This document shows, in pieces, positions 1 to 64,000 of a stretch of 64,000 bases of DNA. The DNA is from Acidicapsa acidisoli (GTDB lineage Bacteria > Acidobacteriota > Terriglobia > Terriglobales > Acidobacteriaceae). Numbering within the stretch: position 1 is the first letter of the stretch; every line of letters begins with the position of its first letter. The notes under the pieces are model-generated. The model worked only from the letters and a program-made list of their open reading frames with translations, was not told where the DNA came from and searched no databases. The stretch is from the NCBI RefSeq assembly GCF_025685625.1, contig NZ_JAGSYI010000001.1:1054001-1118000 (forward strand). The letters run 5' to 3'. A program made the translations under genes and the position numbers.

Positions 1-889
1 AGTGGGTTTCGAGGCTTACCGCGCCGCGATAGCCGGTCTGCTTGAGTGCGTGGAACTGGGCTACCCAGTCGGGCAATCCCTGGCCTACTGCGGCCCATTC
101 GAAGCCGTTTTTGGTGCCGGGCTTGAGGACGGCGCATTTGACGTGGCAGTGGCCGATGCGGTCTTTGGGCAGTAGATTCCAGCCTGCGGGGAAGGCGTCT
201 GTTTCGCCACGGGCTACGGCGTTGCCTGGGTCCCAGTTGAGTTTGAGGTGCGGGGTCTGCACTGCGGCGAGGGTCTTTACGGATTCGCGGGCTGTGGCGG
301 TATTGCACTCGTATTCGTTTTCGAGGACGAGGAGAAGGTTTTGTTTGCCAACGATTTCGGCGGCTTCGCGCAGCTTGGCGTTGATGGCTTCGCGATAGGG
401 GGCGGGATTGTCGAGACGCCAGAAATCGAAGCAGCGAATGATGGCGGTCTTGAACTGCTTGGCGAGGCTGATGCACTTTTCCAGGACTTCGTCCTGCTCT
501 TTGAAGCCGAAGCTGGCGCCGAAGTTGTCGTTTTTGGGGCTGTAGGGAGAGCGCGGCGCGCCGGGCCAGTCGGTTTTGAAGAGCGGGCTGGCGATGTCGG
601 TGACGCGGAGCTTGTATTTGTCGAGGATGGCGTTGGCTTTGGCGATGTCGGCGTCGTCGAGCTTGGAGATGTTTTTGCCCCACATGGAGCGCAGTTCTAC
701 CCATTCGAGGCCGAAGTCGTTGGCGATGACAGAGCAGGCGTGGTCGAAGTCGTCGGAGATTTCGTCGCTGATTATGGCTACGCGGAAGCTTGATTTGAAT
801 TGGGCAGCGATTACGGAGATGGGCAAAGAGCTTGCAACGGCGGTTGCGCCGGTTGCTTTTAGAAAAGTGCGGCGGGAAAGATCGGACAT
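1..889 (-). CDS. Tat-exported sugar phosphate isomerase/epimerase, TIM barrel (3' end off the window)
   Basis: Reading the minus strand from an ATG at 889 gives an open frame of 296 codons that runs off the left edge, so the C-terminus is missing. The N-terminus has a twin-arginine signal (SRRTFLKATGA) followed by a hydrophobic stretch, so export by Tat is predicted. The body matches the xylose-isomerase-like TIM-barrel family (AP_endonuc_2/COG1082). Likely metal and substrate segments are LLVLENEYECN, LKLNWDPGNA, GHCHVKC and the terminal GAVSLETH. Such enzymes isomerise or epimerise sugars, or act on 3-keto-glycosides; the substrate here is unknown. It diverges from a second isomerase starting at 1031, so the pair probably shares the 141-bp region between them. 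Confidence 0.85.
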   Translation of the reverse strand, partial: MSDLSRRTFLKATGATAVASSLPISVIAAQFKSSFRVAIISDEISDDFDHACSVIANDFGLEWVELRSMWGKNISKLDDADIAKANAILDKYKLRVTDIASPLFKTDWPGAPRSPYSPKNDNFGASFGFKEQDEVLEKCISLAKQFKTAIIRCFDFWRLDNPAPYREAINAKLREAAEIVGKQNLLLVLENEYECNTATARESVKTLAAVQTPHLKLNWDPGNAVARGETDAFPAGWNLLPKDRIGHCHVKCAVLKPGTKNGFEWAAVGQGLPDWVAQFHALKQTGYRGAVSLETH

Positions 890-1030
890 CGTGGCTCCTG
901 GGGCCTGAAATGGTCAGGGAAGGTTAGGGCTAGCGATTATACGAAGTCAACTTCTTGCTTAAAGAGACAGGCTTTTCGTGAATGGCCTGTGACTGGACAG
1001 TGCCAGCGAAGCAAGGATAGTATCGCGGCC

Positions 1031-1918
1031 ATGATGTCTGCAACGAGTCGCAGAAGTTTCCTTCGGGCGGGGGCCATGGCAGCAGCCGCTGCGGGCGCAC
1101 TTTCTTCGCGTGGATTGAGTGAGTCTGGATTAGGCGAACCGGCAATGGCCGCGGAGGACGGCAAACGTCCGCAGATCAGGCTTGGCGTTGCGAGTTACTC
1201 GTTTCACAAGTTTGACCGGGCGCATGTGATCGATTTCATGAAGCAGTTGAACACGCCCTGGCTGAACTGCAAGGACGTGAACGACCATCTGCCGATGACT
1301 ACGCCGGAGGCGACGGGCGCGGCTGTGGCGGCTTACAAGGCTGCGGGCATTGAGCTGACTGCGGCGGGTGTGATCTATTTTCCGACGACGGATCGGGCGG
1401 ACATCGAGAAGAAGTTTCAGTATGTGACACGGGCGGGTTTGTCGCTGATTGCGGGCAGTCCGACGCGGGAGTCGCTGCCGGTGGTGGAGGAGTTCGTCAA
1501 GCAGTATGACATTCGTCTGGCGATTCACAATCATGGGCCGGAGGACAAGCAATGGCCTTCGCCGCTGGACATTCTCAAGGTGATTCAGCCGATGGACCGG
1601 CGCATCGGCCTGTGCATCGACGTAGGGCACACGGCGCGGACTGGCACGGACCCTGTCGAGGCGATTCGCAAGGGCGGGTCGCGGGTCTTTGATGTGCACA
1701 TGAAGGATCTGGCCGATATGGCGGTGAAGGAAAGCCAGGTTGCGGTGGGCGACGGCAAGATGCCGGTGCGCGAGATCTTCGCGGCGCTGCATTCGATGGG
1801 GTACAAGGGGTTTGTGGATCTCGAATATGAGATCCACGAGGATGATCCGCTGCCGGGGATGATCAAGAGCTTTGCTTATATGCGCGGTGTGCTGGCGGGG
1901 ATGGGGTATGAGGATTAG
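1031..1918 (+). CDS. Tat-exported sugar phosphate isomerase/epimerase (TIM barrel)
   Basis: This 295-residue protein begins with a twin-arginine signal (SRRSFLRAG) and an Ala-rich hydrophobic segment. I chose the ATG at 1031, just before the Tat motif, over an upstream ATG at 989; an AAGGA lies at 1013-1017. The body is a COG1082 TIM barrel with the usual strand-end motifs LAIHNHGPED, IGLCIDVGHTA, VFDVHMKDL and VDLEYE, which supply the His, Asp and Glu metal ligands of the family. Likely role: periplasmic isomerisation or epimerisation of a sugar or keto-sugar; the substrate is not predictable. Its last ~75 bp are duplicated at 3739-3814. It is divergent from a related isomerase at 1-889. Confidence 0.88.
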   Translation: MMSATSRRSFLRAGAMAAAAAGALSSRGLSESGLGEPAMAAEDGKRPQIRLGVASYSFHKFDRAHVIDFMKQLNTPWLNCKDVNDHLPMTTPEATGAAVAAYKAAGIELTAAGVIYFPTTDRADIEKKFQYVTRAGLSLIAGSPTRESLPVVEEFVKQYDIRLAIHNHGPEDKQWPSPLDILKVIQPMDRRIGLCIDVGHTARTGTDPVEAIRKGGSRVFDVHMKDLADMAVKESQVAVGDGKMPVREIFAALHSMGYKGFVDLEYEIHEDDPLPGMIKSFAYMRGVLAGMGYED

Positions 1919-2168
1919 TGGCTGGAGAGCAAAGCCACGGTAGCCGTATCCCTTTCCGGCATCGTTCAAAGTGGATTTTTCTTAAGCGGAAATGGTAGTG
2001 GGTCCATTTTCAGATTATTTATTTATGGCGGGCCGTCGCTCGGGATTAGCTTTCACTTCTCACAAGCCGAATTGTAGGCTGGAATCAATACCCACAAACG
2101 AGCACCGCCGCAGCAAACAACTGGCGCAACGGCCGCAAGTGCGTATGAGCAAAGGGAAACTCTCACAC

Positions 2169-3551
2169 ATGAGGCATCTCAAGCTGTTCTCTCTTCTTTC
2201 GGTTCTGTCGCTGGCATTGTTCGCCGCAGGTTGCGGCAGCGGCAATAGCATCGGTCACACCGCGCAGACCATCACCTTCGACAATCCCGGCACGCAGACA
2301 ATGGGAGCACCGCTGACGCTCTCGGCGACGGCTAACTCCGGCCTCACGGTCTCCTTTACTTCGGCGACCCCCAGCGTCTGCACGGTCTCCGGGACGACGG
2401 CCACATTTGGAGCCGCCGGAAACTGCACAATCGACGCCAGCCTGGCCGGCAACAGCACCTATGCCGCGGCGTCGCAGGTACCGCAGAGCTTCACAGTCAA
2501 CCCGGCCATCAGCCCAACCACAACCGTTTACATCGCCGGGTTTGCGCTCACTGCCACGTCTGCCGGGAGCCCCGGCAACAATGTGGCCGAGATTTGGCAG
2601 CTTACCTCCGGCAGCCCAACTGCTACCACGACGGCTCTATCGATGCCCAGCGGCATGACAAGCTCGCAAGCCTACGCAATCGCGGTCTCGGGTAGTGATG
2701 TGTATGTGGCGGGAACTGCCTCGAACGGCACGAACGATACCGCCGTATATTGGTTGAACGGCGCGGCCACTATCTTGCCCAGCAACATGACAATCTCAGA
2801 GGCCGGCGCAATCGCGGTCTCGGGAGGCAATGTGTACGTGACGGGATTTGAAGAAAACAGTGCGGACAGCGCCACCGCCGTACTCTGGGTGAACGGCACA
2901 GCCACGACGTTATCCCCGCCCAGCGGCATGGCATATTCGAGCGCCGGCGCGATCGCGGTCTCAGGCAGCAACGTGTACGTTGTGGGATTTGCGTGGAACA
3001 CCGATAGCGACGAAAGCGCTGTACTCTGGGTGAACGGCACGGCCACACTTTTGCCCGTGCCCAGCGGCCTGACGGGTGATTATTACGCCAACGGAATTGC
3101 AGTCTCGGGCAGCGATGTGTATGTGTCGGGAACCACGAGCCCAGACGTCGGAAACGACACCGCAATAACTTGGGAGAATGGTGGGGCGGCCACGACGCTG
3201 CCGATACCTCCTAACGACACGGCACAAGATTATGGAGCGGGAGTGACCGCGGTCTTGGGCAACGATGTGTACGTGGCGGGAGCTGGGGTGAGCGGCACGA
3301 CGGGCAACACTACCGCCGCATACTGGCTGAACGGCACGGCCACGTCGTTGCCCCTGCCCACTAATACGACAGGTTCTCCCGCCACTTCTTCGGCCGTCGG
3401 GATCGGCTTCTCCGGCAGCGATGTGTATCTGGTGGGATCTGCGGGCCAGCACGCCGCATACTGGGTGAACGGGGGCGCGGGTACGCTTTTGCCCATGCCG
3501 AGCGGCATGGCATATTCTAACGCCAGCGCGGTTGCAGTGGCGACTCAGTAA
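2169..3551 (+). CDS. Lipoprotein with Ig-like domain and HAF-type beta-propeller repeats
   Basis: This 460-residue protein has a signal peptide ending in a lipobox (LFAAGC), so it is probably lipid-anchored. Residues about 30-110 form an Ig-like segment of the type common in acidobacterial surface proteins. From about residue 120 to the end there are at least seven ~55-residue repeats with the pattern GSDVYVAG...AVYWLNG-A-T-LP, resembling HAF extracellular repeats; a propeller fold is likely. I chose ATG 2169 because it gives a clean signal peptide and has an AAAGGGA nearby; ATG 2143 in frame is an alternative. No enzymatic motif was seen. The gene lies between a full isomerase gene and a duplicate of that gene's 3' end. 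Confidence 0.8.
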   Translation: MRHLKLFSLLSVLSLALFAAGCGSGNSIGHTAQTITFDNPGTQTMGAPLTLSATANSGLTVSFTSATPSVCTVSGTTATFGAAGNCTIDASLAGNSTYAAASQVPQSFTVNPAISPTTTVYIAGFALTATSAGSPGNNVAEIWQLTSGSPTATTTALSMPSGMTSSQAYAIAVSGSDVYVAGTASNGTNDTAVYWLNGAATILPSNMTISEAGAIAVSGGNVYVTGFEENSADSATAVLWVNGTATTLSPPSGMAYSSAGAIAVSGSNVYVVGFAWNTDSDESAVLWVNGTATLLPVPSGLTGDYYANGIAVSGSDVYVSGTTSPDVGNDTAITWENGGAATTLPIPPNDTAQDYGAGVTAVLGNDVYVAGAGVSGTTGNTTAAYWLNGTATSLPLPTNTTGSPATSSAVGIGFSGSDVYLVGSAGQHAAYWVNGGAGTLLPMPSGMAYSNASAVAVATQ

Positions 3552-3738
3552 CAGGGAGGGGGACACTCTCGGTCGGCAGGTGGCCCGATTTCGGGAACTC
3601 TTTCACAGCCATCAATGAGGGCACCGGGGAGACCACGGCCCGCTACAGTTGGGATCGATCATGATCGATCCCCGCAAACGCCCTACTCGTCAATCAATTT
3701 CCAATTTGCAGTCCAGAATCGGAAGCGGGGATTCAATT

Positions 3739-3814
3739 GACCCGCTTCCGGGGATGATCAAGAGCTTTGCTTATATGCGCGGGCGTGCTGGCGGGGACGG
3801 GGTACGAGGATTAG
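3739..3814 (+). pseudogene. Duplicated 3'-terminal fragment of the isomerase gene
   Basis: About 75 bp here match the end of the isomerase gene at 1845-1918 with roughly 92% identity, including the same DPLPGMIKSFAYMRG coding stretch and the TAG stop. One extra G after position 3780 shifts the frame, so the fragment cannot encode the original C-terminus. The rest of the isomerase is absent. This is a rearrangement scar and not a functional gene. Confidence 0.85.
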
Positions 3815-3833
3815 GGATCGGCAGGCAGCCTTG

Positions 3834-4070
3834 TCAGTGCTCGCCGTTCGCGCTGAAGTCGAAACTTATAGTCGAAAAGCATGAGCAACCATCTATCGGA
3901 CAGCGCATTTCTTCACCTTTCGAAAAATCCTCGATGTCGTACGCGATGATTGTGTGCGGGTTGAATGGGTGCCCACACTGTCTGCAATTGCCATTCTCAT
4001 CATCCATGCTCTGACTGGCGGCAGGCTTTGGAGCAACCATCTCTGATTTTTTGTTCACCCGAGCCTCCAT
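3834..4070 (-). CDS. Small zinc-ribbon-like hypothetical protein
   Basis: A 78-residue protein of unknown function. It has two paired cysteine motifs, CRQCG at about residue 29 and CPIDGC-SC at about residue 57, separated by an acidic linker. The spacing suggests a small zinc-binding fold. It starts 12 bp after the stop of the GH42 gene on the same strand and could be co-transcribed with it. There is no signal peptide, so it would stay in the cytoplasm, unlike its neighbour. An internal ATG at codon 11 is a possible alternative start. Confidence 0.6.
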   Translation of the reverse strand: MEARVNKKSEMVAPKPAASQSMDDENGNCRQCGHPFNPHTIIAYDIEDFSKGEEMRCPIDGCSCFSTISFDFSANGEH

Positions 4071-4082
4071 TCTCTATAGCAC

Positions 4083-6236
4083 CTACTTGTTCTCTTCGAT
4101 AATGGCCAGATCCCAGGGCTTCAGGATAAGGGTTTGATTCGGTGAGATCGCGGCTCCGGTTAGCAGGTCTTGTCCGGCGGCGTAGGGGTACTTCAATGTC
4201 TGGTTGGCGCTGGAATAGTTCAGGTAGTAATGCAGTTGCTTTCCTTCGCGATTCGTGCCGTGTTTGACGTGGACTGAGGCGGGAAGTTGCTGGTCGGCAC
4301 TGGTGAGGCCGGCGCTCTTGAGGCAGTCGAGGACGACTTTGGCTTGCAGTGCATTTGAGAGCTGCGTGCCTTCGTAGACTAGTTCGCCGGAGCCGTAATG
4401 GTTGCGCGTGATGGCGGGCCATTTTCCGAAGAATGGGTGATCGTAGTAGGCGAGTGCTTCGGCGTGCTCCAGTTGCAGGAATTCGGCCCATGCGCTGACT
4501 TTGTTTTCTTCGCCTGCGTGGTATGGGTCGCCTTTGAGCGCTAATGGATGTTCGAGGTTGGAGAACTCCTGGTAGTTGAAGCCTGCGGCTTCGCGCAGCG
4601 GGCCCGGGGCGCGTTCCCAGCGGACGGCGTCGTTCTCGTTGGTGAATCCGCTTTTGAAGGTCATCAGCACATGGCCTCCGCCTTTGACGTAGTCGGAGAT
4701 TTTCTTCAGCAGCGCGTCGTCTGCGACGTACAGAGATGGGACGATTAGCAGCTTGTATTGCGAGAAGTCGGCGTTTTCGGGGAATACGAAGTCCGCGCCT
4801 ACGTTGGCGTCGTAGAGAGCGCGATGCAGTTGGACGATCTGGCCGCCGTAGCTGTCGCCTGCCTTGCCGGGGACCCATCCGCTGCTGCCGCCGCGTTCGT
4901 AGGGCATGAAGGTGATGCCGTTGGAGGAGTCGACGCTGTAGAGGATTGCGACTTGATTTTTGATCTTGAGATCGACGAGTCTGGGGCCTATCTTTTCGAG
5001 TTCGTGGGCGGTTTTTGAGACTTCGGCGTAGGCGCGGTTGGGTTCTAGATCGTGACTGAGGACGCCTTTCCAGTACGTCTCCTGCCCGGCGTGGATGGAG
5101 TGCCAGTGCCAGTACTCGACCATGTTGGCTCCGCTGGCTAGATAGCCGTAGACGTCGAGGCGCATCTGGCCGTCGTAGGGCGGGAATTGACCGGCGGAGT
5201 CCCAGCCGAGGGTCTGTGCGTTGGTTTCGGTGACGAGGAAGTTGCCGTGCTTGAGGGATCGGGCGAAGTCGCTCTGCTCGGCCTGCCATGCGCCGTCGAG
5301 ATGATCCTGCGTGCCGTGGTAGATGTTGTTGGCGACGACGTCGAGGGACTTGGCGATCTCGAATTCGTTGCGGTCGGTGTGCATCATGCCGCCGAAGTCG
5401 TGGGTGACGAACTGATTTGGCCCGCGGTACTGGCGGACGAGCGCGGCCTGCCACGCGAGATAGTCGGCGACGCGGAGCTGCTCCCAGCGGGACCATTCGA
5501 GCTTGTAGCTGGTGCTGGTGGCGCGGTCGGGGATGGGCATGTTCTCCCAGCCGTTGACGTCTTCGCCCCAGTAGTTGAGGAACCAGGCTTTGTTGAGCGC
5601 GTCGGTGGTGCCGAACTTCTGCTTGAGGTGGTTGACGAAGCCGGTGAAGACGTCTGGATTGTACGCCCCGTAGGAGCCGGTTTCGTTGTCGATCTGCCAG
5701 CCGATGACGGTGGGGTTGTCGCGGTAATGCGCGACCATGTTGGCGATGACGCGCTCGGCGTAGAAGCGGAAGGTGGGATTGTCGGTGTCCATGTTCTGGC
5801 GCATGCCGTAGGTGGTGTTGGCATCGGCGCCCTGGTAGCGGGCGAGGACTTCGGGATGCTCGTGGACCATCCAGGTGGGAACGGAGTAGGTCGGCGTGCC
5901 CATGATGACCTTGATGCCGGCCTTGCCCATGGCGTCGACGACGCGGTCCATCCAGGCGTATTCGAAGTGGCCGTCTTCGGGCTCCCAGAGGCTCCAGGTG
6001 GACTCGCCCATGCGGACGACGCTGATGCCTGCGTCTTTCATCAGGGCGACGTCCTTTTCAAGGCGACCGGGCTGGAGATCGGCTGGCATGTATTCGTTGT
6101 AATAGGCTGCGCCGTAGAGGACGTTCTGGAAAACAGGGGGCTGGCTGGCTGTGGTGGTTTGCGCGGGGCAAAGCATGGGCTGCGCGAGCGCGCATATAAG
6201 GGCTGGGAGCAGGGCGGATGACAGGGATATGCGCAT
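4083..6236 (-). CDS. Secreted GH42 beta-galactosidase
   Basis: This 717-residue protein has an N-terminal signal peptide (about 25 residues) and a full GH42 architecture: a TIM barrel to about residue 400, a central trimerisation-type domain, and a C-terminal beta domain. The acid/base is Glu185 in WQIDNETG and the nucleophile is Glu337 in FLVTETNAQ, both by family position. The start at 6236 is preferred over longer in-frame starts because it begins the signal peptide. GH42 enzymes cleave terminal beta-galactosides from oligosaccharides; here the protein is exported, which suggests plant galactan or galactosylated hemicellulose as the source. It probably heads a transcript with the small Cys-rich protein downstream. 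Confidence 0.92.
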   Translation of the reverse strand: MRISLSSALLPALICALAQPMLCPAQTTTASQPPVFQNVLYGAAYYNEYMPADLQPGRLEKDVALMKDAGISVVRMGESTWSLWEPEDGHFEYAWMDRVVDAMGKAGIKVIMGTPTYSVPTWMVHEHPEVLARYQGADANTTYGMRQNMDTDNPTFRFYAERVIANMVAHYRDNPTVIGWQIDNETGSYGAYNPDVFTGFVNHLKQKFGTTDALNKAWFLNYWGEDVNGWENMPIPDRATSTSYKLEWSRWEQLRVADYLAWQAALVRQYRGPNQFVTHDFGGMMHTDRNEFEIAKSLDVVANNIYHGTQDHLDGAWQAEQSDFARSLKHGNFLVTETNAQTLGWDSAGQFPPYDGQMRLDVYGYLASGANMVEYWHWHSIHAGQETYWKGVLSHDLEPNRAYAEVSKTAHELEKIGPRLVDLKIKNQVAILYSVDSSNGITFMPYERGGSSGWVPGKAGDSYGGQIVQLHRALYDANVGADFVFPENADFSQYKLLIVPSLYVADDALLKKISDYVKGGGHVLMTFKSGFTNENDAVRWERAPGPLREAAGFNYQEFSNLEHPLALKGDPYHAGEENKVSAWAEFLQLEHAEALAYYDHPFFGKWPAITRNHYGSGELVYEGTQLSNALQAKVVLDCLKSAGLTSADQQLPASVHVKHGTNREGKQLHYYLNYSSANQTLKYPYAAGQDLLTGAAISPNQTLILKPWDLAIIEENK

Positions 6237-6457
6237 AGAGGTCACTTCCGTAAAGGTTTTCTGTAATTGCCAATGGTACAGGATGGAGGTAGCCGCGGAG
6301 ACCCCTCGTTTCCCCGATGCTGTCTCGCGGAGCGCCCCGGATTTCTTAGCGTTCAATTGTGGACAGCCGATTTTGTGGATTTGCGGAATAATGAAGGGTC
6401 CGTATGGTCACTCGAATTTGCGTGGCCGGGCAAAAAATTCGATGAGAGGTTTCCACA

Positions 6458-7366
6458 GTGATGAACTCCCCCTTTGGGTTCCGGACTTATGGACGCTTGG
6501 CGTTCGCGGCGGCATTGGTGATTGTTGGCGCGAGCGGTTGCAAATCCAAGCAGGACGCGGCGATTGAACATGCGAAGCAGCAGGCCGCGAGCACCGGGCA
6601 ACCGCAGCAGGTGATTTCAACGGACAAGGATGGAAATACGGTCACGACCGTTGTGCAGCCGCCGGAGCCGGGGCAAAAAGGCGAAGTGGTGACGACGACG
6701 GTGACTCCGAAGCCGGCGGCTGGAACACCGGCGGCCGCAACGAATGGCGCGGCGGATAGCTCCGGTTCTGCCGCGCCGAGTTCGCCTGCGGGCTCAGGGG
6801 CCACGCCGGCTTCGCAGACTGCGGCTGCGCCTGCGCCGCCGCCTCCTCCGCCGCCGGTGGATGTACCTGCCGGAACTGAGCTTGCGATTCGGGTCGATCA
6901 GCGGTTGAGCGCCAAGGGAAGCAGACCGGGCGAAAAGTTCACGGGCGAGATTGTGACTCCGGTGAAGGATGGCAGCGGCAACGATGTAATTCCGAAGGGA
7001 TCGCGTGTGACCGGGGTAGTGGACGAGGCGCACAAGCGCGGCCACTTCAAGGGCGCGGCTACGCTAGAGCTGCGGCTGACTTCGCTGACCTTGGGCGGGA
7101 GAGAATATCCGCTGGAAACGGCTGATTTACGCGAACGGAAGAAGGGCAAGGGCAAGCGGACTGCCGGTATGATTGGCGGCGGCGCAGGGCTGGGAATGCT
7201 GATCGGCGGGGTAGCTTCCGGGGGAACCGGGCTGATCATCGGCGGATTGGCCGGTGCGGGTGCGGGAACGGCAGGCGCGGGGTTGACTGGTAACCGGGAC
7301 CTCGTGATTCCGGCCGAGTCGATTGTGCACTTTAAGCTGAAGGATGATTTGCAGATTCAGCCCTGA
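6458..7366 (+). CDS. Glycine-zipper lipoprotein, cell-envelope
   Basis: About 300 residues with a signal peptide and lipobox (GASGC near residue 28), a low-complexity Pro/Ala/Ser linker to about residue 140, a beta-rich segment (residues 145-225; VPAGTELAIRVDQRLS, IPKGSRVTGVV), and a C-terminal glycine zipper (GGGAGLGMLIGGV and repeats). It is probably anchored to a membrane by its lipid and zipper. The central part resembles domains that carry surface-exposed beta structures in other acidobacterial lipoproteins; the function is unknown. GTG 6458 and ATG 6461 are adjacent possible starts after GAGAGG at 6444-6449. Its stop codon sits inside a perfect hairpin shared with the convergent esterase gene. 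Confidence 0.8.
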   Translation: MMNSPFGFRTYGRLAFAAALVIVGASGCKSKQDAAIEHAKQQAASTGQPQQVISTDKDGNTVTTVVQPPEPGQKGEVVTTTVTPKPAAGTPAAATNGAADSSGSAAPSSPAGSGATPASQTAAAPAPPPPPPPVDVPAGTELAIRVDQRLSAKGSRPGEKFTGEIVTPVKDGSGNDVIPKGSRVTGVVDEAHKRGHFKGAATLELRLTSLTLGGREYPLETADLRERKKGKGKRTAGMIGGGAGLGMLIGGVASGGTGLIIGGLAGAGAGTAGAGLTGNRDLVIPAESIVHFKLKDDLQIQP

Positions 7367-7382
7367 AACCTCAGGGCTGAAT
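7355..7382. terminator. Bidirectional hairpin terminator between convergent genes
   Basis: A perfect 12-bp stem, ATTCAGCCCTGA and its complement, closes a 4-nt loop (AACC). It contains the stop codon of the lipoprotein gene and lies 18 bp from the stop of the convergent esterase gene. No long T-run follows on either strand, so termination strength is uncertain. Confidence 0.7.
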
Positions 7383-7400
7383 CTTGATGTCGCATTCGCG

Positions 7401-8339
7401 TTACGGATTGAGCATGTGGATGGTGTGCAGCCAGATATCCACGCTGTCGGGCCAAGTGGTGGCGGGGGTATCGGCGCGGCGGCGCAGTCCAAAGCCGTGC
7501 CCGCCCTGGGCGTAAATGTGGAGTTCGGCGGGAACCTTGGCGTTCTTGAGAGCGAGGAAGTAGGTCGTCGAGTTCTCGATATGGACAGGGTCGTCTTCGG
7601 CCTGCACGATGAATGCGGGCGGCGTCTGGGCATTGGGGTGAATGTCCAGCTTGTCGAGGAAGCTCTGTTCGGCATCGGCCAGGTAGCCGGGGTAAACGAG
7701 GACCGCGAAGTTGGGGCGGCAGCTTAGCTGGTCGGCGGCATCGATTGGCTGGTAGAGCCGCTTGTCATAGTGGGTGCTGAGGGCTGCGGCGAGATGCGCT
7801 CCAGCGGAGAAGCCGAGGACGCCGATACGGTCGGGATCGATGTGCCAGTCGGCGGCATGCGAGCGGACCAGACCGACGGAGCGTTGCGCGTCTTCGAGGG
7901 CGGCCGGGGATTTCGGATACGGGCCGGTGTTGGGGACGCGGTACTTCACCAGGACGCAGGCGATTCCCTCTTTGGTGAGCCAGTCGCAGACTTCCGTGCC
8001 TTCGAGGTCAATGGCCAGGATGTTGTATCCGCCGCCGGGAAAGACTACGACGGCAGCTCCGGTGTTCTCGCCTTTGGGTGGGTAGAGGGTGATGGTGGGA
8101 GTGGAAACATTGCCCAGATGCATCAGGGGGCGGCCGGCGATCAGGTTGTCTTTCGGGGTGGTCAGGTCGGCCTCGGGGCCTTTGGTCGGGACTGGGTCGG
8201 GGATGGCATTTGGCCAGATATTTATCGTTGTATGGTCCGGCGACGGCGGCCATACCGGGTTCTGAGCGGAGCTTTCTAAGGGCAGGCAGGCGATCAGACT
8301 GGCAGCTGCTGCCGCGAGGATGGGGAAGCGATTGCGCAT
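7401..8339 (-). CDS. Secreted alpha/beta hydrolase (acetyl-xylan-esterase-like)
   Basis: A 312-residue protein with a signal peptide (about 25 residues, ending SSAQ). Family motifs for the alpha/beta hydrolase fold are clear: the oxyanion loop FPGGGYN at about residue 100, the nucleophile elbow GFSAG at about 175, the acid in QAEDDPVH near 250, and the His in GGHGFG near 290. The HGGG-like loop and the GxSxG pattern place it near the BD-FAE and acetyl-xylan esterase group. Likely role: removal of acyl groups from plant polysaccharide fragments outside the cytoplasm. It is divergent from the MFS gene at 8488. Confidence 0.85.
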   Translation of the reverse strand: MRNRFPILAAAAASLIACLPLESSAQNPVWPPSPDHTTINIWPNAIPDPVPTKGPEADLTTPKDNLIAGRPLMHLGNVSTPTITLYPPKGENTGAAVVVFPGGGYNILAIDLEGTEVCDWLTKEGIACVLVKYRVPNTGPYPKSPAALEDAQRSVGLVRSHAADWHIDPDRIGVLGFSAGAHLAAALSTHYDKRLYQPIDAADQLSCRPNFAVLVYPGYLADAEQSFLDKLDIHPNAQTPPAFIVQAEDDPVHIENSTTYFLALKNAKVPAELHIYAQGGHGFGLRRRADTPATTWPDSVDIWLHTIHMLNP

Positions 8340-8487
8340 GGGAAAACCCCTTATCTAGTATCAGAGGCGATGATTGCAGCCGGGGGCGTGGCAAGGCAAG
8401 CTGCGGGGCTGGCTTACGCAAGGCAGGTCTGTTGGTATATCTTGACTTGCAGCCGCTGAAAGGTCTCGCCAAGGCGGCCGGGGGCGC

Positions 8488-9732
8488 ATGAACTGGACAA
8501 TTAGGGGCCGTCTGGGCCTGATGATGTTCCTGGAGTATTTCATCTGGGGCGCGTGGTACGTCACGCTGAATACATGGCTTTCTACCTCGCTTCATTTCTC
8601 AGGAACGCAGTTGGGCGTCGCTGCCGGAGTCACCACGATTGGCGCGATGGTATCGCCGTTCTTTGTTGGACTGGTGGCGGACCGGCTGTTTGCGATACAG
8701 GGTTTATTGGCGGTAATGCATGGGCTGGGGGCGATTCTTCTCTTTCTGGCCTCGACGCAGACGAGCTTTACGCCGTTTTACTGGGTGATTCTGCTGTATT
8801 CGCTGTGCTACATGCCTACGATGGCGCTCACCAATGCGCTGGCCTTCCGCCAGATGCGGGAGCCGCAGACAGAGTTTGGCCCGATTCGCGTGCTTGGCAC
8901 GGCTGGCTGGATTGTTGCGGGACTGCTGGTCGGCAACCTGCATATTGAGCCGACAAAGATTCCGATGCAAATTGCAGCGGCATCTTCGCTGCTGATGGCG
9001 TTGTACTGCCTCACGCTTCCAAATACGCCTCCGCTGGGCCGGGCGACGAAGGTCACGCTTTCTTCAGTCTTTCCGATCGAAGCGATCAAGCTGCTGGGAA
9101 ACCGGTCGATGGCGGTCTTTGCGATTGCGTCTTTTCTGATCTGCATTCCGCTGCAGTTTTACTATGCTTTCACCAATCTCTATCTCAATCAGATCGGTGT
9201 CGACAACGCAGCGAGCAAGATGGCGGGCGGGCAGATTTCGGAGTTGGCGTGCATGCTGCTGATCCCGTGGTTCTTTCGCCGGCTGGGAGTGAAGTACATG
9301 CTGGTGGCGGGCATGTCGGCGTGGGCTATACGGTATGTGTTCTTTGCCTTTGGCAACTCGGGCTCAGCGATGTGGATGTTGTGGGCGGGGATTCTGATGC
9401 ATGGCATCTGCTACGACTTCTTCTTTGTCACCGGCCAGATCTATATCGACCGCAAGGCGGACGTGAAGCTGCGCGCGGCGGCGCAGGGCCTGATGACTTT
9501 CCTGACGTATGGCGCGGGAATGTTTGTCGGTTCGTGGCTCTCGGGTGCGGTGGTGCAGCGTTACACCGTGGGAATGCTTGCCGATGGCGCCGGACACGAC
9601 TGGCGCTCAATCTGGCTCTTCCCGGCGATTATGTCGGTTGTGATTCTGGTGCTGTTCCTTTTCACCTTCTCTGACCGGACAAAAGCTCGTGTGGCGGAGA
9701 GCGCAGAGCTGGCATCGCAGGCTACTTCCTGA
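8488..9732 (+). CDS. MFS permease, nucleoside:proton symporter (NupG-like) family
   Basis: A 414-residue polytopic membrane protein with about twelve hydrophobic segments. The N-terminal LEYFIWGAWYVTLNTWL and the loop VADRLFAIQG match the Nuc_H_symport branch of MFS transporters, which includes NupG and XapB. In acidobacterial and Bacteroidetes sugar loci such proteins often sit next to isomerases and Gfo/Idh/MocA enzymes, so the substrate may be a nucleoside, a keto-sugar or a related glycoside rather than a nucleoside alone. It is the first gene of a three-gene operon (permease, isomerase, dehydrogenase) that ends at the terminator at 12142. Confidence 0.87.
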   Translation: MNWTIRGRLGLMMFLEYFIWGAWYVTLNTWLSTSLHFSGTQLGVAAGVTTIGAMVSPFFVGLVADRLFAIQGLLAVMHGLGAILLFLASTQTSFTPFYWVILLYSLCYMPTMALTNALAFRQMREPQTEFGPIRVLGTAGWIVAGLLVGNLHIEPTKIPMQIAAASSLLMALYCLTLPNTPPLGRATKVTLSSVFPIEAIKLLGNRSMAVFAIASFLICIPLQFYYAFTNLYLNQIGVDNAASKMAGGQISELACMLLIPWFFRRLGVKYMLVAGMSAWAIRYVFFAFGNSGSAMWMLWAGILMHGICYDFFFVTGQIYIDRKADVKLRAAAQGLMTFLTYGAGMFVGSWLSGAVVQRYTVGMLADGAGHDWRSIWLFPAIMSVVILVLFLFTFSDRTKARVAESAELASQATS

Positions 9733-9777
9733 GAAATAAAACGCGCGTGATATTAGATGGGCCAAGGAGATACTCGG

Positions 9778-10743
9778 ATGAATTCCCTATCGAGACGAAG
9801 GTTTATTGCAGGCGCAGGCAAGGCTGGCGCGGCGGCTGTTGCGGCATCAATGATGCCGCGAGCCATGTGGGGTAACCCTGTTGGATTGCCTCTCGGTATT
9901 CAGCTTTACACCGTCAGCAAGTCATTGCAGGAAGATATTCCCGGTACGCTCAAGCAGTTGCATGACACCGGCTATCGCGAGGTGGAGACAGCGGGTCTGG
10001 TGAAGCATACTGCGAAGGAGTTTCGCGCTTTTCTGGACGATGCGGGGTTGAGGTGTCCGAGTTCGCACCTTCAACTCGCGGGCGACAATCTTGATGAGCA
10101 GTTTGCCGATGCGAACGCTTTGGGAGCGCACTATGCGGTGACTTCTGTGCTGCGGAGTTTCAGCCCGGCGGAGGTCAAGGCGCTTACGTCCACGGCCGCG
10201 ACGCCTGCGGCTGGAAGCAGCGCGCCGCCGAAGCATCCTCCGATGCAGCCGCTTGGGCTGGATGGCTTCAAGAAGACCGCGGCGCGGATGAATGAGGTCG
10301 GCAAGCAGGCCAAGGCCGCCGGATTGCAGTATGCCTATCACAACCATAACTTCGAGTTTGAGAAAATGCCCGATGGCAGCTATGGGTATGACGTGCTGGT
10401 GAAGGAGACCGATCCGGATCTGGTGAAGTTTGAGGTCGATTGCGGCTGGATGGTGGTTGCCGGGGCCGATCCGGTGGCTTACTTCCATAACTTTCCGGGA
10501 CGCTTTCGTATGCTGCACATCAAGGATTTTCAACCTGTTCCGAAGCCGACGACCGCGCTAGGCGGGCCGGAACGGCCGAAGGGCGCGGATCTGGGCACCG
10601 GATTTGTTCAATATACGAAGATCTTTGGCGCTGCGAAGGCTGCGGGCATCGAACATATCTTTGTCGAGCAGGAGGCTCCGTTCCCGGTCTCGCAGATGGA
10701 TTCGGCCAAGGCCGACTATGTCTTTCTTCAGAAATTCAGTTAG
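9778..10743 (+). CDS. Tat-exported sugar phosphate isomerase/epimerase (TIM barrel)
   Basis: This 321-residue protein has a twin-arginine signal (SRRRFIAGAG). I chose ATG 9778 because a strong AAGGAGA (9764-9770) sits 7 bp before it; an upstream ATG at 9757 would place that site inside the gene. The body is a COG1082 TIM barrel with YAYHNHNFEFE, VKFEVDCGWM, RMLHIKDF and HIFVEQE as metal-site segments. A Pro/Ala/Ser-rich insertion lies near residues 135-155. Gene order between an MFS permease and a Gfo/Idh/MocA oxidoreductase suggests the isomerase and dehydrogenase act on the same imported or periplasmic sugar. Confidence 0.9.
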   Translation: MNSLSRRRFIAGAGKAGAAAVAASMMPRAMWGNPVGLPLGIQLYTVSKSLQEDIPGTLKQLHDTGYREVETAGLVKHTAKEFRAFLDDAGLRCPSSHLQLAGDNLDEQFADANALGAHYAVTSVLRSFSPAEVKALTSTAATPAAGSSAPPKHPPMQPLGLDGFKKTAARMNEVGKQAKAAGLQYAYHNHNFEFEKMPDGSYGYDVLVKETDPDLVKFEVDCGWMVVAGADPVAYFHNFPGRFRMLHIKDFQPVPKPTTALGGPERPKGADLGTGFVQYTKIFGAAKAAGIEHIFVEQEAPFPVSQMDSAKADYVFLQKFS

Positions 10744-10772
10744 GAATCCGACTTAGTGGAATAGGACAAACC

Positions 10773-12119
10773 ATGACTATCTTGAATCGCAGGAATTTTC
10801 TGAAAGCTGCAAGCGTTACTGCTGCCGGTTCTCTGGCTGGAACGAAGCTGTTGGCGCTTGCGGGACGTGAGGGCGGACGGCCCCTTGCGGCCAATGACCA
10901 TATTCAACTGGCGCTGATCGGAGCCGGCATCCAGGGGCAGGGCGACACGCGAACGGCCATTCAAGTGCCCGGCGTGAAGCTGGTGGCTGTAGCCGATTGC
11001 TACCAGGGACGGCTCGACCACAGCAAGGAGCTGTGGGGCGACGATATCTTCACAACGAAGCATTATGAGGAGATATTGGCTCGCAAAGATGTGGACGCGG
11101 TGCTGATCGCCACTCCCGACCACTGGCATAAGAAGGCCGCGATCGATGCGATGACGGCGGGCAAGGACGTTTATTGCGAGAAGCCGATGATCCATCTCTA
11201 CTCTGATGGACCGGAGATGATCGAGGCGGCTCGCTCGACGGGGCGGATTATTCAAATCGGTAGCCAGCGCGTGAGTTCGGCGGTATATGCCAAGGCGAAG
11301 GAGCTGCTGGCCGCTGGTGCGATTGGCGAACTGAACCTGGTGAATGCGCGCTGGGATCGCAACTCGGCGATGGGCGCGTGGAATTACACCGTGCCGCTGG
11401 ATGCCTCGCCGGAGACATGCGACTGGCCGCGCTTTCTGGGGACGGCGCCGAAGATTCCGTGGAATGCCGAGCACTTCTTCCAATGGCGCAAGTGGAAGGC
11501 GTATGGAAGCGGCGTGGCGGGGGATCTCTTTGTACATCTCTTCAGCGGAACGCATTTCATCACTGGCGCAAAGGGTCCGACGCGAGCCGTGGCTTCAGGC
11601 GCGTTGCGATTCTGGAAGGATGGCCGCGATGTGCCAGATGTGATGCTGGGAATCTTCGACTACCCGGAAGGCTTTAACCTGAGCCTGCGCGTGAACTTCG
11701 TGGATGGCGGTGAAGAGAGCGAAGGGCTGATCTTCACCGGATCGGAAGGTACGATGGAGATTGCCCGAAATACGGTCAGCGTGAACCGTTCTCCGCGCCA
11801 GAAGGGTCCGAACTACACCGTCTTCACCTACACGGAGGCGATGCAGAAGGAGCTGATCGCGGATTACGAGAAGAAGTATCCGCGCGAGCGTGAGACGGGA
11901 GCGCTGCCGCTGGGTTCAGACAGCTATGTTGCGCCCGTGGGATACAGCGACAGCTACGACCACTTTCATAACTTCTTTGATTCGGTGCGCAGCCGCAATC
12001 CGGTAGTTGAGGACGCAGTCTTCGGCTACCGCGCGGCAGGTGCGGCTCTGCTTGCCAATCTCAGCTATGAGAAGGATGCTGTGGTGCATTGGGACCCGGA
12101 GAAGATGAAGCTGGTTTAA
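10773..12119 (+). CDS. Gfo/Idh/MocA oxidoreductase, Tat-type leader
   Basis: A 448-residue NAD(P)-dependent sugar dehydrogenase. The leader (LNRRNFLKAAS) looks like a Tat signal, so the enzyme probably folds with its cofactor before export. The Rossmann motif is GAGIQGQGD at about residue 50 and the catalytic lysine is in CEKPM at about residue 132. The C-terminal alpha/beta domain contains GDLFVHLFSGTH, the usual His-bearing substrate helix. Members of this family oxidise or reduce sugar hydroxyls, including formation of 3-keto-sugars. It follows the isomerase gene by 29 bp and closes the operon. Confidence 0.9.
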   Translation: MTILNRRNFLKAASVTAAGSLAGTKLLALAGREGGRPLAANDHIQLALIGAGIQGQGDTRTAIQVPGVKLVAVADCYQGRLDHSKELWGDDIFTTKHYEEILARKDVDAVLIATPDHWHKKAAIDAMTAGKDVYCEKPMIHLYSDGPEMIEAARSTGRIIQIGSQRVSSAVYAKAKELLAAGAIGELNLVNARWDRNSAMGAWNYTVPLDASPETCDWPRFLGTAPKIPWNAEHFFQWRKWKAYGSGVAGDLFVHLFSGTHFITGAKGPTRAVASGALRFWKDGRDVPDVMLGIFDYPEGFNLSLRVNFVDGGEESEGLIFTGSEGTMEIARNTVSVNRSPRQKGPNYTVFTYTEAMQKELIADYEKKYPRERETGALPLGSDSYVAPVGYSDSYDHFHNFFDSVRSRNPVVEDAVFGYRAAGAALLANLSYEKDAVVHWDPEKMKLV

Positions 12120-12141
12120 TGAAGGCGGCGGGTTAGCACAG

Positions 12142-12177
12142 AGGGGTGTTCGTAAGCGGACACCCCTTTTCATTTTT
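12142..12177 (+). terminator. Rho-independent terminator of the permease-isomerase-dehydrogenase operon
   Basis: An 11-bp stem (AGGGGTGTTCG with CGGACACCCCT, one G-T wobble) closes a TAAG loop and is followed by TTTT, CA and TTTTT. It lies 22 bp after the stop of the dehydrogenase gene. This is the clearest intrinsic terminator in the window. Confidence 0.9.
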
Positions 12178-12285
12178 GGACAGCGCTGTATTTGCTTCCG
12201 CAGTGGATATATAGAAAACAGAACGGGTTGGGAATGGCTGTTTAGCTGCAATGTTTGCTTGGATTTCGTTCTTTCTGGAGGCGCG

Positions 12286-14778
12286 ATGTTCAGTGTTGTG
12301 CAGGATCTTCGATTGGCGGTGAGGCAGTTGCGGCGGTCTGGGAGCTTTACTTTCACCGTCATTCTCACGCTGGCGCTGGGTATTGGGCTGAATGCCGCAA
12401 TCTTTACCATGGTGGACTGTGTGCTGCTGCGGCCGCTCGGGTATCGCGATGCGGACCGGATTTTCGGGATTGATTCGCGCTTTCTTGATGAGCATCGAGC
12501 AATTCCGCGAGTGGGCGGAGCGGATTATGTGGATGTTGCCGGCAGAATTGGCGGAACTACCGGGGCGCTGGAATATACGGCCTTCTACAGCGGATTTCAG
12601 GATGGGCTTCAGGTCGGCGGGCGCACCCTATTTACGGACATTGCTTATGCCAGTCCGTCTTTCGGCCAGGTGATGGGCGTGGAGCCGCTGGCGGGGCGAG
12701 TCTTTCTTGCCGACAAGCCTGGGACGGGCGATGTGACGGAGCCGCAGGAAGCGATGGTTTCGAGCGCCTTTGCCCGGGAGAACTTTGGAAGCGTAGCGCA
12801 GGCTGTTGGGCGAACGATCGGGACCGAAGGCCAGTTGCGCACCGTGGTGGGCGTAATGCCGGATGGATTCTCGTTTCCCGGCAGGACACAGGTGTGGATT
12901 GAAGCGCCTTCCGCGCCGGATGTACCGAGCCGCACGGCCTACAACCAGCGAGCGATTGGCAAGCTGCGTCCGGGAGTGACGGCAGCGATGCTGAATGCCC
13001 AGTTGGATACGCTCTCGAAACAACTGGCCGCGGCATATCCGGAGGACAAACACAAGGCGCTGGAGGCGGAACCGCTGCAGGAACAAATCGTGGGCAAGAT
13101 ACGACCGACGCTGCGGCTGCTGATGGCGTCGGTGGGCGTGGTGCTGCTGATTGTCTGCGCGAACATTACACATTTGCAACTGGTGCGGGCTACGAAGCTG
13201 CGCCGCGAGGTGACGATTCGCACTGCGCTGGGAGCAACCCGCGCTGCTCTGGCTCGGCGCGCCGGGCTGGAAGTGCTTGCGCTGGCTATTTGCGGCTGCG
13301 GCGCGGGCGTGCTCGTGGCGCAGCCGACGTTGCAACTGCTGATCCGGCTGGCGCCGCCGGAGATTCCGCGCCTGAATGATGTGCGGCTCAATGTAGATGT
13401 GATCCTGTTCTCATTTTTGATCAGCTTGCTGACGATGGCGGCGACGGCGCTGCTGCCGCTGTGGCGGTCATGGCAGGTTGATCCGGCGTCGGCGATGAAG
13501 CAGGATGCGGCGCGAGGGACGGAAAGCCGTGGTTCTGGCCGGCTGCGACAGGCGCTGATTGTAGGAGAGGTGGCGCTGACGCTGATGCTGAGTGTGGGCG
13601 CGGTGCTGCTGGTTCGGCAATTGATGGCGCAGGCGCGCGTGGATCTCGGATTCGCCCCGGAGGGACTCGTGATGCTGGATACACATAAGATCGGCGCCAT
13701 CGCCAGGCTGCGGCCTGAGCAGTTCTTTGGGCCTCATGCCGATCCGGCGGCCGTGCAGGCGGCTGGGCAGCATGATATGCACGAGCTGGAAACGGTGCTG
13801 GACGGGGTGCGGACGGTGCCAGGAGTGGGGAGCGTGGCCGCGGCTTCCGGCGCGCCCACGACGTCGATGATTCCAGACGTGGATTACGCAGTGCGTGGGG
13901 TAAACGAGTTCAAACCCGGAGCGGAACGCCTGCCGAATGCGAACATTCTGGGCGTCACTCCCAATTACCTGGAGACCATGCGGATTCCGGTGTTGCGAGG
14001 CCGAGGCATTGCGGATGCGGATCGCGCGGGCACCGAGAAGGTGGTGGTGATCAGCGAGTCGATGGCACGGCAGAGCTTTGCCGGGAAGGACCCGATCGGC
14101 AAGCAGATCACATGCGGGTGGGATTCGAATGGCGAGTGGTGGACGATTGTGGGCGTAGTGGGAGACGTGCGGCAGGATTCTCCGGCTTCAGTTCCCTATC
14201 CAACAATCTATGCGCCGATTTCGCAACATCCGCATACCTCCAACGATGTGCAGTTGATGGTGCGGACGCGCACAGACACCCGTGCGATGACAGCTGCGCT
14301 GATGCGGTATCTGAACAAGCAGTTTCCTCAGGTTGCGGTGAAGGGTGCGACGATGCGCGAGAATCTTGGCGAATCGCAGCGGGCGCAGCGGTTTCGGACG
14401 TTGCTGTTTGGAGGCTTTGCAGGGGTGAGCATTCTGCTGGCGATCACCGGGATGTACGGCGTGACGGCTTATACCGTGGCTGAGAGACGCTTCGAGTTCG
14501 CGCTGCGATTTGCGCTGGGTGCGCAGCGGGCACAGGTGCTCGCGTCCGTGCTCAAGGGTGCGCTTACGGTTGCGGCGGTTGGCGTAGCCGGCGGCGTTGC
14601 GTTGAGTCTGGCGTTGATGCGCGTGATCGACAGCCTGCTTGGCGAGATGCCCGCCTTTGACCCGGTTTCTTTTGTGATCGCGGCGGGCGGGGTCTTGTTG
14701 ATTGCGCTTGCTGCGACGCTTCAACCTGCCTATCGGGCGGCTACGGTTGAGCCGATGCAGGTTTTGCGCGACGAATGA
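12286..14778 (+). CDS. ADOP-family orphan FtsX/MacB-like ABC permease
   Basis: An 830-residue membrane protein starting at ATG 12286, with CTGGAGG just upstream. The N-terminus (DLRLAVRQLRRS, then LTLALGIGLNAAIF) is the hallmark of acidobacterial duplicated orphan permeases. It contains a MacB-like periplasmic core, an FtsX-type four-helix half at about residues 270-400, a second periplasmic core (about 470-690), and a second FtsX half at the C-terminus. No ATPase gene is adjacent, which is typical for this family and leaves the energy source and substrate open. The likely role is in envelope transport or macrolide-type efflux. It is a monocistronic unit flanked by terminators on both sides. 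Confidence 0.92.
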   Translation: MFSVVQDLRLAVRQLRRSGSFTFTVILTLALGIGLNAAIFTMVDCVLLRPLGYRDADRIFGIDSRFLDEHRAIPRVGGADYVDVAGRIGGTTGALEYTAFYSGFQDGLQVGGRTLFTDIAYASPSFGQVMGVEPLAGRVFLADKPGTGDVTEPQEAMVSSAFARENFGSVAQAVGRTIGTEGQLRTVVGVMPDGFSFPGRTQVWIEAPSAPDVPSRTAYNQRAIGKLRPGVTAAMLNAQLDTLSKQLAAAYPEDKHKALEAEPLQEQIVGKIRPTLRLLMASVGVVLLIVCANITHLQLVRATKLRREVTIRTALGATRAALARRAGLEVLALAICGCGAGVLVAQPTLQLLIRLAPPEIPRLNDVRLNVDVILFSFLISLLTMAATALLPLWRSWQVDPASAMKQDAARGTESRGSGRLRQALIVGEVALTLMLSVGAVLLVRQLMAQARVDLGFAPEGLVMLDTHKIGAIARLRPEQFFGPHADPAAVQAAGQHDMHELETVLDGVRTVPGVGSVAAASGAPTTSMIPDVDYAVRGVNEFKPGAERLPNANILGVTPNYLETMRIPVLRGRGIADADRAGTEKVVVISESMARQSFAGKDPIGKQITCGWDSNGEWWTIVGVVGDVRQDSPASVPYPTIYAPISQHPHTSNDVQLMVRTRTDTRAMTAALMRYLNKQFPQVAVKGATMRENLGESQRAQRFRTLLFGGFAGVSILLAITGMYGVTAYTVAERRFEFALRFALGAQRAQVLASVLKGALTVAAVGVAGGVALSLALMRVIDSLLGEMPAFDPVSFVIAAGGVLLIALAATLQPAYRAATVEPMQVLRDE

Positions 14779-14790
14779 GTGTTGAGGCAA

Positions 14791-14825
14791 CCCACCCTTT
14801 GTGCAAAGAGCGCACAAAGGATGGG
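14791..14825. terminator. Long hairpin between convergent genes
   Basis: The arms CCTTTGTGC and GCACAAAGG pair perfectly around a 7-nt loop, and the stem extends with CCCA/TGGG after one mismatch. It lies 12 bp after the ADOP stop and 40 bp from the stop of the convergent oxidoreductase gene. It could stop transcription from both sides. No T-run is present, and a dispersed palindromic repeat is the alternative. Confidence 0.6.
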
Positions 14826-14865
14826 GCACCCAGATCCTCGAGAATTGAAGACACGAAAACCAAGG

Positions 14866-16002
14866 CTATTGCGGCAATGGTTTCAGGTTTATAGTGCGGC
14901 CGGTTTTGGCGGATTCGCGGGCGGCGTCGAGGATTTGCATGACGATCATGTTGGTGTCGAGTGAGGAGAGATCGCCTTCGGCTTTGACCTGACCGCGAAG
15001 AACAGCGGCGAGATAGTTAAGCGAGCTCTGCTGGTTATCTGCCAGCGGCGGCACTGTCACTTCCGATTCGGCTTTTTCGCCCGCATAGCGAGCGCGCATG
15101 TGGTCTGCGGCTTCGGTGATGGCATAGCCTGTCGAGCCGTACACTTCCATATCCTTGCGGCTGAAAGGCCAGTTCCATGAGGGTTGCAGGACTGCCTGCG
15201 CCTTGGGGTAGCGCACAATAATCGTGGCGTCGTCATCGACCTTTGGGTAGATGCCGGGCTTGTCGGTGAGCGCTACGGCGGTGACGCTGAGGGGAGTTTC
15301 GCCGTGCATAATCAACGTCATCAGATCGGCGCCGTAGCAGCCGAAGTCAAACATGGCGCCTGCGCCGTTCTTTTCCGGATCGGTGAGCCAGTTCAGGAAT
15401 TCAGGCCCTACGCCGATCTCCTTCGGGCCTTCGTGGCCATCATGTACGACGACGCGGCGTACCTCGCCCAGTTTGCCCTGATTTACTTCGCGAATTGCTT
15501 CGGCGTTGCTGGAGTACCAGGTGGTTTCGTAGTTCACGAGGACCTGGACGTGGTGTTCGCGGGCGGCTTTGCGAATGGCGATGGCATCGGCAATTGTTGT
15601 CGCCAATGGCTTCTCGACCATGGAACTGATGCCGCGCTGGGCCGCCGCTTCGATGACCTTGCGGTGGTCCTGGATATCGGTATAGACGAGGACCGCGTCG
15701 GGATGAAGCTGGTCGAGCATGGTATTCATGTCGGTGAAGAAGAGCTTGTGGTCGAGATGAAACTGGGATGCGTATCTTTCCGCCAGCTTCGTATCGGGCT
15801 CGGAGATTCCGACCAGTTGCATGTTGGTGTTCTTGGACAGCGGGCCAAAAAGCCCCCGTGCATGGTCGTGAACCAGGCCAACGATGACGACGCGAATTGG
15901 CGCGCCCGGTGTTACAGCGCGAGAAATGCCGCAGGCGAACGTCAAGAGCATTAGAACCAGAAGAGTGTGATTGAGCCGTCCGAGCAGGAGTTTGCGAAGC
16001 AT
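14866..16002 (-). CDS. Secreted Gfo/Idh/MocA family oxidoreductase
   Basis: A 378-residue protein with an N-terminal hydrophobic signal segment (residues 10-30), without twin arginines. The nucleotide-binding fold starts with VVIVGLVHDHARG, a variant of the usual GxGxxG in which the second and third glycines are replaced. The catalytic lysine is in VEKPLATT at about residue 132, and MFDFGCYGADLM matches the substrate-binding helix. If it is exported by Sec, a bound cofactor would be harder to explain, so a membrane-anchored cytoplasmic form is possible. It is divergent from the DUF1080 gene at 16355 and may share its promoter region; together they fit oxidation and hydrolysis of a keto-glycoside. 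Confidence 0.85.
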   Translation of the reverse strand: MLRKLLLGRLNHTLLVLMLLTFACGISRAVTPGAPIRVVIVGLVHDHARGLFGPLSKNTNMQLVGISEPDTKLAERYASQFHLDHKLFFTDMNTMLDQLHPDAVLVYTDIQDHRKVIEAAAQRGISSMVEKPLATTIADAIAIRKAAREHHVQVLVNYETTWYSSNAEAIREVNQGKLGEVRRVVVHDGHEGPKEIGVGPEFLNWLTDPEKNGAGAMFDFGCYGADLMTLIMHGETPLSVTAVALTDKPGIYPKVDDDATIIVRYPKAQAVLQPSWNWPFSRKDMEVYGSTGYAITEAADHMRARYAGEKAESEVTVPPLADNQQSSLNYLAAVLRGQVKAEGDLSSLDTNMIVMQILDAARESAKTGRTINLKPLPQ

Positions 16003-16354
16003 TTAATAACCTCTCGTTTGTATATTGAATTGATCGTGGGTCTTGCGTGTGCCGGCAGAGACGGTTTTGCTGTCCTCGCCGCAAGCGGGCAGCGTGCTTA
16101 GCCGGATTGATCTTATCGCAACAGACCACCGGGTTGTCATGGATTGTCGGACGATACCGGACGACGGCGTCTCGATGCAGCGGGCAGTTGGGATAGGATA
16201 TACTTCCGCCACGGTACATGCGGCCCAGCTGATACCCGGGAAATTCCTGGCAATCTATAGAAGCTAACTTGATAACCGCAACCGATTGCCGCTTGATCCA
16301 TCGGATGGATTGACTCATGCACGATCGGCGCAATTGTGTGTACCGACATTGAAT

Positions 16355-17152
16355 ATGATGCGCTTTCCGATCTCAAAGCTCCTCGCATTCGCAGCCATGA
16401 CTGCCATGGCCGCTTCCCTTTCCGCGCAACAGACGGAAAAGCCGAAACCCGAAGACACGGAAATATGGGAGCCGGTGCCGGCGGTGGTGACGCCGGGCGC
16501 AAACAACACGGCGCCTCCATCAGACGCAATCGTACTTTTCGACGGAAAGAACGAGGATGAATGGGTGTCGGCGAAGGACCATTCGCCGGCCAAGTGGACG
16601 GTTGCTGACGGGGTGTTGACAGTGAGCAAGGACCCCGTCAACGGTGGCAGCATCGAGACCAAGCGGAGCTTCAAGAACTACCAGCTCCATGTCGAGTGGA
16701 AGATACCGGAGAATATTACCGGCTCCGGTCAGGCGCGCGGCAACAGCGGAGTCTTTCTCGCCTCCACCGGGCCGGGAGACGCAGGGTACGAGCTGCAGGT
16801 GCTGGATGCTTTCGGCAACAAGACCTACGTCAACGGGATGGCGGGCAGCATCTACAAGCAGGCGATTCCGCTGGCGAATCCGGCGCGAAAGCCAGGCGAG
16901 TGGGAGACATACGATGTGGTGTGGACTGCGCCTACGTTCAACGAGGACGGCTCTCTGAAGACGCCGGCGTATGTCACGGTCTTTTTCAACGGCGTACTGG
17001 TCGAGAATCACTTTGAATTGCAAGGTCAAACGCTCTACATCGGCAAGCCGTTCTACAAGAAGTATGACTCTGCGCCCATCAAATTGCAGGCGCATGGCGA
17101 CAAGAGCGAGCCGATCAGCTTCCGGAATATCTGGATCCGCGAACTGCCCTAA
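16355..17152 (+). CDS. Secreted DUF1080 / 3-keto-disaccharide hydrolase family protein
   Basis: A 265-residue protein with a signal peptide (ending SLSAQQ). Two tandem ATGs at 16355 and 16358 are possible starts. The body is a concanavalin-like beta-sandwich of the DUF1080 family: VLFDGKNEDEW at about residue 58, WKIPE, GNSGVFLAS, YELQVLDAFGNKTY and the final ISFRNIWIREL are all family signatures. Members have been linked to hydrolysis of 3-keto-glycosides made by Gfo/Idh/MocA enzymes. The divergent oxidoreductase gene next door and the isomerases nearby support that reading here; the actual glycoside is unknown. Confidence 0.88.
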   Translation: MMRFPISKLLAFAAMTAMAASLSAQQTEKPKPEDTEIWEPVPAVVTPGANNTAPPSDAIVLFDGKNEDEWVSAKDHSPAKWTVADGVLTVSKDPVNGGSIETKRSFKNYQLHVEWKIPENITGSGQARGNSGVFLASTGPGDAGYELQVLDAFGNKTYVNGMAGSIYKQAIPLANPARKPGEWETYDVVWTAPTFNEDGSLKTPAYVTVFFNGVLVENHFELQGQTLYIGKPFYKKYDSAPIKLQAHGDKSEPISFRNIWIRELP

Positions 17153-17272
17153 GCCGTGTTGGATTACGGCGGAAATTCCGGCGTTATTTCCCGGCTCAGA
17201 GGCGAGAACCCATCACGCATGGCGGCGAGCAGATACGCCGTTTGTCGCCATGCGGTAAAATTGGGTTTTGTC

Positions 17273-17348
<76 letters not shown>

Positions 17349-17465
17349 GCTTTCTCTGTACGAAATATGAAGGTGCGCATCCGGTACAGTGCCGAGGAGT
17401 CATCCACGATTCCCGTGCTTTTGGCAACTTGTTCTGGCTTCATAATGCCGGAATCATCCCGTTTC

Positions 17466-17500
17466 GAATGAGACGAATGCTTTCGTTTGCTTCGAATATT
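17466..17500. repeat. Dispersed 35-bp repeat, copy A
   Basis: This 35-bp stretch differs at only two positions from 39043-39077, over 21 kb away. Both copies are intergenic and in the same orientation. The sequence contains GACGAATGCTT and ends CTTCGAATATT. Nothing similar is seen inside coding sequence. Confidence 0.7.
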
Positions 17501-17504
17501 AGTA

Positions 17505-17788
17505 ACGCATCGAGCGAGTCTTCGCAACCCTCTGAAGACTCGCGAGGAATACCTGAGCACGCTCGAGAGACAAGGACTGATTGAATCCGTCACGACGTGA
17601 AGGGCCACCGGAGGTACGATGAGTCCCATGTTATGGGAAAGAGACAAGACTGGCCTCGTTGCGCTCCATCCCGCGGCAGAAAGCACGGGATGGAAATTGT
17701 GAAAGACAACCCTACAGACATTCTTGGCGAAGGCACCGAACGAGCGGCACCGGAGGTACGGCACCGTTCGTTCAGATAGTTGTTGGAA
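17505..17788. other. Non-coding segment rich in inverted repeats
   Basis: No convincing gene is present. Three hairpins can be drawn: 17514-17543 (GCGAGTCTTC stem), 17665-17694 (TCCATCCCG stem, 12-nt loop) and 17738-17773 (GAACGAGCGG with one wobble). A 13-bp direct repeat, CACCGGAGGTACG, occurs at 17606-17618 and 17748-17760. The segment may hold terminators after the tRNA or a structured RNA. Confidence 0.5.
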
Positions 17789-18960
17789 TTAGTGCTGAAT
17801 GGTCTGGCGATGTTGACGCATGCTTCCCTCCACGGCCGGAGTTAGATTTACAGCGCTCTGCGACATGAAACCATCAGTCAACGTCTTCAGGAATGCCACG
17901 ATATCGTCTTCGTCCGAATCGGACAGCCCTAGATTTCCGATAGTAGTGTCTTCGTTTGCTGTAACCTCTGCCTGAGGCTAGCAGGTCTTCTTTACATTCG
18001 GATCGTTGGCGGTCGGGCACTTAGCATCGCGAGTGTTATAGAAGTGCACAACTTCTTTCAGGCTCTTCAGGTATCCGTTATGCATATATGACTTTACGAA
18101 CCCGGGATAAGGCCTGAGATCGACATTACGCAGCGTGGGCACCTGCACTTTGCCGTCGAATTGCGGAGCTAGCTGTATCCAGGACTGGTCAGGAACCGGC
18201 GTTCCCTGCGATCCGCTCAGAAACGCTCCTACTCCCAGATCCACAAATGCCAGACCTTGGGGATTAGCAACGAAGCCATGCTGATCCGGCTTGTTTTCGT
18301 GGTAGAAGGGAAGGTCCAGATTTTTTGGCAGACCGAGATTTGATGAGGTGAAATCGGTGAATAGTGGCGCAGCGTCCGCCACCGTTCCGCCAGTAGCTCC
18401 GTTGGCATTTCCGCTCAGATGGCAGGTGTTGCACTGAGCGTGGCCATTGAATAATGCATAGCCATGCTGCTCCTGCGCGGTGAGCGTAGCCTGCCCTGCC
18501 AGAAAGGCATCGAATTTGGACGAAAAGGCATTAACGCCTGGTGAAGCCTCATACGCCGCGATGGCCAAGGCAAATTGATCGTAGACGGCATTTGCACGGT
18601 TTCTGTCCTCGGTGCTGAGGCTCAACTGCGGCCCTACACTATTCCTGCCGACCGGAGTGCTGCAGGTCTTTTCCGCATCCGCGGGCCATTGAATCGATTG
18701 CAGCGACGGCCCACACACCTTAACGAAGAGAGTGGCATAGTTTCCGCGCGATAACCGGTACGCCACGCAGGCAGTGTCCGGTAGACCCATTTCTACAGGA
18801 TTTGTTGGCGGCCCCTGGGACTGTTCCGCCGCGGCGCTCTGAAGCCTTGCTCCAGTAGCCCGCATATCCCAGAAATTTCCTCCGTAGAAGTCCTGCTGAG
18901 TGGCGTTGAAATGCAGGATGGGAGCCAAAGTTGCATAGCCATAGCTCTGCGGCTTACGGG
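17789..18960 (-). pseudogene. Di-haem cytochrome c peroxidase/MauG-like gene: 5' truncated and with an internal amber codon
   Basis: The minus strand encodes the C-terminal part of a cytochrome-c-peroxidase-type protein. Recognisable segments are QQDFYGGNFWDMRATG, a CNTCH haem-binding motif, VPTLRNVDLRPYPGFVKSYMHNG and LKEVVHFYNTRD. The frame stops at TAG (17978-17980) exactly where relatives have Trp (C-W-P); continuing past it restores the family ending (IGNLGLSDSDEDDIVAFLKTLTDG) to a TAA at 17789. The N-terminal domain with the first haem is missing: the reading frame begins where a kinase gene is cut, at about 18950-18964. The protein would have been periplasmic. Deletion plus nonsense mutation make function very unlikely. 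Confidence 0.85.
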
Positions 18961-19599
18961 GCCCGTGAGCATCTGGTATAAGGTGACACCCAGAGAATAG
19001 AGATCACTGCGGGTATCAATCGAGCGATTCATGCGGCCGGTTTGTTCAGGCGCCATATAGGCCAGGGTTCCGGCAATAATCTCCGGCGGCGCGGGTGGCT
19101 GACGTTCCTGCCTGAACTGAGACGCGATTCCGAAGCCGGTGAGCCACACTTTTCCGGCTTCATCGACAAACACGTTTTCAGGCTTGATGTCCTTGTGGAT
19201 TAGGCGTTGCCGATGGACTTGGCCGAGGGCTTTCGTCAAGCCAATGGCGACGCGCAGGAAGCGTGTCAAATCGAGTGCTTGCCCTTGGTTCTGCCCAAGA
19301 ATCTTATCCAGCGGCTCGCCGCCAGGGTCCTCAAGTATGAGGATCGTCCGCCCGTCGTGTCGAGTGAGCGCGAGAGGCTTAACTGCCCACGCGGAATCGA
19401 GTTCGGCCGCTAGTGAGAATTCATGCTCCAGCCGCCGAATAACCTCAGGCGACTGCTGTTCTGCGGCGAGTGCCACCACCAATATTGAAGATGGGTTGCC
19501 ATGCTGCTGGACGCGGTAAAGGGCGAATTCCGCGCCGTCCCTGAGGGGCACGAGCACGTACCCATAGGGTCCCGAGATGGAGGGAAGCCCCGTCGCCAT
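18793..19599 (-). pseudogene. Truncated Ser/Thr protein kinase (N-terminal domain of a kinase-AAA-sensor protein), fused out of frame to cytochrome DNA
   Basis: Residues 1-~212 are a eukaryotic-type kinase domain with HKDIKPENVFVD (catalytic loop), LTGFGIAS in place of DFG, GTLAYMAPEQTGRMNRSID (activation end) and SDLYSLGVTLYQMLTG. These match the N-terminus of very large hybrid proteins (kinase, AAA ATPase, GAF, histidine kinase). At about 18960 the sequence changes abruptly into the cytochrome gene read in a different frame, so the last ~56 codons are meaningless and the C-lobe, ATPase and sensor parts are lost. An ATG at 19599 is intact. The product, if made, would be an incomplete kinase. 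Confidence 0.82.
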
Positions 19600-20085
19600 G
19601 GCTGCACGTTTTCAGAATATTCCCTTTGGCGAGAGCTTAGTAGGACCTCAACATCGCCTCGGCGCAATTTCTTTTGACGCCCCATCTTGGCTGGTGCTCT
19701 CCGACTGCGGTCGATTGATCGACTAGTTCGGTTGGGTGGGATATCTAGCGCTGTGAGAACCGCGACAGTAGATCGCGGTTGATTTGGAATGGGATAGTAG
19801 TGGTCGCACCTGCCAAACAGAACGCACAAGCCGCTGTGATGTCGGTGGTTTCCTCTTCTCAAGTACAGTGACGGTATACCCGTCAGCTTTTCTCATTTAC
19901 AACAAACTGCTCTAAATTACGGTCGCTCAACTACTTGCGGTTACGCTCAATTACGCTGGCATTTTATTTATTATCATATACTTACAGAGATTTCCGGAAA
20001 CTCATAATCCGTAAATTACGCTCAATTACCCTTGACTACGGTCCATTACTCTAAACTTCGGCAACGCGAGGCCGGAGTCAAATAA
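19600..20085. other. AT-rich intergenic region with direct repeats and att-like core
   Basis: No gene is seen. From about 19915 to 20055 the sequence is AT-rich and built of imperfect repeats of the form TTACGCTCAATTAC (19941-19954 and 20016-20029), with weaker copies near 19926 and 20036. At 20000-20012 the 13-mer ACTCATAATCCGT repeats the anticodon arm of the tRNA at 17273. This looks like the edge of a former integrative element. Confidence 0.55.
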
Positions 20086-20159
20086 GGGCCCATAGCTCAA
20101 TGGGTTAGAGCAGAGCACTCATAATGCTTTGGTTCCAGGTTCGAGTCCTGATAGGCCCA
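20086..20159 (+). tRNA. Second tRNA with CAT anticodon, imperfectly paired
   Basis: A 74-nt cloverleaf with acceptor GGGCCCA/TAGGCCC (one C-A mismatch at 6-67), anticodon stem GAGCA/TGCTT around CTCATAA, and T arm CCAGG/CCTGA (one mismatch at the base). CAT is at 20120-20122. The D loop has one base more than in the tRNA at 17273. The 3' sequence after the discriminator base is CCG, so CCA is not encoded. The anticodon stem differs from the first copy by compensating changes, so it may still fold; the mismatches suggest weak selection or a transferred copy. Confidence 0.75.
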
Positions 20160-20516
20160 CCCGAAATCAGATTCTCAGCTAAAGGTACGCAGGCAGTACA
20201 TCGCAAAAATCGTCCAAGAGCCCTAAACACCTACTTCTTAGATCAGTTCTCGTCGGGCGAATAGAGCCTCTGTCGGTCAACACTGAACTCTCAATGAGCG
20301 CACTGGACTGAAGTCAAGAGTTGAGCCAAGGGTCACTTGTCCGGAATGCCGACTACACGGCCATGTGACCCGCTGACACTTGTCGCTGAGCGAGTTGACG
20401 ATTTTGTTGTAAGTTGAGATCATCGCGGGACTATCGCGGAAATTTTGCTCATATGACACCTAAACTGGCGAGATATTCATAGTGCCCGCTGGTGGGGTTG
20501 CGAGGCGTTTCAGGCT
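20160..20516. other. Intergenic stretch without genes
   Basis: No gene was found. It contains the 20-mer aaaggtaYgcaggcagtaca (20181-20200), shared with 42246-42265, and the first copy of a dispersed 21-bp motif (20338-20358). That motif sits inside the inverted repeat GGGTCAC/GTGACCC (20330-20336, 20365-20371). CACTTGTC is directly repeated at 20334-20341 and 20377-20384. Confidence 0.5.
20338..20358 (+). repeat. Dispersed 21-bp motif, copy 1
   Basis: Copy 1 of the pattern TGTCCGGA-N2-GCCGACTA plus a short tail. Copies 2 and 3 are at 24462 and 26138, in the same orientation, all in non-coding DNA of the accessory region. The pattern resembles a mobile-element end, but no element was identified. 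Confidence 0.6.
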
Positions 20517-21527
20517 TCACCATTCAACGGCGACCTTGCCGAAATAGACGCCACTGGCCTGGTAACGGAAGGCGTCGGCCAACTGATCGAGGGGGAAGCT
20601 GCTGTCCAGGACAGGGCGCATCCCCGACTGTTCGAGCGCAACGACATAATCCTGCTGCTGGCGCCTGCTGCCGACCATAAGTCCTTGCAGGCGGGCCTGC
20701 TTGGCCATCAGATCGACGGTCGGCACTTCACCTTGTAGCCCGGTCAGAACGCCTATTAACGAGATATGGCCCCCTACGCGCACCGCTGTGATGGATTGGG
20801 CAAGCGTGCCGGGCCCCCCGGCCTCAACGACATGATCTACGCCGCCTCCCGTGAGGTCTCGCACGCGCTTTCCCCAGTCCGGCATTTGGCGATAGTTGAT
20901 CACATGGTCGGCACCGAGGACGCGGACACGTTCCAGCTTCTCGTCAGAAGACGACGTGACGATAACCGCCGCACCCGTCATCTTCGCGATCTGCAACGCC
21001 GCGATGGAAACGCCGCCGGTACCCAGAACCAATACTGTGTCGCCGGTTTTGATTTGCCCATCGCAAACCAGAGCCCGCCAGGCGGTGACCCCAGCGGTGG
21101 TAATGGTTGCGGTCTCGGCGTGGCTCCAACCGCGTGGCGCGTGCGTGAAAGCCGTCGCCGCACGTACCGAAAAGTACGCGGCGAAGCCGTCGATGCCATC
21201 GCCTGGCGTGCCGGCGAGGTCGCCCACCGGTACCCTGGGCAGCCCATCCTGCCATTGAGGGAAGAAGCAGGAAACGACATGGTCGCCTGGCCGGAACTCC
21301 GCCACGCCTTCGCCCACGGCTTCGACCACACCGGCGCCGTCCGACATCAATACCCGACGGTCAGCGGTCGGGAGACTGCCATTGGCGACCAGCAGGTCGT
21401 GGTAGTTGAGCGATGTCGCGTGGAGCGCGATCCGGATCTGGCCCGGCCCCGGCTGACCAGGGTCCGGGATGTCGCGGACCTCGATCCGATCCAATCCGCC
21501 AGGCGCACGAAGGACTGCAGCTTTCAT
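20517..21527 (-). CDS. Zinc-independent MDR-family NAD(P)-dependent alcohol dehydrogenase / quinone oxidoreductase
   Basis: A 336-residue medium-chain reductase. The N-terminal GroES-like part (MKAAVLRAPGG; LNYHDLLVANG; GAGVVEAVGEGV; GDHVV) lacks the Cys and His zinc ligands of classic alcohol dehydrogenases. The cofactor fold has VLVLGTGGVSIAALQIAK at about residue 165. Relatives reduce quinones, enones or aldehydes with NADPH in the cytoplasm. Its ATG overlaps the stop of the upstream SRPBCC gene by one base (TAATG), so translation is probably coupled. It is the last gene of the operon divergent from the AraC regulator, which is its likely controller. Confidence 0.9.
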   Translation of the reverse strand: MKAAVLRAPGGLDRIEVRDIPDPGQPGPGQIRIALHATSLNYHDLLVANGSLPTADRRVLMSDGAGVVEAVGEGVAEFRPGDHVVSCFFPQWQDGLPRVPVGDLAGTPGDGIDGFAAYFSVRAATAFTHAPRGWSHAETATITTAGVTAWRALVCDGQIKTGDTVLVLGTGGVSIAALQIAKMTGAAVIVTSSSDEKLERVRVLGADHVINYRQMPDWGKRVRDLTGGGVDHVVEAGGPGTLAQSITAVRVGGHISLIGVLTGLQGEVPTVDLMAKQARLQGLMVGSRRQQQDYVVALEQSGMRPVLDSSFPLDQLADAFRYQASGVYFGKVAVEW

Positions 21528-22036
21528 TACGACCTCCCTTTCCGTGCCGCGGCGACCAGACCGTCGAGCCAGTCCTGATGACCGTTGATCATCACGTTGG
21601 GCTTCGTCTTGGCGAGTTCCTGGGCTGGTTTGCCCTTCTGGGATTCCTGCGTGAGGATGCGCACCCGCCCGCTTGGGAGATCCTCGATCAGCCAGGAGTG
21701 ATACACGTCGAAGCGTGTATCGCCTTCGCCGCCCCAGCCATGCCAGCCAACGCGCCCCGGCTTACCTTCGGCCGGTGGAACGTACTCCAAAACCTGCGCT
21801 TCCACCGGCAAACCGAAGGTCTCGAAGTAGAAACGCACGCCGTCCTCGAGCTCTGGCCCCTTGCCGTCATAGAAACGGATATTGGCTGAGTTCGAATAGT
21901 AGGTCGGCCAAAGCAAGGCCTTGCTGAGGAATGGCCAAATATCGCTACCGCTTAGTCCTGCAACAATAGCTTCGTTTGATGCGAAGTTGTCGGTGAAGCC
22001 AGGGATGTAATCCTCGGGCCAGAAAATCTCATTCAT
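21527..22036 (-). CDS. SRPBCC-fold (polyketide cyclase/START-like) protein
   Basis: A 169-residue soluble protein without a signal peptide. Residues about 25-165 fit the helix-grip SRPBCC fold: IWPFLSKALLWPTYYSNSAN, the central RFYFETFGLPVEAQVLEY, DVYHSWLIEDLPSGRVRILT and a long C-terminal helix. Members bind hydrophobic small molecules or catalyse cyclisation or hydrolysis on them. No specific ligand can be assigned. It is translationally coupled to the MDR dehydrogenase, which suggests both act on the same small organic compound. Confidence 0.75.
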   Translation of the reverse strand: MNEIFWPEDYIPGFTDNFASNEAIVAGLSGSDIWPFLSKALLWPTYYSNSANIRFYDGKGPELEDGVRFYFETFGLPVEAQVLEYVPPAEGKPGRVGWHGWGGEGDTRFDVYHSWLIEDLPSGRVRILTQESQKGKPAQELAKTKPNVMINGHQDWLDGLVAAARKGRS

Positions 22037-22210
22037 CTAAGTAGCTCCTTTCCCGGGCTGCACTGCTCCCGGGCGATGGTGTTCGATGGTCTTTCAGAGA
22101 GCGGCTGGTGACTACGTCAACGCACGCTGAGTTCAGGAAGGCGGATCGCTGGTCTGGGGCTCTGGAAGGGCGTGGCGGGATAAACGCCGCCGCAAGGTGT
22201 TTCGTACCCT

Positions 22211-22499
22211 TCAGACAGGCTCTTCCAGTACCAGAAAATTTGAATCCATCACCTCATCTCGCAGCGGAATCAGCGCCTGGTACCCGGGAGAACCGTGCCA
22301 AGCTTCAATCGCCGCAGCGTCTTTGAATCTCACGATCAAGCAGGAATCAGCGCTGAACCCGCCAACGAGCGATCGGGCCTTGCCGCGGGTGACAACGCTT
22401 CCCCCCTGACGCTCCTAAGGTTGGTCCAGCGGCTGACGAATACTCGGGAATGCGGTTGGCATTCTTTACCTTGGTAAATGCATTCAAATAAGCGGCCAC
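22211..22499 (-). pseudogene. DUF1330-family gene with a frameshift at a C6/G6 run
   Basis: From a GTG at 22499 (AGGAG just upstream) the frame reads AAYLNAFTKVKNANRIPEYS and SAAGPTLGASGG, typical of the DUF1330 dimeric alpha/beta-barrel family. It then breaks at the homopolymer 22401-22406. In the next frame the family sequence resumes (VVTRGKARSLVGGFSADS, IVRFKDAAAIEAWHGSPGYQ, FLVLEEPV) to a TGA at 22211. A one-base change in the run would restore a protein of about 95 residues. This is either a real inactivation, a phase-variable tract, or a sequencing error. It lies in the AraC-divergent operon. Confidence 0.8.
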
Positions 22500-22543
22500 A
22501 ATAATCTCCTGCTGGCTATGGTTGTGATGGCTTCGAAGTAGGC

Positions 22544-22840
22544 TTACTTTTCAAAGAACATGAAGAGCGGAACATCGTGATAGTAGTTCGGCACGTCGGC
22601 AGCGCCCGCCTGGCCTTCCGGGGAGGCCATGGCATCGATGGCAGCCTGAGTGCTGTCGAATGTGCCGGACCAGTACCAGAAGAATTCGCCGGCACCGCCG
22701 TCCACCGCACGGACAGGCCCATAGCAGTAGCTTCTAACTCCGGCCAGTTTGGTGGTCATCGGCCCGTGGACTTCGCGATAGTACTTCTCGAAATGCTTAG
22801 GATCGTTGGGTGTCTTGTAGAGAACGATGAGTTCGACCAT
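22544..22840 (-). CDS. EthD-family protein
   Basis: A 98-residue dimeric alpha/beta-barrel protein. VELIVLYKTPNDPKHFEKYY at the start and HGPMTTKLAG are characteristic of the EthD family, which was first seen in ether-degradation loci and is now known from many small-molecule oxidation operons. I chose ATG 22840 because AAGGAGAT lies a few bases upstream; a longer start at 22864 would overlap that site. Relatives of this size bind or handle small aromatic or ether-like compounds; no active-site residue is certain. It lies between the DUF1330 remnant and the 66-residue gene upstream. Confidence 0.85.
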   Translation of the reverse strand: MVELIVLYKTPNDPKHFEKYYREVHGPMTTKLAGVRSYCYGPVRAVDGGAGEFFWYWSGTFDSTQAAIDAMASPEGQAGAADVPNYYHDVPLFMFFEK

Positions 22841-22864
22841 TGGTATCTCCTTTTGGTTTGGCAT

Positions 22865-23065
22865 TCAGATAAGTTGAGCGACAATCGCATCGACAAACTG
22901 CGGGATGTCGTAAATAAAGCGGCCCGTGATTACGTTCCCGTCGATCACCACTGGCTGGTCCAACACGCCGGTGCCGATTTCGAAATACCCTAACGTGGTC
23001 TTTGGAATGCGGCGTTGTGCAACCTGCACCAAGTCTTGGATTGTGGCGAGTCGAGCCTTTGTCAT
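22865..23065 (-). CDS. Short protein of uncertain family
   Basis: A 66-residue reading frame on the operon strand, the first one after the divergent promoter region. The C-terminal segment (GVLDQPVVIDGNVITGRFIY, then DIPQFVDAIVAQL) faintly recalls the last strand and helix of DJ-1/PfpI proteins, but the catalytic Cys region is absent, so it would be a remnant of one. It ends one base before the longer EthD start. It may instead be a genuine small protein; the assignment is weak. Confidence 0.4.
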   Translation of the reverse strand: MTKARLATIQDLVQVAQRRIPKTTLGYFEIGTGVLDQPVVIDGNVITGRFIYDIPQFVDAIVAQLI

Positions 23066-23135
23066 GGGCCTAGATTAGAATTACTGGATGGGAGTCGCAT
23101 GTACGTCCGTGCAGTCTTTCTTGGATTTGGCTGCA

Positions 23136-23174
23136 CCGAAAGCCAGTGGCAAGGTTGCCAAAGCTGGCTTTCGG
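23136..23174. promoter_or_regulatory. Nested palindrome in the divergent AraC/operon promoter region
   Basis: Arms CCGAAAGCCAG and CTGGCTTTCGG (11 bp, perfect) enclose a second perfect palindrome TGGCAA-GG-TTGCCA. The site lies 61 bp before the AraC start and 71 bp before the first operon gene. It is a good candidate for an operator of the AraC regulator or another repressor. Confidence 0.65.
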
Positions 23175-23234
23175 CAATAGGGTGACCTATTCGCCAGAAC
23201 TGCAAAAAGGTGCGGCTCGAAGGATGTATCTGCT

Positions 23235-24188
23235 ATGGCAAGCCTGGCAGTCGCGACGCGGCGGACATATGTCGATCGGGAGTCTCTCCATCACGCCTTG
23301 ACTTCCGATCTGGTTGGCTGGACCGTTTCTGAAACGCGCGAGGCTCCTCTTCTCACGCACGTTGTGTCACATCGCCTGGGTGACATCCGCCTCGTCGAGC
23401 TATCCGGCAATCCGTTTGGAGCGGTACGCGGGCGCGCGGAGATATCGGGGGACGGCGACACGTACCTTGGAATCCTATATCAAAGATTCGGCTCGACCCT
23501 GTGTAGGAGAGGCGACCACCTCGTGATCGTCGGCCCCGGCGAAATCTGCGTCTGGCATAGTGGGCGCCCAGTTTCATTTGAGATGCCTGAAAAATTCGAG
23601 AAGCTGTGCATGATCGTCCCGATCGCGCGGTTTGAAAGCGTGTTGTACAACGCCGAGACCTACGAGGGCTTGCACTTGCCTGGTGGCAGCAACCTGGCCA
23701 CGCTTCTGGGTTCCTATTTGTCGACATTGACCGATAGCGTGATGACGCGGAACGATAGCACGCCTTTTGACGCCGTCGACGTAACGCTGGAACTGCTGGG
23801 AGCCGCATTCCGGGCACAGCGGCGATCGTCAACAATAGCGCCTCGCGATCAGCTATTTGCGCGCATCAGCGACGATATCGAAGCCCGCCTTGATGACGTC
23901 AATCTATCGCCGACGAGGATTGCCGAAGCTAATGGGATCTCGATTCGATATCTTTATACGCTGTTCAGCGAACAGGGCGAGACCGTATCAGGGTGGGTGC
24001 GAAGACGACGTCTCCTGCGTTGCCGAGCAGAGTTAGACGGAGCAGATACCGAGGCCTCCATAACCGAGATCGCCTATAGGTGGGGTTTCAATGATTCCGC
24101 CCATTTCAGCCGATTGTTCAAAGCCTCTTTCGGAATGTCGCCGACACAATATCGGTCTTCGCGACGGTTGGGTGCATCCGACAAGTAA
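23235..24188 (+). CDS. AraC-family transcriptional regulator
   Basis: A 317-residue cytoplasmic regulator. Residues about 20-190 form an AraC-binding-like sensor domain of the cupin type (PFGAVRGRAEIS; GDHLVIVGPGEICVWHSGRP). Residues about 210-310 contain two helix-turn-helix units ending in the family signature ITEIAYRWGFNDSAHFSRLF and FGMSPTQYR. AAGGA lies 10 bp before the ATG. It is divergent from the MDR/SRPBCC/EthD operon, 169 bp apart, which fits a local activator responding to an organic effector. This domain layout is typical of regulators of aromatic or xenobiotic oxidation. Confidence 0.92.
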   Translation: MASLAVATRRTYVDRESLHHALTSDLVGWTVSETREAPLLTHVVSHRLGDIRLVELSGNPFGAVRGRAEISGDGDTYLGILYQRFGSTLCRRGDHLVIVGPGEICVWHSGRPVSFEMPEKFEKLCMIVPIARFESVLYNAETYEGLHLPGGSNLATLLGSYLSTLTDSVMTRNDSTPFDAVDVTLELLGAAFRAQRRSSTIAPRDQLFARISDDIEARLDDVNLSPTRIAEANGISIRYLYTLFSEQGETVSGWVRRRRLLRCRAELDGADTEASITEIAYRWGFNDSAHFSRLFKASFGMSPTQYRSSRRLGASDK

Positions 24189-24549
24189 TTGCGTTCCCTG
24201 CGATTTTGTCAGCCAAAACTCACGAAGCGGTAACCGGCGGCGCCTCGTTGTTTACTATCCGGCCATGCGACTATCAGGGAGGTCCCGTTGGAGCCGGCGG
24301 CCCAAATGAGTGCACCCCCGCCTGGCTTCCCGATCAGTGGAAGATAGACAACCAGCGCAAATGCCGGCTCGGTAAGCTCACACCCCACCTGTGGTTCGTG
24401 TAGCGCTCACCGGGAAGTTGCCGTAAAATCGGCAAACCGGACATTGGGCCAAAACAGGTGCTGTCCGGATCGCCGACTATAAAACCGGAACTACGGCACG
24501 ACTGTTTCTGTCAGCGTTCGCACCCAAGTCTCAGTGACTCGCCGCGGCC
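24189..24549. other. Intergenic region without genes
   Basis: No gene is supported here. It contains copy 2 of the 21-bp motif at 24462-24482, preceded at 24438 by CCGGAC, which pairs with GTCCGG inside the motif. No promoter or terminator is clear. Confidence 0.45.
24462..24482 (+). repeat. Dispersed 21-bp motif, copy 2
   Basis: Pattern TGTCCGGA-N2-GCCGACTA with tail TAA. It is in the same orientation as the copies at 20338 and 26138 and about 70 bp beyond the end of the beta-lactamase-fold gene. Confidence 0.6.
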
Positions 24550-25746
24550 TCAAGACTTCCCAGCGTGGTCGCCATATTCCCAGTCATAAGGCTCGCCGAT
24601 GTCGCCGAGGATAAACCGCACCAACTCGACGAAGCCCGCTTCCGAGCGAACATCATTCGAAAGGATCAACACGCAGCGCTGACTGGCCTCGATACAGATC
24701 AGAGTATTCGCGGTCTGTCCATCATGGCCGCCCTTAAAGAAGCCGTGGCCCTGCGGGCCGTCAAATACAGTGACTCCCAGCCCCGAAGCCAGATCCTTGC
24801 GCTGTTCACTCACAGGCAAATCGGGCTGGAAGAGCGGGAACAGACCGGCAGTCGTGATATGCAAGCTTGGCTTTGTGATTTCGGCGCGCGAGGCCGGACT
24901 CAGGCCATCGCCGCTCACCAGTGCCGCGGCAAACTTTGACAGGTCTGAGATGGTGGTATTCATCGATCCCGCCACGCGCACCTTGCTGCGCTTCTCGTGG
25001 GGCTGCGGTTGGCCCTGATCGTTCCAGCCATCCGCCACGTTGGGGTCGGAACCGTTCTTCCACACAAGGCTTGTGCGGGGCATTCCCAGACGGTTGAAAT
25101 CTGCCTTGGCCAGATCGCCGACGTCCAGCCCCAACCCCTGCGCCGTTCTCCCGTGTTCAATCACGAACTGCAGCAGGATCATCCCTTCACCCGAATAGCT
25201 GAAACGAGTGCCGGGTTCGAAATGGATGCGCAGTTTCTGGTCGGGCTCAATAAACCAGAAGTTGCTGAAGCCGGTGGAATGAGTCAGGCACATACGCGGC
25301 GTGATCTTTTCCCAACGCGGATCGTCGGCCAGATCTTTATAGGGCCCGTACTTGTCTGGGAAAACGGTATCGGGGCCATAGCTCGGGAGCGCCTTTTCCA
25401 GGTAGTCTTTGAGCGGTGTGTCAAGTTTGAGCTTGCCCTGATCGACCAGTTGCATGACGGTGTAGGCAAACACTGTCTTGGTGAGAGAGGCGCCGTACAT
25501 GACCGTGTCCGTGGTCAACGGATCTCCTTTGGCGTTACGGATGCCGTAGGCGTCGACGTAGTCGACCTTGCCGTGATCGATGACTGCAACGGCCATACCG
25601 TTGGCGTGGGTGCGAGCCAGTATCTTGCTAACTTCGGCGTCGATGGCCGTGCGGTTGGGTATGGTTTGTGAAGCAGCCGTGATGGGAAGGCATATGGCAA
25701 CGAAAAGCGCTGTCAAAAGCGAAAAAGCATTTCTCCGTGCATTCAT
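24550..25746 (-). CDS. Secreted serine hydrolase, beta-lactamase/family VIII esterase fold
   Basis: A 398-residue protein with a signal peptide (ending AASQT). The catalytic SxxK is SLTK (Ser87, Lys90). The second motif is YSGEG, where the usual Tyr-x-Asn has Gly in place of Asn. The third motif region is GGHDGQTAN, taking the place of KTG with His. Such changes are common in esterases, peptidases and carboxypeptidases that share the class C beta-lactamase fold, so antibiotic hydrolysis should not be assumed. It is periplasmic and stands alone between two non-coding stretches in the accessory region. Confidence 0.88.
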   Translation of the reverse strand: MNARRNAFSLLTALFVAICLPITAASQTIPNRTAIDAEVSKILARTHANGMAVAVIDHGKVDYVDAYGIRNAKGDPLTTDTVMYGASLTKTVFAYTVMQLVDQGKLKLDTPLKDYLEKALPSYGPDTVFPDKYGPYKDLADDPRWEKITPRMCLTHSTGFSNFWFIEPDQKLRIHFEPGTRFSYSGEGMILLQFVIEHGRTAQGLGLDVGDLAKADFNRLGMPRTSLVWKNGSDPNVADGWNDQGQPQPHEKRSKVRVAGSMNTTISDLSKFAAALVSGDGLSPASRAEITKPSLHITTAGLFPLFQPDLPVSEQRKDLASGLGVTVFDGPQGHGFFKGGHDGQTANTLICIEASQRCVLILSNDVRSEAGFVELVRFILGDIGEPYDWEYGDHAGKS

Positions 25747-26649
25747 GATGAGAGGTCCTTTCAGAACTCGATCCTGACTTGCGAGCTAACCACGTAAGCG
25801 ACCACGCCCGGCCTGCAAGGGTGTACGTACTCGACTCCACGAAAGTTCTGTGACTGCTCGCGGCTCATGGCCCACTGAGATTTCCAGGCAGGATCCGCTT
25901 TCGGCTGGGTGAGAATTCGGAGAACCTTTGCAAGTTCCGCTGCTGTCGGTGGATGCATTGTCGCCGGGCGCTCGTCGGAGACCCTGCGGACTCCGAATTT
26001 ACTGGTCGCGGGCGAGTGGCCGGCCACACTTACATGATCCAGTTCTGGGAAGGGCGAGCTGGCCGCTGGGAGCGACCTCGGTGCTCTGTCCAGATAGGCG
26101 ACAGCCCAGGAGTTGGGTGTAGGCGCCCTTGTGCAAATGTCCGGATAGCCGACTATACAGACAAGTGGATTATCTCTTTGAGGGAATTGGCAGCCCATAA
26201 TCTTTTCGTTGAATGCTGTTAGAAATCGGCCTCAATATCAATGGTGAACTTGATCTCATCTCCAAGAATTGCCGTCTAATTTAGGAGCAAAGTTGAAATC
26301 ACTGCGTCTAAGGATGCCGATTGCATTGAAACCGACGATCAACTCGGATTCGCTACAGATTCTTAAAGAGTGCACAATAACTAATACGCTCATCTATCAC
26401 TGAAGGCATCATAGTGCCGAACGAGGTGGCCGATTTCAAAGATAAGTTAGTAACAGAAATGTCTAGCGCCCAACATTAGCCGCGCGTGGTGCCAGTTCAA
26501 ATCCTCTATGTGACAAGCATCACCGCGATCGTCAGGGATCAACGTTGACGGCCGCTAAGCCGCCGACGCTTCCTTACTAGCGCTTGCTCTTACCCGCACT
26601 CTCTGCATCTACTTCAGCGCCCTGATAGAAAATTTATCTGACATCACTC
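25747..26649. other. About 900 bp without convincing genes
   Basis: A minus-strand frame (25761-26198) is open but has no family signature and no good start. Copy 3 of the 21-bp motif is at 26138-26158. The part from about 26220 to 26480 is less GC-rich than its surroundings. This is probably the remnant zone at the right edge of the accessory region. Confidence 0.5.
26138..26158 (+). repeat. Dispersed 21-bp motif, copy 3
   Basis: Pattern TGTCCGGA-N2-GCCGACTA with tail TAC. It is the closest of the three to the consensus and lies in the gene-free stretch before the GH51 gene. Confidence 0.6.
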
Positions 26650-28617
26650 TCAAATTGTGTGAATCTCCAGGACGGCTACGGTGTAGGGATCGAGGTCAAT
26701 GGTGAGATCTTTTCCGTAAGTGAAAGGACGAGAGACAGGAGCGATAACCTCAGGATTTTCGATCGAGGCCTGATCGTTGAGTCTTGCGGTGATGATGTGA
26801 AGGGTCGCGGTGGCCCGCTCAGGAGCAGCGTTACCCTGCAGGCGGACAAGAAGAGTGTTGCGGTTTCCCTGATAGTTGACAGCTTTGATGACGATACGGC
26901 GGTTGTCTTCGCTGGTGGTGGCAATAGCGTCAACGGAGTCGGGTAGCCAGCCGGATGGAATCTGGGTGGAGATCTTGTCGAAGAGGAGCTTGCGGTCAGG
27001 AACGTCCCGAATAGTGCCAGCGGCGGAAGCCAGATAGCGTGGCGCGAAGTGCTGGCGGAAGAGCTTTTCAACGACGTAGCTACCGCCGGGAAACCAGGAT
27101 ACGTGGTCGTGATAGATGGCCGAGGTCCACTTTGGATCATCAGTGGTGTTACGCATAAGAAGGGCGGGGCAGGTCATGGTGAGACCGGGGCTGAGTTCCT
27201 CATACATGATGAGGCTACCAGCGGCGTGTAGGCCGGCACGCCAATCATAAGTGTGTTGGAGACTCCATTCGAGTACAGCAACCTCAATGTTCGGATGTCT
27301 GGAGGCGCGGACGTACTCGCAGAGGTTAGTTAGGTAGCCGCGAATACGATCGATGCCTGAGGCAAAGTTATCAGGCTCGTACTCATAGTTGTGGCAGCCA
27401 AGGATATCGAAGTTATTGCCCGCAATGTCGATGACCTTCTTGCTCCAGTCCATGTCATTGGAACGCTTTTGGCCGCAGGCTACGATGCGGGCGCCCGGAA
27501 CGATTGCGCGAAGACGGCGGCCGTAGATGTTGACGATTCCAGCGTAGGACTCGGGCGTGAAGCCGTTGTTCATGGGCTCATTGTCGATCTGAAAGTAGCG
27601 AACGTTGTAGGGCTCGGGATGGCCGTTTTGTGTTCGCAGGCGGCCCCACTCGGTTGAGGGTGGGTCATTAAGGTAGTGGACCCAGTTCATGGCGTAATCG
27701 AGATCTTCTTGCTTGGTTGTAGGAGCGGCCAAGACGATGAGCGGTTCGCAATTGAGGCGCTTGCAGAGTCCAAGGAACTCATCGGTGCCGAAGCCGGCGT
27801 AATCAGAGTAGTTGCCCCAGTAGATATTGGGGTGATAGCCGCGAGCGGCATACCGGCCGACGGCTTCCTTCCATTTGTAAGTGGAGGCAAAGGAGCCTCC
27901 GGGCCAGCGGATGAAGGAGGGTTCGAGACTACACAGAGCATTGAGGAGATCGGGACGAAGCATGCCGTCGTGGCGGACATCAGAACGCATGAGGGAGACG
28001 AAGTCGATGAGGAGGGCGCCATGGCCGGAGGCGGTGATCTCGATGGAGGCCTGGGTGTCTCGTAGATGACTGGTAAAGGAAAATGGAAGCTCATGCCAGT
28101 CAGTTCCGTTCAACACAAGTGGCACCGATGCTATGGTGTTTCCAGTGGAACCGAGGACTCCTAGAGTAAGCTTCGGGGAACCATTCTCTCCCTTCACCCA
28201 AAGAGAGCCTTCGTATTTCGTATTGTCCTCAAGAAAGATACGCTTCTGCCTGATGCCTGCCTCTCCTCCGTCGACGCGCAGGCGTACACTCTTCTTGCCA
28301 TTCTGAAAGTCGAGCTGGGCAACTTCGACATGACCCTGCTGAGAAATAGGTTCCCAATAAGTCTGAAAATCCGGACCTTCGAATCCAGCGCCACGGATTT
28401 GTTCGGCGAAGAGGCCGTCTTCGACCGAGTGATTGATGTGCTCCAGAAATTGGCCGTAGATGCGTTTGTCGATGGGTACGGACGCGCGATCTGTATCAAT
28501 CACGAGGACAGCAACACGGGATTCCTCCGCAGCAACAGTGGCAATAACTGAATTGGAAGCAAGTGACGCGGTGACGGCGGCTGCAGTTGAGTGGATGAGG
28601 AAGTGTCGTCGATTCAT
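26650..28617 (-). CDS. Exported GH51 alpha-L-arabinofuranosidase
   Basis: A 655-residue enzyme with an RR-containing leader (NRRHFLIHS) compatible with Tat export. Residues about 90-210 form a carbohydrate-binding-like beta-sandwich. The TIM barrel follows (IRWPGGSFASTYKW at about 237), and a beta domain closes the protein. The acid/base is Glu347 in FQIDNEPMN and the nucleophile is Glu450 in VAVLEWS, by family position. GH51 enzymes remove arabinofuranosyl side chains from arabinoxylan, arabinan or arabinosylated xyloglucan. It lies 173 bp downstream of the carboxylesterase gene on the same strand and starts the plant-polysaccharide cluster at 26.6-38.9 kb. Confidence 0.93.
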   Translation of the reverse strand: MNRRHFLIHSTAAAVTASLASNSVIATVAAEESRVAVLVIDTDRASVPIDKRIYGQFLEHINHSVEDGLFAEQIRGAGFEGPDFQTYWEPISQQGHVEVAQLDFQNGKKSVRLRVDGGEAGIRQKRIFLEDNTKYEGSLWVKGENGSPKLTLGVLGSTGNTIASVPLVLNGTDWHELPFSFTSHLRDTQASIEITASGHGALLIDFVSLMRSDVRHDGMLRPDLLNALCSLEPSFIRWPGGSFASTYKWKEAVGRYAARGYHPNIYWGNYSDYAGFGTDEFLGLCKRLNCEPLIVLAAPTTKQEDLDYAMNWVHYLNDPPSTEWGRLRTQNGHPEPYNVRYFQIDNEPMNNGFTPESYAGIVNIYGRRLRAIVPGARIVACGQKRSNDMDWSKKVIDIAGNNFDILGCHNYEYEPDNFASGIDRIRGYLTNLCEYVRASRHPNIEVAVLEWSLQHTYDWRAGLHAAGSLIMYEELSPGLTMTCPALLMRNTTDDPKWTSAIYHDHVSWFPGGSYVVEKLFRQHFAPRYLASAAGTIRDVPDRKLLFDKISTQIPSGWLPDSVDAIATTSEDNRRIVIKAVNYQGNRNTLLVRLQGNAAPERATATLHIITARLNDQASIENPEVIAPVSRPFTYGKDLTIDLDPYTVAVLEIHTI

Positions 28618-28790
28618 AGGGAGCGGAGTCCTCGACTTGAGTTGGCTAGATGGCTCGAATTGTCGAACTTCGAGACCTGTTCGGCCCCGCTATCATCGTC
28701 CTGCAAACGCGGCCATGCTCTTTGACTGTCGCACTTCACACGGTGTGGTCCGCATGCCCTGTTCGCGACGCCAGGATCCGGTCGAATGGA

Positions 28791-30488
28791 TTATGCCAAT
28801 ATGATCCTGCGAGCTTCTCCATCGGGATCATCCGACATACGGCATTGGTTATTCCAGATCATCGTCCTGTTCATTTCAGGGTCGGTAGGCTCCCATCTCA
28901 GGCCAGGTATGCTCGGATTTCCAGTTGCTGCAAACGTTGCCCATGATGCAGCCATCTTTCTCGCTAGTGCCTGCGCCTCGGGTGTGTTGCCCGTTCCCTG
29001 CTCGCAGCGCTTGGTGTTATCAAAGCAGAATTGGAGATCGGCGGTGTGCCACGCGCCCGGTGCGCCATCGAGAATCTGTGTCTGCCAGGTGAAGTAGTAG
29101 GTGTAAGCAGGAGCGGCTTTGAGTTCGTGCTTCAATCGCGCCATCTTCACCACGTTGTTGCGCATGGATAGCCCGTTCAATCCTGGATTGCCGCTGCATA
29201 TGTAGGACAAGGTTCGAATCTGTTTTTGCGGATAGGCCTTCTTCAGAGCGGCTACAATGGCCGTTGCCTTTTCGTCGCCGTAAGCTTTGGTCAGGCTCGC
29301 ATGCCACTCTTCTTCCGTAGGCTTAGAGGACATGCGGTTGCCTTCTTCACTGACGGAGCCAATTAAAATGGGCACATTCTTCGATATCTCAGGCGCAGCA
29401 TCGAAGAAAGACCGCATGTTGATCACCTTGCCGTCTACACACGGTGACCACCCGACCCGCGGTGCACCCGGCGCTCCCGGTCCCATCATCGGCGGCCCCG
29501 GCGGATTAATCTTCGCCGCTGCAGCATTGCCTGCTGCAAACAGCTTCGCCCACTCCATCTTCTGTAGGGCCCCAATATCATTCGGCGCAAGCCCGAGCTC
29601 TTTCATCACCTGCCGGGCTAGTTCTTTCTGCTGATCCCTGCTGGGAATATTCCCGCCTCCGCCCGACTGCGCCGAAGCCCGATGGAACAACCCCACCGCC
29701 GAAGGCATGCCCATCAGCGTCGTCACCTTCGACCCGCCGCCCGACTGTCCGTAGATCATCACCCGATCCGGATCGCCGCCAAAGTTTTCGATGTTCTCGT
29801 GAACCCACTTCAGCGCTGCAACCAGGTCCGTCATCCCCACGTTCGCCGAGTCCTCATACGCCGAGCCGCCAATCTCCGCGGCATCAAAGAACCCAAGAAT
29901 GTTCAGGCGATGATTGACAGAGACCTGCACCACGTCATGGTGCCGCGCCATCTGTGCGCCTTCATGCGAGGGCAATTCATAGGACGATCCGAAACTGAAC
30001 CCTCCTCCGTGCATGTAAAACATCACGGGACGCTTACCTGTCAGGCTCGGCGTCCAGATATTAAGCTTCAGCATGTCCTCGCTTTGCCAACCGTCGTCCC
30101 AGTCAAAGAGGAACGTTTGCTCGATGCCCGTCCATGCATGCAGATTCTGGGGGCAATTGGCTCCGTACACCAGCGCTGGATATTCGTCCGTCCAAGGTGC
30201 GGGCGGCTTTGCGGGGAGCCAGCGATTCTCCCCAGCCGTGGTCTCGCCATAAGGCACTCCCTTGAACGTAAGCACACCGCCGTCGACAAACCCACGCACC
30301 TTTCCATACTGCGTCTTCGCAACCGCCGAGCGCGGCGTGGAGCAGTTGCCAGGCTCTTGATGTGCCGCGGTCTTGATACTGTCGGAGGCGAGCGCGGATT
30401 GGCCGGTTGTGATGTTTACTGCCGCAGATGCGGAAAGAAGCAGCGCCTCGCGGCGGGTGAGAACAATACGGTTTGAAGATCCCGACAT
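28791..30488 (-). CDS. Exported type B carboxylesterase
   Basis: A 565-residue alpha/beta hydrolase. I chose ATG 30488 because AAAGGAGAG lies just upstream; longer in-frame starts lack one. The leader carries TRREALLLSASAA, a possible Tat signal. Motifs: oxyanion HGGGFSFG at residues 160-167, nucleophile Ser249 in GQSGGG, acid Glu in VSEEG, and catalytic His in GAWHTADL. A Pro/Gly-rich insertion (about residues 325-345) is unusual. Type B carboxylesterases cleave esters of small acids; in this cluster the substrate may be acetyl or feruloyl groups on hemicellulose. The gene follows the esterase at 30612-31718 by about 120 bp. Confidence 0.9.
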   Translation of the reverse strand: MSGSSNRIVLTRREALLLSASAAVNITTGQSALASDSIKTAAHQEPGNCSTPRSAVAKTQYGKVRGFVDGGVLTFKGVPYGETTAGENRWLPAKPPAPWTDEYPALVYGANCPQNLHAWTGIEQTFLFDWDDGWQSEDMLKLNIWTPSLTGKRPVMFYMHGGGFSFGSSYELPSHEGAQMARHHDVVQVSVNHRLNILGFFDAAEIGGSAYEDSANVGMTDLVAALKWVHENIENFGGDPDRVMIYGQSGGGSKVTTLMGMPSAVGLFHRASAQSGGGGNIPSRDQQKELARQVMKELGLAPNDIGALQKMEWAKLFAAGNAAAAKINPPGPPMMGPGAPGAPRVGWSPCVDGKVINMRSFFDAAPEISKNVPILIGSVSEEGNRMSSKPTEEEWHASLTKAYGDEKATAIVAALKKAYPQKQIRTLSYICSGNPGLNGLSMRNNVVKMARLKHELKAAPAYTYYFTWQTQILDGAPGAWHTADLQFCFDNTKRCEQGTGNTPEAQALARKMAASWATFAATGNPSIPGLRWEPTDPEMNRTMIWNNQCRMSDDPDGEARRIILA

Positions 30489-30611
30489 GAATGCTCTCCT
30501 TTGCATATCTCCTGCCGCATAACCAGACAGATCTTTTTTGCAGCGCAATTGCAGAACCCGTGTTACTTATTTTCAGACGAATGAGTGATAATTGCAGACC
30601 TTGTGAAGATG

Positions 30612-31718
30612 TTAGCGGCAACCTGTCGTAAAGCATAGATTCCGGTTGAAGAATGGCAGCACGTGGTTCTGGAAGCGATCAGCCACAGCGCTCGTGTGCG
30701 TGCCAGAGTATATCTCAAAGCTGTTTGCAACCCCATAGTTATCGAGAATCTGGTGCAGTTTGGTGGCGTCGAAGCGCAAACCATCTTGATCGCCGACATC
30801 CATCGCAATGGCGCGGTACTGCTTAAGATTTCCGATGTACTGATCTACGAATGCCAGCGGGGCATTGGCTGCATATTTTGCCATGATCTCCGGCTGCGGC
30901 ACACCGTCCTTCGTTGGCAGATCGAAGTAGAGCGGCGGGTTCTTCGGATCGGGCGCCCAGGCTGCCGCCGTCGCGTATTGGGCCGATTGGAAGCCCGGCG
31001 ACTGGGCGGCGAGGTCGGTCGGGGATTTCGCCGCCGAAACTTTCTTCTCGTTGGCAATCGCCCGCTCCTTCATTTGATCGGCTGGCCCAGGTCCACCGCC
31101 AGCCATTGGAGACATACAGCACGGGCTCATGATATAGAGTGCGCCGAATACATCGGGGTGTTTCATGCCGATGCGGGAAGCGCCGTATCCACCCATGGAG
31201 TGGCCGGCCAATCCTCTGCTCTGCCGATCCGGGATGGTGCGGTAATGCGCGTCGATGTAGGCAACAACATCGCGCGCGACATAATTCTCAAAATCGCCCG
31301 TCGTGGCAGAGCTTGAATACATGGAGCCGTTGTAAATCGTCTTGGAATCGGGCAGGACGACGATCATCTCCTTCGCCCCTTTCGCGAACGCTCCTTCAAC
31401 GGTCTGCGGGACATGAATCTCATGCGTCCACTGCTCGGCTCCGATCGAGTATCCGTGCAACGCATACACCACCGGATAGCGGCGCTTCTTGTCTTTCTCG
31501 TAGCTCGGCGGCAGAAAGACAATGACATCTCGATCGACGGCCTCGCCCTCGAGGTTTCCTTCAAGAGACGCACCATGGATCTTGATGTGCTCCACGGCCA
31601 CCGGCTTTGCGCCCGGCACGGGGTCGGGCACAAGCGTCTGCACCTGGGCGCGGAGCGTCCCCGCTGGTGCGGTAATCATGACAAGTGCGATGACGATTGA
31701 CAACGGAACGGTTTTCAT
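30612..31718 (-). CDS. Secreted esterase, esterase D/CE1-like fold
   Basis: A 368-residue protein with a signal peptide (ending LRAQ). An alpha/beta hydrolase fold is indicated by YPVVYALHGYS at about residue 85, the nucleophile elbow GHSMGGYGA at about 175, and an acid and His near the C-terminus (VGDQDGLR, SGTHTSAV). This is the general layout of feruloyl and acetyl esterases of family CE1. AAGGAG lies 5 bp upstream of the ATG. Likely role: de-esterification of hemicellulose side groups, in series with the carboxylesterase downstream. It is divergent from the CE1-like gene at 32208 across a 489-bp region. Confidence 0.88.
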   Translation of the reverse strand: MKTVPLSIVIALVMITAPAGTLRAQVQTLVPDPVPGAKPVAVEHIKIHGASLEGNLEGEAVDRDVIVFLPPSYEKDKKRRYPVVYALHGYSIGAEQWTHEIHVPQTVEGAFAKGAKEMIVVLPDSKTIYNGSMYSSSATTGDFENYVARDVVAYIDAHYRTIPDRQSRGLAGHSMGGYGASRIGMKHPDVFGALYIMSPCCMSPMAGGGPGPADQMKERAIANEKKVSAAKSPTDLAAQSPGFQSAQYATAAAWAPDPKNPPLYFDLPTKDGVPQPEIMAKYAANAPLAFVDQYIGNLKQYRAIAMDVGDQDGLRFDATKLHQILDNYGVANSFEIYSGTHTSAVADRFQNHVLPFFNRNLCFTTGCR

Positions 31719-32207
31719 CTGGACTCCTTGCTCGAAGGCGGACTACTGCACTGGATAGGAATAAATGTTGACGCTAAATGGGCATATAAACAGTGTTCCG
31801 GGCAGTGCCCCGAGCGACTGCTCCTCGACCTGAACCTCGGGCGTTTTATCTACCTGAACCGTCGCATCGATTTTGTCCGGGGCCATGCGCCACAGTCCGG
31901 AAGGTCGCAGCGATGCGCCAATTCATCGCAGGAGCAGCTCCTCGGTATCTGAGAACAGCAAGAGCCAAACGAAACACATCTCCCCTTTGCGCACTTCAGC
32001 AAACGCTTTCTGAATTGTTGGCCCCGGGGCCGTCCTAGAAAGCGTCGTTGATCTCCAAAAATGGAACCACCTGACTATACAAAGGACAGGACGAAGAGTA
32101 CAAGCTAAAAAATCGCTTTATTTATGCAGATCCGCCGGTATAGGATACCGATGCTTCTATTTCCCTCAGAGACAGAGCTTTGAAAACATTTTCTGTCACG
32201 CAGGTGC
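31719..32207. promoter_or_regulatory. Divergent intergenic region of the polysaccharide cluster
   Basis: This 489-bp region separates the two halves of the cluster (esterase side leftward, CE1/GH95/GH9 side rightward) and must hold both promoters. No strong sigma-70 pair or operator was recognised by eye; AGGAG/CTCCT around CAG near 31930 is a weak inverted repeat. No regulator gene is in the cluster itself. Confidence 0.45.
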
Positions 32208-33437
32208 ATGATGCGAACAATCGGAATCGTGATGTTGTTAAGTGCAAGCCTTTGCCTTGCTCAGGGCTCGGGCGATTTCAAGCCAGCTTCATCCAACGTT
32301 CTTGACGCCCAGTTTCCGCAGGTCGATAGCAGCTCGCGTGTCCAGATTCGCTTTAGGGCGCCCGATGCGACTAAGGTGCGGATCAATTTCTGGAGCGGCG
32401 AGAAAGCCGACATGGAGAAGCAGCCGGACGGGTTCTGGACCTTCACGACAAAATCCATGGCGCCCGGCCTTCACTACTACACGATCGTCGTCGACGGCGC
32501 AGAGGTCAGCGACCCGGGGAGCACAGCTTACTTCGGAGGCAGCAAATGGGCAAGCGCCGTTGAAGTTCCCGAAGCGGGCGCCGACTACTATCTACCTAAG
32601 GAAGTGCCACACGGCCAGGTGCGGGAAGTGTGGTATCACTCCAGCGTGACAGGGACGTGGCGGCACGCTCTGGTCTACCTGCCGCCGGACTACGACGCGC
32701 AGACGAAGACTCGCTGTGCAGTTCTCTATCTGCAACACGGCGGCGGCGAGAACGAAACCGGATGGATCCGGCAAGGCAAAGCAAATTTCATCCTCGACAA
32801 CCTGATCGCGAGCGGCAATACGAAGCCGATGATCATCGTCATGGCCAATGGTTATGCGAGCCGCGCGGGATATGTCGTTCCTGACCTCACAGGAAAACCA
32901 TTCGGTTCGCCAGAGTTCACTAAGGTCATGCAAGAGCGGATGAGCGCCTTTGAAGACGACATGACCCAAGCACTGATCCCATTTATCGATAAAACATTCC
33001 GCACAATTCCCGATCGCGATCACCGCGCCATGGCGGGTCTTTCCATGGGCGGGATGCAAACCTTTCAGGTCACCTTCGATCATCTCGATCTCTTCTCCTA
33101 TATCGGCGGGTTTAGCGGTGCAGGCAATCCTTTCCTGGCGGGCAATAACAAGTTCGACGTGAAGACCTCATATCACGGAGCTCTGGCCGACCCCGCCGCA
33201 TTCGCAAAGCGCGTGCACCTGCTGTGGATCGGCGTGGGCACCAATGAGCCAGAGCGTATGAAGACAGGGCTGGAGAGCCTGCACACCTCGCTGGATGAAG
33301 GAGGAGTTCAGCATATCTTCTACGAATCGCCCGGCACCGATCACGAATGGCAGACCTGGCGGCGCGACCTGAACGACTTCGCACCGCGACTATTCCAGCC
33401 GGTCGGTCAACAATCACGAGTGGATCATGGAAGGTAG
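32208..33437 (+). CDS. Secreted CE1-family esterase with N-terminal CBM48/Ig-like domain
   Basis: A 409-residue protein with a short signal peptide (ending LCLAQ). Residues about 30-120 are a beta-sandwich of the E-set/CBM48 kind (VQIRFRAPDATKVRINFWSG; GLHYYTIVVDG). The catalytic alpha/beta hydrolase domain follows, with LYLQHGGGENETGW, nucleophile in AGLSMGGMQT at about residue 280 and His in GTDHEWQTW near 390. This two-domain plan is typical of feruloyl and acetyl-xylan esterases in polysaccharide utilisation loci. ATG codons at 32208 and 32211 are both possible starts. The next gene starts 37 bp after its stop, so they form an operon. Confidence 0.9.
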   Translation: MMRTIGIVMLLSASLCLAQGSGDFKPASSNVLDAQFPQVDSSSRVQIRFRAPDATKVRINFWSGEKADMEKQPDGFWTFTTKSMAPGLHYYTIVVDGAEVSDPGSTAYFGGSKWASAVEVPEAGADYYLPKEVPHGQVREVWYHSSVTGTWRHALVYLPPDYDAQTKTRCAVLYLQHGGGENETGWIRQGKANFILDNLIASGNTKPMIIVMANGYASRAGYVVPDLTGKPFGSPEFTKVMQERMSAFEDDMTQALIPFIDKTFRTIPDRDHRAMAGLSMGGMQTFQVTFDHLDLFSYIGGFSGAGNPFLAGNNKFDVKTSYHGALADPAAFAKRVHLLWIGVGTNEPERMKTGLESLHTSLDEGGVQHIFYESPGTDHEWQTWRRDLNDFAPRLFQPVGQQSRVDHGR

Positions 33438-33474
33438 AGTGAACCCCACCTTCGTTCCGGCGCATTCAAAGGCG

Positions 33475-35982
33475 ATGATCCGTTCTTCTAAGCTGTTTGC
33501 GATTGCAGGTCTTTCCATCATGGCGGGATTGATCGGTCAACTCACCCCGGCGCAGACCGCTAACTCACGCGAGGTCCTTTGGTACCGGACTCCTGCGCCT
33601 GTGTGGGATAGTGCTCTGCCCATCGGCAACGGGAGGCTCGGCGCGATGGTTTTCAGCGGAGCCAACGCAGGTGCCAACAATGGAGACCGGCAGGCCTTCC
33701 CGAAGAATGCTCCGTTGATGGATGGGGCGCAGACTTCAGGTGAGGATGAACATCTGCAGCTCAACGAGTCCTCCCTCTGGAGAGGCAGCCGCGCCGATCG
33801 GCTTAATCCGCGCGCTCACGGCGCGGTTCCAGAGATTCGCAAAATGCTGCTCGACTCCAAAGGGTTGGATGGGGCGAAGATTTCTGCTGCCGAGAAGATG
33901 GCTCAGGATGAGATGATCGGCGTTCCGCCGGGAATGCCGGGTTACAGCACGCTGGGCGATCTGTACTTGCGCGCGACGAAGCGTGGCGCAATCGACGACT
34001 ATCGCAGACAACTGGATCTTGGCACTGGGATCGTGCGCGTGACCTATACGATGGATGGTGTTCGCTACACGCGAGAAGTGTTCGCGTCGGTGCCGGACGA
34101 TGTCATCGTGGTGCGACTCATGGCAGACCGCAAAGGGGCGATCGCCTTTCGCGCGAGCATGGACCGGCCGGATGATTTCAGCGTGGCTGCGCGCGGAGAG
34201 GACAGGCTGATTCTGCGCGAGGGAGCTGATCACAAGGATCAGATTCGGTTTGCAGGCGAGGTGCTGTTTCTGCCCACAAGCGGTTCAGTGCATGCAGAAG
34301 GCTCAGAGATTGTGGTAACAGACGCAGATGCCGTAACTGTGTTCATCGCAGCGGCCACCGATTTCAAAGGAGGTCCCTTTGCGGGTGGCGATCCTGTGGC
34401 AAGGTGTGAGAGTGTCTTGGGTTACGCACAAAAGCGGAGAGCCGAAGAGATTCTCACCAGGCAGGAGGCGGTCTATCAGCAACAATTCCGACGCATGGTG
34501 CTGCACCTCGGTGCGACGCAGAAGGTCAGTGAGGACCTGCCCACCGACGAGCGGGTGAAACGCGTGAGCGCTGGAGCTGACGATCTGGGGCTGCAAGAGC
34601 TCTATTTTCAGTTTGCCCGATACTTATTAATCAGCTCGTCGCGGCCGGACGGATTGCCGGCTAACTTGCAGGGGATCTGGGCAGCTGGCATCGACAATCC
34701 ATGGGGATCTAAATACACCATCAACGTCAACACGGAGATGAACTACTGGCTCGCAGAGCCGGCGGCCCTTGGTGAAACGGTATTGCCACTGATCAACCTC
34801 ATTGACATGGTTCGCGATCCCGCCAGCGGTACCGGGTCACAAGTCGCGGGGCAATACTACGGAGCCCATGGATTCATGATCCACCACAATACCGATCTCT
34901 GGGGCGACGCTGAGCCTATTGATGGCTATCAGTGGGGAGTGTGGCCGATGGGAGGCGCATGGCTTTCTCTTGCGGCATGGGATCATTATGCATTCTCGTC
35001 CGATAAGCAGTTCCTGCGAAAACGAGCATGGCCAATCCTGCACGATGCTTCGACATTCTTCCTCGACTATCTCGTGAAGGACGATTCCGGCCATCTGGTC
35101 ACAGGTCCTTCCATCTCTCCGGAGAACCGTTACACCCTTCCGGACGGAACAAGTCATTCGCTCACCATGGGCCCCACGATGGATATCGAAATTGTGCGAG
35201 AACTCCTCCAACGCACACTCGATGCAGGGCAAATTCTCGGGGAAGATCCGGCTTTTCTGGAACGGTTGGAAGAGGCTCGCAGCAAGCTGCCGCCCTTCAA
35301 GATTGGCCGGCTCGGCCAGTTGCAGGAGTGGCAGCAAGACTATGATGAGCCGGAGCCGGGTCATCGTCACATATCTCATCTATGGGCGCTCTTTCCTGGA
35401 ACGCAGATCTCGGTGGAGCACACTCCTGAACTTGCCAAAGCGGCTCAGGTTTCTCTGGAACGGCGCCTGTCCTTTGGCGGAGGACAGACAGGATGGTCTC
35501 GTGCGTGGGTGGTGAATTATTGGGATCACCTTCATGACGGAAAGCAAGCCTACGACAGCCTGCAAGTCATGATCCGTCAATCGACATTCCCCAATTTGAT
35601 GGACACGCATCCTCCAGGGCTATTCCAGATCGACGGCAATCTAGGGGCCGCAAACGGAATGCTTGAGACTTTGGTCCAATCGCGTTGGATGCCCAAAACA
35701 GTGGAAGTTGCACTGCTCCCCGCGTTGCCGGAGGAGTGGAAAAGCGGATCCGTTGAAGGCTTGTGTCTTCGTGGCGGCTCTACTTTGTCCATGCATTGGG
35801 CGGATGGAAGGATTGTCTCCTTACGGCTTCATGCCGCGCAGGATGGATCGATCAGGCTTATGCTTCCGCAGCATGCGTCGATCCTGAGTGTTCACACCCT
35901 GGCTGGAAAACGTCAGGATGTGGCGGCGGATGGCGGGTTCAAACTCAAAGCTAACACCTCGTATGAAGTGAGCTTGCAATGA
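33475..35982 (+). CDS. Secreted GH95 alpha-L-fucosidase
   Basis: An 835-residue enzyme with a signal peptide (ending LTPAQT). ATG 33475 is preferred; an upstream ATG at 33427 overlaps the previous gene. It has the N-terminal GH95 beta-sandwich (LWYRTPAPVWDSALPIGNGR) and an (alpha/alpha)6 barrel. By comparison with the characterised AfcA fucosidase, the catalytic candidates are Asn417 and Asn419 in INVNTEMNYW, Glu550 in SISPENRY, and the Asp of FQIDGNLG. A 25-residue insertion near residue 62-90 is not usual. GH95 enzymes remove alpha-1,2-fucose (or galactose in some branches) from xyloglucan and other glycans, so fucosylated xyloglucan is a likely target. Confidence 0.92.
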   Translation: MIRSSKLFAIAGLSIMAGLIGQLTPAQTANSREVLWYRTPAPVWDSALPIGNGRLGAMVFSGANAGANNGDRQAFPKNAPLMDGAQTSGEDEHLQLNESSLWRGSRADRLNPRAHGAVPEIRKMLLDSKGLDGAKISAAEKMAQDEMIGVPPGMPGYSTLGDLYLRATKRGAIDDYRRQLDLGTGIVRVTYTMDGVRYTREVFASVPDDVIVVRLMADRKGAIAFRASMDRPDDFSVAARGEDRLILREGADHKDQIRFAGEVLFLPTSGSVHAEGSEIVVTDADAVTVFIAAATDFKGGPFAGGDPVARCESVLGYAQKRRAEEILTRQEAVYQQQFRRMVLHLGATQKVSEDLPTDERVKRVSAGADDLGLQELYFQFARYLLISSSRPDGLPANLQGIWAAGIDNPWGSKYTINVNTEMNYWLAEPAALGETVLPLINLIDMVRDPASGTGSQVAGQYYGAHGFMIHHNTDLWGDAEPIDGYQWGVWPMGGAWLSLAAWDHYAFSSDKQFLRKRAWPILHDASTFFLDYLVKDDSGHLVTGPSISPENRYTLPDGTSHSLTMGPTMDIEIVRELLQRTLDAGQILGEDPAFLERLEEARSKLPPFKIGRLGQLQEWQQDYDEPEPGHRHISHLWALFPGTQISVEHTPELAKAAQVSLERRLSFGGGQTGWSRAWVVNYWDHLHDGKQAYDSLQVMIRQSTFPNLMDTHPPGLFQIDGNLGAANGMLETLVQSRWMPKTVEVALLPALPEEWKSGSVEGLCLRGGSTLSMHWADGRIVSLRLHAAQDGSIRLMLPQHASILSVHTLAGKRQDVAADGGFKLKANTSYEVSLQ

Positions 35983-36145
35983 TTTTCGATCACTTCGCGA
36001 TTGGTGCAGTCAGGCCGATGGTTATTCTGACACGCTAGGGCCTATTTCGCGACCGACTCAACTGTCCCTGCGACGGGAAACAAACACCAGCCAAACAGAA
36101 TGTCCATCGTGGTTGGCAGAAGTGAAGGAGCAGCGCGATCCACTT

Positions 36146-38839
36146 ATGAATATCCGAATTCAATTGTGTTTTCTCTTGGGACTGATCTCCGGTTCAACTC
36201 TCTTCGCTGCCGATTTCTCCATGAGGGTGACCGACAAGAATTACCTGAATACTCAGGGTTTCAGCGTGTTTCTGTACGACAGCACGTACCATCCAGTTTT
36301 CGTAGACCAGAAGAACACTGCCATGGAGATGATTCTCCACGGGGCACGCATTGCCACCAACGGCGACGTGCGCCTGATGCCAACGCCCGAACAGTGGGAT
36401 CTGGTGGCGACCCTCAAAGGCCGCCACGCCGATAAGGCGAACAACCGGCTCACCGCTGACCTCGCTTTCCCGTCCTTCGATCTCAGCTATACCCTGGAAG
36501 TCGCTGCGGAACCAGGTGGCGTGAAGGTCAGCATCAATCTAGATAAGCCGTTATCTGAGAAACTGGCCGGGCGGGCGGGCTTCAACCTGGAGTTCCTGCC
36601 CTCGATCTACATGGGTAAGTCTTACCTTGTAGACGGAACCAAAGCCGGCATCTTTCCGCGAACGCCGAACGATCCGATGGTCAAGGTGTTGCCGTTGGCC
36701 GATGAGCCGAAGAAGGCGTACTACCTGGAAGATTGGGACAAGGCCAAGGGATACACGCAGCCGCTGCCATTTGCCGAGGGCAAGAGCATCACCCTGGGTG
36801 TCGATGACACGCTTGCCCGGGTCAACGTTGTTTCGGACACGGCGAACCTTATGCTCTTCGATGGACGCGATCGCGCGCAAAACGGCTGGTTTGTATTGCG
36901 TTCGCTGATCCCTTCCGGCAAAACTTCTGGGGCTATCGTGTGGCACATTCACCCCGATGTGATTCCGAACTGGACGCGCCCGCCGATGATTGCGCACAGC
37001 CAGGTTGGTTATGCGCCGGATTTCTCCAAGGTTGCGGTCGTCGAACTCGATCCCCAATACAACGGGCCGAAGACGGCCAAAGTGCTGCGCCTGATGGAGG
37101 ATGGATCTTATAAACAAGTGTTCGAGGGCCCGATCACGCCTTCAACGCCCTGGCTGCGCTACGTTTATTCGAAATTCGACTTCACGCCGGTCAAGGACCC
37201 CGGTCTTTATGTAATCGAGTATGCAAACCAACGTACGGCGCCCTTCCCCATCTCCAAGGACGCTTACGCGAACATCTGGCAGGACAGCCTGGATCATCAC
37301 ATTGCGGAGCAAATGGATCATGTTTCCGTTCGCGAAGGCTACCGCGTGTGGCACGGCGCCTCGCATTTGGATGATGGCCGTCTCGCACCCGTGGTTGGGG
37401 AGCAATTCGATGGCTGGAATCAGGCCGCGGCAACAGACGGGAAATATAAAGGCGGCGATCACATTCCCGGGATGAACGTCGGCGGCTGGTATGATGCCGG
37501 CGACTACGACCTCGAGGAGCCTGCGCAGCTAAGCGTAATTCAGAGTCTGGCTCTGGCGTACCGCGAGTTTGATCTCAAGTACGACGAGCTTACTGTCGAT
37601 GAAGGGGCGCGTGAGGTCGAGATGCATCGTCCGGATGGAGTGCCGGATACGGTGGAGCAAGTGAAGCACGGCGCGCTATTGATCCTGGCGCAGTTTCACA
37701 ATATCGGCCACTCAATCCGCGGCACTCACGAACCGGATTTGCGCCAATATACCCATCTGGGCGATGGAGCGTCGAAAACCGACGGCCGCATCTATGACTC
37801 TAAACTTGGTCCGAATGAAGTGAGGGGGGATTACTCGGGCAAGCCGGACGACCGTTGGATTTTTTCCACAACAAACCCGTTCTTTCAGTGGAATGCCATT
37901 GCAGCGCTGGCTGCAGCGTCTGATGTGCTGAAAGGCTATGACGCCGCACTCGCAAAAGACTGCCTCGATACCGCAATTAAGGCATGGAACGACGAGAAGG
38001 CTCACCCGACGCCGTCTCCGGTGAGCGGGGCTGGCGGAGGAGCTCCGGCAAATGCTCCCGCAGCGGGCGTGTTGGCGGCGTCTCAGGGTGTGGTGTCTGG
38101 CTCTCATACGGGCGCGGCGACGGCTTCTAGCGGAACCGTTGCCCAACCGACTCCGGCAACTCCGCCAGCGCCTCCTGCTGGCCGTGGCGCGTTCAGCGTT
38201 GGGCAGGACTGGGCCGCGGCTCTGGAATTAACGATTGCCACACATGGCGCCGAGCCCTACAAGTCCCGCCTGAAGGAGTTGTTCCCTCAGATGATCACCT
38301 CCCAGCAGATGGGCTTCCGTGGCTGGACGGCAGTCCGGGCGTTGCCTTATCTGGACGCTAGCGCAAACGATCAGCTGCGGGAAGCGGTGAAGACCTACGT
38401 GGCGGATTTGAACAAGCAGTTGGACGCCACGCCGTTCGGTGTGCCCCCGAGCTTGGGCACCTGGGGCGGATCTGGCGCCGTGGTCGACATGGCTATCCGG
38501 ATGTACTTTCTGCACAAGACGTTTCCGGATCTTGTGGGCCCCGAATATACGCTTCGCGCCGTCAATTACGTTCTTGGCACGCACCCGGTTTCCAGCACTT
38601 CGTATGTAGCTGGCGTCGGTACGGTCTCGAAGACGAAGACGTATAGCAACAACCGCGCCGACAATGCTTACATTCCAGGCGCCGTGATTCCGGGATACAT
38701 CGTCATCAAGCCGGATTTCCCGGAGTGCATCGACGACTTCGGATTCCTTTGGTTCGAGGATGAAGCCGTCGTTGCCGGATCGGCAAGCTGGGTCCTGGCC
38801 GGCAACGCTGCGGACGCGATCACTAAGGAAGCAAAGTAA
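36146..38839 (+). CDS. Secreted GH9 endoglucanase-like protein
   Basis: An 897-residue protein with a signal peptide (ending LFAAD). Residues about 20-270 form an extra N-terminal beta domain of unknown type; residues about 280-375 are the Ig-like domain common in GH9 (IAHSQVGYAPDFSKVAVVE). The catalytic (alpha/alpha)6 barrel carries GGWYDAGDYD (Asp450 and Asp453, base) and a late FGFLWFEDEA that should supply the acid Glu. A Pro/Ala/Gly/Ser-rich low-complexity insertion of about 60 residues (621-682) interrupts the barrel. GH9 enzymes cut beta-1,4-glucans, including xyloglucan in some members. It is the last gene of the right-hand operon. Confidence 0.9.
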   Translation: MNIRIQLCFLLGLISGSTLFAADFSMRVTDKNYLNTQGFSVFLYDSTYHPVFVDQKNTAMEMILHGARIATNGDVRLMPTPEQWDLVATLKGRHADKANNRLTADLAFPSFDLSYTLEVAAEPGGVKVSINLDKPLSEKLAGRAGFNLEFLPSIYMGKSYLVDGTKAGIFPRTPNDPMVKVLPLADEPKKAYYLEDWDKAKGYTQPLPFAEGKSITLGVDDTLARVNVVSDTANLMLFDGRDRAQNGWFVLRSLIPSGKTSGAIVWHIHPDVIPNWTRPPMIAHSQVGYAPDFSKVAVVELDPQYNGPKTAKVLRLMEDGSYKQVFEGPITPSTPWLRYVYSKFDFTPVKDPGLYVIEYANQRTAPFPISKDAYANIWQDSLDHHIAEQMDHVSVREGYRVWHGASHLDDGRLAPVVGEQFDGWNQAAATDGKYKGGDHIPGMNVGGWYDAGDYDLEEPAQLSVIQSLALAYREFDLKYDELTVDEGAREVEMHRPDGVPDTVEQVKHGALLILAQFHNIGHSIRGTHEPDLRQYTHLGDGASKTDGRIYDSKLGPNEVRGDYSGKPDDRWIFSTTNPFFQWNAIAALAAASDVLKGYDAALAKDCLDTAIKAWNDEKAHPTPSPVSGAGGGAPANAPAAGVLAASQGVVSGSHTGAATASSGTVAQPTPATPPAPPAGRGAFSVGQDWAAALELTIATHGAEPYKSRLKELFPQMITSQQMGFRGWTAVRALPYLDASANDQLREAVKTYVADLNKQLDATPFGVPPSLGTWGGSGAVVDMAIRMYFLHKTFPDLVGPEYTLRAVNYVLGTHPVSSTSYVAGVGTVSKTKTYSNNRADNAYIPGAVIPGYIVIKPDFPECIDDFGFLWFEDEAVVAGSASWVLAGNAADAITKEAK

Positions 38840-38854
38840 CATTGGTGATGAAAA

Positions 38855-38882
38855 CGGCTGGTCGGTCCTCTCCGGCCAGCCG
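38855..38882 (+). terminator. Hairpin terminator after the GH9 gene
   Basis: An 11-bp stem (CGGCTGGTCGG with CCGGCCAGCCG, one G-T pair) and a 6-nt loop lie 16 bp after the GH9 stop. No T-run follows, so it is probably moderate in strength. Confidence 0.65.
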
Positions 38883-39335
38883 CAAACGCACCTAAGTATC
38901 CTCGATCTAAAAGCACCACGGACCTCAACGTGTCGATCCTGATGCAATCGGTTACTCGTGATCAGCTACAGCAAAGCGTTAAAGCAATCAATATAGAGAC
39001 GTTGCCGGTTGAGGCCCTGCGTTGATCGATGCATTCTGAGACGAATGGGACGAATGCTTGCGTTTGCTTCGAATATTGGCACAATGGAAGCAGAGGTGGA
39101 TCATGTGTCCTACTGCTGTCCTCACGCCCTGAATTCCGTCTGAGCGGAAGCTGAGCTCGCCAGACAGACAAAGGATATCCTCACTCTGCGCATAGGAAAG
39201 AATGCGGCGCTCGATCTGCGTGCCATAAACTTCGCATCGGAGCCGACGGTGAAAATTCCGGCATCTGCCGCGCGTCTCCTGACTGGACAAGGATCAGTCA
39301 CACGCTTACCAGGACTGATGGCAGGCAGACCTTGG
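38883..39335. other. Intergenic region carrying a dispersed repeat
   Basis: About 450 bp without a supported gene, between the GH9 operon and the convergent regulator pair. The only notable feature is the 35-bp repeat at 39043-39077, which matches 17466-17500. A minus-strand frame here lacks family similarity. Confidence 0.5.
39043..39077. repeat. Dispersed 35-bp repeat, copy B
   Basis: 33 of 35 bases are identical to the copy at 17466-17500, in the same orientation. The surrounding sequences are unrelated, so the match is not part of a longer duplication. Confidence 0.7.
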
Positions 39336-40250
39336 CTACTGGATTCCTAATCTGTCAGCCATCCTGATTAAATCTGCCAGCGAATGTGCTTGCATTTTGC
39401 GCATGATCTGCCCCCGATGGACGCGGATCGTGATCTCACTTGTGCCAAGGTCACCAGCGATTTGTTTGCTGAGTCGACCCGCGACAACGAACGGCAGAAC
39501 TTCTCGCTCACGGCGGGTCAACTTGGAGCAGTTCTCTTGCAGTTCGGCCAGTTGCGATTTGTTGGCCTCCTCCGCGACAAGCGCCATCTGCACTTCGCGG
39601 GAGAGGCGCGCCTCGATCACGCGAAGTGCCCTCTCGGCGGCTTTGCGTTGTTCGTTTTCCTTCCTCAACTCGTCCTTCGCAATCGCCAGCTCTTCCTTTT
39701 GCTGAGTACGCTCGGAATTGAGTTCTTGAGCAATCGTGCGTTCGCTCAGCAGCTGAGCTTCTCGCAGCCCAATCGCCGCTTGGTTCGCAGCAATGTTGAG
39801 AAGCAACCGTTCGGATTTGCTCGGAAAATCGGATCGGTCGGAACCGGCGACGAATACACCCTTTCGCCCATCAGAACCGAAGGGAAATGCCGCAAGCGCG
39901 AACTGGCCATCTCCGTGCCGACTGCTCAGCACAGAGGATCGAGTTTTCGGATCTTTCCTGAGCCATTGTCCGAGCACCTGACGAAGACCATCATCGCTCT
40001 CGATCGTATTTCTCCAGCCGGTGACCCGAATCCTCTCGATCCGTTTGCCGTCTGGGAGATTCACGCCCGCATATACAAAATCCAGCTCGAAAATACGACA
40101 AATGGCGTCAGTTAACGTTTTGATGACATGATCCTGTTCCTGGCCTGCCCATATGGCCGGTAATGCGAGGATCCCGATAAGGTCATTGAGACACGCCTTC
40201 AGCCCGACGTCACCGTAGGTCTCAATAGTCTTTGTGCCGCCAGAAGTCAA
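39336..40250 (-). CDS. GAF-domain LuxR/FixJ-type transcriptional regulator
   Basis: A 304-residue cytoplasmic regulator beginning at a TTG (40250). Residues about 25-165 form a GAF-type sensor domain (LDFVYAGVNLPDG; ALAAFPFGSDGRKGVFVAG). Residues about 165-235 form a charged coiled coil. The C-terminus is a LuxR/FixJ helix-turn-helix (LTRREREVLPFVVAGRLSKQ, then TSEITIRVHRGQIMRKM). No receiver or kinase domain is present, so it probably senses a ligand directly or through the coiled coil. Its start lies 2 bp after the stop of the MEDS gene, whose GGGG before the TAG is the only visible ribosome site, so translation is coupled. The two proteins are likely partners. Confidence 0.88.
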   Translation of the reverse strand: MTSGGTKTIETYGDVGLKACLNDLIGILALPAIWAGQEQDHVIKTLTDAICRIFELDFVYAGVNLPDGKRIERIRVTGWRNTIESDDGLRQVLGQWLRKDPKTRSSVLSSRHGDGQFALAAFPFGSDGRKGVFVAGSDRSDFPSKSERLLLNIAANQAAIGLREAQLLSERTIAQELNSERTQQKEELAIAKDELRKENEQRKAAERALRVIEARLSREVQMALVAEEANKSQLAELQENCSKLTRREREVLPFVVAGRLSKQIAGDLGTSEITIRVHRGQIMRKMQAHSLADLIRMADRLGIQ

Positions 40251-40252
40251 CG

Positions 40253-40951
40253 CTACCCCACTCTCTTTAGCCGAGTCGGCTTCCTATTACGCAGCTCTTC
40301 CAGGAACTCCTGAGGCGGAACGAAGAATGGATTCTCACGAAGCATTCCGCCAATGATGACCAGCGGATGGGTCCTCATCACGTCAACAATGATGTCGGCC
40401 GTAAACCGGCTGAGGTCGTAAGTGCAGATGACCGGATTAATGGGCTCGCGTTGCTGAATCCATTCGTAATTCGCGGTTGATTCGTACTCCAGCAGTGCAT
40501 TCGCGTCCAGATCCGCCTCTAAAGCCCATCCCATGTCGGTCACAAACCTCGTGAGCGGGAATCCCTTTTGCGTCGCATCGTCCATAATTCGCCGATACGT
40601 GGATAGCGTTTCATGCTGATCAAAATAGCCCTTGGGAAGATGGGTAGTTGACCAGTCAAGCAATTCCAAGTGGCCATCCTGGAGCACTGCGTCCACTTGG
40701 ATTCCGGCCGATGCAAGTTGCAGGTAATGGTCAGTGCGTAGGTGAGGATTGATGGTGTGGACATTCTTCTGGCCCAACTCAATGCCCTCCTTCATAAAGG
40801 GGAGCAGCACCTGATATTTCTCATCGGAGGTGTTGAAAAAAGCACAAACATGGGCCCGATGGTCCAGCGTTGAGCCAGCCACGTGAATCGGGTGAGTTAT
40901 TTCGGTCAGCGGGTTACATCGCGACATCGCCGCATCCTTGATCTGGACCAT
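40253..40951 (-). CDS. MEDS-domain sensor protein
   Basis: A 232-residue soluble protein of the MEDS family (sensory domain first noted in methanogen and methylotroph regulators such as DcmR). Signatures are DHRAHVCAFFNTSDEKYQVL at about residue 30, LPFMKEGIELGQKNVHTINP, the middle SAGIQVDAV, and the C-terminal VICTYDLSRFTADIIVDVMR with HPLVIIGG. MEDS proteins are ATPase-like folds thought to sense hydrocarbon-derived or other small signals. It has no DNA-binding part; the GAF-LuxR protein encoded 2 bp downstream would supply that. A second ATG at 40927 is a possible start. Confidence 0.85.
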   Translation of the reverse strand: MVQIKDAAMSRCNPLTEITHPIHVAGSTLDHRAHVCAFFNTSDEKYQVLLPFMKEGIELGQKNVHTINPHLRTDHYLQLASAGIQVDAVLQDGHLELLDWSTTHLPKGYFDQHETLSTYRRIMDDATQKGFPLTRFVTDMGWALEADLDANALLEYESTANYEWIQQREPINPVICTYDLSRFTADIIVDVMRTHPLVIIGGMLRENPFFVPPQEFLEELRNRKPTRLKRVG

Positions 40952-41297
40952 TACAGACGTCTTCTCCGATGGTTGGGATTGCTCAGTGAATCCTGGTAGA
41001 GCGCGTCGGTCTTGCGCCCACCCGGAGACCCAACGGCCTTCTCCAGAACCCGGGAATGTGCCTGGAGCCGAACCATCATAAGTCTAAACGAACGTATAAT
41101 GGACGGCCCATTGTCCCTATCGCATGATGATTTAGGACTTCGGTCTCGTTCAGGATGAGGGAAAGCAGCAGCGCCCTACTCTGGCTTTTAAGAATAATCA
41201 CGGCTGTAACAGCACTCATAGTTCGCGGATAGCCAGCTAATCCTATTCCTCGACTAACAGTTCCAAGGCAATTTGAAAACCAAACCAGGAGGTTCCA
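40952..41297. promoter_or_regulatory. Divergent promoter region, MEDS operon / SDR
   Basis: A 346-bp region without genes. TATAAT at 41095-41100 resembles a -10 box for the rightward gene, but no good -35 lies at the right spacing. An AGGAGG at 41287-41292 is the ribosome site of the SDR. CTCCAG and CTGGAG (41041-41046, 41062-41067) form a short inverted repeat. Confidence 0.4.
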
Positions 41298-42038
41298 ATG
41301 TCTGAATCTAAGAAGAAAGTCGCACTTGTTACTGGTGGCTCACGAGGAATCGGAGCCGGTATCGCAAAGCGTCTGGCACGCGATGGCGCAAGCGTGGCGA
41401 TCACGTATACCCGAGGGGCGGATGCCGCCGCTTCCGTCGTCAAGGAGATTGAGAGCAACGGCGGAAAAGCCTTCGCCATTCAGGCGGACGCAACTGACGC
41501 GGATGCGGTTATAGCCGCGGTGGAGAAAACCGTCGCGACATTCGGGCGGCTGGATGTGCTTGTAAACAACGCCGGTACAGCCATCCCGAAGACGTTCGAA
41601 GACACCACACTGGAAGAGATAGACCTGGTGATCAATATCAACATTCGAGGTGTGCTCATCGCTACAAAGGCGGCCTTGAAACACATGAACGATGGCGGAC
41701 GGATCATCAATATCGGCTCTTGCGTTGGAGAGCGAATGATGACGCCGGGACTCGCCGCTTACTCTGCGACGAAGGGCGCCGTGAAGATGTTCACCCAGGG
41801 ACTATCCAGAGAGCTGGGCGCCCGTGCGATCACCGTCAACAACATTCAGCCGGGTCCGATCGACACCGACCTGAATCCGGCGGCCGGTGACTGGGCTCAA
41901 CCTCAATTGGCCATGACTTCGCTTCGACGCTATGGGCATGTTGATGAGGTGGCCGCGCTGGTCGCATTTGTTGCGAGTGCGGACGCAGCTTACATCACCG
42001 GAGCCAATCTGACGGTTGATGGCGGCACCAACGCCTAG
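41298..42038 (+). CDS. Short-chain dehydrogenase/reductase (FabG-like)
   Basis: A 246-residue cytoplasmic oxidoreductase with every classical SDR element: VTGGSRGIGAGIA (cofactor), NNAG at about residue 88, the catalytic Ser in NIGSCVGE, Tyr and Lys in YSATKGA, and PGPIDTDLN. The Arg after the glycine motif (TYTRGAD) favours NADPH. Members reduce ketones or oxidise alcohols; the substrate is not predictable. AGGAGG lies 5 bp before the ATG. It is followed after 60 bp by a truncated alpha/beta hydrolase, a combination common in small oxidative-stress or detoxification operons. Confidence 0.9.
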   Translation: MSESKKKVALVTGGSRGIGAGIAKRLARDGASVAITYTRGADAAASVVKEIESNGGKAFAIQADATDADAVIAAVEKTVATFGRLDVLVNNAGTAIPKTFEDTTLEEIDLVININIRGVLIATKAALKHMNDGGRIINIGSCVGERMMTPGLAAYSATKGAVKMFTQGLSRELGARAITVNNIQPGPIDTDLNPAAGDWAQPQLAMTSLRRYGHVDEVAALVAFVASADAAYITGANLTVDGGTNA

Positions 42039-42098
42039 CCAGTCCATAAAACAGCTTGTCAAAAGCTCACAAGCCTTTGGAGCGAGGAGACATGACGC

Positions 42099-42293
42099 AT
42101 GAGCACACTTGCAGAAGCGGTCTATTCTGCCATTACAGTTTCTACGCAATTCGTTGAGGCAAACGGCATTCGTTTCGCCTACCGTCGAATGGGACAGCGG
42201 GGGAAATTCCCGCTGGTCTTCAATCAACCCAGTTTCCCGCGGATAAAAGGTATGCAGGCAGTACAGCCTCAAGCCGTCTCGCCGCTAACGTGA
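42099..42293 (+). pseudogene. Truncated alpha/beta hydrolase (N-terminal fragment)
   Basis: The first ~43 residues (STQFVEANGIRFAYRRMG, then PLVFNQ) match the start of an alpha/beta hydrolase of the type found after SDR genes. Homology stops at about 42228, before the catalytic elbow, and 20 bp later comes the repeated 20-mer at 42246-42265. The remaining codons are unrelated. The gene has been cut by a deletion or by loss of an inserted element, so it is not functional. Confidence 0.75.
42246..42265 (+). repeat. Dispersed 20-mer aaaggtaYgcaggcagtaca, copy 2
   Basis: 19 of 20 bases are identical to 20181-20200. Both copies lie directly beside a broken or degenerate gene (a truncated hydrolase here, a mismatched tRNA there), in the same orientation. 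Confidence 0.6.
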
Positions 42294-42872
42294 GAAACGA
42301 AACGTCAGGCCGGCGCCGACGCGAAGACTGTTCTGCCAATTTGTAGAATTGTTCGGCAGAGCTGTGCGCAGATAATCCAACTGTACAAGACGAACTGATA
42401 ACCGCCTGTTCAGCACATAGTCCGCGCCTGCACCGAGATCGAGGGCAAACGAGTTGGCCGAAGACACCAGAGTGCTGTTCTGCGGAAACTGGGAACCGGT
42501 CCCGTGCGCAAGGCCGAAGAGGGATTGCGCAAACAGACGCACCTTGCGAGCAGGCAGTGCGTACCGGGGTCCCGCTGTCACTGTCGTCAGAGTCAGGCCG
42601 TAGGCGGAGGCAGCGACGCTGGAGGTATGTTCAACACCGGCATCTACCACCACGCCAAGGGTCGAAGAGTGTTCTTCGCCAAAATGAACCAGGTCCCATT
42701 TGATATCCGCTGACGCGCCCTCTAGTTCAAAGCAACCGCACGTGCCTGCTGAGCCATTGGAGATCTGTTCGCTGAAACGAATACCAATCTCTTTCGGAGT
42801 CACCTGTGATCGCCCGATGGAGGCCGACGCCACGCACAGGAACGCCACGACAATAATGCACACCTTTTGCAT
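42285..42872 (-). CDS. Outer-membrane beta-barrel protein
   Basis: A 195-residue protein with a signal peptide (ending GRSQ) and alternating hydrophobic strands typical of a small 8-stranded barrel: ADIKWDLVHFGE, LGVVVDAGVEHT, LTTVTAGPRYAL, VRLFAQSLFGLAHG, FALDLGAGADYVL and the final LRVGAGLTFRF ending in an aromatic near the C-terminus. A CGC motif near residue 45 may form a disulphide. I chose ATG 42872; TAGGAG upstream overlaps the stop of the NHL gene 8 bp away, so the two are coupled. It is likely to be a surface protein working with the NHL/Ig-like protein. Confidence 0.8.
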   Translation of the reverse strand: MQKVCIIVVAFLCVASASIGRSQVTPKEIGIRFSEQISNGSAGTCGCFELEGASADIKWDLVHFGEEHSSTLGVVVDAGVEHTSSVAASAYGLTLTTVTAGPRYALPARKVRLFAQSLFGLAHGTGSQFPQNSTLVSSANSFALDLGAGADYVLNRRLSVRLVQLDYLRTALPNNSTNWQNSLRVGAGLTFRFSR

Positions 42873-42880
42873 GCGTTCTC

Positions 42881-45376
42881 CTATTGCACAGTCAGAGTGA
42901 CGTCTGTGGTATGGGTATTGGGCCCGCTTACAGCCGTTACGGTTACGGTGTAGGTCTGGGTGGCATGGCTGAAGAAACCACCTCCGCCGCACCCGCTCAT
43001 GGCGCCTAACGCCACGAGCGCAAGCAGCGCGATCAACATCCGCCCCGCTCGCGAAAGCCGTGCGGCAGCTCTGCGTGCCCTGCGGCCAAATGCCATTGGC
43101 AACAGCAGAAGCGCCAGGGCAGCACGGGTTGCCATTCCGCCGAGCGAAGGGGTCTTGTTTCGCTGGTATGCCAAATTACTGGCGCTTAGGGTCATGGTGC
43201 TGGTAGAGGCCGCAGCACCCGCCGGGATGGAAGCCGGCGCAAAGGTGGCCGTTACACCCGCAGGCAGTCCGCTGGCCGACAAGCTGACTGGATAGATGAA
43301 GGTCGGATTCGTCGGCGTCAATGTGATGGTGTAATTGGCGGATGCTGAGGGAAGTAGAGTTTGGGCCGCAGGCGACGGCGCGACAGTGAAGTCGGGTGAG
43401 ATCACGGTGCCGCCCAGCGTGGAGGAGTTGCTGGCGATGAAGTTGGTATCGCCGCCATACACAGCGACAATATTCAGAGCACCCACCGGCAGCGTGCTGA
43501 GGGTAAGCGTCGCTACGCCCCCACTCAGAGCAGTCGGAGTGGAACTCAGCATTGAGGCGCCGTTGAAGAAGCTGACCGTACCGGTTGGAGTACCGCTGGT
43601 GGTGGAAGCGACTTTAGCCGTGAGAGTGAATGCTGCACCGGCCACTGGCTTCGCAGTGCTGCCGGTGAGCGTAGTGATCGTAGGCGCCTGCGCAATTGCG
43701 ACAGCGCCCGATCCGGCACCGAGAGAAAGTGTGTAGTCAGCTGCAGCGGAACCCGTCAGCGCGATATCGATAGGATAGGTGCCCGGCGCGGATGTGATAG
43801 TGGCCAACGTCGAAAACGCAGCTGTAACTTTTCCGGAATCCTGCGCCAGCACGCCGCTCAGGGTGCCGGTAAGAGCGGGAATGGCTTGGCCGTAGAGGAG
43901 ATTCACCGCGTTGGCCACAGCAGTCAATGGGGCTGGCGTAACCACGAAGACGTAGACGCCGCTGGTGACGGCAGCGTTGTTTGTATCGCCGCCGTAGGAC
44001 GCGACAATGTAGTGTGTGCCTGCGGAGAGCTGGCTTGTGCTGATGGACGCTGAGTTGGCGGCAAGTGAAGCTGTGCCGATCACCGACGGGCTAGAACCCT
44101 CTCCGTCATAGAAGGTCACAGAGCCAGTTGCAGTGAGGCTACCATTGGAAAAGCTTGCGGTGATGCTGCCTGTGCCGTACATGGCAGTCATTGCGCCGCC
44201 GAGTGCAATGGATTCCGTCCCCGGCGGCGCCACCCCGGCGATGGTTTGAATTGCTCCGTTATTGACAGCGCGGATACGATTGTTCTCTGAGTCTGCAAAT
44301 GCCACCGAGTTTCCGATGACGGCCACAGCCCGGGGCGTATCCACCGACGCGTTGACTGCGAGACCAGTATCTCCGCTGAAGCCCTCGCTGCCATTGCCCG
44401 CAATCGTATTCACATTTCCGCCGGTAACGGTGCGGATTCGGTCGTTATCGCTGTCGGCAAAGTACACGTTTCCTGAGGCATCCACCGCTACGCCACGCGG
44501 ACCCGCCAGTGCGGCCGATGTTGCGGGACCGTCTGCGGTGAAGCCTTTGACACCTGTACCAGCCAGCGTTGAGATGATGCCGGTTGAGAATGTCACCATG
44601 CGCACGAGTTGGTTATGAGTGTCGCCGATATAGACATTGAAAGCGGCATCTACCGCAACGCCGCGGGGCGAATCCAGGCCTGCCGCTGTCGCCGGACCGT
44701 TATCGCCGGAGTAGGTCTGCTCGCCATCGCCCGCGATGGTCGAGATGTTCGTGCCGCTGATCTCGCGGACGCGGTGGTTATTCGTGTCTGCGATGTAAAT
44801 ATTGCCCTTAGAATCGACCGCGACCGCTGTCGGCAGATCGAGTGCGGCCGAGGTTGCTGCTCCACCGTCCCCTGAAAAGCCTGCAACGCCAGTGCCCGCG
44901 ATGGTAGTGATCACGCCACCGGTCACCTCACGGATGCGGTTGTTGTGAGTGTCGGCGATGTACAGATTGCTGGCGGAATCTACAGCGACGCCGACTGGTG
45001 AATCGAGCGACGCACTCGTGGCTGCTCCGTTGTCTCCATCAAAGCCCTGCTCCCCGCTCCCTGCAACGATGGTAAGCACACCGGCCAGATTGACTTCGCA
45101 AATCACGTTGTCGTCCGTGTCCGCAAAATAGAGATTGCCTGCCGCATCGAATGCTAATCCGCCAGGTTTGCTGAGCGGCACAGTTGTAGCTTCCGCGCCG
45201 CCTGTCAAAGCCCCGACCGAATTGGGATTCGCAGCGGAGCGGCCCACACGCGCGAGCGTCGCCTGCTGTGCCGCGTTTTGCGCCCAAGCCTGCCGAGGCG
45301 CAACCGTCAGCACGATCCCCGCCATCGCGATGAGCACTCCGAAGGTACGCAGCGTGCTTTTCAATTGGATGATCAT
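42881..45376 (-). CDS. NHL-repeat / Ig-like surface protein with C-terminal membrane and Cys-Gly motif
   Basis: An 831-residue protein with a signal peptide (ending AWAQ). Residues about 55-390 are six or more NHL repeats (GVAVDSASNLYIADTHNN; ITTIAGTGVAGFSGDGG), making a beta-propeller. Residues about 400-700 are Ig-like domains (Big_3 and related). Near the end come RRARRAAARLSRAGRMLI and LIALLALVALGAMSGCGG, a membrane segment followed by a Gly-rich Cys motif, then a last short beta domain. This ending recurs in acidobacterial surface proteins and may be a sorting signal. ATG 45376 is preferred to an upstream start. No enzyme activity is predicted; protein or glycan binding is likely. Confidence 0.85.
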   Translation of the reverse strand: MIIQLKSTLRTFGVLIAMAGIVLTVAPRQAWAQNAAQQATLARVGRSAANPNSVGALTGGAEATTVPLSKPGGLAFDAAGNLYFADTDDNVICEVNLAGVLTIVAGSGEQGFDGDNGAATSASLDSPVGVAVDSASNLYIADTHNNRIREVTGGVITTIAGTGVAGFSGDGGAATSAALDLPTAVAVDSKGNIYIADTNNHRVREISGTNISTIAGDGEQTYSGDNGPATAAGLDSPRGVAVDAAFNVYIGDTHNQLVRMVTFSTGIISTLAGTGVKGFTADGPATSAALAGPRGVAVDASGNVYFADSDNDRIRTVTGGNVNTIAGNGSEGFSGDTGLAVNASVDTPRAVAVIGNSVAFADSENNRIRAVNNGAIQTIAGVAPPGTESIALGGAMTAMYGTGSITASFSNGSLTATGSVTFYDGEGSSPSVIGTASLAANSASISTSQLSAGTHYIVASYGGDTNNAAVTSGVYVFVVTPAPLTAVANAVNLLYGQAIPALTGTLSGVLAQDSGKVTAAFSTLATITSAPGTYPIDIALTGSAAADYTLSLGAGSGAVAIAQAPTITTLTGSTAKPVAGAAFTLTAKVASTTSGTPTGTVSFFNGASMLSSTPTALSGGVATLTLSTLPVGALNIVAVYGGDTNFIASNSSTLGGTVISPDFTVAPSPAAQTLLPSASANYTITLTPTNPTFIYPVSLSASGLPAGVTATFAPASIPAGAAASTSTMTLSASNLAYQRNKTPSLGGMATRAALALLLLPMAFGRRARRAAARLSRAGRMLIALLALVALGAMSGCGGGGFFSHATQTYTVTVTAVSGPNTHTTDVTLTVQ

Positions 45377-45483
45377 CCCCGCGGTCTGCACCCGATTCAC
45401 CGTTCTCTCTCTCAAGTTCACTCGTTCAATGCCGCGCCATGCCGGCCCTGCATTGGTCTGCCCATAGCGCATAGAACAATCGC

Positions 45484-47244
45484 CTATGGAAGCTGCAAAG
45501 GTCCGGCAAGGCAGGAGACGGTCTTTGTCGAAGCCGACCCATACGCCTGTGTTTGCCCGTTATAGCCAGCCTGAAGCACTACGGTGCAAGTCGAGAACGC
45601 AGGCCAACCGAGCGCGGTTTGGGGATCAAATGCCGAAAGAGTCCAGCCCCCGTATGCGTTCGCATAGAAAGTGGTGCCGCCATAGTTCTCATGGATGTCA
45701 CATTCAGAGGATCCGAGCGCGTTCCCCGAATTCTCGATGCTATGGTCGGTTGTCCCCGCACCCACGGACATAATGATGTCTTTGGTCACGGTACCGTTTG
45801 TGACAAGCAGAGAATCGTCAGCGGTAGACCAAACCACCGTGCGATAGAAGGTGGGAAGCCCTCCACCACCACTGTTGCCGTCGTTCAAGTAAGCAGTTCC
45901 ACTGCAGCTTGATCCGTTCGACCACCAAATCTGCGAGGGCGGGAAGGTTCCGTCCACATTGACTGTGATGGCATACCCCGAGTTATAAATCGTCAAACTT
46001 CCGCCGTAGCCAGGCGCCTGCATCAACGTGCCCAGGGCGTTTCCATTCGCATCCTTGACTGTGAGGCCTGCGCCTGCGGGACCAGCGGGGCCCGGATTGC
46101 CTTGCGCCCCCATAAGGCCTTGCGGTCCTTGAGGACCAGTTGCACCAGTCGGTCCGGTTGCGCCAGTCGGTCCAGCGGAACCGGTGGCACCAGGAGCTCC
46201 AGTGGCGCCTTTCAAGGCGAGGACTGCCCAGGTCCCACCAGAGGACGATACATCGATCGCCGGATCGATCCCCTGGTTGGTAAACAATGCTATATAGCTG
46301 GACCCGTTTTCTGAGACTGCATCGCCGATCGCATAGATCGTGCTGCTAATCCAGGCATTCTTGAACGAAACGGGCGCACCCTGAGGTCCTGTCGCACCAG
46401 TTGCGCCGACTGGCCCGGTAATGCCCATCGGTCCAATTGGCCCAGCTGGACCCGTCGCTCCAGTTGCGCCGGTGAGTCCGATTGGACCCTGTGAACCCGT
46501 AGGCCCAATTGGTCCAACTGGTCCTGTTGCTCCAGTTGCACCGGTGAGTCCGATCGGACCCTGTGGACCGGTAGGCCCAATTGGCCCGGGAACACCTTGC
46601 GATCCTTGCAGGCCCTGGGCTCCTGTCGCACCGGTTGCTCCAGTAGCGCCCTGAATTCCCTGCGGACCCTGTGGGCCAATTGGCCCCTGCGAAATAACAG
46701 TGATATCCAAATGAGCCGAGTGGCTGGTCTCGTCATTTTCTTTGGAGTCGAAAACGATGTCCCCATTTCCGGAAGTCAGCGCGAGGCCGAAGTTTGACGC
46801 AGGGGTGGTCACCCAATCCTGTACGAGCGTCGTGACATCGACCACCACAAACTGCTCCGCCGACACCGGATTGAAAGTGGACGAACTCGAACCCAGAGGC
46901 GGCATTTTAGAGTAGTTCACGAGAGCTTCGCTCCATGCGCCGGTGAGCGGCTGAACGACGACCTGGCCTGGGGTATTGATCCGATTCACATACAGGGTCA
47001 GGGTTGCCTTACCAATCTGGCTGGCAGTCGTACCGGCAGGCAAAGACGACAGGTCAAACTGGATCAGCGCTGTACCGCTGTTGCTGACATACAGGTTCGA
47101 CAAACTACCGTAGTTCGTGGACGGATGAGCGCTGTTGACATACGCATCTCCCGTAACAACAGCTTCAGTGGCGTGCGCCGCGCCCACTGCAAAAATCGCC
47201 CACACTGCCGCTGCAATCGGCAAACCCCAGCCACGTTGGCTCAT
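45484..47244 (-). CDS. Secreted collagen-like protein with DNRLRE and CBM5/12-like domains
   Basis: A 586-residue protein with a signal peptide (ending AHAT). Residues about 27-185 form a DNRLRE-type beta-sandwich ([31 protein letters not shown]). Residues 187-290 and 345-392 are uninterrupted Gly-X-Y collagen repeats. Between them, residues 296-343 ([20 protein letters not shown], then SYIAL and GGTWAVLAL) match chitin-binding CBM5/12 modules. The C-terminal ~190 residues are a beta-rich domain of unknown type. The protein probably forms trimeric fibres on the cell surface that bind a glycan. It lies upstream of the NHL and barrel genes on the same strand. Confidence 0.88.
46069..46686 (-). 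repeat. Collagen Gly-X-Y coding repeats in two blocks
   Basis: Blocks at 46375-46686 and 46069-46212 encode Gly-X-Y triplets, split by the CBM5/12-like module. A nine-residue unit (GPIGLTGAT and variants) recurs, and nearly identical DNA copies of about 70-80 bp lie next to each other near 46440-46590, so the length could vary by recombination. Confidence 0.8.
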
Positions 47245-47773
47245 CTTTCTTCTCCTGTTTGACTAATCCGCCCGAAAAAGACACACTTCATTCCTCTTGC
47301 CGGACGGACCCGAAGGGCAAGCCGTCGACAACCCCGCTGAACAAAACCATCATGCGTCACAACATAGCTCCGCTATGACACGTGTCATGGATGAGGAAGA
47401 ATGAGATGTCTTGTTTAAATAGCTTCCAAAATATATCCGAGACTGCCGGGGTCGCACAAGTGAAGGTCGTGAATTTTTTGAAACTAAAGTTTGGAGTTGC
47501 GGGACGAACCCATGCCTACTGGACAATCCCTATATTCGCAGCCTGCACAATCCTCTCCGCTCTTTCAAGGATGCGAATCGGCGAGTCGCCCTTCTGACTT
47601 TAGCCTGGAATGGCCTGCATCCAATGATCGCCGAGGTGGTGACTTACATCGTTCAACGCGAAGAGATCTTTTGTGACTTCGGCATGGTTGCGGCGCTGAC
47701 TTTGTATATCAGCGTGTTCGGATGGAGAAATTGCTGACATTATCTTCTGCTATTTGCATTCGCACTTCAATAC
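47245..47773. promoter_or_regulatory. Upstream region of the collagen-like gene with a perfect palindrome
   Basis: A 529-bp stretch without a supported gene. ATGACACGTGTCAT at 47375-47388 is a perfect 14-bp palindrome, about 130 bp upstream of the collagen-like gene, and could be a regulator site. No sigma-70 promoter is obvious. Confidence 0.5.
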
Positions 47774-49375
47774 TCAATTCTTATCGGGTCTGGCTACTTG
47801 GTACATTTCGGCTGCGATTCGATCGAAGAGTGCGTAGCGGTCTGTGCCTTCGAGATAGAGATTGAAGTGGGTTCTACCTGGGAGGAAGGTGAAATGCGCG
47901 TCTCCACCGAGTTGATCGAGAGTGGACTGAAGGCTATGGGCGGCGCCGTCCAGATAGAAGGTGTCGTCGGTGCCGACAAAGAGGTGAATCCTGCCTTTGA
48001 GATCTGGGCCAATGGTATTCCAGTTATTCTTAAGGCGCTCCACGATGTCGTAATGTTCGCGCCAATACGTTGCCACGGTGGGATCGATATCGCCGGTGAT
48101 GCGATTGAAAAGAGGCGCTGGACGGCCGTCTGGGCCGCGCGGAGAAAAGACCCACTCGAAGGATGCCAACTGGCCGCCATAGTCGCCGAGAACTTGCTCG
48201 ACTTGCGCTAGTTGCTGCATGGTGGCGTGAGGTTCGCCGTGATCGCGCAGCATGGGATGCAGTGTGCCTTCCGGGGTGCGATAGAAGTTGGCATGAGGCG
48301 CGTAGAGATCAATGGTACTGAAGAAATGAAAGTCGCTCGGATCGGGTGAAGTAGACCAGGTGCCGCCGAAGATTGTGGGGTAGCGGGTCTGGAGCCAAAG
48401 CGTGGCCCAGCCTCCGGAAGAATGGCCTTGCAGGAAGCGACCGGAGGTGCGCGCGTCCATGCGATAGCGGGATTCGAGAGAGGGGATAAGCTCCGTGGTG
48501 AGTGCCGTACCCCAGGGCCCATTGTTGACGCCATCGGCGAACTCATGTGTTCCGGTTGGACTGCTTTCATCCAGCAACACCCAGATCATGTTGGGCATCT
48601 TGCCTTGCTTCATGCGGTCGTAGAGGATTGGTCCATAGCGGGCGCGTAGAGCAGAGAGTGTTCCACCAAAGCCGTGGGTGAAGTAGACAGTGGGATAGCG
48701 ACCGTTGGGATGCTCACCGTAGCCGGGAGGCAAGAGAACCCAGCCGCGCATGTGAATTTCGCGCCCCCAGAAGCTAGTCAGCGAAGGACTGACAAGGTCG
48801 ATCGGCCTGATAGCAGAGCTGACTTCTGGGTTCTGAGCAAGCGGATCGGGCGGCTCCGGAAGGATTTGTGTCAGTGTGAGAGCTGGCGCGGAAGCGTCGG
48901 CGAAAGGAATGTCGATCGAAGCGGGTGCGCTTACGATATCTCCCGCGGAGCGGCCATCATAGTTGTAACTGTGATGAACGTCGAGGACTGCCTGGACTCG
49001 ATATTTTCCGCTCGCTGCTTGCGATAACGGCTCAGGAAAGACAATGTCATCTGCATCGATATCAACCGACGCACCTGGAGCGAGGCTTGGGACTTCTTTG
49101 GCGGCGATGTACACACTGGTGATCGCCATCATCTGCATATCTACAGAGTCGGATGGTTTGCTGTCGGATGAGGCTGGCCCGATGAAAATGAGCAACCGGC
49201 CAGATACCGGCGTCTTGACGGAACTCGCAAATGACTTGTCAAGGGCTACATGGAAGAAGGCGTGTTGCAGGGGTGCTACCGGCTGCTGGGCGTGTGAAGC
49301 GGCAAGAACAAGTACGGTTGCCAACGAGAGGACACCGGTTCGGATTGTTCTTCTCATGCCTTCGAATGACTTCAT
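47774..49375 (-). CDS. Secreted esterase with N-terminal beta domain
   Basis: A 533-residue protein with a signal peptide (ending ASHAQ). Residues about 35-200 form a beta-rich domain of unknown function. The alpha/beta hydrolase domain (from about 205) carries VYFTHGFGGT, the nucleophile in LQGHSSGGWAT at about 330, acid in VGTDDTFYLDG and His in GRTHFNLYL near the end. The fold is that of esterase D/CE1-like enzymes. AAAGGAG lies 6 bp upstream of the ATG. It follows the CMD/AhpD-like gene by 14 bp and the TonB receptor before that, so it may hydrolyse an ester taken up by or presented to the receptor. Confidence 0.87.
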   Translation of the reverse strand: MKSFEGMRRTIRTGVLSLATVLVLAASHAQQPVAPLQHAFFHVALDKSFASSVKTPVSGRLLIFIGPASSDSKPSDSVDMQMMAITSVYIAAKEVPSLAPGASVDIDADDIVFPEPLSQAASGKYRVQAVLDVHHSYNYDGRSAGDIVSAPASIDIPFADASAPALTLTQILPEPPDPLAQNPEVSSAIRPIDLVSPSLTSFWGREIHMRGWVLLPPGYGEHPNGRYPTVYFTHGFGGTLSALRARYGPILYDRMKQGKMPNMIWVLLDESSPTGTHEFADGVNNGPWGTALTTELIPSLESRYRMDARTSGRFLQGHSSGGWATLWLQTRYPTIFGGTWSTSPDPSDFHFFSTIDLYAPHANFYRTPEGTLHPMLRDHGEPHATMQQLAQVEQVLGDYGGQLASFEWVFSPRGPDGRPAPLFNRITGDIDPTVATYWREHYDIVERLKNNWNTIGPDLKGRIHLFVGTDDTFYLDGAAHSLQSTLDQLGGDAHFTFLPGRTHFNLYLEGTDRYALFDRIAAEMYQVARPDKN

Positions 49376-49389
49376 CGAATGCTCCTTTG

Positions 49390-50070
49390 TCAGGATGTCG
49401 TGGGCCGGATAGTCCGGGATCGAATGGACTCATCCTTGGGATCGGCGGAGTTTTCATACAAGGCTAGAAGACCCTGAGATGGAAGACCAAAGGCGTTTAC
49501 AACGCGATTAAACGTTGCAAATAACGCAGCTACATGGATAGCTTCCGAGATCTCCAAGTCGCCCCAACCGGCCTGGTGCAGCTCTTCTATATCGGCCACG
49601 GTGATCTCGTGCGAACGAGTATTGACTTTGGCGACGAAGGAAAGCAGCGTTTGTTCGGCGGAGGTGAGAGCCGGCGAAAGCAGGTCGCCCCGCTGGATAG
49701 CGCAAAGTGCCTCAGCTGAGCCGCCCTGCACGCGAAGAGCAAAAGAGTGGCTATCGGCGCAATAGGCGCAAGCATTCTGCGAAGAGACCAGAGTCGCGAT
49801 CATCTCTTTGTGACGGCGAGTAAGATGGCCGTCCGAAAAGATCAGGCTTCCGGAGAGATCCATCATGTGCTTGAGCAGCAGGGGATGCGTGGCGAAGCAC
49901 TTGAGGATGCCGGGAACGTCAGGCCTGCCGAAGTGAGACCGGAAGTGATCGTAGAGTGCGGCAACTTCGTCGCTGGCGACGTCTTCCTCAACTACCGGCA
50001 GGTTGATCGAGGAAGACGATGGCTTCGGCGATGAGAGTTGTGAATTGCGATCGATTTCCGGATCTCCCAA
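49390..50070 (-). CDS. Peroxidase-related CMD/AhpD-like protein
   Basis: A 226-residue cytoplasmic protein of the carboxymuconolactone decarboxylase superfamily. The redox-type CxxC is in SQNACAYCADSHSFAL at about residue 100, with the following His as in AhpD-type peroxidases. VVSDEVAALYDHF-like helices flank it. The frame begins at TTG 50070, with AAGAGGGG a few bases upstream. Relatives in this branch are annotated as uncharacterised peroxidase-related enzymes. It is the middle gene of an operon: TonB receptor (28 bp before), this gene, esterase (14 bp after). Confidence 0.85.
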   Translation of the reverse strand: MGDPEIDRNSQLSSPKPSSSSINLPVVEEDVASDEVAALYDHFRSHFGRPDVPGILKCFATHPLLLKHMMDLSGSLIFSDGHLTRRHKEMIATLVSSQNACAYCADSHSFALRVQGGSAEALCAIQRGDLLSPALTSAEQTLLSFVAKVNTRSHEITVADIEELHQAGWGDLEISEAIHVAALFATFNRVVNAFGLPSQGLLALYENSADPKDESIRSRTIRPTTS

Positions 50071-50097
50071 AGCAGCCCCTCTTTAGAAATTCAACAC

Positions 50098-53000
50098 TTA
50101 AAAATCCACGCGTGCGGCGAACTGAAACGCGCGTGGGCCGCCTGAGCCGAAAAAACCACCGGCCGTGCTTACCGCAGAATAAAAGTTCGTTTGCACAGCC
50201 TGTGCGGGCGCCGACGGGGGACCCGGTTGTGCCGGAACATAAGGGCTGATGGTGATATTGCGGCCAGAGAAGTTAGCAGCGCTCGATCCTCGGATATTGG
50301 TTTCGTTGAACATGTTAAAGCCCTCGCCCATCAGGCTGAGCCTGGCACGTTCGCCGAGGCTGATTTCCTTTCTCAATCGCAAATCGAGAGAACTGAAGGG
50401 GCTGAAAAAATTGATACCTGCAGGAACCGTTTGCAACTGTCCGCCTGCCAGGCAGGGGAAGGCAGCCGGACAAGCAGGCAGCGAATTCCATCGATTGATG
50501 ATGGCGTTCAACTGATTGCTGTTGCTGACTTCCCTTCCGATCGCGTTGCGAGGCAGCAGCGGTAAGCGAGAGCCGCTGGCGCCCGCGCTGTTCGCTGTTC
50601 CAGGAAGGAAGGTATCAGCCGGTACACCTGAGCCGAAAGTATAGATCGGCGCCAGTGAGAAGCGCCAGGGTAATTGGGCTTCTCCGTACAAGGTTAGGCG
50701 ATGGCGCTCGTCGGTCACGGCGTATCCCTTTTCGAGGCGAAGATCGTTGATGCCTTCGACCAGGTCAACTTGCTCGTCTGCCGACGCTGTGAGTTGGTCG
50801 TCATCGGAATAATCAAAGGTCTTGGAGAGCGTGTAGCTGACGTTGTACTGATAACTGATGGGGCCGAGCTTTGTAGGGTGATGCTCAATGCTAGCAATCA
50901 GGCCGTCGTACCAGGACTTGGCCTGGGATTGCAGCAGCGTGATGTTATCTGAGATTCCGCTGAGCGGGTCTGTGATCACGCAAGGCTGGTTATCGCCGGG
51001 GCATGCAATGTAAGGCGAATTCGATGTGGTGTCGCGCAGGAGATGGCCGATGATTTGGCGCGATGCGAAAACATGTAGACCGTCAGCGGAGATGAGCCAG
51101 TTGCTGCCGACTTGTTGCTGCAGGCCAAGTGAGAATTGCTGAAAGAGCGGATGATGCGCGTCCGGCCCCATCGCCAAAATGCCGATGCCGCCTGTCTGGT
51201 GTGGGCCGCTAAACGCGCTCGCGAGTGTTGGAGTACCCGGCACAAAGCTCGATCCCGGTGCGAAACACAAGCCGAGACTGGGCGGTGCCGGTATAAAAGG
51301 ATTCGAGCAGCTTGATCCGGCATATTGCGTCACGGTAAGAGCGCGGTCGTTCTGTACCAACTCTTCGGCCCCTGCCTCAAGAATGATCCGATCGTAGTAG
51401 ATGCCGTATCCCCCTCGAAGCAGAGTCTTGCCCTTCCCCAGCGGATCATAAACAAAGCCAACACGTGGAGCGAAGTCTTTCTTATCAGGAGTCTTCTTGA
51501 GATCGATGATATTTGCCATCCAGACGCAAGGCTTGGTGGGCGTGACGGTGAGGCTGGGGCAGGGATCATGCTCGCTGGAGTTTCCGGTGAGGTTAGAGTC
51601 ATATTCCCAGCGCAAACCAAGATTTAATGTGAGCCTTGGATGGATGCGCCAATCATCTTGAACATAGCCCGCAACGTAGTCGTCATAGACCTTTGGGATG
51701 GGTACAGGAACGACGGGCGCAGTGCTATGGAGAGCGACCGCGAGCGGGATGTCGAGGTCGTTGATAACCCCATCGCCGTTGAGATCGGCGAAGCCGAAGT
51801 CCGAGGTGAGAATCACGGTACCGGTGCCGAATACGTTGATCTCACCGTTCGCCTTATAGTGTTGAAACTCGCCCCCGAGGTGCAGCGTGTGCTTACCCAG
51901 AGACCAGGTGAGTCCATCGCGAACCTGATAACGATTCAAATGCGTGGCCTGAGGTAGATTGAAGTTTTCCCCATCGGCCAGGTCTGGAAAGATGAGTTCG
52001 TTGGTGAGATCGAGCGACGCTGGATCTGTCGCGGGCTTGTCGTCCGGATATGGCGGAATGTCGTTATAGAAATTGTCGAAATGAAACGAAAGATCGTTGA
52101 CCTTCGTAGGGGAAAGAACTGAGTTGAAGTTAGCGACGGCAGAGTTGAATCGGTTGAGGGAGTTCTGTCGCTCCGCAGCCGAGAACGCCGGCGCGCTGGA
52201 CCCTGGCGATGCTCCGGAAGTATCGGTGGAGCGATTGAATGAGTAGCGGATCATCAGGCTGTTGTGTTCGCTGATTTGCTGATCTAAGCGGGTAGACAAG
52301 AGTGCGTCGCGCAGCGGCGCCGGGGCCGCGCTATTGACGACTTGCTGCGTTGCGAAGTCGCGAGTGCCGGTTTGCAACGACGCATTCTGGTCGCGGAACT
52401 CAAAAGATCCGAAGACCCAGGAACGATCTCGTTGGATTGGTCCGCCAATCGATCCACCGGTTTGCTCGCGATCAAATGGCGGTGTGGGTAAGCTCCGATT
52501 AAAGGTTGCGGGGAGGGCCTGTAGATTGCGATTGCGCTCAAAGAGAAACGCCGAGCCATGGAAGCTATTTGTGCCGCTTTTGGTGACGATGTTCACGATG
52601 CTGTTTCCGGATCTGCCTACCTCCGCGGTGAATCGGCCGGTGGCGATCTGAAATTCCTGCACGGAGTCTTCAGGAAAGTTGGCGAGGGTTCCACCGACGA
52701 CTTCGTCGTTGTTATCGCCTCCGTCGACGGTGATGTTGCCGCCGCGGCCAAAGCCGCCAGCTGAACTTACTTCAAGGGTATTGGTCTTGGTGGGATCAAA
52801 CGTGGGCGCCGGCCGGTTGCCTGGCACCAAATAAGCGAGTTCGAGAAAATTTCTGCCGTTCAGAGGAATGCTTTCAATGGTCCTGGAGGTAATCTGGCCT
52901 TGAATCATCGATTGTGTGAGATCGAGAATTGCTGTCGATGCGTTGACATCCACTGTGGCGCCTGTGCTGGCGATCTGCAGTTTTGCATCGACCGTCGTGG

Positions 53001-53343
53001 TACGACCCGCTTCGATCGTCACAGCCTTGAACTCGCTCGCCGCGAAGCCCGGGGCCTCGATCTTGAGGTCATAGATTCCCGCAGGCAAGTCGGGCAAAAC
53101 ATAAAGACCGCTGGAGTTGGTGACAGTGTCGCGGGTCGTGCCCTGGGCCGCGCTTACTACTGTCACGTGTGCACCGACCAGAACGGCGTCCCTGGGGTCC
53201 GTGACAAGACCATTCACGCTGCCGTCCGGAACCTGTGCGGTAAGCATAGTGACTGCAAAAATGAAGAATCCGGCCAGAACAAAACGCAAACCGCGACCTC
53301 GCAACATCCTCGAACTCCAATGGGATAGAGATAAGCCGTTCAT
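50098..53343 (-). CDS. TonB-dependent receptor with carboxypeptidase-regulatory-like domain
   Basis: A 1081-residue outer-membrane protein. After a signal segment (residues 15-40) comes a carboxypeptidase-regulatory-like beta domain ([20 protein letters not shown], then [20 protein letters not shown]). The plug follows ([30 protein letters not shown]), then the 22-strand barrel ending in FQFAARVDF with a terminal Phe. This is the OmpA-related/Cna-B-plug type very abundant in Acidobacteria. A loop contains [12 protein letters not shown], which looks like a calcium-binding EF-hand or dockerin loop (near 51755-51800). ATG 53343 is chosen; another at 53307 is possible. Likely substrate: an oligosaccharide or ester-linked compound, judged only from the esterase in its operon. 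Confidence 0.92.
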   Translation of the reverse strand: [1081 protein letters not shown]

Positions 53344-53496
53344 CAGATTCCGTTCGCCGGGTTGGAACGGAAACACGGCGAAAAATGTGATACGGCAGTG
53401 ATCGTGCAACTCTATCCAATCGCCACCTTGCTGTCCTCATTCCTGTGATGGGGAGAAATCCCAATCGAAAGGTAGAGATCAGATAGGTTGAGATCC

Positions 53497-53595
53497 ATGG
53501 ACTTTGAGCAACTCATCGTGCTCGCGAATGCGACCGCTGACTCGATCTCCCATCAGCGGTCGCGGCGCGTTCTTCAACTCGGGACTTATATTTAG
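53497..53595 (+). pseudogene. Possible N-terminal scrap of a LysR-type regulator
   Basis: A 32-codon frame starts MDFEQLIVLANA, much like the first residues of LysR-type regulators, and then loses all similarity at a hairpin (53530-53563). It overlaps the end of the DUF417 gene. It is too short to be certain and could be chance. Confidence 0.3.
53530..53563 (-). terminator. Hairpin after the four-gene operon
   Basis: A perfect 11-bp stem (GCGACCGCTGA and its complement) with a 12-nt loop lies 29 bp past the stop of the DUF417 gene. It probably ends the sigma-54 operon. There is no T-run. Confidence 0.6.
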
Positions 53596-54158
53596 CTTCT
53601 GTTCTCGGAATAGATGGCGCTCTTACCGAAATAGCTGATCAGGTAAAACGATACTCCAAGTGATATGACATCCTTGAAAAGGAACAGGCCGATAAAACTC
53701 ATATACCTGATCCCGTGAACGGTAGTGGTTGAACCTGGAGTGGTTATAAGCATGGTGCTGGTGGTGAAGAACATGACTGACGCGATGAGTCCGCCCAGGA
53801 TACCGGCTTTCGGTCTCAGATATCCGGCGAGAATCAATATTGCGGCAGTGATCTCGGTAAGCCCGATCAAATCAGAGCCTACATAAGGGCCGAACAATCT
53901 AAAGTGCCAACTGACCAGTGGACTGTTGGAAACCAGAGGAATTATGCCTTCGGCTCCTGGAGCGGTCATCTTGTAAGATCCTGCCCAGAGAAGCATCACA
54001 ATCATGCCGATGCTGGTGACCAGGAAAGGAATTTTGCGATGGTCTATCCATGCAGCCAGTCTGGTCAAGCTACTTTTTGCTGTTATTGAGGAGCCAGTTG
54101 AGGAAACGAGGTTTTGTTGCTCCGCATGAACTTCCTGTGCGAACTGGGATTGACTCAT
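53592..54158 (-). CDS. DUF417 (YkgB/RclC-like) inner-membrane protein
   Basis: A 188-residue protein with four predicted membrane helices. The segment SYKMTAPGAEGIIPLVSNSP at about residue 60, followed by LVSWHFRLFGPYVGSDLIG, is the hallmark of the DUF417 family, which includes E. coli RclC, linked to resistance to reactive chlorine. The N-terminal ~35 residues are a hydrophilic extension. AAGGAG lies 7 bp before the ATG. It is the last gene of an operon with two alpha/beta hydrolases and an SDR, 87 bp after the SDR. A role in stress from reactive chlorine or other electrophiles is inferred only from the family. Confidence 0.85.
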   Translation of the reverse strand: MSQSQFAQEVHAEQQNLVSSTGSSITAKSSLTRLAAWIDHRKIPFLVTSIGMIVMLLWAGSYKMTAPGAEGIIPLVSNSPLVSWHFRLFGPYVGSDLIGLTEITAAILILAGYLRPKAGILGGLIASVMFFTTSTMLITTPGSTTTVHGIRYMSFIGLFLFKDVISLGVSFYLISYFGKSAIYSENRS

Positions 54159-54245
54159 GATTATTTCTCCTTACTAAGTGCGAGATGATCGCGTATGGCG
54201 ATCTGTTGTGATCCCCGCAAATACTCGGGCTGAAATGGCCGCGCA

Positions 54246-55019
54246 TCAGATGCCTTTCACTTCCCCGCCGTCCATGCGCAGGGAAGCTCCCGTCATCCAC
54301 TTCGCAGCGGGCGACACCAGAAAGGCCATTAAGTCCGCAATCTCCTCGGGCTTGCCGAAGCGAGCGATGCCTGTCTCCTCGGGAAATTTCTTCGTCGCCT
54401 CCTCAACGGTCAGGTTGTGTGCCGGCGCCCACTTTTTGAAAAAGGACTCCCGACGACCGGTCATCACAGCACCGGGAACAACGCTGTTGACCTGCACTCC
54501 ATCCTGGATGCCCTGCTCTGCGAAGGCCTTTGCAATTGCGATGATCGCCGCATTGATGGCGGCTACCGCAGCGAAGCCAGGCTTTGGATCGAGAGCAGCG
54601 CTTCCCGAGATCAGAACGACAGATCCGCTCGATGCCTTCAACGCGTCCCAGGCTCGAACGGTCAGGCGACGTGCGCCATGGAGCTTGAGCGCCAGGCCAT
54701 CGTCCCACTGCGCATCCGTCATCTCGAACAAATCGATCTGAGGCACCGCGCCTGCGATATTCAGCAGAGCATCGATTCTGCCAAAGTGCCCGAGTGCTCC
54801 TTGCACGAGAATGTCAGCCGACGCAGGTTCACGGAGATCGAGCGCGTAGGCAAGTGATTCGGCACCGGCGAAGTTTACTGCGGTTGCGGTCTTTTCTAAC
54901 TCATCCTTATTTCGCGCCGCAAGCACCACGGCGGAGAAATCGCGCGCCAGCCGTATTGCGGTGGCACGGCCAATTCCCTGGCTTGCGCCGGTAACGATAG
55001 CGACAGAATCGTTTTTCAT
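54246..55019 (-). CDS. Short-chain dehydrogenase-like protein lacking the catalytic Tyr and Lys
   Basis: A 257-residue SDR fold with an intact cofactor motif (VTGASQGIGRATA), the NNAG-like NIAGAV and a Ser in VLISGSAA. At the position of the YxxxK signature the sequence reads AAVAAINAAIIA: aligned to the usual AAYSASKAAL, Tyr is replaced by Val and Lys by Asn. The protein should bind NAD(P) but is unlikely to be a normal dehydrogenase. The C-terminal SLRMDGGEVKGI is as in active relatives. It lies between an alpha/beta hydrolase gene with an altered catalytic Ser and the DUF417 gene in the same operon. Confidence 0.88.
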   Translation of the reverse strand: MKNDSVAIVTGASQGIGRATAIRLARDFSAVVLAARNKDELEKTATAVNFAGAESLAYALDLREPASADILVQGALGHFGRIDALLNIAGAVPQIDLFEMTDAQWDDGLALKLHGARRLTVRAWDALKASSGSVVLISGSAALDPKPGFAAVAAINAAIIAIAKAFAEQGIQDGVQVNSVVPGAVMTGRRESFFKKWAPAHNLTVEEATKKFPEETGIARFGKPEEIADLMAFLVSPAAKWMTGASLRMDGGEVKGI

Positions 55020-55080
55020 ATGCTCCTTATGCGCGGTCCCAACGCACGATGCGATCCGTCTGAGAACGCATCGGATGTCT

Positions 55081-55812
55081 TCACTTGCAGACAGGTTCGC
55101 GCAGCTTGGCTTGCCTTGAATGCGTTTCGCGGACAGCAGCCAGTATCACGTCGACTACGAGATCCGAAGCCGAATACATCGGAGTGTGGTCAACGTTATG
55201 CGACCGAATTGTCGCTCCCATCCGCTCAGCCATGAAGCGCTGCGTTTCCGGAAGGATCATGCGATCCTCCTCGGCGAGGAGATACCAGGATGGTGTCCCC
55301 TTCCATGCGGGTGCTGGAGCCTTTTCCTGAATACACTGCACCGCAATCGGCCTCTGCACCGCGGCCATGACTACAAGCTGGTCTGGTGAGGCCCTGTGCG
55401 CGACAGCGCGAACAAAACCCTCTTCCGGCATCCAGATCACTCCATGGTCATCCGGTTGAAGATGAGGAGCCTCCGGATGCGGCGCGGTGCGATAGAAGAC
55501 ATCCGCAACCGTTTCGCCTTCATCCGGCGCTAATGCGGCAACGTAGACGAGCGACTTCACCCGATCGTTGTGCGCCGCAGCAATCACCGCACCAGCATAC
55601 GCATGGCCAACAAGAATGACTGGGCCAGTGGTTCTGTCGATCACGCGCTGAAGAGCGGAGGCGTCATCGGTGAGCGATGTAAGCGGTATCGGCGCCGTTG
55701 TGACGTGCAATCCATGGCGCCGCAGGGGCAGAATGATATTGCTCCAGCATGATCCGTCGGCCCACGCACCGTGAACCAAAACAACATGGCCAGTCTCAAG
55801 ACGAGCGTTCAT
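55081..55812 (-). CDS. Alpha/beta-hydrolase-fold protein with Ala at the nucleophile position
   Basis: A 243-residue cytoplasmic protein related to small esterases such as salicylate-ester hydrolases. VVLVHGAWADGSCW at the start, and LAEEDRMILPETQRF with DHTPMYS near the end, supply oxyanion, acid and His positions. The nucleophile elbow reads ILVGHAYAGAVI: Ala replaces Ser of the standard GHSxG. Some natural homologues appear to share this change, so it may define a non-hydrolytic or differently acting branch. It overlaps the start of the next hydrolase (55809) by 4 bp (ATGA), so the two are translationally coupled. Confidence 0.87.
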   Translation of the reverse strand: MNARLETGHVVLVHGAWADGSCWSNIILPLRRHGLHVTTAPIPLTSLTDDASALQRVIDRTTGPVILVGHAYAGAVIAAAHNDRVKSLVYVAALAPDEGETVADVFYRTAPHPEAPHLQPDDHGVIWMPEEGFVRAVAHRASPDQLVVMAAVQRPIAVQCIQEKAPAPAWKGTPSWYLLAEEDRMILPETQRFMAERMGATIRSHNVDHTPMYSASDLVVDVILAAVRETHSRQAKLREPVCK

Positions 55813-56759
55813 CGCGACAGCTCCTTCTCGCGTCTGTCAGAGACGCCTCTCGCATCGAGGAAGTCTTTGATCGCATCAGCAATCTCGACTGCATGTGTCT
55901 CTAAGGCAAAGTGCCCTGTATCCAGGAAGCGGACTTGCGCATTTGGAATGTCCTTGTGGAATGCTTCTGCACCCGCAGGAATGAAGAAGGGATCATTCTT
56001 GCCCCAGATCGCCAGCAGCGGCGGCTTCGATTTCCGAAAATACTCCTGAAACTTTGGATAAAGCTTCACATTCGATGCGTAATCGAGGAACAGATCGAGC
56101 TGAATTTCTTTGTTGCCGGGACGCTCCATCAGGGCCGTATCCAGTGTGTATCCTTCAGGAGCAACCGCCTCCGGATTTGTTACTCCGTGCGTGTACTGCC
56201 AGCGAGTGGTTTCCAGGGTCAGAATGTTCTGCCGGAGCACGTCTCGGTTTTCTTCTGTCGGCTCGGACCAATATTTGCGAATCGGCCCCCACGCGTCGCC
56301 GAGGCCTTCTTCATAAGCGTTGCCGTTTTGCGAGACGATGGCTGTCACTCGTTCCGGGTGGCGCATCCCCAGACGCAAGCCGGTGGGAGCACCGTAGTCG
56401 AAGATGTATATTACGTAACGGTCGAGGCCGAGTGCTTCGGTGAAGGCCTCGATCGTGCCCGCCAGAGCGTCGAATGAATAGATATAGTTTCGCTTTGCCG
56501 GCACCTCCGTGAATCCAAAACCGGGCAGGTCTGGCGCGATCACCCTGTATTCGTCTGCGAGGCGAGGAATCAGCTCACGGAACATGAAGGATGACGTAGG
56601 GAACCCATGAAGCAAGAGCAACACAGGTGCTGCCGCATCGCCGGCTACCCGATAGAAGATCTCGACTCCGTCCGCCATCACTCTGTGTATCGACGTCGCA
56701 GGCACTTGGGACTGGGTTTTCGCTGGGCTGTTTGCATGTCCTGACAGGACCGGGTTCAT
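55809..56759 (-). CDS. Alpha/beta hydrolase with Asp nucleophile (haloalkane dehalogenase / epoxide hydrolase type)
   Basis: A 316-residue cytoplasmic hydrolase. LLLLHGFPTSSFMFRELIP gives the oxyanion loop; the nucleophile elbow YIFDYGAPTG puts Asp where esterases have Ser, as in haloalkane dehalogenases and epoxide hydrolases; IWGKNDPFF and DTGHFALETH hold the acid and His. DLPGFGFTE is also typical. The start at 56759 has AGGAGG upstream. It is the first gene of an operon of four, and a sigma-54-type promoter lies 60 bp before it. The substrate, possibly a halogenated or epoxide compound, cannot be read from sequence. Confidence 0.9.
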   Translation of the reverse strand: MNPVLSGHANSPAKTQSQVPATSIHRVMADGVEIFYRVAGDAAAPVLLLLHGFPTSSFMFRELIPRLADEYRVIAPDLPGFGFTEVPAKRNYIYSFDALAGTIEAFTEALGLDRYVIYIFDYGAPTGLRLGMRHPERVTAIVSQNGNAYEEGLGDAWGPIRKYWSEPTEENRDVLRQNILTLETTRWQYTHGVTNPEAVAPEGYTLDTALMERPGNKEIQLDLFLDYASNVKLYPKFQEYFRKSKPPLLAIWGKNDPFFIPAGAEAFHKDIPNAQVRFLDTGHFALETHAVEIADAIKDFLDARGVSDRREKELSR

Positions 56760-57087
56760 AACAACTCCTCCTGATTTTGGCGCGTTTTACAAAGCGTCGT
56801 GAACGCCACAGCTCTTATTGCAATCGCGATACCAGGAATATCGCCTGCCTCTTCCATCCCTGTTGCGGAGATAAGTTGTTCTGTACCTGCATGATCACTT
56901 CACGCCGGAACCAGTAGCACTCAGCCACGCACTGACAGATGCGAGACGGACCTCCGACATTGACGGGAATCAGTCACGAGCTTCGTCGCGAAATGCAGCG
57001 GGCGGATGCCTGATGACGACGAGATGCTCGTTTGATCATTGCTGCATGAAAAACGGGGGAGGATGGATGCCGAGGTTGGAAGCGGAG
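56760..57087. promoter_or_regulatory. Promoter region of the hydrolase-SDR-DUF417 operon
   Basis: This 328-bp region lies between the sigma-54 activator gene and the operon, both on the minus strand. It holds the -24/-12 promoter (56819-56834) and must contain the activator binding sites, which I could not identify by eye. Confidence 0.55.
56819..56834 (-). promoter_or_regulatory. Sigma-54 (-24/-12) promoter
   Basis: On the minus strand, TGGTATCGCGATTGCA fits TGGCACG-N4-TTGCA: TGG and TTGCA are exact, with GG and GC separated by 10 bp. It is 60 bp from the start codon of the first operon gene. A second, weaker GG-N10-GC site (TGGCGTTCACGACGC) lies nearer the gene. Confidence 0.7.
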
Positions 57088-59250
57088 CTAGACGGCGGGC
57101 ACTCGGCCGTCGACCGCGCTGGTTTCTCGGGAGGAGGCGGGACGAACGATCCGATGCTTCTGCATCTTGTAAACCAGAGAGGTGCGTTTCATCCCGAGCC
57201 GCTGCGCCGCGCCGTTCCGTCCTCCGACGATCCAGTTGCTCAACTCAAGAGCGCGGATAATGTGATCCCGCTCCAGTTCGTCAAGACCTGTCATGGGAAG
57301 ATTTGATTTGCCTGAAGCGCTGAACTGCTCGAGTTCGGCAATAGGTGCCTGTAACAACGTACGAGGAGACAGGATTACTGCACGTTCGATGAAGTTTCGC
57401 AGTTCGCGAACATTTCCCGGCCAGCGATATCGCACAAGTGCTTCCATCGTTTCGGCGGGAATCGTATCGATCTTCTTATTCATTCGCTGTGCATAGAAGG
57501 CAGTGAAGTGGCGGACCAGTTTCGGAATGTCCTCGGTGCGCTCCCGCAAGGCGGGAATATTGATTGGGAACACCTTGAGCCGGTAGTAAAGGTCGTCTCG
57601 AAACGCAGCCTGCTTCACCATCGCTGGTAGATCACGGTGCGTAGCTGCAATGAGACGAACATCCACCTTGCGCGTGCGGTTGCTGCCGAGCCTCTCAAAC
57701 TCCTGCTCCTGCAGGACGCGCAGCAGCTTTGCCTGAAGCTCTAGCGGAATGTCACCAACTTCGTCCAGGAAGAGCGTGCCTTTATGCGCAAGTTCGAAGC
57801 GTCCCGTCTTCTGCGCTATCGCGCCAGTGAACGCTCCCTTTTCATGCCCGAACAGCTCGCTTTCAAGGAGTCCCAGTGGGATAGCGGCGCAATTCAATTT
57901 GACAAAGGCCCGATCTCGGCGGCCGCTTAGATTATGAATGGCGCGCGCAATCAATTCTTTGCCCGTACCCGTCTCACCCAAAATCAGCACGCTCGAATCG
58001 GTAGGAGCCACGACGGATACCAGATGCAGGGCATCCTTTAGGACAGGGCTACCGCCGACGATTTCCCCAAACTCAGCCCGGATTTCCTCTTCGAGATACA
58101 GTCTTTGTTTCGTTTCTTTGTCTCGATCCTTTGTCGCCCTTTCGTACTCCAACGTGTTCTCTACTGCAATCGCTATCTGGCGAGCCACCTGCTCAAGCAG
58201 GATGACGTCGTTTTTCTCAAAAGGATTGTTGGAACGCCTGCAAAGCATCAGAACGCCAACCACGCGATCTCGGCTCACAAGCGGAAGATAGCACCCCACG
58301 CTGAGGCCTTCCTCGATCACTCGCTCATAAATAAACTGGCCGTCAGGGTTCCCATAAATTTCAGGATCCTCGCGGACCTGTTCGAAACTATCGATGCGGA
58401 TGGTCTTGCCCTTCCGCAATACCTGACCCGAGATCGAACTATTCATCGACACCAACGATCCCTCTCGGTAGGGTCCTCTCGCGTCTGGGTTGTGCAAGAC
58501 AGTGACACGTAACTCACCGCTCTCGATGTCGGGTAGCAACAAGGCGGACACGTCACATTGCATTGTCCTGAATAGATTCGTCGAAAGCCCTTCAACCACT
58601 TGCCGGAGGTCCAACCTGGATGTCACGCTGCTAGTGATTTCCAGAAGCAATTGCAAGCGATCGCGTTCATACCGTAACTTTTCTTCATTCAGGTGACGCT
58701 CTATCGCGATTCCCGCAATGTAGCTGGCATTCTCGATCATCTGCAGATCGGCCGCGGAAGGGCTGCGCACCTCACGATAGTGGATGGCAAAGGTTCCCAG
58801 CACCTTGCCGTCGCTCGTGAATAAAGGCCGCGACCACACTGCACGAATTCCGAAGGGCAAAAGCAGGTGACGATAATGTTCCCAGACAGGATCATTGAGA
58901 ATGTCGGTCACATATACCGGTTCCCGCCGAAAGACTGCCGTGCCGCAGGATCCTCCTTGCGGACCAATCAGCATGGACCCTACATGCGTGATGAATCCGG
59001 GAAGACCAGGAGCTGCCGCGCAGTAGAGCTGCCTCTCATAATCGCTGGGAAGCCAGATGGTGCACAACGTCCCGTCGCCGCGTGACTCTACCAGTTGCGC
59101 AATGATAGTGAGCACTTCCTCCAAGGGTGCTCCTGCAAGAATTAATCGCAGGATCTTGAGCACCGATTCGGAGGAAAACAGGCCGAACTGATTCTGCGTC
59201 TCTCTGTCGCTCGACATTCGATGTGCATCGGATTGCTCGATAGACGCCAT
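57088..59250 (-). CDS. Sigma-54-dependent transcriptional activator with two GAF domains
   Basis: A 720-residue cytoplasmic enhancer-binding protein. Two GAF sensor domains occupy about residues 30-185 and 205-370. The AAA+ domain has Walker A GETGTGKE, the sigma-54 contact loop GAFTGA (in HEKGAFTGAIAQ), Walker B GTLFLDEVGD and an arginine-finger segment (RLKVFPINIPALRER). A Fis-type helix-turn-helix closes the protein (NGAAQRLGMKRTSLVYKMQK). The ATG is preceded by AAAGGAGAG. The layout resembles FhlA-type regulators, so a small molecule or redox signal bound by GAF is likely. The operon directly downstream carries a sigma-54 promoter and is the probable target. Confidence 0.94.
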   Translation of the reverse strand: MASIEQSDAHRMSSDRETQNQFGLFSSESVLKILRLILAGAPLEEVLTIIAQLVESRGDGTLCTIWLPSDYERQLYCAAAPGLPGFITHVGSMLIGPQGGSCGTAVFRREPVYVTDILNDPVWEHYRHLLLPFGIRAVWSRPLFTSDGKVLGTFAIHYREVRSPSAADLQMIENASYIAGIAIERHLNEEKLRYERDRLQLLLEITSSVTSRLDLRQVVEGLSTNLFRTMQCDVSALLLPDIESGELRVTVLHNPDARGPYREGSLVSMNSSISGQVLRKGKTIRIDSFEQVREDPEIYGNPDGQFIYERVIEEGLSVGCYLPLVSRDRVVGVLMLCRRSNNPFEKNDVILLEQVARQIAIAVENTLEYERATKDRDKETKQRLYLEEEIRAEFGEIVGGSPVLKDALHLVSVVAPTDSSVLILGETGTGKELIARAIHNLSGRRDRAFVKLNCAAIPLGLLESELFGHEKGAFTGAIAQKTGRFELAHKGTLFLDEVGDIPLELQAKLLRVLQEQEFERLGSNRTRKVDVRLIAATHRDLPAMVKQAAFRDDLYYRLKVFPINIPALRERTEDIPKLVRHFTAFYAQRMNKKIDTIPAETMEALVRYRWPGNVRELRNFIERAVILSPRTLLQAPIAELEQFSASGKSNLPMTGLDELERDHIIRALELSNWIVGGRNGAAQRLGMKRTSLVYKMQKHRIVRPASSRETSAVDGRVPAV

Positions 59251-59615
59251 CGGCTCTCCTTTTCTAACGTGACTCCGTAGAAGGAGAATATGCCATTAAC
59301 CCACGGGGCCTAAACGTAGTGTGGGATTTCACGATGAAGGTTGTCAATGCATCAAAATCGAGGGGGATATCCTGTGGATTTCTGTCCGCTAAGCGTCTGG
59401 TTTGACAGCCAGTGGCCCCTCTCCCGGTGCTCACCGGCATTTTAGGCGTGATTCGGAGAGGGGAGAAGTTGGATGGAAGCGGCAAAGCAGACGATCAGCA
59501 CGCATACGGCGAGGCATCTTACCGGCAAGGAGGGCGGGGCTGCCGGATGCGCAAACCGGCAGCCTGAGAATCCGCAGTATGCGAATTTCGTCCTTTCACA
59601 GCTCCCTTTCCCGTT
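59251..59615. other. Intergenic region with a hairpin
   Basis: 365 bp without a supported gene between the propeller/phosphoesterase gene and the sigma-54 activator, both on the minus strand. The perfect 9-bp hairpin at 59538-59564 (GGCTGCCGG arms) is the main feature and may terminate the upstream gene. Confidence 0.5.
59538..59564 (-). terminator. Hairpin after the propeller/phosphoesterase gene
   Basis: Arms GGCTGCCGG and CCGGCAGCC pair perfectly over a 9-nt loop, 52 bp past the stop codon. No T-run follows on the minus strand. Confidence 0.5.
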
Positions 59616-62195
59616 TCAATCTTTGTCTTCGGTTGAGTCTCCCGCATCGACCAGAGGACGGAAACGATGCACTGGTGAAGGCATCGGCGTGTTCACTCCT
59701 TTCACGCTCTGCCAGATCACCTTGTTCAGGGCATGCATTGGCGCGCGATCCAGATCGTTGAAGTCCATCTTCATGCTCTCTGCCGCGCCAGGGGACTGTT
59801 TGGTGTTTTTGGCGTTTACGTCAATCTTCGGGGCGATCACGGAGAAGGGAGTGATCTCCGGAACCGCTCCGAAGGAAGCGTAGAGAGGCATCGCCGCCGC
59901 GTCGTATTGGCTCATCGGCGGCATGCCGAGGAGCAGTTCGATCGAGCGCACGAACGAACTGGTGGAGTAGAGCGTGCTGTCGACGATACCGCGCTTGACG
60001 TAGGGGCTGATTACCAGTCCTACGGTGCGCCGGGCGTCGACGTGATCTGGGCCGTCTTGGGCATCGTCTTCGATGAGGAAGATGGCCGTGTTGGGCCAGT
60101 AGCGGCTATGACTTACTGCATCCACGAGTTGGCCGATGGCGTAATCGTTATTGGCCACCATCGCCTCGGGAGTAAACGCGCCAGGCTGAGTTCCCTTGGT
60201 GTGGTCTTCGGGCATGCTCATGACCACAAAGTTGGGAAGACGCAGGTTGGGATCTTCGCTGTCGTAGTTGTTCTCGTACTGCTTGAATTCGCGTAGAAAC
60301 ACGGCAATGTTATCCGTATCCCTTTGCCGGGAGCCGAGATACTCCTTTGAGACATGTCCGACGAGCCCGGATGCGCCAGGAGCCGCGTCCATCGTGGTGC
60401 CGGTGCTGGCCCGGGCCGCGTACTCGCCATAGGAGCGATAGGTGAGGCCTTTGCGCTGCGCTACATCCCACAGGTGCCCTGCCGATGGCACATAGGCTCG
60501 CGAAGGCAAGGCATCGCTTCTTCCTGCGTAGGTTGGCGGCCAGAAGCGTTCGTTGAAGTCGGTCGCATAGGCTGCGTCCGACCAGGAATGGCCATCGACG
60601 CTGACCTCGCCGTCGCAATAGAGGTTGTCCAAGATCACATACTGCTTCGCCAGCGCGTGCTGGTTGGGCGTCACCTGTTCTCCAAAGATAGTGAGCGCCG
60701 GATCGCCGTTTGCGTTCTTCAGGTCTCCGAAGACCTGATCATAGGTGCGGTTTTCTTTGATGATGTAGATTACGTGCTTGATCTCTGTGGACACGCCAAC
60801 AGCCTGCGGAATGATGGTCGGCGTCTGTGGCGGTCTGGCCTCGGCCAGCATCGAATCGGTGTACGGCGTGTTATTGACCACCATCTTTGTCCAACGCGGA
60901 AGGTCCTTTTGAAGCGTGGCTACATTGAGAACTTCGACACTGCTCTTCTGCACTGTTTTTACTGACTCGTCTCCATTCCAGATGGAGGCCAGAGGACTGC
61001 CCGGTCCTTTGCGGTCAGGATGTCCCGACTCGCCCTTGCTGTTGCCAATGTAGAGTTCACTGCCGTTGTGGGTGAGCGCAAGCGCCGATGGATACCAGCC
61101 TGTAGGAATGAATCCAACCACTGAGCTATGCGCCCGGTTGGAGATGCGGATCACGGTGATCGAGTTATTGTCCGCATTGGCTACATAGAGTAACTTACGC
61201 ACGTTGTCGATCTCCGCGGCATCCGGCGTCGAGCCTTCCGGCCCAAGCGGGGTCAAGGTCGTGGACAGCCGCTCGATCACTTGCAGAGTACGCGTGTCGA
61301 TTACATGAATCGTGTTGTCGTTGGAGCAGACGACAAACAGCCTTCCGTCGGTCGACAACTTCATGTCGTTGGGATTCATGCCAACGCGAAGAGTTCGGAT
61401 GACTTTGTTGGTCGCGGTATCGATCACGCTTACCGATTCGCTGGCCCAGTTAGAGACAAACAACTTGCTGCCATCCGGCGTCAACACTAACTGGTATGGG
61501 TTGATCTCCACGGGAATGCGGGTGAGGATCTGCCGCGTTTTCGCATCGAAGACTACTACATTGCTTGGCCCCGTCCCGGTGCCTCGGTTGGCGGCATAAA
61601 GATAGTGCTTGCCGGAAAGATATGCGACGCCCGACCACCACACCTTCTTGGGATCGATCGTTTCCACCATCTGATTGGTTGGCTTATCGCTTAGACGGCC
61701 ATCGCTGTAGCTGAACTCATAGATCGGCGCTGCGCTTTGCGCTATTGCCTTCGCGCCGGTCGCATTCCCGCCTGAGACATAGAGAGTGGAGCCATCCGGT
61801 GACCAGGTCATACCCAACCAAGTGGTCTTGAGTTCAATATGCTGGATGACCTTCTGTGTCTTCACGTCCATCACATCGATTCCGTGCGGCTGGTAACCGG
61901 CGTGGCTCGCGACGACGACCCTTCCATCCTTCGAGACCAGCATGTTCAGCACCATGTCGTTCAGTTCCGCGATTGGCTTGCCCGCTGGGGTGATCCGCCA
62001 TCCGTTAGGCAAATCGAATCCGCCCTGGATGAAATGCGGTAACTGCTTTGTAGACTGTCCGATAGTACGCGGCGAATCATCTGAAACAGCGGGAGGTGCG
62101 GTGTTCTCATTGGTCTGAGCATGAACTGGCATCGCGCCCAACAGACCCAGGGCAATGAAGCCTGCGAAGCCGCAGAACTTGGCAGTAACAGACAT
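59616..62195 (-). CDS. Bifunctional YncE-like beta-propeller / phosphoesterase family protein
   Basis: An 859-residue periplasmic or surface protein with a signal peptide (ending VHAQT). Residues about 70-430 form a YncE-like seven-bladed propeller (VSKDGRVVVASHAGYQPHGI; LVLTPDGSKLFVSNWASESV; LYVANADNNSITVI). Residues about 475-760 are an alkaline-phosphatase-superfamily phosphoesterase domain (HVIYIIKENRTYDQVFGD, then SVDGHSWSDAAYATDFNE; SMPEDHTKGT; LIEDDAQDGPDHVDARRTV) with the metal-binding Asp/His set. Phospholipase C or phosphonatase-type activity is possible. The propeller may bind the substrate or a partner. This two-domain design is common in Acidobacteria and Planctomycetes. Confidence 0.9.
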   Translation of the reverse strand: MSVTAKFCGFAGFIALGLLGAMPVHAQTNENTAPPAVSDDSPRTIGQSTKQLPHFIQGGFDLPNGWRITPAGKPIAELNDMVLNMLVSKDGRVVVASHAGYQPHGIDVMDVKTQKVIQHIELKTTWLGMTWSPDGSTLYVSGGNATGAKAIAQSAAPIYEFSYSDGRLSDKPTNQMVETIDPKKVWWSGVAYLSGKHYLYAANRGTGTGPSNVVVFDAKTRQILTRIPVEINPYQLVLTPDGSKLFVSNWASESVSVIDTATNKVIRTLRVGMNPNDMKLSTDGRLFVVCSNDNTIHVIDTRTLQVIERLSTTLTPLGPEGSTPDAAEIDNVRKLLYVANADNNSITVIRISNRAHSSVVGFIPTGWYPSALALTHNGSELYIGNSKGESGHPDRKGPGSPLASIWNGDESVKTVQKSSVEVLNVATLQKDLPRWTKMVVNNTPYTDSMLAEARPPQTPTIIPQAVGVSTEIKHVIYIIKENRTYDQVFGDLKNANGDPALTIFGEQVTPNQHALAKQYVILDNLYCDGEVSVDGHSWSDAAYATDFNERFWPPTYAGRSDALPSRAYVPSAGHLWDVAQRKGLTYRSYGEYAARASTGTTMDAAPGASGLVGHVSKEYLGSRQRDTDNIAVFLREFKQYENNYDSEDPNLRLPNFVVMSMPEDHTKGTQPGAFTPEAMVANNDYAIGQLVDAVSHSRYWPNTAIFLIEDDAQDGPDHVDARRTVGLVISPYVKRGIVDSTLYSTSSFVRSIELLLGMPPMSQYDAAAMPLYASFGAVPEITPFSVIAPKIDVNAKNTKQSPGAAESMKMDFNDLDRAPMHALNKVIWQSVKGVNTPMPSPVHRFRPLVDAGDSTEDKD

Positions 62196-62331
62196 GTTCT
62201 TCCTTTCGAAGTGGTTATGCTAGGGCCTGGGCCAGAAGTCCGATACCGATTTCAAGGCGGTACCGGGAACAGAAATCGCTGAAGAGCAGACAAGTTAAAA
62301 CAGCGCCAACGCCTTGGTTCTCTATCTAAGC

Positions 62332-62351
62332 CGTACGTCGTTGATCGTACG
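62332..62351. promoter_or_regulatory. Candidate operator upstream of the propeller/phosphoesterase gene
   Basis: CGTACG is repeated after an 8-bp spacer; since CGTACG is its own complement, the pair is both a direct and an inverted repeat. It lies about 137 bp before the start codon, in a 242-bp intergenic region. Confidence 0.35.
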
Positions 62352-62397
62352 CCAGGATTGTTAATTCTCGTTGAGAAAGCCTACAGCAGCGGCTTGC

Positions 62398-62426
62398 GCC
62401 CGCTGCGTCTGGGAGACACAGCGGGC
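62398..62426 (-). terminator. Terminator hairpin after the PHP-domain gene
   Basis: 13-nt arms (GCCCGCTGCGTCT and AGACACAGCGGGC) pair with one mismatch over a GGG loop, 12 bp after the stop of the PHP gene. It separates that gene from the propeller gene downstream. Confidence 0.65.
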
Positions 62427-62437
62427 ATTTGAACTCC

Positions 62438-63973
62438 TTAGAAATTTAGATAGATTGGATTGCCCGCGATCAGCAGGCTTCCGCCGCTGGATCGAATGTT
62501 GATCCGGAGCCAATGCCGCTTCCCGTCGCTTGTATAGTCGAAGTTTCGCGTCTCTTCTTTCCCTTGCACCGCGGCAGCGTCGACGAGAGTAGTAATCTCG
62601 CCATCCTGAATTACTTCAGGATGCGCTCCTTCGAGTTCGGTCATCTTGATTGAGAACTTCACCTTCTGATCGGCTGGAGACTGGATTGCGTCTCCCATCG
62701 CAGCGGTGGCAGTTCCTGCCTGAGCGGTGAATTCGAGGATGCGGTTCGATGTGCCTTCGATATCTATGAATACGTGTCCGACGCGAATGGCGTCGAGAAT
62801 GGCGCGCTCCGAGAGGTTCGCAGCGTACACAACCGTAGTGGGATGACCGATTGCCGACCTGGTTTGCGGAGGATAGTCGGCATCATGATTGTCGCTTCCG
62901 CCAACACCCGTAAGCCGATAGCCCTTGTTCAGCTTGTCCTGCCAGAAGGGAATGCCAGAGCGGGGACCGTCAAGTGAGCCGCCGTTGATCGCTTCGATGG
63001 ATGTTACGCGGCTATAGTCCGTGTCCGGAACCGTCCAGCCGCAGCCCATGCAAGCTGCGCCAGAGGGCGAGCCGGGGTGATTGATCGAAAACAATCCATG
63101 CTGATCCTGCACTTGTTGCAGCATCTGATTGATGTTCGGCACGTGTGGGCTTGTCAGCCGAAAATCGATGAAGCTTGTCGTTCCAAAGACATTAGCGTGT
63201 CCCTGAAAGGTCGTGATCTCGCGGCCTGGGATCAGCAGCAGTTGATCGAAGTATGGCTGTAACTCGCGCATGTCGTTATATTGCGAGATTGTATTGTGAT
63301 CGGTGATTGCGATGAAGTCGAGCTTCCTGTTCGCAGCCGCTTCGACTGTTTTGTATAGCGGGCATGGGACTTTTTGCCCCGACTGGCTGAGGCACGATCC
63401 GTCGCTGTGGGCGTTGTGCATGTGCAGATCGCCGCGATACCATGCAGGACCGTTACGCAAGGGCGTCTGGCTAAACGTCGAAACCTCAGGCGTTTCGCCG
63501 GCATGAGCGAAATAGATTTTGGCTTCGTATTCGGAGCGCACGCCTTCCTCGATATTTGGAACACCCAGAATGAGCTTCCACTTACCGGGGATAATTACTC
63601 CCGGAAGATAAGACGGCGTGGCATCTGTCTCGGAGATAGTGAAGTAACTCTTGTTGCCGCCGCTCCATCCACGAAAGCGCTCGCTATCGAAGACGCCCAG
63701 ATCAATGGAGGTATGCTTATCGCGCTCGGTGTAGGAAAGCTCCACGCTCACGCGGGTGACGCCTTTCGGTACTGCAAAGGGCAGCTCCTTGTAAGTCTGG
63801 CGATCGGCATAGGTGACCGTTCCATGCAACACCACGTCGGGCTTCGCGTGCTGGGCATATCCAAGAGGTTCGTTCAAGCACGGGATCATGCATAGCAGAG
63901 CAATGACGATTGTCCAGCCGTGGGAAAAACCAAGGCGCTTTGCTGTCAAACTGAAAACTCGCTTCCGATTCAT
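62438..63973 (-). CDS. CehA/McbA-type PHP-domain metallohydrolase, secreted
   Basis: A 511-residue protein with an N-terminal signal/anchor (about residues 18-40). Residues about 45-165 are a beta-sandwich pre-domain. The PHP domain (about 175-395) has the metal motifs GDLHMHNAHSDG, FIAITDHNTIS, LIPGREITTFQGHANVFG, FSINHPG and VGGSDNHD. A C-terminal beta-rich domain follows. Relatives are annotated as CehA/McbA-family metallohydrolases and include carbamate hydrolases; the true substrate of this branch is unknown. It has its own terminator and starts 27 bp from the right edge, so its promoter is outside the window. Confidence 0.9.
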   Translation of the reverse strand: MNRKRVFSLTAKRLGFSHGWTIVIALLCMIPCLNEPLGYAQHAKPDVVLHGTVTYADRQTYKELPFAVPKGVTRVSVELSYTERDKHTSIDLGVFDSERFRGWSGGNKSYFTISETDATPSYLPGVIIPGKWKLILGVPNIEEGVRSEYEAKIYFAHAGETPEVSTFSQTPLRNGPAWYRGDLHMHNAHSDGSCLSQSGQKVPCPLYKTVEAAANRKLDFIAITDHNTISQYNDMRELQPYFDQLLLIPGREITTFQGHANVFGTTSFIDFRLTSPHVPNINQMLQQVQDQHGLFSINHPGSPSGAACMGCGWTVPDTDYSRVTSIEAINGGSLDGPRSGIPFWQDKLNKGYRLTGVGGSDNHDADYPPQTRSAIGHPTTVVYAANLSERAILDAIRVGHVFIDIEGTSNRILEFTAQAGTATAAMGDAIQSPADQKVKFSIKMTELEGAHPEVIQDGEITTLVDAAAVQGKEETRNFDYTSDGKRHWLRINIRSSGGSLLIAGNPIYLNF

Positions 63974-64000
63974 ATTGTCTTCTCCATGCGGCCGAGGGAA

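Follow-up and report, generated by a model that had tools for sequence, protein, structure and literature searches.

A one-component sigma-54 activator very probably drives the adjoining four-gene operon hyd1-hyd2-SDR-DUF417 from a sigma-54 promoter by means of an enhancer; this reading of the window (the whole stretch of 64,000 nucleotides analysed here) is drawn from sequence and concerns the circuit, the signal not included. It is supported by conserved synteny, a conserved enhancer, a fixed spacing and the co-occurrence of enhancer and activator, and we infer from it activator binding, DNA looping and dependence on sigma-54. In the proposed mechanism, the activator would be a bacterial enhancer-binding protein (bEBP) dedicated to the operon, and its Fis-type helix-turn-helix (HTH) would bind the palindrome array at 56978-56930. 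A signal sensed by the GAF domains would lead the AAA+ ring to assemble, the DNA would loop over about 119 bp, and the GAFTGA motif would touch the sigma-54 RNA polymerase waiting at 56834-56819, with the consequent opening of the promoter and transcription of the four genes, whose products may repair or remove a reactive product. In relatives, the same activator would serve one to a few target operons; in Silvibacterium bohemicum, a cultured acidobacterium with the ortholog, a second target (L068) is found some 88 kb away from L080 on one contig.

The activator gene (57088..59250, minus strand) encodes a protein of 720 amino acids with the layout GAF-GAF-AAA+(GAFTGA)-Fis HTH, as judged from Pfam and NCBIfam matches and an alignment of orthologs; the preliminary description was therefore right to place a GAFTGA-bearing activator with two GAF domains just upstream of the operon. 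According to Pfam, the GAF domains span residues 42-184 and 215-365 and are followed by Sigma54_activat (397-563; 241.6 bits), an AAA lid and HTH_8 (30.1 bits, against a cut-off of 22). Walker A (GETGTGKE) is found at 425 and GAFTGA at 472, the latter in all 32 ortholog rows of the alignment, where at least one genome is present twice (G103, as L042 and L180). An AAA+ domain with both motifs, a Fis-type HTH and a conserved predicted cognate enhancer are the marks of a bEBP. FhlA-type one-component activators have the layout GAF-GAF-AAA+-Fis, which is shared here, as is GAFTGA, and FhlA is the best NCBIfam match; the activator differs in that its score (523.7 bits) stays under the curated equivalog cut-off of 830 and in its enhancer, which is of the form GAC-N8-GTC. 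Equivalog scores are not reached for NifA (395.3 bits, cut-off 528.85) or NorR (358.2 bits, cut-off 476) either. The recognition-helix region, RTSLxY(R/K)M, is common to most ortholog rows and different in the seven own-genome paralogs aligned (7/7); L063, which is one of the 13 syntenic loci mentioned below and whose activator is 62% identical, was nevertheless grouped with the paralogs. Additionally, Cys63, Cys77 and Cys102 are kept in the 28 of 28 ortholog rows that cover them and Cys320 in 29 of 29. As Cys320 is also found in four of the five paralog rows covering it, and the paralogs fail to align over GAF1, these cysteines are not demonstrably special to the activator. The genome of the window also encodes sigma-54 (PF04552, 187.5 bits); two text patterns for the RpoN box gave no match at its locus, and the assignment rests on the Pfam match.

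The four target genes also lie on the minus strand, with a 4-bp overlap between hyd1 and hyd2 and gaps of 61 bp (hyd2-SDR) and 87 bp (SDR-DUF417). According to Pfam and alignment, hyd1 (55809..56759) encodes an alpha/beta hydrolase with the triad Asp121-Asp256-His283, conserved in 93/93, 92/92 readable and 93/93 sequences, respectively. Both the fold and the Asp nucleophile are those of haloalkane dehalogenases such as DhaA. In these enzymes, an Asn after HG and a Trp after the nucleophile stabilise the halide, and hyd1 has Phe53 and Tyr122 instead; when it is aligned with HaloTag (DhaA), HGFP and DYG of hyd1 stand opposite HGNP and DWG. On this ground, hyd1 was rejected as a haloalkane dehalogenase. 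Pro54 is present in 90 of 93 sequences; epoxide hydrolases are marked by an HGxP motif together with a pair of cap Tyr that open the ring. The second gene, hyd2 (55081..55812; Pfam, alignment), encodes a SABP2/PytH-like alpha/beta hydrolase fold in which the nucleophile Ser of GxSxG is replaced by Ala71; among relatives, this position is Ala in 29/32 and Ser in 3/32, and Asp183 and His209 are kept in all 32. The SDR (54246..55019; Pfam, alignment) retains the glycine-rich nucleotide-binding motif TGASxGIG and Ser138, and has Val152 and Asn156 for the Tyr and Lys of YxxxK in 28 of 28 sequences (the hyd2 and SDR counts include the window and a few loci fetched twice). The last gene (53592..54158) encodes a DUF417 membrane protein (83.3 bits, cut-off 27), a distant relative of RclC (NCBIfam, 61.1 bits, under the curated 275). 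Thus, the operon has the composition first ascribed to it, an Asp-nucleophile hydrolase, an altered hydrolase, an altered SDR and a DUF417 protein, and the alterations are conserved. Of the three families concerned (alpha/beta hydrolase, SDR and DUF417), two have altered active sites that are retained in both acidobacteria and proteobacteria.

The gene-order search proposed in the preliminary description showed that 13 of the 99 hyd1 loci examined have the activator upstream of hyd1 and on its strand; some of the 99 were fetched twice (e.g., L043/L072 and L049/L103). No spread of the activator outside its class was seen in a phylum-wide but thin sample of 297 genomes, in which only the genome of the window reached the ortholog threshold. 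Between activator and operon there is a conserved stretch of 49 bp that had previously gone without mention, a putative enhancer (UAS; 56930..56978, minus strand) made up of two GAC-N8-GTC palindromes in tandem and a third GTC half-site, conserved in 13 training loci. A model of it, R1, was built on 13 sites (window included) with promoter sequence excluded, and gives the window enhancer 40.6 bits. This was the sole strong site in the genome of the window among the 150 scored of 2,278 first-look candidates; a large regulon was not found among them, the next independent site having 15.6 bits (E=0.1). In relatives, R1 picks up 38 further sites, which makes 51 with the training sites.

The spacing between enhancer and promoter is closely kept at these sites. 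A GG-N10-GC element scoring at least 7 is found 104-124 bp downstream of the enhancer in 36 of the 38 new sites (at least 8 in 33 of 38), against 0-5 of 37 sites for each of 13 other 21-bp intervals (comparison intervals were computed on 50 sites, i.e., without L080:7544). With the training sites included, the element is present at this spacing in 49/51. The best-site spacings form two groups, 106-107 and 115-122 bp, one helical turn apart, and identity between sites is 0.28-0.30 in the spacer, which is background, versus 0.60 in the enhancer. Because related genomes yield sites that depend partly on one another, the sites were merged by spacer similarity into 38 clusters, 35 of which have a promoter scoring at least 8 in the member looked at. 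The sites lacking the element are L204/L226 of G325 and the accessory L080:7544-7582 (20.3 bits), a second enhancer site upstream of the main one in L080 that is counted in the 51; additionally, the promoter score is only 7/12 at L042, L061, L062, L197 and L202. One orientation was kept per palindrome; for L179, a weak site, this was the lower-scoring one (15.1 versus 17.4 bits), chosen because it matches gene direction, the other orientation having no promoter. L065:26-74 (13.4 bits) was excluded for its score, though GG-N10-GC is present at 123 bp. The count drew partly on 28 loci, and some enhancer sites of activator-bearing genomes fall outside it; several of these turn up in a separate ungapped scan of 37 regions, some overlapping the earlier loci. 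Of the 51 sites in that scan, 49 have a promoter at 100-127 bp, the exceptions being L226 (G325) and one marginal site, in L224.

In the window, motif score and comparison with relatives predict the -24/-12 promoter TGGTATCGCGATTGCA at 56819..56834 on the minus strand, with 119 bp between its -24 GG and the middle of the enhancer and 59 nt between the promoter and the hyd1 ATG (56759), which is preceded by a Shine-Dalgarno sequence, AGGAGG (56767..56772, minus strand). The GG-N10-GC core is conserved at orthologous positions and absent at 2 of the 51 enhancer sites. As stand-alone evidence the match was rejected for being too common: of 12 specified positions it matches 9, the two strands of the window contain 27 sites that score at least 9, this one included, and when the 420 bp that follow the activator are shuffled 300 times, 6% of the shuffles reach its score (p=0.06). 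Consequently, the initial claim of a near-consensus sigma-54 promoter about 60 bp before the operon holds as to place and was overstated, taken alone, as to consensus. These frequencies are what speaks for a chance match in an operon read by sigma-70 polymerase. By contrast, the distance to the enhancer is fixed in relatives while the spacer is unconserved, and sigma-70-like sites between 53300 and 59700 are at chance frequency (2 found, 3.4 expected), which makes such an explanation hardly credible; it is the conserved enhancer and its fixed distance to the promoter that raise the latter beyond chance. It is also very unlikely that a different regulator binds the enhancer, with no role for the activator next to it. 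Such an arrangement would fit three activator-bearing genomes (G431, G262 and G270) where the enhancer is not beside the activator gene, but in the other 20 of 23 (that of the window included) it lies within about 300 bp behind this gene. Moreover, the enhancer is found at E<=0.001 in 20 of the 22 activator-bearing genomes searched, and as a weak site in the other two (suppliers of training sites among the 22 are G054, G004, G103 and, by identical scores, G312). Of 61 near relatives, two have an activator ortholog and the same two only have an enhancer above 30 bits; the best score in the 59 without it is 17.5 bits.

The circuit may also be correct and its purpose catabolic, with the GAF domains binding a small organic molecule (an ester, epoxide or halide) that hyd1, hyd2 and SDR degrade. 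Phenol- or alkene-induced sigma-54 activators are a precedent, two hydrolase-fold proteins and an SDR resemble a short degradation pathway, the clusters of some relatives contain a zinc alcohol dehydrogenase, an aldolase and an LLM monooxygenase, and hyd1 relatives are carried on plasmids. However, hyd2 and SDR have no canonical catalytic residues, hyd1 has no halide-binding residues, and the genes found behind the same enhancer in relatives are not obviously catabolic, so that this alternative seems possible but rather unlikely. Those genes encode EgtB (ergothioneine), DM13, DUF417, RclA-like proteins and aquaporin, with DoxX, an ECF sigma factor and CysD-like/CysNC as further targets; the one EgtB scanned has 505 bits (curated cut-off 360). 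Because ergothioneine synthase, DM13, an RclA-like flavin reductase or aquaporin are thus added to the targets, an oxidant or reactive electrophile is the most likely signal, and our confidence in redox/electrophile stress with the conserved GAF cysteines as sensor is evenly divided. Accordingly, the earlier suggestion of a response to halogenated or oxidising compounds is plausible in its second half, and Phe53 and Tyr122 of hyd1 speak against its first half. The regulon of the window's own species is a single operon without EgtB, DM13 or RclA-like genes, and hence the redox reading leans on relatives. A doubtful extension would be an acidobacterial sigma-54 defence regulon against oxidants and electrophiles, in which ergothioneine synthesis is coupled to a three-protein unit formed by an active Asp hydrolase and two conserved partners devoid of canonical catalysis (the Ser-less hydrolase and the Tyr/Lys-less SDR), either in a complex or performing an undescribed reaction.

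A literature search that covered few subscription papers gave, among the matches listed, no prior description of this regulon or of any acidobacterial sigma-54 regulon. The sections available of work on Clostridiales (PMC6615313) and Desulfovibrio (PMC4641369) describe sigma-54 regulons that are alike in that the activator is often beside its target, in the -24/-12 consensus and in the distance of the enhancer, since most Clostridiales enhancers precede the promoter by 100-250 bp (in Desulfovibrio, the largest fraction lies within 100 nt). They are unlike in that they belong to other phyla and, in those sections, have other genes as targets. Unlike the GAC-N8-GTC found here, the sites reported as similar to those of FhlA and NifA are inverted repeats in which TGT and ACA flank a spacer of 10-12 bp (PMC6615313). 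In the present case, all four elements (activator, enhancer, promoter and targets) are legible in the sequence at once, in a geometry that is fixed and helically phased, and thus the whole circuit is testable with reporters. Through it, three widespread families whose annotation goes no further than "alpha/beta hydrolase", "SDR" and "DUF417" would also become approachable from the side of their regulation.

RclR of E. coli is a regulator of the AraC type. The accessible portion of a study of the rcl system (RclR/RclABC; PMC12096828) describes a regulon that combines a DUF417 membrane protein with a flavin reductase of the RclA kind, a combination also seen here when relatives are considered, but under RclR and not a sigma-54 activator. 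The proteins found here are no equivalogs of those of rcl, with 61 of 275 bits for DUF417 and 343-362 of 740 bits for the four RclA-like proteins scanned. Relatives of hyd1 were observed in 269 of 72,556 plasmid records. In five plasmid regions that contain them, no annotated sigma-54 activator was found near hyd1 relatives, and the sigma-54 link is consequently one among several modes of regulation and does not extend to all cases, even within acidobacteria. In two of these regions, one of which is from an acidobacterium, DUF417 and AraC regulators are found in the vicinity; in the others, the neighbours include Lrp/AsnC, LysR, ABATE/CGNR or TetR genes.

A preliminary description of the window had named five genes, their order and a promoter string, and all of these were borne out. 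The activator (57088-59250, minus strand; 720 aa) carries a pair of GAF domains followed by an AAA+ domain with the GAFTGA motif and then by a Fis-type HTH, and the operon on the same strand (56759 to 53592) codes for an Asp-nucleophile hydrolase (hyd1), a second hydrolase (hyd2), an SDR and a DUF417 protein. In the host genome (7.1 Mb), the sigma-54 DNA-binding domain has one match, while the activator, used as a query, has 26, the majority to its AAA+ domain. The -24/-12 site, described as a near-consensus sigma-54 promoter, is present at 56834-56819 (minus strand), but its match, taken alone, is not beyond chance: 9 of the 12 specified consensus positions are matched, the 64 kb window contains 27 GG-N10-GC sites as good on both strands (the promoter included), and when the 420 bp behind the activator were shuffled 300 times, 6% of the shuffled sequences scored as well. 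The consensus used for scoring was TGGCACG-N4-TTGCW. In PMC4641369, the sigma-54 consensus is given as tGGcacg / tTGCt.

Stronger evidence for the promoter comes from its position relative to a putative enhancer, a 49-bp block behind the activator stop codon that is common to the activator-bearing loci (L062, which shares it only in part, was left out of the enhancer model). Its consensus comprises two GAC-N8-GTC inverted repeats followed by another GTC 11 bp on, and in the window it occupies 56978-56930 of the minus strand (CGTGACTGATTCCCGTCAATGTCGGAGGTCCGTCTCGCATCTGTCAGTG). A model of the enhancer sequence only, R1, which contains no promoter sequence, yielded 38 further distinct sites beyond the 13 training loci, 51 in all. 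In 12 of these 13 loci, the window included, the best promoter-like site was chosen blind to the enhancer, and the distance from the enhancer centre to the -24 element was 115-121 bp in 11 of them (119 bp in the window) and 107 bp in one; in the remaining locus, L042, a weak match scoring 7 lies at 118 bp. A GG-N10-GC site scoring at least 7 was found at 104-124 bp from 49 of the 51 enhancers, the two lacking GG-N10-GC at that distance being L204 (G325) and L080:7544. Among the 38 new sites, 36 have a promoter at this distance with a score of at least 7, and 33 with at least 8, against 0-7 of 50 sites (0-5 of 37 new ones) in thirteen other 21-bp windows, computed on 50 of the 51 sites. The T that opens the -24 box is present in 48 of the 49 promoters and the T preceding the -12 GC in all 49, although both positions, while not required, contribute to the score used for picking sites. 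Distances to the best site fall into two sets, at 106-107 and at 115-122 bp. The sets differ by approximately one turn of the helix, as would be the case if an activator brought in by looping has to face the polymerase. Since identity between sites in the spacer (0.28-0.30) is similar to that in the flanks (0.25-0.28) and far from the 0.60 of the enhancer, and 35 of the 38 clusters obtained by merging similar spacers have a promoter scoring at least 8, shared ancestry does not account for the fixed spacing. In L080, two enhancer-like blocks stand in tandem between activator and operon (7544-7582 and 7697-7743); only the nearer one (7697-7743) is at the usual promoter distance, the other, accessory block lies 150 bp farther upstream.

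The enhancer also follows the activator across genomes. Among 61 relatives, an activator ortholog was found in two, and those same two have enhancer sites above 30 bits; the best score in the other 59 was 17.5 bits, in a scan with stricter filters and at most 99 candidates scored per genome. In a sample of 399 genomes of the class, 21 (host included) encode orthologs. The enhancer was detected at E<=0.001 in 20 of the 22 activator-bearing genomes searched (20 from the class sample, plus G054 and G004), training sites having come from G054, G004, G103 and, judged by identical scores, G312. The remaining two, G390 and G321, have weak sites beside the activator, each with a promoter, 122 bp away in G390 and 117 bp away in G321. 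By coordinate comparison, in 20 of 23 genomes, host included, no more than about 300 bp separate the activator gene from the enhancer behind it; the sites reported in G431, G262 and G270 are elsewhere, which implies that they act far from the gene or, in the fragmented assemblies of G262 and G270, that contigs are broken there. Silvibacterium bohemicum (NZ_LBHJ01000020.1) has a second hyd1-hyd2 locus (L068), with enhancer and promoter, approximately 88 kb from its activator locus L080 on one contig, and this pair is a natural setting in which to test long-range action.

All parts of a circuit are present with conserved geometry, and the likely mechanism, predicted from sequence, is that a one-component enhancer-binding protein would act from the enhancer, through DNA looping, on the sigma-54 promoter. 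This is a well-known kind of sigma-54 regulation, and regulons of a similar type were previously reconstructed in Clostridiales and Desulfovibrio (PMC6615313 and PMC4641369). No published account of this activator, enhancer or regulon was found among the matches listed, in a literature that mostly excludes subscription papers.

To count targets, we took, at each of the 49 sites that have a promoter (37 regions, window included), the first gene recognised no more than 500 bp from the enhancer centre. These were hyd1 (19), EgtB (7), DM13 (5), DUF417 (4), RclA-like (3), and lactonase, glyoxalase, aquaporin and DUF427 (one each). The other seven, without a reference-set gene within that distance, include a further alpha/beta hydrolase (L231, G054), an aquaporin with a predicted start that overlaps the enhancer site (L060) and an ECF sigma factor (L221, G295; positions 1-582 and 733-779) behind an enhancer/-24/-12 pair, which suggests a sigma-54 to ECF cascade in G295. 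The one EgtB scanned exceeds its NCBIfam curated cut-off (505 vs 360 bits), while the four RclA-like proteins scanned fall below theirs (343-362 vs 740 bits). Paired genes for DM13, an electron-transfer domain, stand between enhancer/promoter and hyd1 in L042, L061, L064, L067 and L070. Not included in these numbers is a CysD-like/CysNC sulfate-assimilation pair of G431 (L218, 6071-8693), which stands after an enhancer site of 25.9 bits and where the best GG-N10-GC at the proper spacing is a weak match (score 8); such a pair would tie the regulon to sulfur supply. In the window's species, the switch seems to be limited to one operon, since the host genome has a single strong enhancer site (40.6 bits; the next independent one has 15.6 bits, E=0.1), in a search that scored 150 of 2,278 first-look candidates and may have missed weaker sites.

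Regarding the signal, a halogenated or oxidising inducer had been guessed. The structure model of hyd1 (pLDDT 92.3) resembles haloalkane dehalogenases, and Asp121, Asp256 and His283 are kept in all readable rows (93 sequences), but Phe53 and Tyr122 stand in place of the Asn and Trp of the DhaA-derived HaloTag, so dehalogenation is unlikely, which counts against the halogenated part of the guess. The HGFP motif of hyd1 is reminiscent of epoxide hydrolases. The two proteins described as altered are indeed so: in hyd2 (SABP2/PytH fold, pLDDT 93.8), Ala71 replaces Ser in 29 of 32 sequences, with Asp183 and His209 kept in all 32, and in all 28 SDR sequences Tyr and Lys give way to Val152 and Asn156, while the nucleotide motif and Ser138 are retained. 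RclC of E. coli belongs to the DUF417 family; according to PMC12096828, cells that lose it become sensitive to HOSCN through a mechanism that is not known. The main rival reading is that the circuit has a catabolic inducer. Ergothioneine synthase, RclA-like reductase, DM13, DUF417 and aquaporin targets point to oxidant or electrophile stress, and they make the oxidising part of the guess plausible. Under an oxidant or electrophile signal, conserved cysteines of the activator could be the sensors: three in GAF1 are kept in all 28 ortholog rows that reach them (compared among orthologs only), and one in GAF2 in all 29 that reach it, this last also being present in 4 of the 5 paralog rows that include the position.

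The gene-order search proposed earlier was run with hyd1 in 120 related genomes and 84,980 species genomes (best 80 matches listed from the latter). Its relatives are mostly acidobacteria, with Edaphobacter and Silvibacterium on top among the matches listed, and an activator ortholog lies upstream on the same strand in 13 of the 99 loci examined; within the stretch examined, these 13 contain hyd2 in 11 cases, SDR in nine and DUF417 in four. Eleven proteobacterial loci among the 99 have hyd1, hyd2 and SDR (L095, L109, L110, L112, L117, L120, L125, L130, L132, L133 and L138; mostly Paraburkholderia, Caballeronia and Bradyrhizobium), with hyd2 on the opposite strand in L110 and L133, and the activator was seen in none of the 11. 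On two plasmids, hyd1 relatives adjoin DUF417, and AraC regulators are present.

Around the operon, a beta-propeller and phosphoesterase protein (59616-62195, minus strand) is encoded upstream of the activator on the same strand, after a gap of 365 bp. Downstream, there is a large open frame of 1103 aa (50098-53409, minus strand) that, by eye alone, resembles a TonB-receptor-type outer-membrane protein. A collagen-like protein of triple-helix repeats that also has a CBM96 module (45484-47244, minus strand) adjoins a large NHL/Ig-like repeat protein (42881-45472).
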